A program made the position numbers and the translations under genes. Under the pieces are notes generated by a model. It was not told the origin of the DNA and did no database searches. It worked only from the letters and a program-made list of their open reading frames with translations. Positions 1-35,798 of a stretch of 35,798 nt of DNA are shown here, piece after piece; position 1 is the first letter of the stretch; every line of letters starts with the position of its first letter. Source of the stretch: a virus; IMG/VR virus record IMGVR_UViG_3300017748_000033, positions 1 through 35,798 of that record. The stretch is one strand, 5' to 3'.

Positions 1-2078
1 CTCCGAGAATTGGAATGTTCCGTGAAGAACACCCCTCATCAAGTTCAGGTTATTGGGATAGCCACAACGCTTTGTTTGCCGCAAACGACATGCACATGGG
101 CAAAGTTATGAACAACATGGCGCAACAAGTTATGAAGCAATTTGGTTCTGGCATCATCAACCCTGCTGATCCAACCAACATGGAACAGGCAACGTTGGCA
201 CGTGGAAACCTTCAACAATTGGCTGCTGCCGCCGACTTCGCCATGAAGAAAGTGAACATGGGGGAGGAATACCGAGCCTTAGCACCGATTGTTGAGAACG
301 GCAATGTGGGAATGAAAATCAAGAACATTGGCCCCGTTCATCCTACTTCATTTGCTACAACTCCCCCCACCTACAACACAGGCAACACCCACCTTTGGGG
401 CCATGAAATGCCAGCGAGTCTCACATGGAAACATGACCCTCAAAGCGGGGGAATCTCCTTTGGAATGGCCGAGGAACCGTTCAACATTATGCAACGAACA
501 GTCCATGAAAACAAAATCAAGGCGGTTTTGCCCTCTTTACTTGAAAGCAACATCATGCCTAAGCAAAAGGACATTCATGCACTATCGGCATTGGATAGCC
601 GAGGACTTTCACCTATCGCCACAGGAAGTCTGTTGAAGGCTGATGATTATAAGCCAACAGGTGTGTTCACAACCAAAATCATTCCCGCCTACACCATCCA
701 CAAGTTGGACGATATGGAAAAGTTGCGTGGATTTTCAGGTGATTGGGTCGTTCAAAAAATGCCGAAGGGTGAACGGGTCTTTGTTGAAAAGAAGGGCAAC
801 CACTTGAAAGGTGGCAAGTTGCCTGGTGGCGTAAAGAAGGAATTGCGTGATATGACTGGCGATTTCACCTTTGATGCGTATTTGGATGGCGACACTTTAC
901 ACGTTGTTGATTTGCTGGTTCACAAAGGAACAGACCTACACCTTGAACCGCTTGACGACAGAATCAATGCCCTTCGAACACTTTACGACTCAACAGAACA
1001 CGTTCACTTCCCCATGCCAACCAATTGTGTTTCCACCGACCATGAGGGGTTGGATAAAGCCATCAGCAATTTTGATGAGGACGAATTGTTGATTCGTGAT
1101 TCATGTTCAACTTTCATGAAGGAAAAGGAAGTTCACCCAAAGTGGATTCGCTATGCTAAAGAATCAATCGCTAAGGCGTTTTATCCTCCAATGCCAGAAG
1201 TGGTTGTTTATCCAAACAAAATCAAGTTGTGTTATCCTTCCATTCTTGACCCTGTGATTGTAAAAGGGTCTTTTGATGGAATGGGCTTTGACATTGAAGG
1301 GCTTGAAGGCAATGATTCCATCATGTCAAAGGCAATCCGTGATATGCCCCTTTGGAGTCCAGTCGCAATCAGTCTGTTGAAAGAAGGTGCGGCAGCATCG
1401 GGTGGTGGCTCAAGTGGTGGTGCATTTACCTCAAGTGATACAGGAGGTTTCAATCCAATTCATTCAAAACCGAAGCGAAAGCGACCACGTGAGTTGAAAA
1501 TCGCAAAAGAAACCATCCTACGTGCGCCATCAATTATTGGCGAGGATGAGGAAGGCGATAATGTGGCTCACACCATGAAACACGCTCGACGTGCTATCAC
1601 CGAAGATGATACGGCAAAAACAACTGAGCAATTGTTGGAAAAGGTGAAAGGACTCAACAAAAAAATGCTTGAGATGTTCTCAGGTGAATATGGCCTTGAG
1701 CGAACCGAAGAAGGCAAGTGGACTGTCAATGAAGCAATTGACGACGACATCATAGAGAATATGTTTCCACGTATGAATCGCATTTCACCTGATGGTGGGG
1801 CGTGGGCTGGAATGCAAGCCGACATCACCGCACCAAGAGGACCAACTGAACTGATTGAGGATAGCGGAACTACGTTTTACGATCCCAAAGAAGGTGAAGA
1901 GGTTGAAGAAATCCCAATGAAGCATTTGCGAGTCAAAGATGAGGCAAATGGAGAAGAAGCCACAATTGACATTGAGAATGGTCAAGCCACCCTTCGTATG
2001 CCGTTGAAAACGCAACAGGAAATGGCTGATGAGCAAGAAGTTCAACCAGATGATAGGTCCGAAGCCGAAGAGATATGA
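1..2078 (+). CDS. Large head-module protein with degenerate ATP-dependent DNA ligase-like domain (5' partial)
   Basis: The frame is open to the left edge of the window (codons before the ATG at 15 read P-R-I-G), so the true start may lie outside; 687 residues are visible from that ATG. Residues about 225-390 resemble the nucleotidyltransferase core of ATP-dependent DNA ligases: a GDWVVQKMPKGERVFV stretch where motif I (KxDGxR) would be, then FDAYLDG and VVDLL (motif III/IIIa-like), and DELLIRD...KWIRYAKE (motif IV/V-like). The motif I lysine is out of register and the acidic residue is missing, so catalysis is doubtful. A Gly/Ser-rich linker follows (about residues 458-480), then a basic KPKRKRPR stretch and a charged, acidic C-terminal region. 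It lies directly upstream of the maturation protease, where portals or portal-associated proteins usually sit, but I see no clear portal signature. The ligase resemblance is by eye only. Confidence 0.6.
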   Translation, partial: PRIGMFREEHPSSSSGYWDSHNALFAANDMHMGKVMNNMAQQVMKQFGSGIINPADPTNMEQATLARGNLQQLAAAADFAMKKVNMGEEYRALAPIVENGNVGMKIKNIGPVHPTSFATTPPTYNTGNTHLWGHEMPASLTWKHDPQSGGISFGMAEEPFNIMQRTVHENKIKAVLPSLLESNIMPKQKDIHALSALDSRGLSPIATGSLLKADDYKPTGVFTTKIIPAYTIHKLDDMEKLRGFSGDWVVQKMPKGERVFVEKKGNHLKGGKLPGGVKKELRDMTGDFTFDAYLDGDTLHVVDLLVHKGTDLHLEPLDDRINALRTLYDSTEHVHFPMPTNCVSTDHEGLDKAISNFDEDELLIRDSCSTFMKEKEVHPKWIRYAKESIAKAFYPPMPEVVVYPNKIKLCYPSILDPVIVKGSFDGMGFDIEGLEGNDSIMSKAIRDMPLWSPVAISLLKEGAAASGGGSSGGAFTSSDTGGFNPIHSKPKRKRPRELKIAKETILRAPSIIGEDEEGDNVAHTMKHARRAITEDDTAKTTEQLLEKVKGLNKKMLEMFSGEYGLERTEEGKWTVNEAIDDDIIENMFPRMNRISPDGGAWAGMQADITAPRGPTELIEDSGTTFYDPKEGEEVEEIPMKHLRVKDEANGEEATIDIENGQATLRMPLKTQQEMADEQEVQPDDRSEAEEI

Positions 2079-2120
2079 ACCATATCCCTTCATATAGGAC
2101 TACATTAAATCGAAAGGACA

Positions 2121-3485
2121 ATGGCGACCACACTCGACCTTCAAACGGCATCGTGGAATGCCGAAGGTTCGGACTTCTTGTTGAAGTCTGTTGGAAGTGC
2201 TGGTGAACTTTACGTCGCTGGCTACGCATCTGTTGATATGGTGGACAAGCAAGGAGATAGAATCCCTACCGCCGCACTAAAGAAGGCATTCGGCCAATTC
2301 ATGGATAACAAAGCGTTTCGAAATGTTCAGTTGGCTCATTCTGGTATTCAAGTTGGTGAGGTCGTTGCAGACCACACCGATTCCCAAGGTCGTGTTTGGA
2401 AGTCCGAAGTGGACGACCACGGCCTGTTCGTCGTGTGCAAAATCCGCAACGACATTCAAAAAGCACGTGAAGTGCAAAAGCAAATCCGCAATGGCGATTT
2501 GCGAGCGTTCTCGATTGGCGGTCAAGCCTTGTTTCGTGTTAGCAAAACGACACCAGAACTTGGAAGCCATCGAGAGATCACCGATCTTGAATTGCATGAA
2601 ATTACGCTATGCAAGAAAGGTATCAACCCCGAATCAACCTACACAATACTGAAAATGGAAGATGATAACATGAGCAACACAGAAGTTTTGAACGAAATTA
2701 AGGCTGGACTGAGCGAAGTTCTCAAAGAACTGAGCGAAAAAGAAGAAACCAAAGAGGACAAATCCTACAAAGAGGACAAATCCTACAAAGGCGACATGAT
2801 GCGAGAAGAGGAAGAGGGACACACCCAAAAGTCCGAAGAAGCAGCCCTTGACTACATCACCACACTTGAGAAGTTTGCTCACGAATCTGGTGTGGACTTG
2901 AACGGCCTTCGTGATCACTTCGGTTTGGAGAAGGCTTACCTTCTCGAACAAGGTCGTGGCGGCTACTCTCACCGTGGACAAGGTGATGAAGTCGGGTCTG
3001 GCGAGGATGCTTCCGAGCCAGCATACCCCTCCCTTCCAAGTCCTGGTGGCAACCAATACGTCATCAAATCCCCAAGTGTTCCAAACATGAACATGAATGC
3101 ACCTTCTGGCAACCAAAACGTTGTGAAGTCCTTGACTCCTGAGATGTTGGAGAAGGGCTACCGCACCTACGCTGCTCTCCGTGATGAAGAAGCAGTTAAG
3201 GGACTGGTTGAGAAGGAATGGCAAGACCGCTACCACGCTGAAACGGCTCACGCTCTTGAAGTTCGCAAGCAAAACGATGTTGGAGTCCAACTGAACTCCC
3301 TACGTGAAGAGATTGCTATGCTCAAGTCCGAGAACGCATCCCTACAAAAGAGCGAAGTTGCACCTTCGACTCCTTCCACCTCCATTCGTGTGCCAACACA
3401 TGGCGAGTTTGCCCAGATGGGCAATGACCTTGATGGCTGGCGAGCAGCAGAAGCACTTGCTCAACGTGCGTTGCGAGGCGAATGA
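2121..3485 (+). CDS. Prohead maturation protease fused to scaffold (HK97/XkdF-like, S78 family)
   Basis: This 454-residue protein probably directs capsid assembly and then cleaves the head proteins. The first ~180 residues have the layout of HK97-type prohead serine proteases: a GELYVAGYASV opening strand, candidate His73 in QLAHSGIQVGEVV, candidate Ser131 in RAFSIGG, and an ELHEITLCKKGINPES segment (candidate Glu160) matching the usual L-x-E-V-S-L-V-x-x-P-A-N. The remainder looks like a scaffold: an acidic/lysine-rich region around 195-235 with a perfect tandem six-codon repeat, a Gly/Ser/Pro linker, and a predicted coiled coil around 375-411. Such protease-scaffold fusions replace a separate scaffold gene. 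The ATG at 2121 is preceded by an AAAGGA ribosome site, and the capsid gene starts 25 bases downstream. The protease call is fairly firm from motif and position; the catalytic residue choice is inferred. Confidence 0.82.
   Translation: MATTLDLQTASWNAEGSDFLLKSVGSAGELYVAGYASVDMVDKQGDRIPTAALKKAFGQFMDNKAFRNVQLAHSGIQVGEVVADHTDSQGRVWKSEVDDHGLFVVCKIRNDIQKAREVQKQIRNGDLRAFSIGGQALFRVSKTTPELGSHREITDLELHEITLCKKGINPESTYTILKMEDDNMSNTEVLNEIKAGLSEVLKELSEKEETKEDKSYKEDKSYKGDMMREEEEGHTQKSEEAALDYITTLEKFAHESGVDLNGLRDHFGLEKAYLLEQGRGGYSHRGQGDEVGSGEDASEPAYPSLPSPGGNQYVIKSPSVPNMNMNAPSGNQNVVKSLTPEMLEKGYRTYAALRDEEAVKGLVEKEWQDRYHAETAHALEVRKQNDVGVQLNSLREEIAMLKSENASLQKSEVAPSTPSTSIRVPTHGEFAQMGNDLDGWRAAEALAQRALRGE
2754..2789 (+). 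repeat. Perfect 18-bp tandem duplication inside protease-scaffold gene
   Basis: Two identical 18-base units (2754-2771 and 2772-2789) encode E-D-K-S-Y-K twice in the charged linker between the protease and the scaffold. It keeps frame and looks like a recent slippage duplication in a disordered segment. Confidence 0.9.
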
Positions 3486-3494
3486 AACAACAAC

Positions 3495-3513
3495 ATGGAG
3501 ATGATGAAAAATG
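3495..3513 (+). repeat. 19-bp leader/RBS repeat, copy 1 (before major capsid gene)
   Basis: The 19 bases ATGGAGATGATGAAAAATG end with the start codon of the major capsid gene. They recur exactly at 4673-4691, ending with the start codon of the next gene. GGAGATGAT resembles the anti-SD complement GGAGGTGAT, so this is probably a strong translation initiation region shared by two highly expressed genes. Confidence 0.85.
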
Positions 3514-4659
3514 ACGCAAGGCTACATTCGAACAATTGAAGATATGGAACGGCTCTATTACGGGGCTGGCGCAGGAACCAACGCATGGGCTTATTCGGGA
3601 ACGGATTTGCTCAAGGCCGACAGTCCCTTGATGTCCTCCACTTCTGGAACCTACCAAGCGATCTTTGGCCGCAAGGTCTGGTCGCAACTGAACCAAGAGT
3701 TCAACGCATTCTCCATTCTCCCCAAGAAACCTTGGGAGAAGTCGGGATGGCGTGTCGTGACGGGCAAGCCCGATGATGCCGTCGGACTTCCTGAAAACGG
3801 AACGCTACCAGACTCCACCAAGCCAACCTTCGAAGAGGTTTCCACGAAACCCAAGACGGTTGCTTCCAAGTTTGACCTCAGCGAAACCGCCATGTTCCTT
3901 GCCGACAAGGATGATGGTTTGGGCGATGCAAGAGCCGTTATCAAAATGGAAATGTCCAAGTCTCACGCCGAGAGCATCAACAAAATGCTTCTCAAGGACA
4001 TTGACACGACGGCAGGAAACACCTTTGAGTCCATTGACCGAGCCACCTCGTCGTCTTTGACTGAAACCGCCGCTTTTGCCGACGTTTCGGCTCTTGCCGA
4101 CCACAACATGTATTCCATCACCCGCAACTCAACGGGAACTCGAAGTTGGTTTGATGCAAACGTGGATGCTGGCGCAACTGGGGCCGAGCGACCTCTCACC
4201 CTCAACATTCTTGACGGCATGTTCCGTGAAGTCTGGGAACGTGGTGGTCAGCCCAAGGTCATTCTCACGGGCTACGACACCATCGAGAAAATCCAACAAC
4301 TCTTGCAGCCTCAGCAACGATTCACCGAGATGAAGCGTGTTTCTCCATCCGTGAACGGCGTTCAAGGAATCCCAGGCATGGAGGGCGGCTTCGTTGTCGC
4401 CACCTACAACGGCGTTCCAATCATCCCTGCAAAGGACGTTCACAACCCATCTGGCGGAATCAGCCGCATTTACATGCTCGACACCGACTACATGTATTTC
4501 TGCACCGCCAAGCCCACGCTTTACCATGAGTCGGGCATTGAAACGGGCGACCCCTTCGGCATCAACCGTTTGGGACAGGTCGGCCTCTTCCACACGATGG
4601 GCGAACTTTGGCAACTCTTCTATGGCGCACACGGCAAAATCCGTGATTTGAGCGCATGA
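3511..4659 (+). CDS. Major capsid protein (HK97 fold)
   Basis: The 382-residue product lies immediately after the protease-scaffold gene and has the size and texture of an HK97-fold capsid subunit. A helical N-terminal segment is followed by an E-loop-like stretch (WRVVTGKPDDAVGLPENGTLPDS), a long helix (ARAVIKMEMSKSHAESINKM, the spine-helix position), and a P/A-domain region with ILTGYDTIEKIQQLLQPQQRF. Near the C terminus, GVPIIPAKDVHNPSGGISRIYMLDTDYMYFCTAKPTLY is the strand pattern typical of capsid proteins that read 'I...D...Y.LD....'. It would form the icosahedral shell after cleavage by the upstream protease. The start at 3511 is set by the GGAGATGATG site, part of a 19-base leader repeated before the next gene. 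The scaffold is upstream, so no long delta domain is expected here. Confidence 0.85.
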   Translation: MTQGYIRTIEDMERLYYGAGAGTNAWAYSGTDLLKADSPLMSSTSGTYQAIFGRKVWSQLNQEFNAFSILPKKPWEKSGWRVVTGKPDDAVGLPENGTLPDSTKPTFEEVSTKPKTVASKFDLSETAMFLADKDDGLGDARAVIKMEMSKSHAESINKMLLKDIDTTAGNTFESIDRATSSSLTETAAFADVSALADHNMYSITRNSTGTRSWFDANVDAGATGAERPLTLNILDGMFREVWERGGQPKVILTGYDTIEKIQQLLQPQQRFTEMKRVSPSVNGVQGIPGMEGGFVVATYNGVPIIPAKDVHNPSGGISRIYMLDTDYMYFCTAKPTLYHESGIETGDPFGINRLGQVGLFHTMGELWQLFYGAHGKIRDLSA

Positions 4660-4672
4660 GGACAAAAAAAAA

Positions 4673-4691
4673 ATGGAGATGATGAAAAATG
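4673..4691 (+). repeat. 19-bp leader/RBS repeat, copy 2
   Basis: This is an exact copy of the 19 bases at 3495-3513. It directly follows a run of nine A residues after the capsid stop codon and ends at the start codon of the next gene. Confidence 0.85.
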
Positions 4692-5081
4692 GCAAGCGCA
4701 AATCTTACCGAAGCAAGCACCTCAGTTGTATTCAGCCTTCCAATGTGGGCTGGTGTGGCTGATCAAGACAACACCGCATGGCTGCAATCGCCCATTGGCT
4801 CAAACGCAGCCATTGGTGCAATCAACATGGGTTGCGTGGATGTAGTGGCTACTGCTGCAACAACCACCACCACCCTTGACTTTGCAGACTCGGACACCCC
4901 AACTGCGGTCCTCAACCGAATTAACCCCACCCAGATTATTGCCGTCCTCTCGGTTGTCAATTCATCTGATGCGGCGGCTGGCGACATTCCCAACATCGGA
5001 TTCGGTGCAAAGACCATCAGTTTTGATTCCGATACTGGCGGCGATGGCGACACCCACCGAATTGTGTTCCTTTACCGTTGA
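4689..5081 (+). CDS. Putative capsid decoration/accessory protein
   Basis: This 130-residue protein is encoded 29 bases after the major capsid gene and shares its 19-base translation leader, implying high expression. It is rich in Ala, Thr, Ser and Asp, low in Lys, and looks beta-rich (VVATAATTTTTLDFADS, QIIAVLSVVNSSD, IGFGAKTISFDSD, HRIVFLYR), which suits a small capsid-surface or cement protein. I do not recognise a named family; the role is inferred from position, small size, composition and the shared leader. A minor head or fibre protein is an alternative. Confidence 0.6.
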   Translation: MASANLTEASTSVVFSLPMWAGVADQDNTAWLQSPIGSNAAIGAINMGCVDVVATAATTTTTLDFADSDTPTAVLNRINPTQIIAVLSVVNSSDAAAGDIPNIGFGAKTISFDSDTGGDGDTHRIVFLYR

Positions 5082-5092
5082 GGTGTTCCCTG

Positions 5093-5461
5093 ATGGGAAT
5101 TAAGGTCGAATACGTGGGCGCACGTTCATACACCGAGTTCCGCTATGGCGGCAAGTCTGTTGGCTTTGCACGTGGCATGGTTCGTGAACTCGATGATGAA
5201 GCAATCCCCACCATTCGCCAACTTGTGGATAGCGGTTCAAACATGTGGAGAATCATTGACGATGCACCTTCCCAGACAGAAGCCATGAAAGCAACCATCG
5301 AGCCTACGGTTGAAGAAACCGTTGTTGAAGAGGAAGAATCCACCGACGTTGATTACGCTTCAATGACAAGGGCTGCTCTCATGTCCTTAGCAAAGGAACG
5401 TGGACACACCATCAAGAACACCACGAAGAAAGCAGATCTGGTTGAACTTTTGTCGGCATAG
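5093..5461 (+). CDS. Small head-region protein with C-terminal SAP/HeH-like domain
   Basis: The likely start is the ATG at 5093 (MGIKVEYVG), preceded by GAGGTG that overlaps the upstream stop; a TTG at 5078 is in frame but has no comparable site. The 122-residue product has an N-terminal beta-rich part (KVEYVGARSYTEFRYGGKSVGFARG) with a VRELDDEAIPTIRQLVDSG segment. A very acidic linker (about EETVVEEEEST) follows, then a ~35-residue helix-extended loop-helix (SMTRAALMSLAKERG...KKADLVELLSA) that resembles SAP/HeH/LEM-type modules often found in phage structural proteins. The N-terminal part resembles small phage head/neck proteins that carry FXXG-like folds. The domain may bind DNA or protein; the exact role is unknown. 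Confidence 0.65.
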   Translation: MGIKVEYVGARSYTEFRYGGKSVGFARGMVRELDDEAIPTIRQLVDSGSNMWRIIDDAPSQTEAMKATIEPTVEETVVEEEESTDVDYASMTRAALMSLAKERGHTIKNTTKKADLVELLSA

Positions 5462-5474
5462 GTAGGTGTCCGAC

Positions 5475-6002
5475 ATGACGAACAACCGTGAATCACTTAC
5501 TGATGGCGACTTCTATTTGAGTCGTTGCCGTGTTAATCGCCACGTCATTGAATTGACAGGGGGAGAAGCCAAACAGGTTTCTTTGAACGGCAAAATATCA
5601 AAAGTCGTTGTTGATGCCTCCGATGCTGCGTTGGCACTTGGTTCTGGGAATCATGGACGTTTCCAACTCTTGATGGACGTTGAGGATGGGGGCGGAAACG
5701 AAATCCCTTATTTTGACATAATCGGCAAATTGAATTACACAGGTGCGGGTTCGGGTCAAGTTGCCTTGCTTGAGGTATCGCCTGGTTCCAACAAAGGAAC
5801 TGGTTCGACCAAGAACTCATTGCACTTCTCAATCACTACTACATCGGCTGCTGAGTCTAACGGTGTAGCGATAGATGAACCCGCCGCATGGAATGGTCTT
5901 GTGTGCGGGAAGGTAAGGGTCGTTTGCGATATTGACCCTGGGGCTGTTGGCGTGATTCTTGATCCTGCCGCAACTATTCGTGTCATAATCCTTCTTGAAT
6001 AG
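5475..6002 (+). CDS. Unknown beta-rich head-region protein
   Basis: The start is taken as the ATG at 5475 (MTNNRESLTDG) behind AGGTG; a GTG at 5466 is also in frame and cannot be excluded. The roughly 175-residue protein looks entirely beta-stranded: VIELTGGEAKQVSLNG, KVVVDASDAALALG, GRFQLLMDVEDGG, EIPYFDIIGKLNY, QVALLEVSPG, LHFSITTTS, GKVRVVCDIDPG and TIRVIILLE. This suggests a jelly-roll or Ig-like capsid-decorating or head-fibre protein. No family is recognised. It ends just before the only non-coding spacer in this block with both a T-tract and a TATA-like element. Confidence 0.6.
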   Translation: MTNNRESLTDGDFYLSRCRVNRHVIELTGGEAKQVSLNGKISKVVVDASDAALALGSGNHGRFQLLMDVEDGGGNEIPYFDIIGKLNYTGAGSGQVALLEVSPGSNKGTGSTKNSLHFSITTTSAAESNGVAIDEPAAWNGLVCGKVRVVCDIDPGAVGVILDPAATIRVIILLE

Positions 6003-6005
6003 AGC

Positions 6006-6012
6006 ATTTTTT
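6006..6012 (+). terminator. Possible T-tract terminator (archaeal style)
   Basis: A run of six T residues follows three bases after the stop codon at 6000-6002, with no hairpin visible. Archaeal polymerases can terminate at such tracts; alone it is weak evidence. Confidence 0.2.
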
Positions 6013-6018
6013 GGGGAA

Positions 6019-6028
6019 GGGATATAAA
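6019..6028 (+). promoter_or_regulatory. Possible archaeal TATA-box promoter
   Basis: GGGATATAAA contains TATAAA at 6023-6028, preceded by purine-rich GGGGAAGGG that could act as a BRE. The TATA element lies about 26-29 bases before the ATG at 6052, the normal archaeal TATA-to-start distance, although a GAGGAA ribosome site at 6041-6046 also precedes that ATG. Confidence 0.3.
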
Positions 6029-6051
6029 CAACCACACAATGAGGAATTAAC

Positions 6052-6366
6052 ATGGCACTAACCGTTTCTCAGCCACGCCGACAGTCCGTAAATGGAAGCA
6101 TGATTACCGTTCACCTTGAAATCACCCCCGATACTTCGTGGTTGGCTGCTGGTGAGGCTCTTGACCTAACCACCTACGTTCCAATCCTTGAGTCAATTGT
6201 CCTCGATGGTAGCGCAACTGGCTATGTTTGGCAATACGACCACACCAACAAGAAATTGCTTGCCTTTGAAGCGGGTTCTGATGGTGATGCTTTGGATGCC
6301 GTCGCTGATGCAACCAACCTTTCATCTCACACGGTTCGAATCACCGTTTCAGGCCGACGTGCATGA
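6052..6366 (+). CDS. Small conserved-type virion protein of the capsid neighbourhood
   Basis: The 104-residue protein starts at an ATG behind GAGGAATTAAC. It has a Ser/Thr-rich N-terminal strand region, a GYVWQYDHTNKKLLAFEAG segment and a C-terminal LSSHTVRITVSGR strand. The pattern 'Gy.w.yd..n.kl.a...g....l.e...atdLs..tvr....g' is, from memory, common among small phage proteins encoded next to the major capsid gene, where it is thought to be structural. It may be a capsid-decorating protein. The next gene begins 13 bases after its stop. Identification is by resemblance only. Confidence 0.65.
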   Translation: MALTVSQPRRQSVNGSMITVHLEITPDTSWLAAGEALDLTTYVPILESIVLDGSATGYVWQYDHTNKKLLAFEAGSDGDALDAVADATNLSSHTVRITVSGRRA

Positions 6367-6379
6367 TGGGGGATGCCCC

Positions 6380-6694
6380 ATGCCACGATTTGAAATTGCA
6401 GATTTTGACCTTGAAACGTCAATTGAAATCAAGAAACGTCGCAACACACGTATGTTTGAACTCATGACCTCTCAAGGGTCAATTGCTGAGGATCAATCAC
6501 CATTTAGCCGTGAGAACATGGCTAAGGCTCAATCTCGCTTTGTGAAGATAAACAAACATGAAGCGAGGGATATTCAAAATATCGGCTCAGGAACACGTTG
6601 CACATCATGTGGACTACTCCACTTTTTGTGGACTCCTGAATGTGCCGTTTGTGGAGAACCAATGCACTTCAACTTAGGAGGACATCACCAATGA
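6380..6694 (+). CDS. Small zinc-ribbon protein
   Basis: The best start is the ATG at 6380 (MPRFEIADFD), preceded by GGGGGATG; the longer upstream frame overlaps the previous gene and is not needed. The 104-residue product has a charged helical N-terminal part (IEIKKRRNTRMFELMTSQG) and a C-terminal zinc ribbon with Cys74-x2-Cys77 and Cys88-x2-Cys91, ending in a His-rich tail (GGHHQ). It could be a nucleic-acid- or protein-binding adaptor. It overlaps the next gene, also Cys-containing, by four bases (ATGA), so the two are probably translated together. Its role in the particle is unknown. Confidence 0.65.
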   Translation: MPRFEIADFDLETSIEIKKRRNTRMFELMTSQGSIAEDQSPFSRENMAKAQSRFVKINKHEARDIQNIGSGTRCTSCGLLHFLWTPECAVCGEPMHFNLGGHHQ

Positions 6695-6999
6695 GCGATG
6701 ATAAACCATACGACGATGTAAAGCCGAAAGAGGACAAATACGGCATGATGAAGCCGAAGAAAAAGACTCCACGTGAAGTCATGATGGAAACCCCCCCTCA
6801 AAAAATGAAGAAGGATAAGCCTTTCACAAAAGCATGGGACGATCTCATCAAGTTCGGTGATTGCCCCGTTTGTGTGGGCGACCCAATGGCTTGTCCTACT
6901 CCTGATGTTCCAGCATCGGCTTGTCCAACTCGAAGAAACGCAATCAAACACATGATGCGAGGAAAGGGCGCACGACCCCCAATGGTTCTCCGTGATTAA
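6691..6999 (+). CDS. Small Lys-rich Cys-cluster protein carrying the AW motif
   Basis: The ATG at 6691 follows an AGGAGGACATCACC ribosome site, nearly a full anti-SD match, which decides this start over in-frame codons further upstream. The 102-residue protein has a disordered, Lys/Pro/Met-rich N-terminal half. At residues 45-54 is FTKAWDDLIK, the copy of the recurrent F-x-x-A-W-x(3,4)-K peptide that lies farthest from the others. A Cys cluster (58, 61, 68, 78) could hold one zinc, and the tail is basic. No family is recognised. The shared motif links it to the cassette at 30452-35060. Confidence 0.65.
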   Translation: MSDDKPYDDVKPKEDKYGMMKPKKKTPREVMMETPPQKMKKDKPFTKAWDDLIKFGDCPVCVGDPMACPTPDVPASACPTRRNAIKHMMRGKGARPPMVLRD

Positions 7000-7012
7000 A
7001 GGGGGAACATAA

Positions 7013-8599
7013 TTGCCGCAATCATTCAATCCAGGTCATAGGCCAAGTTCACCATTACACCCTGATGAACTGGTTTATTGCTCGGTTGATGATGTGGCGA
7101 ACTTTCTTCAACTTCCGCTTCCCGACCCCGTAGCGTTATCAGGAGATAGCATCGTTGATGGCGACAATTTGAAGTTGCCAATCACAGGTGCAAATTATCG
7201 TCGTTGGAAAATTGAGAAGGACACCTCAATTACCGTTTATGATGATGCAAATGCACTTGGGGAAACCTACACCGTTTTGAACGTTGAAAGTGGTGGAAGT
7301 GGCAACGTCAATATCATTGTTGTCCAAGTGGCAAGTGAAACGTTCACAACCGCCAATAGCGCACAAATCCAAGTCAATTCAGCCTTTACCAACTCCAAAG
7401 AGCGAGGCTTAACCAAATCACAGGTTGAAACGCTCATTCGTGAGAAGCAAGATTACATAGACACGGTTTGCCGCATGTCATGGCGACCCCAATTGGTTTC
7501 CGATGAATACCAAAACTTCACTACATTCAAGCCATATCGCCGCAGGTATTACACGGATTATGTCGGTGCGGTCTATTTGAGGAACAGATCGGTTCAACGT
7601 ATTCTTCGACTGAGCGTGTGGCAAGGCGACAAATACCGAGAGTTGGGTTCATCTGTTATTAGAATGGCCGTCAAGTCTGTTGAGATGGGGGCCAGCGATA
7701 AATTGTTCATTTGCCCTGCTGTGGTTCATACGGCCACGCTACAACGTGGCAAGACCTCGACCACGTGGGACGGGGATTTTGGCGACAAAACAACCGCACA
7801 AAACATTGCGAACCTCATCAACAAGGATAAAGCCACCAGTCGTGGTGATATTGCGATTGGAACGCTTCAAGAGAACAGCAAGCAACTTAACGTGCATGAT
7901 GAGTTCTTGGCAACCGCCAATAGCGATGAGGGGGATGGCATCGTTATGCTATCGTCCATGCGCTCAACCGAAGAAGGCGAGGACATCACCATCGCTACAA
8001 ACAACCCCAATTCTTTTGAGTTCTCATTGGGGTTAGACATAGAAAGCACCATTACAAACGTTGCTGGCTCAACCTTTACCGTAAGCAATGGAGAAACGTT
8101 CACCAAGCGTGAAGGGCTGGTCTTTTACACCACAGGGGGAGGAACAACCTATGTTGCTCGATGTAGCCGTGTTGGAAACGTATTTACAGTCAATGACGAC
8201 ACCTTGACCACAGGTTTTGTAGCAAACCTCGCCAACGATCTTGTTGTGAAGCAGTTGAGGTTGAAAACCGATGTCATAGATGAAGCCCGTCAAAAGGATT
8301 GGTGGTCAATGGAGGACAACGGGGCAATTATGTTCAACAACCAATACCCGTTCTATGAAAACCATTCTTTGAAGGTGTCCTACATTTATGGCGAGCGTTA
8401 TTTGGATAAGGTGATTAAAGAGGCTTGCATCAAGTTGGTGTGCATGGACATTTACCTTACCGATGATTACACGGTGCTTTTCCCAGAAGGAACCAGCAAC
8501 ATTGACCTTAATGCAAAAGTGCAGAAGTTGGATGAAGAAGTGAAGCGTATGCTCATTCCGTATCAAGAGTCCATCATCGTTGCAGGGATGGGTGGTTGA
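7013..8599 (+). CDS. Head-tail adaptor (connector) protein with inserted beta domains
   Basis: An in-frame stop at 7010-7012 directly precedes the TTG at 7013, which has GGGGGAAC eight bases upstream, so translation starts at TTG or later. Pieces of a phage head-tail adaptor are visible: a short N-terminal VYCSVDDVANFLQL helix, LTKSQVETLIREKQDYIDTVCRMSWRP at about 133-160, YLRNRSVQRILRLSVW, and a C-terminal helical bundle with IKEACIKLVCMDIYLTDDYTVLFPEG. The last segment is a typical connector feature, where 'V...i.eac..l...dil..ddys...peGts' recurs. At 528 residues it is several times longer than simple adaptors, because beta-rich insertions occur at about 40-130 and 230-410. The second contains TAQNIANLINKD followed by ATANSDEGDGIVML. 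It would sit under the portal as the first neck ring. Confidence 0.7.
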   Translation: MPQSFNPGHRPSSPLHPDELVYCSVDDVANFLQLPLPDPVALSGDSIVDGDNLKLPITGANYRRWKIEKDTSITVYDDANALGETYTVLNVESGGSGNVNIIVVQVASETFTTANSAQIQVNSAFTNSKERGLTKSQVETLIREKQDYIDTVCRMSWRPQLVSDEYQNFTTFKPYRRRYYTDYVGAVYLRNRSVQRILRLSVWQGDKYRELGSSVIRMAVKSVEMGASDKLFICPAVVHTATLQRGKTSTTWDGDFGDKTTAQNIANLINKDKATSRGDIAIGTLQENSKQLNVHDEFLATANSDEGDGIVMLSSMRSTEEGEDITIATNNPNSFEFSLGLDIESTITNVAGSTFTVSNGETFTKREGLVFYTTGGGTTYVARCSRVGNVFTVNDDTLTTGFVANLANDLVVKQLRLKTDVIDEARQKDWWSMEDNGAIMFNNQYPFYENHSLKVSYIYGERYLDKVIKEACIKLVCMDIYLTDDYTVLFPEGTSNIDLNAKVQKLDEEVKRMLIPYQESIIVAGMGG

Positions 8600-8869
8600 A
8601 TGCTTTACAAGTTCATGGAGGACTACTGCAAAGAGTTGAAGAAGTCCTTCAAAGCCCTTGAAAAATCAACAAAAGCAGCCATCAAGGGTGAGCCAAAATA
8701 TCGGGACGGCCTCAAAGAACGTGAAGAAAAGTTGGTTGAGATTGACGGCATCTCTATGACTGATGAAGATATAGAGGTGAATGTGGCAACACAGGCGCAA
8801 TCAAGCCCATACCGCCGAAAGGTGAATGAGGATGCTCAACGTGTTTTGAAGGTGATGAAGGATGGCTAA
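8600..8869 (+). CDS. Small helical neck/connector-region protein
   Basis: The ATG directly abuts the stop of the adaptor gene, and the 3' end overlaps the next gene by eight bases, indicating coupled translation. The 89-residue product is highly charged and mostly helical (MEDYCKELKKSFKALEKSTKAAIKG...), with an IEVNVATQAQSSPYRRKVNEDAQRVLKVMKDG tail. Its place between the adaptor and the tail completion gene suggests a head-closure or neck role, but no family is recognised. Confidence 0.6.
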   Translation: MLYKFMEDYCKELKKSFKALEKSTKAAIKGEPKYRDGLKEREEKLVEIDGISMTDEDIEVNVATQAQSSPYRRKVNEDAQRVLKVMKDG

Positions 8870-9299
8870 GGATGCACTTCTCGCTATTCGGGATTTGCTC
8901 GATTCCAATTGGAACGTATCGCCCAAGCCATCCATTGAGGACATCACGGTTTTGGACAAAGGCGAGGGGAAACGTGGTCGCCTTCAAGACCATGACATCA
9001 TCCGTATTTTTGAAACGGCACATAACGAGGCTCAACCAGAACTGTTGTTTGATTTTGTGAATATCAACGTCAATCTCACCATTGATATTCGCACCGTTAA
9101 GAGTCGAGAGCGACTATCTGCATTGAGGGATGAGGTTCGGCGCATCCTTCATAAGCACAGAAAGGGCAACAATAACGACTTTGACAGGGTTATATTCAAG
9201 ACGAGAACGGATTTGTCGGACCGTAGCAAGAGGTTCTTTCGTTATACAATGCAATGCGAAGTTGCGATTTTTGCCGATACGTTAGAAACGATTACATGA
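8862..9299 (+). CDS. Probable tail completion/tail terminator protein
   Basis: The start at 8862 follows GAAGGTGATGAAGG, a strong ribosome site inside the preceding gene. The 145-residue protein begins with a helix (DALLAIRDLLDSNW) and continues with beta strands (DITVLDKGEGKRGRLQDHDIIRIFET, LLFDFVNINVNLTIDIRTV), a helix (RERLSALRDEVRRILHKHRKG) and terminal strands (FDRVIFKTRTDLSDRSKRFFRYTMQCEVAIF). This helix-strand plan, with a long central helix and paired strands of 'v.l.i...' type, is what tail terminators and related completion proteins show. Its position just before the tail tube gene supports this. The identification is structural inference. Confidence 0.65.
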   Translation: MAKDALLAIRDLLDSNWNVSPKPSIEDITVLDKGEGKRGRLQDHDIIRIFETAHNEAQPELLFDFVNINVNLTIDIRTVKSRERLSALRDEVRRILHKHRKGNNNDFDRVIFKTRTDLSDRSKRFFRYTMQCEVAIFADTLETIT

Positions 9300-9309
9300 G
9301 GAATGAAAC

Positions 9310-11730
9310 ATGGTTGGAACAATTTTTAAGGGCGACGTAGCCGAAGTGTCATGGGGCAAAGAAACGGGTCTTATGGCTCAAGGAACAGGTTCAGCGACAG
9401 GTTTTGCTCATACGACCACATCAGGCAACACCAGCCTTCTTACAATCGGAACTGGCGTTTATTGGCACACAGGATCGGGAACTGATGTTGAGATTCCCGA
9501 CAACGCATTGGTCGGTTGCATCCTTCGCATCACAGGCGGGGGCAATTTTACCGCCGACGACTACGCATCAACTCGACGCACGTATTATGTCATTGCGAAT
9601 GACACCACGGCAGGAACAATCACCGTTCAACCAGCATTGGCTACGAATGCAGCGACAAATGGTCTAACAACCGACATTTTGGTGCTTGACACCAACCGTT
9701 GCCCAACCTTTGAATCGGCCATGACTGATGCAGCACAACAGGTCAAGACCGACCAATTCTTCGGACTTCTTGACAATTTCTCCCTCCCTGAGCCTGAGAT
9801 TGATGTTCGCAAGCAACACATTGTCGGCATGGGCCGTGATGTGAACGTCCTCACAAGTGGTCGTGAAACCCTTGCTGGCGGTTCTTTCACCCTCAATGCT
9901 CACACCCTGCGTTGGATGAAATATGCACTTGGAGGCCACGTGGCAAAGAGCAAGGGTGAGTTCGCTGAGGTGAGCGACAATTCCGATGGTTCAATCACCG
10001 ATGCTGAATTGCCTCTCAACATCAAACAAACAACGTCTTTGGTTTATCGTGTTCGTGCTTATGGCGGCGCAACTCAAGACGACTTGACAGGAATTACCGC
10101 CGCAAACAAATTGTCTGGCCTCAACGCAGCGACAATTTCAAATGGCGATAACTTGCTAATCGGTAGCAAAACCGCCAGCGATACGGGAACTGAGATTACT
10201 TCCACCGTTGCTCTTGACTCAAGCCATGAAGTCATTGACTCAACGAATGGAGGCATTTTCAAAACCTTGAGTTCTGGTGGTGAGCCTCTTTATGGTTCAT
10301 TCTCAACGATTGCTGGTGATGTCCTCACAACTGACACCATCGTTGGTGGTTCAGGTTATTCGGGTGGAACAGGTGTAGCGACAACAGGCGGAACTGGAAC
10401 TGGTTTGACTGTGAACACCACCGTTAGCACAGGTGCAATAACTGGTATTGCCATCAACGCTGCTGGCTCAGGCTACACCGTAGGCGACATAATCACCGTA
10501 TCTGGTGGTGGCGGGAATGGAACATTCCGTGTTGCGACAGTTGATGAAAAGGTCTTGAGAGGTGTTGCCGACATTGATACAAACGCAAAAACGCAAGGTC
10601 AAGCCGCAGATCATGTGGTCTATTTGCTCGCCCCTCTTCAAGCCGCAATTGCTCGACGTGATGTGCGAGTCAATCTCGGTTCAACAACTGCTGGAAAGTT
10701 CGTTGCTGGCGACTACATTCAAATCGTGGATAAGGACACGCATTCAATCCCAGGTCAAGACGACACCCTCCCAACGGTGTTCAAGAATGAAATCCGCAGG
10801 GTTATTGCCGTTGATGGTGCTTACGTCTATGTTGAAGAACCATTCTTCTTTGCACATTCTGTTGGATCGGTGGGCGTTGAAAGACTCCAATACGCATCCG
10901 ATGATGCAAGAGGAAGCCCAAACATCGTTTCAACAACCAAAGAACTTCAATTTGGTGTTGAACACACCCTATTTGGCGATACTTCACTTCCAACGTTTAT
11001 GATTGAGCAATCATTCCGAAGGGACAACGCAACGCCTGGAACTGAGCAGTTGCTACGCCTTTACAATGGATGCAAAGTGGGCGGTATGTCCTTCTCAGCA
11101 AACACCGAAGGCGAGGTCAAGTTGCAGGTTGATTATGAGGGTGGCCGACACTATACCGACACGGCAAGTGCGTTCACCCCACACCGCATGTTTGAGAACA
11201 CGGCAAACACCGCCATTAACCGCAAAGCATCTGGCATTGCCGTCAATGGTGAAAAGCCGTATCTATTCCAAGACCTCTCCTTTGAGGTGTTCGGACGGCC
11301 TGTGTTGCGAGCAACCCAAATTGAGTTCTCCATCAATAACTCCAACGCTGCCCGACACTTCATTCGTGGATATGAGGGCAACACCACCGATAATGACCAA
11401 GTTCAGTTGGGCGGTGTGCAGATGCCTCTTGACATCACCGAAGCACAACGAGAATACACCTTCTCCTTTAGCGCAATGATTGAGGACGACCAACTGTGGG
11501 AACAGATTCGAACCCGCAAGCACCATCAAAACACAAATGACATCACCTTGACCATGAAGAAGCGTGGAAGCAATAGCACACGTGAAAACGCTACAATCAC
11601 CATTGAGGACTACACTATCACAAAAGCCGACCACCAAATGCCTGATGATAAAGGGGCAGTTATCGTGCAAGTCGAATTGGTGGTTCGCCACCTAAAAGTT
11701 GTGGAGAACTCGATTTATTTCACGCTTTGA
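9310..11730 (+). CDS. Major tail tube protein with large inserted Gly-rich domain
   Basis: The 806-residue protein sits where the tail tube gene belongs, between the tail completion gene and the chaperone/tape-measure genes. A tube-like signature appears at about residues 155-215 (FSLPEPEIDVRKQHIVGMGRDVNVL..., ETLAGGSFTLNAHTLRWMKYALGG). It returns near the C terminus with RATQIEFSINNSNAARHFIRGYEG, QREYTFSFSAMIEDDQLWEQIR, ITLTMKKRGSN and a final strand set. Between them are beta insertions, including a Gly/Thr-rich part at about 341-415 with GGSGYSGGTG... and AAGSGYTVGDIITVSGGGGNG, a repeated module that likely projects from the tube surface. The first 150 residues are another beta-rich addition. 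Tube proteins are usually 150-400 residues, so this is a much-extended version. The start has GAGGAATG upstream. Confidence 0.72.
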   Translation: MVGTIFKGDVAEVSWGKETGLMAQGTGSATGFAHTTTSGNTSLLTIGTGVYWHTGSGTDVEIPDNALVGCILRITGGGNFTADDYASTRRTYYVIANDTTAGTITVQPALATNAATNGLTTDILVLDTNRCPTFESAMTDAAQQVKTDQFFGLLDNFSLPEPEIDVRKQHIVGMGRDVNVLTSGRETLAGGSFTLNAHTLRWMKYALGGHVAKSKGEFAEVSDNSDGSITDAELPLNIKQTTSLVYRVRAYGGATQDDLTGITAANKLSGLNAATISNGDNLLIGSKTASDTGTEITSTVALDSSHEVIDSTNGGIFKTLSSGGEPLYGSFSTIAGDVLTTDTIVGGSGYSGGTGVATTGGTGTGLTVNTTVSTGAITGIAINAAGSGYTVGDIITVSGGGGNGTFRVATVDEKVLRGVADIDTNAKTQGQAADHVVYLLAPLQAAIARRDVRVNLGSTTAGKFVAGDYIQIVDKDTHSIPGQDDTLPTVFKNEIRRVIAVDGAYVYVEEPFFFAHSVGSVGVERLQYASDDARGSPNIVSTTKELQFGVEHTLFGDTSLPTFMIEQSFRRDNATPGTEQLLRLYNGCKVGGMSFSANTEGEVKLQVDYEGGRHYTDTASAFTPHRMFENTANTAINRKASGIAVNGEKPYLFQDLSFEVFGRPVLRATQIEFSINNSNAARHFIRGYEGNTTDNDQVQLGGVQMPLDITEAQREYTFSFSAMIEDDQLWEQIRTRKHHQNTNDITLTMKKRGSNSTRENATITIEDYTITKADHQMPDDKGAVIVQVELVVRHLKVVENSIYFTL

Positions 11731-11769
11731 TGATGAGGCTTTAAGACAAAAGAATGCAACGGTGATATA

Positions 11770-12123
11770 ATGAGATTGACTGGAACTGTGAATGTTGATG
11801 GAAAGCGTGTGGCTTTGGATTGGAAAATTGATGGCGTGTCGGTAAAGGCTGGTCCTGGTCTTTCAGCCGACAATGTGAAGGTTCACACTTCACTACCCAA
11901 CTTGGCAAAAGCAATGCCTGGTGAGCCAGCACCGATTGAAGAAGTTGTTTCACACCGATATGATGCAATGAACGTTTCCGAACTCCGCATTGAACTTGAA
12001 CGTCGTGGCTTGCCTGTTTCTGGAAAGAAAGCCGATCTCGTTGGACTCTTGATTGAGTCGGACTCCATCGGTGAAGAACCCGAAGAAGTTGTTGAAGAAG
12101 GAGAGGAAGAGGTTGTCGAATAA
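11770..12123 (+). CDS. Small tail-region protein with SAP domain
   Basis: The start is the ATG at 11770, preceded by GGTGATATA. The 117-residue protein has an N-terminal beta part (RLTGTVNVDGKRVALDWKIDGVSVKAGPG) and a clear SAP-type helix-loop-helix at about 65-97 (MNVSELRIELERRGLPVSGKKADLVGLL). It ends in a long acidic tail of Glu and Val. SAP modules bind DNA in cellular proteins; in viral structural proteins they may instead mediate protein contacts. The gene sits between the tail tube and the chaperone pair and overlaps the latter by eleven bases. A similar domain, also next to an acidic stretch, ends the protein at 5093-5461. Confidence 0.7.
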   Translation: MRLTGTVNVDGKRVALDWKIDGVSVKAGPGLSADNVKVHTSLPNLAKAMPGEPAPIEEVVSHRYDAMNVSELRIELERRGLPVSGKKADLVGLLIESDSIGEEPEEVVEEGEEEVVE

Positions 12124-12466
12124 TCCCTTCACCCTCAGCAGCACACCTCAACGGCATGAATTGGAAACACCAGTCGGCACGTTGGTTGTTTTTGTCAAGC
12201 CTCTTTCATGGATTGAGCAGCAAGAGGCCATGTCCCAATTTGTTTCATTCAAGACTGGTGCTGATGGCGAAGTCGCACCCAACATTGACCTTGGCGGCTA
12301 TTGGCGATACGTTCTCACCAACTGCATAACCAAGACTGAACCGACATTGAGCAAGAAGGATTTGCTCAACCTCACCCCTGAAGTGGGCGACGTTATCCGA
12401 ACAGTCCTCCCTGACTTGAATGACATCATCGGGCAATTTGCTGGCGGTGCTGACCCTTTGGGCTAA
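12113..12466 (+). CDS. Tail assembly chaperone, short form (gpG-like)
   Basis: The best start is the TTG at 12113, behind GGAGAGGAAGAGG inside the previous gene's 3' end, giving 117 residues (MSNNPFTLSSTPQ...). A beta N-terminus (RHELETPVGTLVVFVKPLSWIEQQEAMSQFVSF) is followed by a helical part (YWRYVLTNCITKTEPTLSKKDLLNLTPEVGDVIRTVLPDLNDIIGQ), and the protein ends two codons after a slippery sequence. This short, mixed plan and its place right before the tape measure match the lambda gpG class, which coats the tape measure during tail building. The stop codon at 12464-12466 is bypassed in the extended form. Confidence 0.75.
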   Translation: MSNNPFTLSSTPQRHELETPVGTLVVFVKPLSWIEQQEAMSQFVSFKTGADGEVAPNIDLGGYWRYVLTNCITKTEPTLSKKDLLNLTPEVGDVIRTVLPDLNDIIGQFAGGADPLG

Positions 12467-12816
12467 CCTACGAGGATTTGGTCTTGTTCCTCGATGAAGA
12501 AACGCCCGAAAGCGAAAGGCCAGAACTCAACGTTCAACAGGCAACCATCCTGTCGTATCAGGCCATCACGTTTGGATTGGGAACTCATTTCAATTGCCCC
12601 CCTCACCTTTGGGACGACCAACCACCAGATCGCGTCATGCTTGACTACATGATAATGCGAGCAGCCAACGACAAAAAGGCTGAAATGCTTGACCGAATGA
12701 AAAAAGAGGCTGAAAGGCAAATGAAACACGGAAGAGGCAATAAGGGGCAACCACTACGCACAACAAGTGATGCTGACTTTTTCGAGCGTCATAATGCAAA
12801 AATGATGGGTGAATAG
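12113..12816 (+). CDS. Tail assembly chaperone, frameshifted long form (gpGT-like)
   Basis: A -1 slip at CCCTTTG (12454-12460) would read 12113-12460 and then continue from 12460 to the stop at 12814-12816, giving about 234 residues. The junction reads GGADPL-GLTYEDLVLFLDEETPE. The downstream part is helical and charged (KKAEMLDRMKKEAERQMKHGRG) and ends four bases before the tape measure start. The downstream frame has no convincing start of its own: a TTG at 12478 follows GAGG by only two bases. Together with the heptamer and a downstream hairpin, this strongly favours the lambda G/GT arrangement over two independent genes. The fused form normally links the gpG shell to the tail tube. Confidence 0.75.
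12454..12460 (+). promoter_or_regulatory. Programmed -1 ribosomal frameshift site (CCCTTTG)
   Basis: The heptamer fits X-XXY-YYZ exactly with the zero-frame codons C-CCT-TTG, and the zero-frame stop follows four bases later. The -1 frame is blocked by a stop at 12451-12453 immediately upstream and then open for 121 codons downstream, as expected for a slip at this point. Confidence 0.75.
12471..12493 (+). promoter_or_regulatory. RNA hairpin downstream of the frameshift site
   Basis: CGAGGA (12471-12476) pairs perfectly with TCCTCG (12488-12493) around an 11-base loop, ten bases after the slippery heptamer. GGGC (12460-12463) could also pair with GCCC (12504-12507) as an outer stem. It may stimulate the slip. 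Confidence 0.5.
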
Positions 12817-12817
12817 G

Positions 12818-14242
12818 ATGGCTGACGAACTCAACAAGTTCCTTACGAGTCAAGCGAGGCTGAATACGCTTGCTAAGGAACAGGGGAAGTCAATGAACCT
12901 GTTGAACGTGCGATATAAATTGCTGAACAAGGTTCTTGGGCCATTTTACACGAAATACATTGACCTCAAAAACGGAATGGAAACCGCAAGTGATGTTTTC
13001 AAAATGGCAATTGGACAGGTAGGGAAATTGGGCGAAGCATTCAAAATTGCCTTGAAGCCACTTACCGCAACGCTTGGTGTGTTCAAAAAAATAACGACGA
13101 TAATGACGTTTGTTTTGGGCGCATTTGCCTTAGTTGGGGGGGCGGTGTTCCTGCTCACAAAACACTTTGGAGGCGGTGAACTTGCACTTTCAAGTTTCCA
13201 ATCGGTGATTGAATCAGGGAAAAAGGTGCTTGAAACATTCAAAAGTGCATTTTTCGGATTGATTGAAACATTGGGGGGGCTTGACTACGAAAGCATTGTT
13301 GCGGCTCTCATGCCTTCACTTGAGGGGGCTATGGCGGTTCTGGCACAAATCATGATTCTTTGGCATTCGTTGATGAACGCAATGATTGAGGGCATTGGAA
13401 CCCTTGTCGCAACCTTACAAGAAGCAGGATTTTTCCAAAAGGCTTCGGATGCTTTCAATGCGTTGATGGCGATTCTTGGTGCGGCGTTTGTGGTTGCCGT
13501 GGATGCCATCGAAAAAATAGGTGAAGTGGTGGTCAAAATCACAAGAGGAATTATGAAGGTTGTCAATGGAATTATCAGTTTCCTTTTCAATAGCGGCCTC
13601 ATTGACTTTGCGATCACGGTTGTGAAATACGTCGTGGTCATAAACGTCGCAATTGCCGTTCTTGCTGGTGCATTCCTTAAATTATTCTTCCGTGTTTGGG
13701 GGCAACTCGGACCGCCTTTGATTCGCTTTGTTGCGGCTTTCTTTGGATTCCTTGAGCCAATTATTCGCATTATCACAGGCATTTTGGGTTTGGTCATGGA
13801 AGCCATTATGGGGCTTATCATGTGGTTGTTGCCTTACATCACAACCGCTATGGATGGGATGATGGTTATTCTTCAACCAATCATTGATGCTATCACGTTC
13901 ATTCTTGATGGTGCAAGCAAAGCATTGGAGTTTGGAGGCAACTTGATAGGCGGTGCTGCTGACCTCTTAGGATTCAGCGATGGTGGAGTCGCCACAGGGC
14001 CAACAAGTGGCTATCCTGTGGCTTTACACGGAACTGAGGCGGTTGTTCCCCTCCCTGATGGTCGAACCATCCCCGTATCAATCAAAGGCGATGTTGGCGG
14101 TGGAGGGCAAACAAACAACATCAACATCAGCGTAAGCGGTGGAGGCAACGCAAGGGAAATCGCAAAGGCCGTGAGCGATGAAGTGAGCAAGGTTCTTCGC
14201 AACCGTTCAAGAGGCGGCAACTTCACAAGGGGTGTGATGTGA
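12818..14242 (+). CDS. Tape measure protein
   Basis: The start is taken as the ATG at 12818, after GGTGAATAGG; a GTG at 12809 is in frame. The 474-residue product has a helical, Lys-rich N-terminal segment and then long hydrophobic helical stretches rich in Ala, Gly, Ile, Leu and Val (about residues 90-110, 150-190, 200-370), as tape measures have. Its C terminus has the signature GVATGPTSGYPVALHGTEAVVPLPDGRTIPV followed by NINISVSGGGNAREIAKAVSDEVSKVLRNRSRGGN, a common tape-measure ending. At about 0.15 nm per residue this predicts a tail of roughly 70 nm. The gene follows the chaperone pair by one base, the canonical order. Confidence 0.85.
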   Translation: MADELNKFLTSQARLNTLAKEQGKSMNLLNVRYKLLNKVLGPFYTKYIDLKNGMETASDVFKMAIGQVGKLGEAFKIALKPLTATLGVFKKITTIMTFVLGAFALVGGAVFLLTKHFGGGELALSSFQSVIESGKKVLETFKSAFFGLIETLGGLDYESIVAALMPSLEGAMAVLAQIMILWHSLMNAMIEGIGTLVATLQEAGFFQKASDAFNALMAILGAAFVVAVDAIEKIGEVVVKITRGIMKVVNGIISFLFNSGLIDFAITVVKYVVVINVAIAVLAGAFLKLFFRVWGQLGPPLIRFVAAFFGFLEPIIRIITGILGLVMEAIMGLIMWLLPYITTAMDGMMVILQPIIDAITFILDGASKALEFGGNLIGGAADLLGFSDGGVATGPTSGYPVALHGTEAVVPLPDGRTIPVSIKGDVGGGGQTNNINISVSGGGNAREIAKAVSDEVSKVLRNRSRGGNFTRGVM

Positions 14243-14243
14243 T

Positions 14244-15491
14244 ATGCCTATGATTCAACTTATTCGAAGAGATAGCACCATCATTGAACTTGAAGCAACG
14301 GACATTCAATTTTCTTTTCTTCGAAAGGTTTTGGTTCACACGGTTCCTCTTCTCGCTACACGTGCTGCTTTGGACTTGAACACGCCAGAAGTTGGAATCA
14401 CGATAAATGGAATCATCACCGACGATGAACAGGCAAAAGGCGACTCATCGGCTGAAATGACCCTTGACCTGTCGTTAGCGTTTGGATCGGCGGGTGCTGG
14501 CTCTTGGTATCAATCCCTTGATACGACATGGGCAAGCGTCAAGACTGAGATGGATGGGGCATCAATCAAGTTCTCAACGAAAGGACAAATTGATGCAGAC
14601 CTTGGCGAAAGCATTGAGTTGCAGTTGAAGAATGGAAGTGGTTCAAACGTTGTGGCTACGGCCAGCATAATTTACGCCAACATTTCCTCCACCACCAACA
14701 CAAGTGGGGTGTCGTCGGCAATCAAGACGGCTTTAGAAGCGGCCAGCATCAAGGTCAATGGCTCAACTGTGGCTTTTACAACTGAGGCTACGGTATCAAC
14801 AAAAGCAGGGCAAGCGGCATCTGTTTCTTATCACAACCAAAATGGTTCGACAGGTGCTTACACCGATGAAATGCTGGTTGTCAAAAACAAAGCAACAGGG
14901 GCAAACGGCAATTCCACCGTGGCGGTTCGGAAAATCGCCAGTTCAAGTTCAACCAATTGGACAAAGCAATTCTTTGTTTCCGACTTTTCAGGTGGCGTTG
15001 ATGGTGTCAAAATGACACGTGGAGATAAATTGCAGGATTTAATCAACTCAATTACAAATCCAAGTGCTGGTGGTGCGCTCATCAGTCCCAACGTATTGAC
15101 AGGATCGCTGATTGACCTTCCAGATTCCATAGCCTCTTTTGACTCAGCACAATTCCTCCGCATTGACCAAGCAAAGGCCGTCAAAAAATACATCATCGGT
15201 GTTCGCATACCGTATGAGTCCATTGTTTCATCAACGTCTGGCAACAGGGAGTTGCGACAGTTCTTGATTCCAGCAGGACCAGGAACAGACCATAGCGCAG
15301 AATCAAACACACAAGACTTTGACCCTGTGGAAATCATCAACAACAAACCAGTTCGACCAAATCCATTCTTGCAGCAAGGCGTTGCCATTCCTTGTGTTGT
15401 TCAGGGTTTTGATCCAGGCTATGAAGCGGGTGATTCCGTATGGACCTATCAAATCACCTTGATGCCTGTTGAACAGTTGGTGGGATTGTGA
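14244..15491 (+). CDS. Baseplate/distal-tail-type protein with inserted domain
   Basis: The ATG at 14244 lies just after the tape measure stop, with GGTGTGATGTGAT upstream. The 415-residue protein opens with strands (MIQLIRRDSTIIELEATDIQFSF...) and an ATRAALDLNTPEVGITINGIITDDEQ segment. It closes with VRIPYESIVSS..., VAIPCVVQGFDPGYEAGDSVWTYQITLMPVEQL, the type of beta pattern seen in proteins that cap the distal tail. Between them is a Ser/Thr-rich insertion at about 90-250 (SSAIKTALEAASIKVNGS, then QAASVSYHNQNGS...). It resembles the insertion in the head-tail adaptor at 7013-8599. Immediately after the tape measure is the usual place for a distal tail protein. The name is inferred from order and texture. 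Confidence 0.6.
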   Translation: MPMIQLIRRDSTIIELEATDIQFSFLRKVLVHTVPLLATRAALDLNTPEVGITINGIITDDEQAKGDSSAEMTLDLSLAFGSAGAGSWYQSLDTTWASVKTEMDGASIKFSTKGQIDADLGESIELQLKNGSGSNVVATASIIYANISSTTNTSGVSSAIKTALEAASIKVNGSTVAFTTEATVSTKAGQAASVSYHNQNGSTGAYTDEMLVVKNKATGANGNSTVAVRKIASSSSTNWTKQFFVSDFSGGVDGVKMTRGDKLQDLINSITNPSAGGALISPNVLTGSLIDLPDSIASFDSAQFLRIDQAKAVKKYIIGVRIPYESIVSSTSGNRELRQFLIPAGPGTDHSAESNTQDFDPVEIINNKPVRPNPFLQQGVAIPCVVQGFDPGYEAGDSVWTYQITLMPVEQLVGL

Positions 15492-15492
15492 A

Positions 15493-17853
15493 ATGGGCTT
15501 GCACAAAATACGAAGCAAGGCCATTCGTTTCAATGGTTTCACCGATGGAATAATCGTTCCAACAGGGCAGAACAAAGAATCAGGGGTGAACCTTCTCCGA
15601 CCAACCTATGCGGGTGGTGCGGCGACAACAAAAAGCGATGCAACCAAAATCGGCAGGTTGCACCTTCCAACCGAAACAAATCCGTTGAACCGCATTCTTG
15701 GGCCGTTCACCATTGATGCCTTCATTGTTCCCAATTATGGTGGAACCGTGGTGGTGAAACCGAAGTGCTTTGAGTTGAAAGTCGGCCACCCTTTCAAGAA
15801 CGCACCCATTGAGTTCTCAATTCATTGCGTAGGACGTGTTTTCACGCTCACCACGCCCTTTGATGTCAATACCCTGCGTGAGTCCCATAGCGGCACGTAT
15901 GGAGGCGGAGAACACCTTCCAGACGACATTTCCGAAGGGGCGCAACCGTTGATGCTGATAACGGCTCAATTCACAGGCGATGAAATGCGAATCTATGTGA
16001 ACACAAATCTGGTCGCCTCCCTCAATTTGGTGCATCAGCGTGTGCTTGACAACGTTTCATCCGACTTTTTCATTGGTGGGCGTGGAGGTGAATATCGAGG
16101 CATCATTGAAAGCGTCCGTATTGACAGGGGAACAAACGCACCTTTGCTCAGTCCATTGACCACCACCGATCAAACCGTTGGACTTTGGGACTTTGAAGAT
16201 GATTTGGACGTTCCAAACCTACATTTTTTCAACAACAAAAACGAATCATCGCCAACACAGGGCCGTGATGGAACGTTGGATGAAACAGGATTGTTGGAGC
16301 CTCCAATGGTTTTTTTGGGCTATGATTTTGTGAACGTGGGTGATTTGGGGCATTTTCGAATCTATGATAAGCCAGACCACCCAGAAGAAAACGACGACAC
16401 GTATTCTGCCTTAGAAAAGTTGGCTTCGCTTGCCACAGGCATTCCGTTGGAGGACATTCAACGCCAAACGTGGTATTCAACGTCGCTTAATTTGAACGCC
16501 TACACCTATGGCACGAACACAGGAACGCTTGACTATTTAGACTCAGGGCGCATCAAACATTCATCGTTAAACGCCGTTATCAACCAATCGGGAACTCACC
16601 CATTGACTGGCCTTACAAAGACGGCAAGCGGTCAAACACGTGATTTGACAAACGATGCTGATTTTACCCTTTCAACAATTGACGATCTCGACCCAATGGT
16701 GAACCCCATTGAGCGTGTAAGGATTATTTCACTTGACTTCGCAAATAACCGTGTGGTGTGTCAATCAGTTCATTTACAAAATGACACCTCCGTTTCAGCA
16801 ACCATTGAGAATCACCCAAAGGGACAGGGGTTGTTGTTTGACCATGCCGACGGGACTCCAATTTGGTTGGTGTTGGGCAACGCTGATTTGGTGATTGATT
16901 CAGGAAACAAAAACACTTCAACTGCCGTCGCCAATCAATTAACACGTCAAAAAGACGCATTTACAAGAGCCAGATTTACGCAAGGGCAACGATTCAATGA
17001 CCGTAGCGGTAGCAACAACACCGCATATTTTGTTTCAAAACAAAGTCGGATTCCTTCAACAATTGGGGCTACGCCCCCAACTTCCGAAGCAACAGATCCA
17101 GACCCTCCGTTCTTTGACGCATTGAAATTGTGGCTTCCCGTTAATGGGTTGTCGGGATATTCCGACGGTGCTACGGTGTCCCACCTCCCTGATTTTAGCG
17201 GCAACAAATACGGCGTTTATTCCGTTGGGACGTGGGCGTATCAAGCGCAAAGTGCCAATTTCAACTCTCGACCATCATTGAAAATCACCTCATCGGATGG
17301 TGCATTGGTGAACATTGACACCAACGATGGCGAATCCGAAGAGTTTAGACATACCCTCAGCACAAATGGATTCACAGCCTTCTTTATGATTTACAACCCC
17401 ACCGCATCAAGTTCTGGCCCGTTTGATTTAATCGGTGAAAATGCAAGCACCAACAAAACGTTCTTTGGTCAAGCAGCAGACTCCAACGACTTTGCATTGA
17501 CAAACAATGGGGCCACCACTACGGCATCCACTATAACCGCAGACCTCACAAATGCTGGATTGCTGATTTTTGAGTTTAACCACACCACGAACAACGCCAT
17601 TATCTATCAAAACAATGCGACAAAACACACTTTCGTTGGAAAGGTTGTTCAGGATTACCGCTTCGACAATCGGTTGTTTGGTTTGTTCGGCAGGGCTTTA
17701 ACCACCGACCCTGCCGCAAAAACAGGAACGGCAAACAACAAAGCCCCCCAGAACTTTGAGGTCGCTGAGGTCATTTTCTATGAAAGGGTTCTTACGTCGG
17801 CTGAAAGACAACAGGTTCAAGGGTATTTCTTGAACAAATACGGGGTGATATGA
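15493..17853 (+). CDS. Tail/baseplate adhesion protein with LamG-type domains
   Basis: The likely start is the ATG at 15493 (MGLHKIRSK), one base after the previous stop; in-frame codons upstream overlap that gene. The 786-residue product has an N-terminal region with a concanavalin A/LamG-like core (about 65-235: FTIDAFIVPNYGG, LITAQFTGDEMRIYVNTNLVASLNL, FFIGGRGGEYRGIIESVRI). A second LamG-type domain is C-terminal (about 540-786), starting LKLWLPVNGLSGYSDGATVS and ending EVAEVIFYERVLTSAERQQV...YFLNKYG, the standard 'aEviiYnR.Ls..E...v..Yl..KY' tail. Such domains bind glycans or proteins, so it probably contacts the host surface. The end overlaps the next gene by four bases (ATGA). Confidence 0.7.
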   Translation: MGLHKIRSKAIRFNGFTDGIIVPTGQNKESGVNLLRPTYAGGAATTKSDATKIGRLHLPTETNPLNRILGPFTIDAFIVPNYGGTVVVKPKCFELKVGHPFKNAPIEFSIHCVGRVFTLTTPFDVNTLRESHSGTYGGGEHLPDDISEGAQPLMLITAQFTGDEMRIYVNTNLVASLNLVHQRVLDNVSSDFFIGGRGGEYRGIIESVRIDRGTNAPLLSPLTTTDQTVGLWDFEDDLDVPNLHFFNNKNESSPTQGRDGTLDETGLLEPPMVFLGYDFVNVGDLGHFRIYDKPDHPEENDDTYSALEKLASLATGIPLEDIQRQTWYSTSLNLNAYTYGTNTGTLDYLDSGRIKHSSLNAVINQSGTHPLTGLTKTASGQTRDLTNDADFTLSTIDDLDPMVNPIERVRIISLDFANNRVVCQSVHLQNDTSVSATIENHPKGQGLLFDHADGTPIWLVLGNADLVIDSGNKNTSTAVANQLTRQKDAFTRARFTQGQRFNDRSGSNNTAYFVSKQSRIPSTIGATPPTSEATDPDPPFFDALKLWLPVNGLSGYSDGATVSHLPDFSGNKYGVYSVGTWAYQAQSANFNSRPSLKITSSDGALVNIDTNDGESEEFRHTLSTNGFTAFFMIYNPTASSSGPFDLIGENASTNKTFFGQAADSNDFALTNNGATTTASTITADLTNAGLLIFEFNHTTNNAIIYQNNATKHTFVGKVVQDYRFDNRLFGLFGRALTTDPAAKTGTANNKAPQNFEVAEVIFYERVLTSAERQQVQGYFLNKYGVI

Positions 17854-20800
17854 TGGCGAATCTCAAAGAGTCCAACGACGACGGCTACGCTGGCATGTCG
17901 GGCATGACCGCATACAACCGAGTTGAAGGCGAGTTCTTCCTACGTCAAATGCCCTCTCCTGATGAGCAGGTGGTGAAACAAACCATCCAAGGCGTTGTTG
18001 ATGAGTTCATTTACAAAACCGATGAGGTGTCGCTGCAATCCATCCTCAAAGAAAATGAAGAGGTGAGCCTCACCGAGAATGTCTATTTGGGTGAGTCCTC
18101 CGCTATCGTCAATCAAACGAAAACGTCCTTCGCAACTGATTCAGGGGGCGACCCATTCAATCGCATGGTGATTCAAGCAGGGGTTGGCTCTTACAATTCC
18201 GATCTTGCCGCCGACCTTTCAGCATCGGTGTTTGATGAAGTGATTGCTATTGCTGTTGAAAACATTGAGCCTTTCATGATGAAGGGACTTGACATTGACT
18301 ACACGGCAGATTTGGTGAGCAACAAACCAACAAACGACGGCTACATCAAACACTTGACCCCCTCCGACGATCCTCACATCGCTTCGATTGAGTCTCCCTC
18401 CTTCTTGACCTCGGCTGGCGGTCCAAGCCGAGTCCTTGTGTTCTATGATGCCATAGACCTCACAGGAGAGGTCGTTGCAGGGACTACGCTCGCCAGTTCA
18501 AACATCAACCCACATCAACGCCCGTATCACGTTCAAAATAGCAACAAAGGGTATTTGGTTGTGAAGAAAATGATTCCTTCTGCCTCGACCCTTTATGAAG
18601 TCTCAGCAGGAACTTGGCGAAGCCTGTCGGACATTTTGTTCAAGCCGTATTCCTCAGCACCAGCCGTTGATGCCGATGTTCAACTCACAATCACCGCCCC
18701 TGGTGGTTTGATTTCACTTCCTACAAAGGATTTCAAGCGACCTGTCAAATCGCACACCCTCAAAACACACGGCTTTGGTGGCGCATTCCCCTCACCATTC
18801 ATTGATGTAAGCGATTGTGTCATTGTCAAACAAAACAACAAAGGCGGCTATGGTCGCCCTCGTAGGGTTTTGAATCCAAACACCCCCGATGAAACGGCAA
18901 ATCCAACTCATCACGTTATGACCATCACTTCAAACACAGGCAATGACTTGAAATCGTTTGATGGGACAAAGCGAACCCCCCCTGAACTATCCCGATCCAC
19001 ACTTCAAGTGTTCAACGTTCTTGATAACGTGGTGAAGAGAAACGAGCATGTGGTGTTGGTTGCCCCCGCCAACAAAAACCGATATGCCGTCTTTGAGGAT
19101 TTCTTGACAAACGTTGATTCAAGCAATGCTGCTTTGGTGTCAATTGAAATTGCGTTGCTCAATGGTCGAGCAGAAGAGTTCAACACGGAGATTTCCAATG
19201 GCGAAGCCACGCTTGAAGTGCGTGGTCGGTCAAAGTTGATGGACATAACCGACAAAGAAACCAAGCGAAACCTCAACCTTGGCGAAAGCGTTCCAATCAA
19301 GGAGATTGGCGACATGGGAACGCCAACGGTTTCTCTTACATTGGGCGGTGTCGGTCAAGGTGGCGTTGATGCAAAGCCTGAATGGAAACAACACACTTTC
19401 CTTGAAGGATGGAAAGACAGAACGGTAAGCGGAGGAAATGCTTCGGTTCGCAACGACCACCAAACGTCCACCGACTATGCTTCAACACGTGCGCTGGTTG
19501 AATTGCCGTTGTTCCCTTCAATGTTCTATGACGTTGAAGGTATCTATGAAATCACAGATTCAATCACCGACGGAATACACCCGTTCAACAAAGAAGTGAA
19601 ATTGACGGTTGATTGCACTATGACGGCAAAAAACCGTGTTCAAATGGAGAAATACGAAGCAAGGAGTTCCGTTGATTACGGAATGCGGGATAGTTGGTCT
19701 GCGATTGAGATTTCAAATATCGCAAGCCTTGGAAATGATTACTCCTTCGCTTTTCGAGCGCAAGTTCCCTCAATCCAAGCCGTCATTACGGGCATGGATT
19801 TAACCGCAGGGACGGCGAACTCCTACATTGAAGTGGACGACACGGAGGCTTTTGTGAATGATACGCTGCAAGGGCCAAACGGACCAAGTATTGACGGTTC
19901 AACGGGTGTGTTAGGGCGACAATTTTACATCACGGTGGGCGAAGGAATGGTCGCACCGACTACCGACCCAACCTTGAATTATTGCACTTTCTTGATGTTC
20001 CGTGTTCACAAAATTAACAACTCAACAAACCGCATTTATGTGGATGAAGCATTCTTACGATACCCACGAAACGATCTTGCATTAAACCTTTCAACTTCAA
20101 GCCCACGTGCAGACTCATTCGCTTTCGTGAGCGCACCTGTGGTTTTAGGTGGGGTGATTGCTTCAACAGCGCATACTCAAGGATTGAAGTTCAACTACAT
20201 AACAACAGGTGCAACATCGCCAGCAGAAACCTTTGGAGATCGTTTGAAAGCGCAGTTAGCATTTTGTTTGGGGCTTAATTCGGCATACGGGACGTGTTTT
20301 GACAACTCATTGTTGAATCAAGGAAAGAGAAGGTATCTCATTATGAAAAATCACGCTGAGGCGGGGGGTCTTGAATGGGACATTTTCAACGAATACGGCT
20401 ACGATAACAACCGTGAACTGAAAGAACCAATTGTCTGCATCCCCAACTTCACAGGTTTGAAAGGAATCAAATCGGACGGAAGCGGTTTGGCCTACGTTCT
20501 TCCGAGCATCTATTCGTTGCGTGATGTTGCTTTGGCAGGTGATGGTTTCAATGAAGCCGTCAATGAGTTGATTCGAAGAATAAACATGAATGGACACCCC
20601 AAAGCCAAGAACAGTTCTGGTGGAAGTGCCTTTGACCCAATCACGGAGGATTCCAACGGCACAGGAGGACACATGGGATATGTAAGGGCATACCGTGGAA
20701 AAGAAGTGGAATCACGAACAGGTGAGAAAGGACTTACAATCGTTATCCATTCCACCGTTCCAGGTGCGACAGGGCGTGAGTTTGCCGTGTGGATTACAAA

Positions 20801-22871
20801 TGATAGCGTCTATCCCTATCAACCAATTCAAGCGGTTGGTCATGGTGGATTGTTGGCAACCAATAGCCGTTCCTACCAATCAAGTTCATTCCCTGCACCT
20901 ATGCCGATTGGGGCTGATGGTGAAACGTTTGTTCCAATCACCACATTTACAGGTGCAGTTCACGGCCCTATCACGCACAGGCACGATACTTCAAACAACC
21001 TTCGAGAATACAACGGCATTGGTTCTCGATTCAAGGTTTTGACAAAAAGTGAAACAGGTGCGCTTACACGGTCATATCAATGGGATGCAGCAGGTAAGAA
21101 CTTCCTTCACATTACCGTTGATGGAACGGCAATGGACGTTTATTTGCGCTCACGTAGCGAATACGCAAAAATGTTTAACTCCGTTTCAGGTAGTTTTGAA
21201 GGGGGATTAGTCCGTATCAATGGGGTGCTTTGCACATATCGGAATATATTCGTGGATTATGGAAGTGGTTCGGTGCTTGGCGAATGCCAACTGCAACGTG
21301 TCCAAGCCTTGACCGACCCAGATAAATTGGTTGAGATGTTTTACGTTGATGGCGGGACGGCGAACACGAAGGCCGATGAAGTGCATGGAATAGAGATTGA
21401 TTTCCTTTACCCCTTGTTGGACTCCGAAGGTATTCTGTTTTTTGGTGGAGGCCACACAGGTTTGACACTTGACATCAGCGATGGAACGGATAACGTCTAT
21501 TCCGATCATTACAAACACCCTCTCGCCAAAGGACCAACTGGTTTTGCTGGATTCCAAAACGTGGGTGAGATTTCAGCACCAACCGCTATTTTGGACTTCA
21601 CCGATGTTTTGAATGAGGACACCATCAATGACGACACGCTACGTGGATTTCACCATACTACCGTTCTCAACTCAAACAACGAACCAGAAGGAAAATGTGC
21701 GTTCTATGGTCGCCTTCAAAATGGGATTTACGGAACTGATGAGGACTTGGGAACAGGGGCGGTATCGCAGGACAACACCAAATGGCGAGAAGATCTCTAT
21801 AATCGAAAGGTTCGGATTACCTCAGCAAATGGAATGGCTACGGCAGGAAACGGGCCAACAAACGGTGTTGAAACCACCCCGACAGGTGCAACACCAACTA
21901 TGAAATTGTTCCATCATGGCGACGTTGTGGCTCTTTTCAACAACAATTCAGGAACGGTTGAAGCCGAACATGGAGAGGTGAAGGAGTTTGACCCGTCGGG
22001 CGAATGGTGCGTTTCAGCCGTTTGTCGTGCGCCAGCCTCAAACCCAAATTATGCCACAGGGCCAATTTTCCATGCGATTTATGATGATGGGACACCAAAC
22101 GGAAAACCCTACGGTTTGCATCTTGGAGGCTCGGCTTACATCACCCCCCCTGTTTCGGGAAAAAGTGCAATTTCAATCGCAATCTCTTTTCCAAACGGCT
22201 CTTTCCCCGCAATTCCAGGCGCAAGTCCCTTAGCCGTATCTGTTCTTGTTCCATCAACCGTCCCTGGTGGAACAGTTGAGGTTAGCAGCATTGGTGAAAC
22301 ATTCATCATGGCTGGTCGAAACCCAAGCGGTGGCAGACCTTCATTCCTTTACATAGGGAATACCGTAGGCATCACCGATCCAACATCAGGTGCTTATGGA
22401 GGTCCAGCCATCCACGATTTCAGCGATTTTCTCATCAATGTTGGAGATGAGAATTATGGGGCTATCGGCACGTCGCCAAACGTAAAACCACTTTTTGAAA
22501 CAGAAACAAGTGGATATGCAGGTGGAAGTCCAGACCATCCGAATGTTCCAACAGCACTACAAACAATTCGAGATAAAAATATGGCGGCAATTGGGTGTTC
22601 ATTGATTGGCTCTCCATTTGTCAATATATTGCCTGGTATGACGGTTCAAGGCGGAGGGTCAATTTCTGCCCCAACAAACGACTATTTCACCGCCCTTCAA
22701 ACAGGGACGGCAACCTATGGAGTTGTAGGGACTGGCGGCTCATTTGGAAATGGAAACAATTCAGCAGGTCCAATTCATTTTGCGGGGTATTTGGCCGAAG
22801 TTGCTTTATGGAAGCGAGCCATGACGTTTAGCGAGGCAACAACTTGGTTTGCGGGACGTAGCAAGTGGTGA
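17850..22871 (+). CDS. Giant tail/baseplate protein with C-terminal LamG-like domain
   Basis: Two adjacent ATGs (17850 and 17853) follow GGGGTGAT; the first overlaps the previous stop. The 1673-residue protein begins MMANLKESNDDGYAGMSG and has a helical section (VVKQTIQGVVDEFIYKTDEVSLQSILKENEEV), then a long mixed region with a baseplate-like part around 480-670 (AEEFNTEISNGEATLEVRGRS..., FYDVEGIYEITDSITDG, KLTVDCTMTAKNRVQ). A LamG-like domain is at about 1380-1673 (GEWCVSAVCRAP, YGLHLGG... ending AEVALWKRAMTFSEATTWFAGRSKW). It is too long for an ordinary fibre. It could be a peripheral baseplate wedge or receptor-binding protein. Nothing enzymatic is recognised. Confidence 0.65.
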   Translation: MMANLKESNDDGYAGMSGMTAYNRVEGEFFLRQMPSPDEQVVKQTIQGVVDEFIYKTDEVSLQSILKENEEVSLTENVYLGESSAIVNQTKTSFATDSGGDPFNRMVIQAGVGSYNSDLAADLSASVFDEVIAIAVENIEPFMMKGLDIDYTADLVSNKPTNDGYIKHLTPSDDPHIASIESPSFLTSAGGPSRVLVFYDAIDLTGEVVAGTTLASSNINPHQRPYHVQNSNKGYLVVKKMIPSASTLYEVSAGTWRSLSDILFKPYSSAPAVDADVQLTITAPGGLISLPTKDFKRPVKSHTLKTHGFGGAFPSPFIDVSDCVIVKQNNKGGYGRPRRVLNPNTPDETANPTHHVMTITSNTGNDLKSFDGTKRTPPELSRSTLQVFNVLDNVVKRNEHVVLVAPANKNRYAVFEDFLTNVDSSNAALVSIEIALLNGRAEEFNTEISNGEATLEVRGRSKLMDITDKETKRNLNLGESVPIKEIGDMGTPTVSLTLGGVGQGGVDAKPEWKQHTFLEGWKDRTVSGGNASVRNDHQTSTDYASTRALVELPLFPSMFYDVEGIYEITDSITDGIHPFNKEVKLTVDCTMTAKNRVQMEKYEARSSVDYGMRDSWSAIEISNIASLGNDYSFAFRAQVPSIQAVITGMDLTAGTANSYIEVDDTEAFVNDTLQGPNGPSIDGSTGVLGRQFYITVGEGMVAPTTDPTLNYCTFLMFRVHKINNSTNRIYVDEAFLRYPRNDLALNLSTSSPRADSFAFVSAPVVLGGVIASTAHTQGLKFNYITTGATSPAETFGDRLKAQLAFCLGLNSAYGTCFDNSLLNQGKRRYLIMKNHAEAGGLEWDIFNEYGYDNNRELKEPIVCIPNFTGLKGIKSDGSGLAYVLPSIYSLRDVALAGDGFNEAVNELIRRINMNGHPKAKNSSGGSAFDPITEDSNGTGGHMGYVRAYRGKEVESRTGEKGLTIVIHSTVPGATGREFAVWITNDSVYPYQPIQAVGHGGLLATNSRSYQSSSFPAPMPIGADGETFVPITTFTGAVHGPITHRHDTSNNLREYNGIGSRFKVLTKSETGALTRSYQWDAAGKNFLHITVDGTAMDVYLRSRSEYAKMFNSVSGSFEGGLVRINGVLCTYRNIFVDYGSGSVLGECQLQRVQALTDPDKLVEMFYVDGGTANTKADEVHGIEIDFLYPLLDSEGILFFGGGHTGLTLDISDGTDNVYSDHYKHPLAKGPTGFAGFQNVGEISAPTAILDFTDVLNEDTINDDTLRGFHHTTVLNSNNEPEGKCAFYGRLQNGIYGTDEDLGTGAVSQDNTKWREDLYNRKVRITSANGMATAGNGPTNGVETTPTGATPTMKLFHHGDVVALFNNNSGTVEAEHGEVKEFDPSGEWCVSAVCRAPASNPNYATGPIFHAIYDDGTPNGKPYGLHLGGSAYITPPVSGKSAISIAISFPNGSFPAIPGASPLAVSVLVPSTVPGGTVEVSSIGETFIMAGRNPSGGRPSFLYIGNTVGITDPTSGAYGGPAIHDFSDFLINVGDENYGAIGTSPNVKPLFETETSGYAGGSPDHPNVPTALQTIRDKNMAAIGCSLIGSPFVNILPGMTVQGGGSISAPTNDYFTALQTGTATYGVVGTGGSFGNGNNSAGPIHFAGYLAEVALWKRAMTFSEATTWFAGRSKW

Positions 22872-22875
22872 TTGA

Positions 22876-25800
22876 ATGGCTGATGTTTATTCTCGATACA
22901 TTGACCCCGCCGCAACGGGTTCATGGGGTGCAACATCAACAGGTGAGTTCGCATCAGGCATTTTTGCTATGCACATCACCTATCCTGATACCGAATATGG
23001 CGATACGGTGGAGAACTGGCAATCAGGGGTCAATTCAGTTGATTGGAGGCAAGGTGTTTCACTTCTTATCCGAACCCCTTTGGCATCAGCATCAGCAACA
23101 ATCAGCGAAGCAACAAACGTTATCGCTATTGATTTGAAACAGGCTAAAGCCAACCATGCAAACCCAAATTACACGTATGATCTTGGGACGGAAGAAGCAG
23201 CCCGTTTTATCGCCGCTAAAATCAATTCACGACGAATCAAAATGAAGGGCGAAAACGATCTAACGAAATACCTCCGAGCAAGGTATGTTCGTCAATCATT
23301 GCCACACAAATACGAAGTCGAGGTAGTTCGTTTTCAAGCACAGGGAGGTGGGACAACTACACTTGAAGTTGAGTTGCCGACAAAAGACAAATATGGTTTT
23401 CCATCGGAACTCCCCAATGATTTCACCTTAAAAGTTGAATCAAGTGGCGTAAGCCCACACATCGCCGCAGGTTCGTATTCAAACCCTTCAATAAAAGCAA
23501 CAAAACACGGAGTAAGCGGCGATTTTGGAGAAGTTGAAGTCATTTTAGATTCAACCCCCACGATAACAGGAAGCCCATCGGCTGGCGATGCTTTGACAAA
23601 TACGTTCACATTGATTGGCGAATCACCAAAACACACAATCGCAATCACGTGGGACAACTACACGCCAAGCACCAATGATGGCTATTGGGGTGCAGCCAAT
23701 TGCGGCCCTGTGGTTCAAGGCATGGGGGCTATTGGCGTTCATCGTTTGGTGGCAAAACCAATGGATGGTGGCAACATGGGGTTGCCAGCGTTGAACTACG
23801 ACTCTCGAAGCGGCATTACCGCCGTTGAGCATTCAAGCAATCATGGCTACAACCGTTTCAGCATTGAAGGCTTGAACTCATGCGTGATGGCTGAAATGCC
23901 ACCTCCTGATCGGAAAACACGATACCCCGTAGTGCAAGGAATCACCACGCTTCATCCAGATACCGAAGGCGATTTAGCATCAAATCGTTTGAGAATCCAA
24001 GAATTGGAATACGGAACAGAAGTGTTCTCCGACAGTAGCACATCAGGTGAGGTGAATGTTGAGAATGGGAGATACCCCCAAACATTCACCAATTCGGTTG
24101 CAGTTGAACACTACGTTCCTACGGGTTCAAATGGGGTTCACCTCAAGAACATTAACAACGATTCAACCAGCATCAAGCATGGGTTGAATGACAGTTCGGA
24201 GAAGGCTTATGCCCGACCATTCCGAATCACACAGGATTTGAACGCAGAACGTGTTCAAGGGCTTCAAATCACAAACGAGCATTTGGTTTTTGAATCAATG
24301 AATGTTGTTGATGATTTGGGCAACGAATTGATTTTGGAAGGCGGGTCGCCCTTTGGAACAATCATTCGTGATTTTGAAGTGCAAAATGCAAGAGAGAATC
24401 CCGCAACTGGTGAAATGGTTGTTGGACCCTCAGCACCAAGCGATACCGTTCCACCAAACCTTCGCATTCAACTTCCAAAGCAAGAAGAAATCCCAGGAGG
24501 CATTTTCGTGCGTAGCGGCCATGACCGAGTTCAAGCGTGGTCAAATCAAACATGGGGGATGGGTGGCCTCACCGCCCCCGATCCACGTGCAGCAGGTGAG
24601 CCAGAAAGTGCAAGCCCATACGACCCCTCCCAATACGAAACACATGACCGTTCTTTGGTTTTTCATTGTGAACGTATTTTGCATGATGGCTTGGAGTCCG
24701 TCTTTGGCCTCGATTTGAGCGTAAAGGCAGGGGCAGTTCCAAGCGGAACTACACGCCTGTTCTCAGCACACCGTATGTCGGACCACACCGAGCGTGGAAG
24801 CCTTTTGAAACAAACAAACAATGGGGCTGAAACAGGAAACCCAATCCCCCATCATCGTATTCGTTTTGGCCGTCAAGGACATTCCTTCGTGATGCCTCTT
24901 TGCCACCGAGGAACGCCAATGTCCATGAGGCGGCAATTGCACCGTTCACACGGTTCGGCGTATTCCCTCATGTTTGAGGGTGAAACCGAATACAAACACT
25001 TTGGATTTGGCAACACCAATTCAACAAACAGTTCTTCGGTTTTCCAACTTGATTCATTGGACGTAAAAACAGCCTCAGCCGTCCATTCAACAGGTTCATT
25101 TTCCTCAGATGGTTTGCCTTTGGATGAACTCAAAGGGATGAGGGGTTATGACGTGGATGGCGCATATACGAGCGCAACACATCGAAGCGTTCCCGATTAT
25201 TTGTTCGCACCTGGTCAAACACACACCAGCGTTGAAGGAACGCCTCAAGACGTGGCTTTTGCATTGGCTGAAATTGACGGTTCGATTTCAACAGGCGCAG
25301 CAACCAAATTGTCATTGCAGGGAAGCACCTTAACGGCAAACAATCGTTTCACCACGGCAAGTGAGTTCATGGTGAACGGATTCTTTCTCAACAATTACCT
25401 CGGCATTGGAGGTCGCCCTGAGCCGATTCGGAGAGTCGCTATTGACTCAGGCGGCAACTGGTTTGTGAGAGGCTATCATGAAGGCGTGATTCGCCCACGT
25501 GTAGCAACTGAATTGGCGACTGTTCCTCCATTGGTTTGCCATGACCCCGCTTTGCTCAACATGGCGGGGTCGCCTTATGCAAATCACGCAACGGTTCCAG
25601 CAACCAGTTGGATTCAAGCAAGTTCAAGTGAAATTGACATGGCTTTGGTGAAAGCGAGGGACACCTCAACAGGTGGAACGCCAGATGCTTTCCTTTGCAC
25701 GTGGTTGGCGGAATACTCCCACCCTGCATTCTTTGGAACCATGCGAGAACATTTCATGTCCTTCCGATACCGTGAGGCAGGAATGCCAAGATCGTTGAAT

Positions 25801-28800
25801 TATCCCTCCACACGTGGTCTTTTCCTTCGCAATCAATCAGTTGATGGGAATTATGGAACAACAGGCTCACCTGCCGTTTCCTTGCCCTTTGAACGCATTT
25901 ACGTTGCACAATGGATGCAGAACTACGCCTACAACGGTTTGAATGCTGGCGGTCATGGGAACGTGGAGGGGCTTCGAGGCGTTGGTGCGGTGTTTATGGG
26001 GCATACGACCCGACGTGAGGCACATGGAACAATTCAACTCTATAACCAAAATGGAACGGCAAGGTATTCACGTGGAGAAGGGATTGGAGACTCTTTGAAC
26101 CCACGAAGTTCAATTGCCGTTGTTCAAGGAATTGACGTTGATGGCGACAGCGAGGACTTGAACAAACAATTCTTTGTTCTTGACCCTTATGTGGCAATAG
26201 ATGTAAGCCGTCGGCTTCCTGTTCGTGCATGGGGTATTCGTAGCGGTTCAAGTGCGCCAAACATGCTGGCTGGCGATCCAACCGAAACCCAAAACACCTA
26301 CGCCATGCTAAATAGTGGCCGCTTTGACGGTGGAAAACACGACTCAATGGAGGACATACCGCAGGGCGTTGATGCTTTCACCAATGACACCAACATTCGG
26401 TCAAATACCGCCAATCGTGGGGGAATCACCCGTTCAATTCCTGTTGGATTTGTAGCAAACGATTTCACGACTGAGGCGCACCCGTTTGAAAGAAACACAC
26501 GTCAAGCAAATGAACGTATCAAAGCACAGGATGAACAACTCGGCATTGGTTCAAACCTTGGAATCACCAGCAACGGCCAGTTATCGCCACACGCTCAAGC
26601 GGCTGGTTCTTGGGACTATGAAACAAATGATACGAGGCCAACAACTTTGCCTGTAAGCGGCCCCGTATTGTGGCTAAAAGGCGATTCTTTGGGTTTAGAA
26701 GATGGTGCAGCAGTTTCCTCTTGGGTTGATTCCTCAGCAAACAATTGGGAGTTCACGCAGGGTTCGGCTTCTGCTCAACCAACATTTATCAAACGCGATC
26801 CAATCGTGAACAATCATCCCGTTATTGACTGTGATGGCAACGACTTTCTGCAAATTGATTTCCAAGAGGAATTAAACCCTGTTGAAATGACGTTGTTCAC
26901 CGTTGCCTACGTTGATTCCGACGATGGAGGGATTCACGGCATCGTTGAATCCCGTTCTGGCTCGCCAGTTGCACGAAGCGGTTTCAACCTCTATGGGCGT
27001 ATGGATTCGGGGAACAAGTGGCAATTTTGGATGGGTGGGAACACGGGCTGGCCTAATGTTGAAACGGCAACGAACTCATTGGAAGGTAGTGTTCCCGACA
27101 TCATCACGGGCAAGATCTATGGAGGGAATGGGAACGGCAGCAACGCAACTCAAGAAATCTATGAAAACGGGTATCTGGCCGATTCCCAAACGGCTTTGTT
27201 TTGGCGTTCAACTGCTTCAACCTACATGGTGGGGCGTGTCCCAGGTTCGTTTTATCTCAATGGAAAAATTGCTGAGGTCATTCAATACAACCGAAAATTG
27301 ACTACTCAAGAGCAATATGAGGTTGAGGCTTACCTTTCCCGAAAATACGCAATTTCAATCTCCACATCAGCCAGTTTAAGTCATTCAGGAAGAATCAATA
27401 ATGCCGACAAAATACCGCTTAACAAAGGAACCGATCCATTTATTGATTTGGTTCAAAGAAGCGGCAGCACGTCTTACTCGCAAGAACATTCGTTAGGTGG
27501 AATAATAACGACCACGCTTGATGAAAGGTTTGGCGCATCTTCCAATTTTTATCACCTAAAAGGAAATGCACTTCACACAAACGGACATGCGATTACTGAG
27601 TCAAAAGGTGAAATCTCCTATCCGCCCAACGGATATTCAACCGCCGTTGTTTCAAGTTTGACTGTTGATGATGCCCGACCTGATTTGGTGAACGAAATCA
27701 GCGAAACACGTCAAATCCAATCGAGAAGTGAGCCACGCCTTGGCCTCATCATGGAGGTTGAAAGTGAGCGAAACGACAACAAAGACGTGAATTATTCAAT
27801 CACAGGGACAAGAGCGTTGTCGCTACACACCGATCTTATGTTGGGGCATCACTTCCCTGTTCTCCCATCGCACGTTGTTAAAAGCAAAATGGCGAACATT
27901 GGATTTAGCAAGGACGGGACGGGTTCGGCAGCGACAGTCCCAGACTACGACATCAAGCCAACATGGAGTCCCGACTCCAACAACTCAAAAGGTGCGGTTG
28001 CATTGTCTGGCGACACCGTGAAAACGGCCTACAAAACCCACGCATTGGACGCTTGGGCTGTTCGAGGCGTGTCGGACCTTCCAGCATGGGGAGGCGTGTT
28101 TATCCTCCGCAAAACATACCTCAACCGTGAGGACTCCGAGGATGCACCATTGAACACCGAGATTGACTCCAACACGAACAGGGCGACCACATCACACCCC
28201 CGACGTAAATACGTGGACTACATCGTGCGTCCTGTTCGCCCGTTGAAATTGTTTGGATTCGCTTCGGATTTGCTACAAGACGGTTGGACAATGGGGCCGC
28301 AAAGTTCGGTAAGCACCGCAACCCTCGCATCTCAAGCCTTTGACCGTGATAAGCGATATGGCGTGTTTGAAATGAATTATTCAAGAGGGGTGAACGGCAT
28401 TGAACCCATCACCTCGGCAGGTTCAACATTCGCCATTGATTACCCCGATTCCAACGAATACGACGTGGTGTGGCACATTATCCCCACCGCCAATATGCTT
28501 CAATTCGCAAAAGCCGACGCTCACCGCATAGACGATGGAGGTTTCTTCAATCCCAAAATTGAAGCACGATATTCACAGGCTCAAACAACAGGTGGCGGCG
28601 AACCAATTTATCAGTCCGAAACACGATACGCCACTACAACTGGCATCATGGGCGACCATGCTCGACAGACCAAGCAACATGAAATCACACAGTCAAAAGA
28701 AGCCATGCGCTACTTCCCACGTGTCAAGGTATTGGCAAACAAAGGAAGTGGTGTTTTCTTGGTTGATGATTCCAGCGTTCTTCCAGCAACAGGCAAGTTG

Positions 28801-30450
28801 TTTGCTCTTGACCATTCAGGCGTTATCACCTATTCAGCCATCAACGACAACGATTTGACCACCACAGGAACATTGACCAATCTTGCTGGCGTTTCGGTAT
28901 CGGATTTCACAGGGCTTGAGTTGTATTTCACCGACGTTTCCAGCATCCCATCATCAGCACCAGGTTCAATTCGCTATGCTCGAAGCCCATTGGTCAAGCA
29001 AGCAATTGCACCAACGCTGGTGGATAACGCCGTGATTGCTATGCAACTTGTTTCACAAGCATGGTATTACTACGACGAAACCACCAACGTTGTGAGCAAA
29101 ACGGCTTTGAATTATCGTGGACTTTTGCACTACGAACCTTCCGACTTCATCATGGCGACTCAACGGCCATTTGAAATCAAGAACGGCAGCAACCGTGGCG
29201 TGATTCAAAACAAGAACTCACTTGATGAAATCCGTTCCGATGGCCGCATTATTTCAAACGATTTCACCCCCCCGTATATCATTGATTCAAACAATATCAA
29301 ATGGAGAGTCGTTGAGGTTATTCGTGAACAAAAGAACGCCGTCATGGTGTTCAAGGACATGTCGGGCAAGAGCCTATCGGATTCGGGCATGGCCGTTGGC
29401 GATGTGATCGCGGGTCAGGCTGGCTACATCGGCCTTCGAACATCGGATGCAGCCATGCACCTTCTCAACGATGCAGGAGGAAGCGTTGCTGGAATCACAA
29501 TCACGCCAACCTCCGCCATGCACGACAACTCAAAGGACATTGAAACGTATTTGGGCGCACACCCAATGCTACGTCAAATCAACGACCATTCCAAGCAATA
29601 CGTTTCACGTGATACGAGAGGACTCAACACAATGGAGGTGTTGCGAAACATTTCACAATTGGATGGTCGCCAAATCATCAACGAGCGCAACGGAACAATC
29701 GTATTCTCGGATAAAGTGTTCAAGGAGAAGGGCATTCGCATTGGAATTGAGAATGGCGTTCAATCTGTCAAAGTCAGCAAGTTGTTTGATTCTCCAAACG
29801 AGATTGTCATTGTTGGTGATGTTATCGCTGGCAACGAAATTGTGTTCATCCGTGTTCGTGATAGCGAGAAAATACGTCAAGCCTCAGCAGGTGGCGAAGA
29901 GGAAGTTATCAAAACACTACGGCAACAGATTCCTGGTGTCAAGAGCGTGTCGGCTGCACGTAAGTTGGCAAAGACCCTCCTTGCGAGGGCTGAGAATGGC
30001 GCACCGATGATTTACATTCAAGGATTGATGAACGCTACGTCTGTTGAGGCTGGCGACATCATAGATGTCAATTTGCCAACTCAAGGCGTGGTCGGCAAGT
30101 TCGTTGTGTTTGAAGCAAAGCATCATTATCAATCGCTCAAAACCGACCTCACCGTTGCTCAATACGAGAAGGGCATTGAGGGTATTTTGGCCGACATCAA
30201 AACCAGCACCGTTGATTCAAGCGGATTGAGCGCAAGTTCTGGCGATAAGGACATCAAAGAAAACCTTGCTATGTCAGCCTCAGTTGCCATCATCAGCGTT
30301 CATCGAGTCCGTATTCGCAACGTCAATGAAACAGGCTTCATTATCGGTGCAAGGCACAAAAACGGGCTTGGAAAGATAGGTGTTCGGGATGGGAATAAAA
30401 GAGGCTTCCCCATCGGCATGAGTAAGAGCCGAAATTACGTGGTGAAGTGA
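22876..30450 (+). CDS. 2524-residue tail tip protein: internal LamG domain and C-terminal hub-like domain
   Basis: The start at 22876 has GTGGTGATTG upstream and lies four bases after the previous stop. Most of the protein is unassigned and Gly/Ser/Asn-rich. At about residues 1261-1491 a LamG domain begins GPVLWLKGDSLGLEDGAAVSSWVD and ends GKIAEVIQYNRKLTTQEQYEVEAYLSRKYA; it clearly resembles the C-terminal domain of the protein at 15493-17853. At about 2226-2440 a hub-like region follows (RGLNTMEVLRNISQLDGRQIINERNG..., ENGVQSVKVSKLFDSPNEIVIVGD, EAGDIIDVNLPTQGVVGKFVVFEAKHHYQSLKTDLTVAQYEKG), the pattern of baseplate hub/tail-associated proteins. The very end is short and basic. It probably closes the tail tip and carries receptor-binding domains. 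It is much longer than typical hub proteins (400-1200 residues). Confidence 0.7.
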   Translation: MADVYSRYIDPAATGSWGATSTGEFASGIFAMHITYPDTEYGDTVENWQSGVNSVDWRQGVSLLIRTPLASASATISEATNVIAIDLKQAKANHANPNYTYDLGTEEAARFIAAKINSRRIKMKGENDLTKYLRARYVRQSLPHKYEVEVVRFQAQGGGTTTLEVELPTKDKYGFPSELPNDFTLKVESSGVSPHIAAGSYSNPSIKATKHGVSGDFGEVEVILDSTPTITGSPSAGDALTNTFTLIGESPKHTIAITWDNYTPSTNDGYWGAANCGPVVQGMGAIGVHRLVAKPMDGGNMGLPALNYDSRSGITAVEHSSNHGYNRFSIEGLNSCVMAEMPPPDRKTRYPVVQGITTLHPDTEGDLASNRLRIQELEYGTEVFSDSSTSGEVNVENGRYPQTFTNSVAVEHYVPTGSNGVHLKNINNDSTSIKHGLNDSSEKAYARPFRITQDLNAERVQGLQITNEHLVFESMNVVDDLGNELILEGGSPFGTIIRDFEVQNARENPATGEMVVGPSAPSDTVPPNLRIQLPKQEEIPGGIFVRSGHDRVQAWSNQTWGMGGLTAPDPRAAGEPESASPYDPSQYETHDRSLVFHCERILHDGLESVFGLDLSVKAGAVPSGTTRLFSAHRMSDHTERGSLLKQTNNGAETGNPIPHHRIRFGRQGHSFVMPLCHRGTPMSMRRQLHRSHGSAYSLMFEGETEYKHFGFGNTNSTNSSSVFQLDSLDVKTASAVHSTGSFSSDGLPLDELKGMRGYDVDGAYTSATHRSVPDYLFAPGQTHTSVEGTPQDVAFALAEIDGSISTGAATKLSLQGSTLTANNRFTTASEFMVNGFFLNNYLGIGGRPEPIRRVAIDSGGNWFVRGYHEGVIRPRVATELATVPPLVCHDPALLNMAGSPYANHATVPATSWIQASSSEIDMALVKARDTSTGGTPDAFLCTWLAEYSHPAFFGTMREHFMSFRYREAGMPRSLNYPSTRGLFLRNQSVDGNYGTTGSPAVSLPFERIYVAQWMQNYAYNGLNAGGHGNVEGLRGVGAVFMGHTTRREAHGTIQLYNQNGTARYSRGEGIGDSLNPRSSIAVVQGIDVDGDSEDLNKQFFVLDPYVAIDVSRRLPVRAWGIRSGSSAPNMLAGDPTETQNTYAMLNSGRFDGGKHDSMEDIPQGVDAFTNDTNIRSNTANRGGITRSIPVGFVANDFTTEAHPFERNTRQANERIKAQDEQLGIGSNLGITSNGQLSPHAQAAGSWDYETNDTRPTTLPVSGPVLWLKGDSLGLEDGAAVSSWVDSSANNWEFTQGSASAQPTFIKRDPIVNNHPVIDCDGNDFLQIDFQEELNPVEMTLFTVAYVDSDDGGIHGIVESRSGSPVARSGFNLYGRMDSGNKWQFWMGGNTGWPNVETATNSLEGSVPDIITGKIYGGNGNGSNATQEIYENGYLADSQTALFWRSTASTYMVGRVPGSFYLNGKIAEVIQYNRKLTTQEQYEVEAYLSRKYAISISTSASLSHSGRINNADKIPLNKGTDPFIDLVQRSGSTSYSQEHSLGGIITTTLDERFGASSNFYHLKGNALHTNGHAITESKGEISYPPNGYSTAVVSSLTVDDARPDLVNEISETRQIQSRSEPRLGLIMEVESERNDNKDVNYSITGTRALSLHTDLMLGHHFPVLPSHVVKSKMANIGFSKDGTGSAATVPDYDIKPTWSPDSNNSKGAVALSGDTVKTAYKTHALDAWAVRGVSDLPAWGGVFILRKTYLNREDSEDAPLNTEIDSNTNRATTSHPRRKYVDYIVRPVRPLKLFGFASDLLQDGWTMGPQSSVSTATLASQAFDRDKRYGVFEMNYSRGVNGIEPITSAGSTFAIDYPDSNEYDVVWHIIPTANMLQFAKADAHRIDDGGFFNPKIEARYSQAQTTGGGEPIYQSETRYATTTGIMGDHARQTKQHEITQSKEAMRYFPRVKVLANKGSGVFLVDDSSVLPATGKLFALDHSGVITYSAINDNDLTTTGTLTNLAGVSVSDFTGLELYFTDVSSIPSSAPGSIRYARSPLVKQAIAPTLVDNAVIAMQLVSQAWYYYDETTNVVSKTALNYRGLLHYEPSDFIMATQRPFEIKNGSNRGVIQNKNSLDEIRSDGRIISNDFTPPYIIDSNNIKWRVVEVIREQKNAVMVFKDMSGKSLSDSGMAVGDVIAGQAGYIGLRTSDAAMHLLNDAGGSVAGITITPTSAMHDNSKDIETYLGAHPMLRQINDHSKQYVSRDTRGLNTMEVLRNISQLDGRQIINERNGTIVFSDKVFKEKGIRIGIENGVQSVKVSKLFDSPNEIVIVGDVIAGNEIVFIRVRDSEKIRQASAGGEEEVIKTLRQQIPGVKSVSAARKLAKTLLARAENGAPMIYIQGLMNATSVEAGDIIDVNLPTQGVVGKFVVFEAKHHYQSLKTDLTVAQYEKGIEGILADIKTSTVDSSGLSASSGDKDIKENLAMSASVAIISVHRVRIRNVNETGFIIGARHKNGLGKIGVRDGNKRGFPIGMSKSRNYVVK

Positions 30451-30451
30451 G

Positions 30452-30856
30452 ATGGACGGGAATTGCTACCAATGCGCTTATCGTGCGCTTTCAACAGGAA
30501 ATCCCGAATGGCAAAACCCACGCTTAGTCCATGCCGACATCACGCATTCACACACAGGCGATCCATATTCACACGCTTACGTCGTTTATGACAAAGCACT
30601 TCCTTTTCCAGAACCAATGCCCAAAGAATGGGGGGGCAACATTCCAACAATGGAGTTCGTGCATGACCAGTCCAATTCATTCAAAGGATCGGATGATACG
30701 CCACGTGTGTTCTATGAAATGATGGCAAGACCAAATTATGAAACAATGCGTGAATACACGCTGGAACAAATGATGGAACAGGCTATGAAACATGGGCATT
30801 ACGGACCCTGGATTGATGATGAAAAACCGTTTAAAAAAGCATGGAAGATGATGTGA
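30452..30856 (+). CDS. Putative papain-like cysteine hydrolase with C-terminal AW motif
   Basis: The ATG at 30452 lies one base after the preceding stop, with GGTGAAGTGAG upstream. The 134-residue protein starts MDGNCYQCAY and has SHAYVVYDK and VHDQSNSF. Cys5, His41 and Asp72 are spaced like the catalytic Cys-His-Asp of small papain-fold proteins, and it continues with YTLEQMMEQAMKHGHYGPW. From memory, this 'GNCyqa...l.H.......HaWve.......D.S.........YY.........Yt...a......yGpWd' layout is widespread in phage proteins of unknown function. The last residues, FKKAWKMM (127-134), are the recurrent F-x-x-A-W peptide placed at the extreme C terminus. It opens the accessory cassette. Peptidase, amidase or transferase activity is possible; none is shown. 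Confidence 0.65.
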   Translation: MDGNCYQCAYRALSTGNPEWQNPRLVHADITHSHTGDPYSHAYVVYDKALPFPEPMPKEWGGNIPTMEFVHDQSNSFKGSDDTPRVFYEMMARPNYETMREYTLEQMMEQAMKHGHYGPWIDDEKPFKKAWKMM

Positions 30857-30857
30857 T

Positions 30858-31199
30858 ATGCCAGTTCTTGACCCCCTAAAAGCCGCTTTGACCGACCACC
30901 TCCAAACGCTCATCAAGAAGTGTTCGCTTGGTTCTGGGGCTTCCGATGCCTCAAGCCGTGATGGAGGCGCAGGGAACACCAAAATGAGCCGTGATACGAC
31001 CATTCAACGTATTGATGATCGGACAATCTCGGTGAGCGCATTATTTGACACCCAATTATCCAGCGAACAGGACATCACCGAAGTTGTGCTTCATGGCACA
31101 AACCCTCTTGATTCGCCAAGTTTTAGGGCAACTTTCATGCCTATAACAAAGAACGGCACAAATGAAGTCCGTGTGGATATTTTGATGGAGGTTCGATAA
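30858..31199 (+). CDS. Small tail-type beta protein
   Basis: The ATG at 30858 follows GATGATGTGAT and lies one base after the previous stop. The 113-residue protein has an N-terminal helix (LKAALTDHLQTLIKKCSLGSG), a Gly/Ser/Asp-rich turn, and C-terminal strands (RTISVSALFDTQLSS, DITEVVLHG, SFRATFMPI, EVRVDILMEVR). The 'g.g....s..d..l........i.......i......f......i.evgL' plan is common in small tail-fibre or tail-tip proteins of tailed phages, so a virion role is likely. It lacks the AW motif, although its neighbours have it. The stop overlaps the next ATG by one base. Confidence 0.6.
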   Translation: MPVLDPLKAALTDHLQTLIKKCSLGSGASDASSRDGGAGNTKMSRDTTIQRIDDRTISVSALFDTQLSSEQDITEVVLHGTNPLDSPSFRATFMPITKNGTNEVRVDILMEVR

Positions 31200-31633
31200 T
31201 GTCCGACTTGAAAAAGAAAAAATGTTGCTGCGGTGCAACTGAAAAGAATCCCTGCGCTTGTATGAAAAAGGGAATTATGAAATGTTCAGCAAAAGAGCCT
31301 ATGTGCCAATGCTACAAGGACTTGAAGAAACAAGGCAAGCACCCTGCTGATTTGAAGAAATCATTCAATGGTGCATGGTTGATTATGAAGGCTGATGAGG
31401 CCGACGTTGGCATTTGCGATGGTTGCATGGAAACCGCCTTAATTGGTCGTCTTTCAACGGGTCAAGGCAATGCTTTGCTTTGCTACGATTGCTGGCGAAA
31501 GGAGATGCAATGGCGGCATTTAAGAAATGTGGACCTGGAAGAATCAGGAGGCTACGTCCACCCCAACGATTATTTCGAAATTGAAACATGGCCGCATAGC
31601 GACATGGAACCTGGAATGGAGGGCTACCAATGA
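31199..31633 (+). CDS. Cys-rich putative metal-binding protein with AW motif
   Basis: The start at 31199 follows GGAGGTTCGATA. The 144-residue protein has two Cys sections. The N-terminal part holds Cys 9, 10, 11, 19, 21, 29, 36 and 38 within 30 residues, enough for a metal cluster. The second has Cys73-x2-Cys76 and Cys95-x2-Cys98 (GICDGC ... LLCYDC), a zinc-ribbon spacing. Between them, residues 56-64 read FNGAWLIMK followed by ADEAD, one of the best copies of the recurring peptide. The C-terminal 45 residues are acidic and aromatic. It overlaps the next gene by four bases (ATGA). No family is recognised. Confidence 0.65.
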   Translation: MSDLKKKKCCCGATEKNPCACMKKGIMKCSAKEPMCQCYKDLKKQGKHPADLKKSFNGAWLIMKADEADVGICDGCMETALIGRLSTGQGNALLCYDCWRKEMQWRHLRNVDLEESGGYVHPNDYFEIETWPHSDMEPGMEGYQ

Positions 31634-32349
31634 GCGATTATGACCCCTATGCGCCAAGACCACTTTCAGGATTGGCAAGAGGGCAACATGATTCATACGC
31701 TCCAACTTGGATGAACAAGGTGATTGAACCCGCAGAATACACCGAGGACGGTCGAAGAATACGAATGAAAGGGCTTACTGAGGATGAAGCCAACATGGTG
31801 CGAGATGAATTGAAACATGGAAATGAGGTGAGGACGGCTCCCGATGGGACATTCATGCTGCTTCACGCTGATCATCCTCGATATAATGAAGGAACAGATT
31901 ACTCACAGGGTTCGCCTAAACGCATTGCCATGATGGAAGCATACCAAAAAAGGAATGAAGAATACCGAAAAAAACACGGGTTGAAAAAAATGAACGATGA
32001 AACATTTGAGATTGCATGGGAACTGATGAAAAGCGACGAGAAGGGCGACAACGCCCCAACCAATCCTGGTCTTTGGGCGCAAGCCAAATCAAAGGCACGT
32101 TCTAAGTTCAAGGTTTATCCGTCTGCCTACGCCAACGGTTGGGCTGCTAAATGGTATAAATCCAAAGGTGGCGGCTGGAAGAAGAAAGGCAAGAGCAACA
32201 AGAAAGTGAAGAAATCCGACGATGAAGGATGGACTGATAACGACCTTCAATGCCGAATGTGCAAATACGTTCAAACCCCTGAAGAATGGGAAGCAAAGAA
32301 CTGTAAAAAGTGTGGGACAAGGAATATGCTTCATCCGTTTTGGCGTTGA
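31630..32349 (+). CDS. Basic protein with AW motif, phage-type Trp/Lys domain and zinc ribbon
   Basis: The start has GGAGGG upstream, within the previous gene. Four parts are visible in the 239 residues. Residues 1-115 hold a Pro/Tyr-rich start and a helical region with TEDEANMVRDELKHGNEV. Residues 126-134 are FEIAWELMK followed by SDEKGDN, a strong AW-motif copy. Residues about 145-186 (NPGLWAQAKSKARSKFKVYP, SAYANGWAAKWYKSKGGGWK) match a small basic domain I have seen repeatedly in phage and large-virus proteins, function unknown. Finally, a zinc ribbon at Cys208-x2-Cys211 and Cys225-x2-Cys228. The lysine-rich centre suggests nucleic-acid contact. Confidence 0.65.
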   Translation: MSDYDPYAPRPLSGLARGQHDSYAPTWMNKVIEPAEYTEDGRRIRMKGLTEDEANMVRDELKHGNEVRTAPDGTFMLLHADHPRYNEGTDYSQGSPKRIAMMEAYQKRNEEYRKKHGLKKMNDETFEIAWELMKSDEKGDNAPTNPGLWAQAKSKARSKFKVYPSAYANGWAAKWYKSKGGGWKKKGKSNKKVKKSDDEGWTDNDLQCRMCKYVQTPEEWEAKNCKKCGTRNMLHPFWR

Positions 32350-32355
32350 TGCTTC

Positions 32356-33849
32356 ATGATTGACGTTCCCGTTTCCGATCTCATCTCAAAGGACTTGAGG
32401 CGATGGTTCAAGGAAAAGTGGGTGGACGTTTCACGTAAGGGCAAAGACGGCAAGCACCCTCCCTGTGGGCGTGGTGAAGCCAAAACCGATAGCAGGGGCT
32501 ACCCCAAGTGCCGACCATCAAAGAAGGTCAGCAGCAAGACCCCTGAAACCACACGTGGCATCAGTTCGAAGGAGAAGAAGGCAATGACTCGCAGGAAGCG
32601 GTCAAAGCCACAGGGCGTTGGTGGAAAGCCAACGATGGTCAAGAGCAATTTTGAAGTCGCATGGGATTCAATCAGCAAAGACTTCTATTTTGACAACTCA
32701 GATAAGGGGCTGCGAACTGGTGGAGAACGGATTGGACCGAAAGCGTATGGGAAAACACAGATTGACGATGCAAAGGGGAGAAGAACTGGCATCAAACGTC
32801 TTTTGAATAGACCAATTGATATTGACGCACAAGATACGCCAGAAGATGGAAACCCTTCAAGTCAAAACACCGTCCTTACAGGTGATGCTTTCGAGCAGAA
32901 TAGCCGCCACCGACGCTTTGATACGAAGCCGTATGATGCTTCGGAACGAAAAGAAAGGGGGGAAGGTGCAACACCAAATGATTCTCAATCACCTTCCAAC
33001 TTCCGAAGAGGCGGTTCATTGCCGAGAACAGTTCAAAGAACCACAGATAGCCCACAATTACACACCCTTTATCAAGACAAAGAAGGGCAAACAATGGACC
33101 CTGAATACTTGGGCGAGGGTGCTACAACGGGTGGTGGATGGGACCGCACAGGAAAGCGTTATTTTTACGGAGATTCAAACAAACCTCGAAGATTTGAAGG
33201 CCAAGAACGGGAATATGCTACGCACGTTGGGGCAAATCTTTCTGCTTATGGGAAGCAGATGAGAGAAGGGAGAATGAATGAGGATGAGGCTATTGAAAGC
33301 CTCTCAGGGACTTTGGGACATGAATACACGCACGAAGCAATTGATGAGGATTTGAAAGAGGCAGTTAATAGGGGAGATTTGCCGAGTGATCATTATCACG
33401 CAGCACATGAAGTGGGCGCACATGTCGGGCAGTATTCGGACCTTGATGATAAAGAAATGGAAACAGAAGTCAATGACTCTTTGCTTACGCACCCTTCGAC
33501 CAATTTCTTTAACCTATACGGAAAAACGCCTGAAAAGTTTCAGCGTGAAGGGGGAGGGCATCGAATCAAAATGCCAAAAATGGCTCAAAGCAGCGACGAC
33601 ATCAAACAAGCCTCGTTTAACCAAGCATGGAGTTCCATTGCTAAAGGTCGCTTTCACGGCTACACCCAATCAAACATCAGCAACAGACCATACCGACAGG
33701 CTGAACACCGAGTTTGGGACATCTCACGTAAAATCAAGCGAGAGCGCACAAAGAGGCGTTATGCTCGCAATAAGAGCAGGGGAACAGTTCGTCCCGCCAT
33801 GCGTCGTCAATTAGGCGCAGGGGGCAAAAGAGCAAGCACCAAGAGGTGA
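32356..33849 (+). CDS. Multidomain protein: basic Cys domain, two AW motifs, HExxH putative metallopeptidase
   Basis: The ATG at 32356 lies seven bases after the previous stop, with no clear ribosome site, so coupling is likely. Residues 1-85 (RRWFKEKWVDVSRKGK..., PPCGRGEAKTDSRGYPKCRP, SSKEKKAMTRRKR, VGGKPT) resemble a small basic domain widespread in phage and giant-virus proteins (I believe DUF6321, unverified). Residues 99-108 are FEVAWDSISK, the first AW motif. A disordered section follows. At 322-326 is HEYTH, an HExxH zinc-peptidase motif, and HAAHEVGAH some 25 residues downstream offers a third ligand. Residues 421-430 are FNQAWSSIAK, the second AW motif, and the rest is strongly basic (KIKRERTKRRYARNKS). 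It is the only protein with two motif copies, bracketing the candidate peptidase. Confidence 0.65.
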   Translation: MIDVPVSDLISKDLRRWFKEKWVDVSRKGKDGKHPPCGRGEAKTDSRGYPKCRPSKKVSSKTPETTRGISSKEKKAMTRRKRSKPQGVGGKPTMVKSNFEVAWDSISKDFYFDNSDKGLRTGGERIGPKAYGKTQIDDAKGRRTGIKRLLNRPIDIDAQDTPEDGNPSSQNTVLTGDAFEQNSRHRRFDTKPYDASERKERGEGATPNDSQSPSNFRRGGSLPRTVQRTTDSPQLHTLYQDKEGQTMDPEYLGEGATTGGGWDRTGKRYFYGDSNKPRRFEGQEREYATHVGANLSAYGKQMREGRMNEDEAIESLSGTLGHEYTHEAIDEDLKEAVNRGDLPSDHYHAAHEVGAHVGQYSDLDDKEMETEVNDSLLTHPSTNFFNLYGKTPEKFQREGGGHRIKMPKMAQSSDDIKQASFNQAWSSIAKGRFHGYTQSNISNRPYRQAEHRVWDISRKIKRERTKRRYARNKSRGTVRPAMRRQLGAGGKRASTKR

Positions 33850-33857
33850 GGCTTGAT

Positions 33858-35060
33858 ATGGTTTTTGATACAGCATGGGACTTGATGAAAGCCGACATTT
33901 ACCATGAGGGGAGAGCCTATTCCAGCATGGACGACTTGATGCCCATTTTGGATGAACAGATTCAAGGGTGGGGAGAAAGCAACAAAAAATTGTCGCCATT
34001 CCCATTCCCTTACAAAAGCGGGAATTATCGCCACAAGTCATGGAAGGGAATGCTGGATAGGGGCTTGGATGATTTTATCACAAACAATCCTGGTTTCCAA
34101 TCAAGTGATGAAATGCTTCCTTCCATGATGCCTTGGATTGGTGGGAAAACACAAATCCAACCGTATGTTCGAGGGCTTGCTGATTTCGCCCCTAATACAC
34201 GGGCTGCTGAGTTGTATGGAGGTAGCGGTTCAACCATTCTTGGTTTGAATAGGGGAACTGGATTTTATGCCGACATAAACCCTGATAATACCAATGCCTT
34301 TCAACACCTCAAAGACGGATTGGGAATCATTGAGATACCCAAAACGAGAGATCGTATGAATGAGATGATTTCAAGAATGAATGATTTGCGATTCCGAAGG
34401 GACGTGAAAGGTGAACAGTTGTCAAGTGATGAACTAAGGGAACTTGCATCGCACTACATCGCAACAAACCATCAAGCGTTTGGCAATTTGAATTATCCTC
34501 AAAGCCAAAAGCAACGTGCAAAATATCCCGAATGGTATCAGGGAACAGGCTACACCGAAGGACCGATATTGAATAGCGGTTGGAGAAGAAGTTCACAACG
34601 AATTATGCCTCATCGTGTTGGCGCACTTGATTTAAGCGCATACCCAGATAGGATGCGTGATGTGGAGATTCATACGGGAGATATTCGAGATACCGTGAAC
34701 TTGCTTGACGGTGATGAGTTGATGTATCTCGACCCTCAATACCTTGACCGTCAAATCCAATACGGGGGTTCCGACCAACAACAATCTGGCACAGGTTATG
34801 ACCAACTTCAAAGAGACACCATACGAATTGGTGCAGAACATGACGGCCCCGTTCTTTATTCAAATTATTTGGTTGGTCCTAAATCGGGCTTGCCAAATGA
34901 GGAAATGATTCGTGATTTATTGGATGGAGGATTTGACTTGCACACGTGGATGCGAAAGCCAAAGCAAAACAAAAGACCTGTCGTTGAAGTTCTTGGACTT
35001 CGCAACTTCCCTGAACACGTCCAAAGAGCGAGACTCAACAAATCCCTGTTTGACTTCTAA
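33858..35060 (+). CDS. Dam-like N6-adenine DNA methyltransferase with N-terminal AW motif
   Basis: The start is the ATG at 33858, decided by GAGGTGAGG ending seven bases upstream; a GTG at 33846 overlaps the previous gene. The first residues MVFDTAWDLMKAD are the recurring AW peptide, placed ahead of the enzyme. The methyltransferase (about 90-385) shows a D12/Dam-class layout: PWIGGKTQIQPYV at 92 (motif X, the SAM-pocket WxGGK), AELYGGSGST at 118 (motif I), YADINPDNTNAFQHL (acidic SAM-binding loop) and LMYLDPQYL at 292-295, where the usual DPPY reads DPQY. The altered motif may lower or change activity. It would methylate adenine in viral or host DNA, for example against restriction. It is the last gene of the + strand run and overlaps the opposing gene by four bases. 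Confidence 0.75.
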   Translation: MVFDTAWDLMKADIYHEGRAYSSMDDLMPILDEQIQGWGESNKKLSPFPFPYKSGNYRHKSWKGMLDRGLDDFITNNPGFQSSDEMLPSMMPWIGGKTQIQPYVRGLADFAPNTRAAELYGGSGSTILGLNRGTGFYADINPDNTNAFQHLKDGLGIIEIPKTRDRMNEMISRMNDLRFRRDVKGEQLSSDELRELASHYIATNHQAFGNLNYPQSQKQRAKYPEWYQGTGYTEGPILNSGWRRSSQRIMPHRVGALDLSAYPDRMRDVEIHTGDIRDTVNLLDGDELMYLDPQYLDRQIQYGGSDQQQSGTGYDQLQRDTIRIGAEHDGPVLYSNYLVGPKSGLPNEEMIRDLLDGGFDLHTWMRKPKQNKRPVVEVLGLRNFPEHVQRARLNKSLFDF

Positions 35061-35798
35061 GCGTGTTGAGCGTGGGTGTAAGTGATTGAGGCGAAAGCCG
35101 CAGTTGCATAAGCAACTCCAAATGTTGCAGGGTCATTCAACGTGAGATTTAATGCAGCGACGGTGTAGTGAATTGCTTCAACCAGCGTTCCCAAAAAGAT
35201 GTTTGCGGCATCGAACACATCAACCCGAATCAAATGAGTTGCCCCGTCCTCTTCACTTTGAAGGGGCTTATACAGGAGGCCAGCAGGGGCGGCAGTTCCG
35301 AAGTTAAGAACAGTCGGTCCGACGTAAGGAATCATAGGAGTTTTAGCCGTCCTGTGAATCGGCGTGATTTGATACGTTCCACCCCCACCTGTGGTGAGTC
35401 CTAAGCCTTGGTCGGATTGAAAGAACAAGTGTGTTTGACCTACCCCTTGAGGGAATTGGGTGAAGCCGCTTGGATTACGTGCATAAAGAACGCCAAGGTC
35501 GGTGATTGGAAGGTCGGCAGCGTTAAAGCCAGCCACGAAGTCATTTCGAAGGTTTTCTTCTGTTCCATCGCTATGCTCAATTGCCGACAATGCAACAGGA
35601 CCAGGGCGAATGAATGACCTCTTATCCTCTATGGCGAGAATGACGGGGTTTGATGCACCCTTGCCGACTCGAACTGCGGCAAGCACCGTGTTCTGCAAGA
35701 CAAGGTGGTTTGACGGCGACTGAGGGTATAATCCCGTCGCCGTATCAACGTAAGAGCCAAACACAAACCCAATGTTGTTTGGCAAGCGAGGATCAACA
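35057..35798 (-). CDS. Unknown protein on the opposite strand (5' partial)
   Basis: The frame is open to the right edge of the window (V-D-P-R precede a TTG at 35785), so the start probably lies outside. At least 246 residues are visible. The protein is rich in Ala, Thr, Gly and Pro and has beta-type strands with loops, for example NNIGFVFGSYVDTATGLYPQ, HLVLQNTVLAAVRVGKGASNPVILAIEDKRS, THLFFQSDQGLGLTTGGGG and THLIRVDVFDAANIFLGTLVEAIHYTV. No Cys is visible, no enzyme motif is recognised and there is no AW motif. A structural or virion-surface role is possible. Its stop (TAG on the - strand) shares four bases with the methyltransferase stop, so the two genes are convergent. Confidence 0.6.
   Translation of the reverse strand, partial: VDPRLPNNIGFVFGSYVDTATGLYPQSPSNHLVLQNTVLAAVRVGKGASNPVILAIEDKRSFIRPGPVALSAIEHSDGTEENLRNDFVAGFNAADLPITDLGVLYARNPSGFTQFPQGVGQTHLFFQSDQGLGLTTGGGGTYQITPIHRTAKTPMIPYVGPTVLNFGTAAPAGLLYKPLQSEEDGATHLIRVDVFDAANIFLGTLVEAIHYTVAALNLTLNDPATFGVAYATAAFASITYTHAQHA

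Follow-up and report, generated by a model that had tools for sequence, protein, structure and literature searches.

The window analysed here, a stretch of viral DNA of 35,798 nucleotides, carries six consecutive genes at positions 30452-35060, directly after a giant tail gene. The original prediction described them as tightly packed or overlapping at the end of the late operon, with a peptide common to five of their products. All six genes were found there on the plus strand, and the gaps, counted from the end of the tail gene, are 1, 1, −1, −4, 6 and −4 nt, so that the cassette looks like the last part of the tail operon. The AW peptide, nine residues with the pattern F-x-x-A-W-x-x-[LMV]-K, was confirmed in genes 1, 3, 4, 5 (twice) and 6 and is absent from gene 2. 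The features of the window referred to below are as follows.

2121..3485, plus strand: prohead protease (Peptidase_S78; Pfam E 2.4e-10)
3511..4659, plus strand: major capsid protein (MCP), SU10-like (Pfam E 1.2e-9; PHROG major head E 4.6e-48)
6640..6999, plus strand: another tagged gene, located in the head region ~3 kb downstream of the MCP gene; AW tag FTKAWDDLIK, 6823-6852
22876..30450, plus strand: 2524-aa tail-region protein, immediately upstream of the cassette
30452..30856, plus strand: gene 1, 134 aa, papain-like pattern GNCYQC ... HAY; AW tag FKKAWKMM at the extreme C-terminus, 30830-30853
30858..31199, plus strand: gene 2, 113 aa, conserved among homologues, untagged
31199..31633, plus strand: gene 3, 144 aa, Cys-rich (12 Cys); internal AW tag FNGAWLIMK, 31364-31390
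31630..32349, plus strand: gene 4, 239 aa; internal AW tag FEIAWELMK at 32005-32031, basic YPSAYAN segment, C-terminal zinc ribbon CRMC...CKKC
32356..33849, plus strand: gene 5, 497 aa; DUF5872, AW tag at 32650-32679, HExxH domain (HEYTH), second AW tag at 33616-33645
33846..35060, plus strand: gene 6, 404 aa, predicted D12-type adenine methyltransferase; N-terminal AW tag FDTAWDLMK, 33864-33890

The virus and the cassette proteins

The window derives from a magrovirus; viruses of this kind are tailed and infect marine archaea of the Poseidoniales. Among characterised viruses its MCP is nearest to those of druskavirids, as is typical of Magrovirales, and the best matches in the phage collection were HVTV-1, HCTV-1 and HCTV-5 (~32% identity). 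The same MCP served as the query for gathering relatives. The window holds the morphogenesis block only, and the remaining hallmarks were scored in the relative G004, the map of which shows opposed replication and morphogenesis blocks, a chaperonin (Cpn60_TCP1, E 1e-131; thermosome in the PDB, E 3e-111) and an HMG-CoA lyase (HMGL-like, E 1.4e-25). Opposed blocks, chaperonin and HMG-CoA lyase also mark the described Magrovirales (Apasviridae, Aoguangviridae; Nishimura 2017), which are the same viruses. Transcription of their replication genes runs opposite to that of the morphogenesis genes (PMC12999244, PMC10768690), and they are reported to be ubiquitous in the surface ocean (PMC10160649).

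The activities originally proposed for the cassette proteins held up in part: the D12 methyltransferase profile and the HExxH and zinc-ribbon motifs are present, but the papain-like match is not significant and methyltransferase motif IV is altered. The prediction of a DNA methyltransferase for gene 6 is well supported by its sequence, with a match to Pfam MethyltransfD12 at E 1.7e-9 and 38.3 bits against a curated cut-off of 22; the phage collection gave no match. Its motif IV aligns as DPQY, which departs from [DNS]PP[YFW]; five close relatives also have DPQY, and the six more distant homologues in the alignment have DPPY. For gene 1, the papain-like call comes from the Cys/His pattern and a weak fold match, with no family match in Pfam, NCBIfam or PHROG. 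Foldseek, run with an AF2 model (pLDDT 77, tag tail disordered), returned no significant papain-like protease (best E 0.59), although several of the weak matches, which include vasohibins, SpvD, SseI and staphopain, are papain-like; a profile search of solved structures gave no match for this family. Gene 5 matches DUF5872 (Pfam E 1e-11), and the match between gene 5 and a related tagged HExxH protein (L187:12144-13526) begins at the tag.

Homologues of the remaining genes differ in how often they carry the peptide. All 13 distinct homologues of gene 4 are tagged, some of them consisting of little beyond the tag and the YPSAYAN segment, and 13 of 20 distinct homologues of gene 3 pass the position-weight-matrix cut-off. 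None of the 22 distinct homologues of gene 2 is tagged; they lie directly after the tail gene or after one or two accessory genes, and gene 2 is the anchor of the cassette.

A short peptide on many unrelated proteins

A position-weight matrix detected 205 tagged proteins in 20 related contigs and 2 in the same proteins reversed. With a regular expression, 189 tags were found, compared with 11 and 13 in reversed and shuffled controls, which rules out chance from composition. Among 2.9 million viral contigs the pattern occurred in 109 stretches when read forward and in none when read backwards. A general cellular motif was likewise rejected, as 84,980 genomes gave just 21 scattered single matches, none archaeal by title. 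The tag is thus nearly restricted to the magrovirus group. No tag was present in the 50 kb examined of the related halovirus HVTV-1, half of its genome, which counts against a role as a cargo tag.

When the tag was masked, the 205 proteins fell into 86 families, 57 of them singletons, and all collected loci together hold 590 distinct tagged proteins, which represent at least 173 families, counts that are approximate because single-linkage clusters chain through shared domains. The families include ADP-ribosyltransferase-like, papain-like, HExxH and zinc-ribbon proteins and two kinds of DNA methyltransferase. For the ADP-ribosyltransferase-like proteins of relatives, both fold and sequence point to that superfamily: the top Foldseek matches were Tpt1/KptA (probability up to 1.00, with modest E-values and a query model of mean pLDDT 66), and a profile search matched only Tpt1 and DarT1. 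Most tagged proteins have no match to a family of known function, which also weighs against the cargo reading set out below. Common ancestry of all tagged genes, with the tag as the best conserved remnant of one fast-evolving paralogous family, might be suspected from the tandem arrays of short genes that share the start MTAFD. This explanation is barely credible given that distinct folds are tagged (ART fold, D12 and C5 methyltransferases, HExxH, zinc ribbons, DUF5872) and that the tag sits at different ends within one family, the papain-like proteins, where it is C-terminal in the close group and N-terminal in two distant members.

The position of the tag varies more widely still. In the unbiased set, 118 of 189 tags lie within the first 15 residues; over all loci, 473 are N-terminal, 102 internal and 15 C-terminal (n = 590, from an ATG-anchored scan that enriches N-terminal tags), and members of the methyltransferase family carry it at N-terminal, internal or C-terminal positions. 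Frequent gene swaps, the many tags that begin at codon 4 and some codon bias at the tag would suit a DNA-level element, a recombination linker or translation-start signal that aids the swaps and yields the peptide as a by-product. We rejected this very improbable alternative on two grounds. The 149 FxxAW copies are encoded by 96 distinct 15-mers, and the Ala and Lys codons of the tag vary; this synonymous variation places selection on the peptide and not on the DNA. In addition, tags occur internally and at the C-terminus, and the conserved positions have helical spacing in the protein. Unrelated tagged proteins also agree more often at residue +7 within a genome (0.37) than between genomes (0.24; permutation p ~0.003), as is expected if they share one receptor; this residue is mostly V in the relative G024 and A or V in G015 and G026.

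Placement and exchange of the tagged genes

The location among late structural genes that was originally noted extends to the relatives, where the MCP strand carries 189 of 200 tagged genes, compared with 805 of 1313 untagged genes. Each near-complete genome contains 7-21 tagged genes, arranged in arrays at either end of the structural block. The cassette first recognised is therefore real but is the smaller of two arrays; the larger one precedes the head genes, at that end of the block where the terminase lies, and is not seen in the window. Single tagged genes adjoin the head genes. This distribution bears on whether the tag could direct cargo to the tail, either inside its tube or at its tip, in a manner comparable to contractile injection systems. 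The position of the window cassette directly after the giant tail gene, with gaps of a few bases, fits that idea, but the larger array on the terminase side and the single tagged genes beside head genes do not, and the tails of Aoguangviridae are predicted to be non-contractile (PMC10768690). We consider tail loading improbable.

A shared receptor need not belong to the particle. The tag may instead be a docking motif for a host or viral factor in the producing cell (a replication site, RNA polymerase, a chaperonin or a membrane), with the tagged proteins never packaged. A single receptor of this kind would account just as well for the tag and for the +7 preference within each genome, and a chaperonin and replication machinery are among the functions that magroviruses encode themselves. 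Moreover, 11 tagged genes occupy the other strand, six of them in the relative G011, which has a portion of the cassette on that strand as well; these genes count against a cargo tag. So does the larger array in G004, which lies at the start of the structural strand and could in principle be expressed before the structural genes. On the other side, tagged genes are found almost exclusively on the structural strand, next to tail and head genes, and most of the replication genes on the opposite strand of G004 lack the tag. We know of no in-cell docking scheme with dozens of unrelated cargo proteins, whereas a capsid-targeting scheme is known. In-cell docking is therefore a possible but rather unlikely explanation.

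Comparison of the locus across relatives, which had been suggested as a check, showed that different proteins and enzymes are swapped in while the AW tag is mostly kept. The slot of gene 6 holds a tagged D12 adenine-type enzyme in some relatives and a tagged C5-type enzyme (SPPC motif) in two others (L301 and L010). One conserved gene that precedes the terminase has the tag in only some of the genomes; the tag is thus dispensable there, which again counts against the cargo reading.

A candidate virion-cargo tag

We think that the AW peptide is probably a virion-cargo tag, by which effectors dock into the assembling particle, are packaged and are delivered to the next host. Many unrelated accessory proteins would be made from the structural-gene strand, each with a short amphipathic segment (F at 0, W at +4, a hydrophobic residue at +7 and Lys at +8) at the N-terminus, at the C-terminus or between domains. 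The segment would dock on a component of the assembling particle, most likely in the procapsid interior (scaffold, portal or capsid protein). Tagged cargo would then be packaged with the DNA and enter the next host cell, where the enzymes could act before viral gene expression, for instance on host proteins or against restriction. Since no magrovirus has been cultured, we infer packaging and injection, as we do docking to the particle and the effector roles.

ADP-ribosyltransferase is the enzyme class of T4 Alt, and T4 offers the closest parallel. Alt, one of the internal proteins of the T4 head, relies on its capsid-targeting sequence for assembly (CTS; PMC5694885), and the T4 internal proteins are highly diverse defence proteins in which only the CTS is conserved (PMC3012670). 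As with IPI-III and Alt, a short peptide is common to otherwise unrelated, hypervariable magrovirus proteins (205 proteins in 86 families, with 2 in the reversed set), and the cargo varies among related viruses while the peptide stays, as seen in the cassette comparison and the methyltransferase slot. An ADP-ribosyltransferase fold occurs among the cargo and a prohead protease in the same genome; the window encodes this S78 enzyme, which a T4-like scheme would need for removal of the peptide. The comparison of the AW tag with the CTS is one of scheme, and packaging and injection in magroviruses, like any cleavage of the tag, are putative. Unlike in T4, the magrovirus tag can be N-terminal, internal or C-terminal, there are up to ~20 cargo genes per genome and the host is an archaeon.

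Two other systems resemble the proposal less closely. The antirestriction Dar proteins of P1 are likewise accessory proteins of a tailed virus, packaged through a terminal signal, and DarB carries an N-terminal packaging signal (PMC9024508); however, they form one multi-component set, and the signal, in the N-terminal 30 residues of DarB, is not described as common to many families. The giant phages SPN3US and phiKZ package many proteins in the head and deliver them with the DNA, and N-terminal propeptides are thought to be needed for this packaging (PMC5694885). In contrast to the AW tag, many of these propeptides are longer than 100 residues, with cleavage motifs whose last residue is Glu, and no nine-residue tag is common to many families. 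The original prediction is partly supported: its parallel with injected proteins is the best available reading and is favoured by the exchange of genes at the locus, but some of the activities on which it drew are weak.

In an alignment, a hydrophobic-hydrophobic-Lys-[ASG] sequence is conserved at the N-termini of the protease (FLLKS near its N-terminus) and the MCP and resembles the end of the tag, a likeness that is suggestive only. That the S78 protease cuts the tag behind its conserved Lys is speculative: overall conservation of the MCP N-terminus is too high for it to inform on cleavage, and the protease N-terminus aligns loosely.

Two descriptions of magroviruses mention no shared peptide or packaged accessory proteins (PMC12999244, PMC10768690), nor do the passages searched in two others (PMC10160649, PMC5332604), and we found no earlier description of such a system in the part of the literature surveyed. 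On balance, Magrovirales may well have a general, modular system of virion-cargo tagging, in which a peptide at either end of a protein or inside it loads a rapidly exchanged effector arsenal for injection, with well over 100 families across the group and up to ~20 tagged proteins per virus; as far as we know it would be the first in archaeal viruses. Magroviruses are uncultured and most of their genes lack a known function, and the tag turns unannotated genes into a list of candidate injected effectors, the 590 distinct tagged proteins of the collected loci. If the reading is correct, head-packaged effectors of the T4 type would extend to viruses of archaea, and a tag that proves functional at either terminus could serve to load chosen proteins into particles.

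The tail-side cassette and its virus

Gene calls on the window recovered all six genes of the original prediction (30452-35060, plus strand). They closely follow the gene for a 2524-aa tail protein, with intergenic distances between -4 and +6 nt. The AW peptide, a nine-residue F-x-x-A-W-x-x-[LMV]-K sequence referred to here as the tag, was likewise located in five of them: genes 1, 3, 4, 5 (twice) and 6. Gene 2 lacks the peptide. In relatives it anchors the cassette as a conserved gene, and none of its 22 distinct homologues is tagged. An additional copy is found at 6823, in a gene about 3 kb past the capsid gene. As to the papain-like label on gene 1, the pattern is present but support for the fold is weak. 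Motif IV of the D12 methyltransferase encoded by gene 6 (33846-35060) reads DPQY, as in five close relatives, and more distant homologues have DPPY; because of this motif the activity of the enzyme is uncertain, and it may be altered or inactive. Within the 31630-33849 region, two segments recur in unnamed phage proteins: the DUF5872 segment in phages of Pelagibacter and Prochlorococcus, and the basic YPSAYAN segment behind the tag of gene 4, in part, in those of Synechococcus.

The 35,798-base record spans the block of structural genes of a tailed virus, with these features:

2121-3485: S78 prohead protease
3511-4659: SU10-like capsid protein
within the structural block: tape-measure-like protein
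35057-35797, minus strand, opposite to the cassette: conserved protein of ~381-386 aa bordering the cassette, found in most relatives reaching this end (84868-86028 in the relative G004)

Compared with catalogued phages, the capsid protein finds its best matches in druskavirids, namely HVTV-1 and HCTV (~32%). The longer relative G004 (96.6 kb) has structural genes on one strand and replication genes on the other, and encodes a group II chaperonin and HMG-CoA lyase. This two-strand layout and both proteins are features reported for magroviruses, viruses of Poseidoniales (PMC12999244, PMC10768690, PMC5332604). Relatives of the capsid gene are common in IMG/VR (140, of which the best 80 were kept).

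Number and distribution of tags

Tags were counted in a core set comprising the window and complete or nearly complete contigs of 19 relatives, picked by capsid homology irrespective of the tag. A search by regular expression found 189 tags, whereas reversed proteins gave 11 and shuffled ones 13. A 13-column matrix, trained on the same tags, detected 205 tagged proteins versus 2 in the reversed control; the regular expression and reversed control are independent of this training. The tag consensus reads M-T-A-F-[DE]-x-A-W-x-[LIV]-[LVMI]-K, in which Lys (111/123) is the most conserved position after F and W, themselves fixed by the search. Near-complete genomes carry 7 (G026), 13 (G014), 15 (G016), 19 (G006 and G024) or 21 (G004) tagged genes.

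Across IMG/VR, the pattern ATGACNGCNTTYGANNNNGCNTGG matched 109 stretches versus none when read backwards. A magrovirus capsid or terminase protein is also encoded in 42 of the 48 contigs examined, and one of the remaining six, G032, has tail genes and a cassette that mark it as a magrovirus. The same pattern gave 21 scattered occurrences in 84,980 bacterial and archaeal genomes, and no tag was found in the half of the HVTV-1 genome examined.

Tagged genes are located with structural genes: the capsid-gene strand holds 189 of 200 of them, compared with 805 of 1313 untagged genes (Fisher p 6e-25, which overstates independence because the genomes are related). They occupy two main sites. The larger is an array on the terminase side, ~25-43 kb from the capsid gene, which in G004 holds 13 tagged among 15 genes (20.1-28.4 kb), the final eight consecutive; the untagged HMG-CoA lyase gene (G004 21202-22071; L093:1202-2071) also lies within this array. 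The second is the tail-side cassette, 26-30 kb from the capsid gene. These offsets differ for contigs cut elsewhere, such as G014. Single tagged genes occur ~3 kb past the capsid gene and ~14-19 kb before it, the latter tagged in some genomes only. Ahead of the terminase gene lies a conserved gene whose product is strongly basic, 431-556 aa long, and possibly a head-core or DNA-binding protein (G004 36927-38477, with homologues in another 12 contigs); some genomes carry it with the tag, and it lacks one in G014, G016, G024 and G008. Eleven tagged genes, six of them in G011, are on the opposite strand near the tail-side cassette.

Exchange of tag and cargo

With tags masked, the 205 proteins fell into 86 BLAST families, including 57 singletons. 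All collected loci gave 590 distinct tagged proteins in 173 to 199 families, a set informative for diversity and not frequency, as most extra loci were selected by the tag pattern. Judged by these comparisons, the tagged proteins are not one family. Nameable cargo domains are few (ADP-ribosyltransferase (ART) fold, D12 and C5-type methyltransferases, HExxH, zinc ribbons, DUF5872, DUF6321 and GP88), and most tagged proteins have no known function.

The tag also moves. In the papain-like family it is C-terminal in the window and in loci L157 and L301, directly follows the enzyme domain in L129, and is N-terminal in two distant members, L235 and L276; in methyltransferase-family members it is N-terminal, internal or C-terminal. 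Because genes were called mechanically (longest ORFs, first start), some of the apparently internal tags may in reality lie at the N-terminus. Internal and C-terminal tags exclude a start-site signal. The comparison across relatives bore out the expectation that enzymes are swapped while the tag is kept: in the window and several relatives the gene 6 slot holds a D12 enzyme preceded by VRLDMVFDTAWDLMK or a near variant of it, and elsewhere a C5-type enzyme, behind VRLDMVFNTAWALMK in L301 (with YAGAGG and SPPC) and behind MPFEIAWGIVK in L010. In a C5-type methyltransferase of G004 (L096:3717-4877), LMK stands immediately ahead of the enzyme, as though all but the end of a tag had been lost.

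The 149 copies of FxxAW are encoded by 96 different 15-mers, with varying Ala and Lys codons, and some codon bias remains; selection therefore acts on the peptide and not on the DNA. At position +7, counted from F at 0, unrelated tagged proteins agree more within genomes (0.373) than between them (0.237), a difference at the resolution limit of 300 permutations. This likeness suggests a receptor-specific dialect, or could alternatively come from tag exchange between neighbouring genes.

A putative docking signal

In the predicted structure of the ART, residues 3-11 (the tag) are helical, and in that of the papain-like protein the tag is a disordered tail; the tag would thus be a short helix-like segment. 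The N-termini of the protease and capsid protein (window 2121-3485 and 3511-4659; L282-L294, diverged magroviruses) share a conserved hydrophobic-hydrophobic-Lys-[ASG] sequence (FLLKS, ELLKAD) that resembles the end of the tag. This is possibly a common processing site, and there is a slight possibility that the S78 protease cleaves the tag after its Lys.

A short helix-like segment on diverse, fast-exchanged proteins encoded with structural proteins, as in a particle-loading signal, favours docking, packaging and injection. The main rival, in which the tag is a docking motif working inside the producing cell, seems to us rather unlikely. We consider it reasonably probable that in these viruses the tag docks cargo proteins into the procapsid, and that the docked cargo would be packaged in the particle and then injected.
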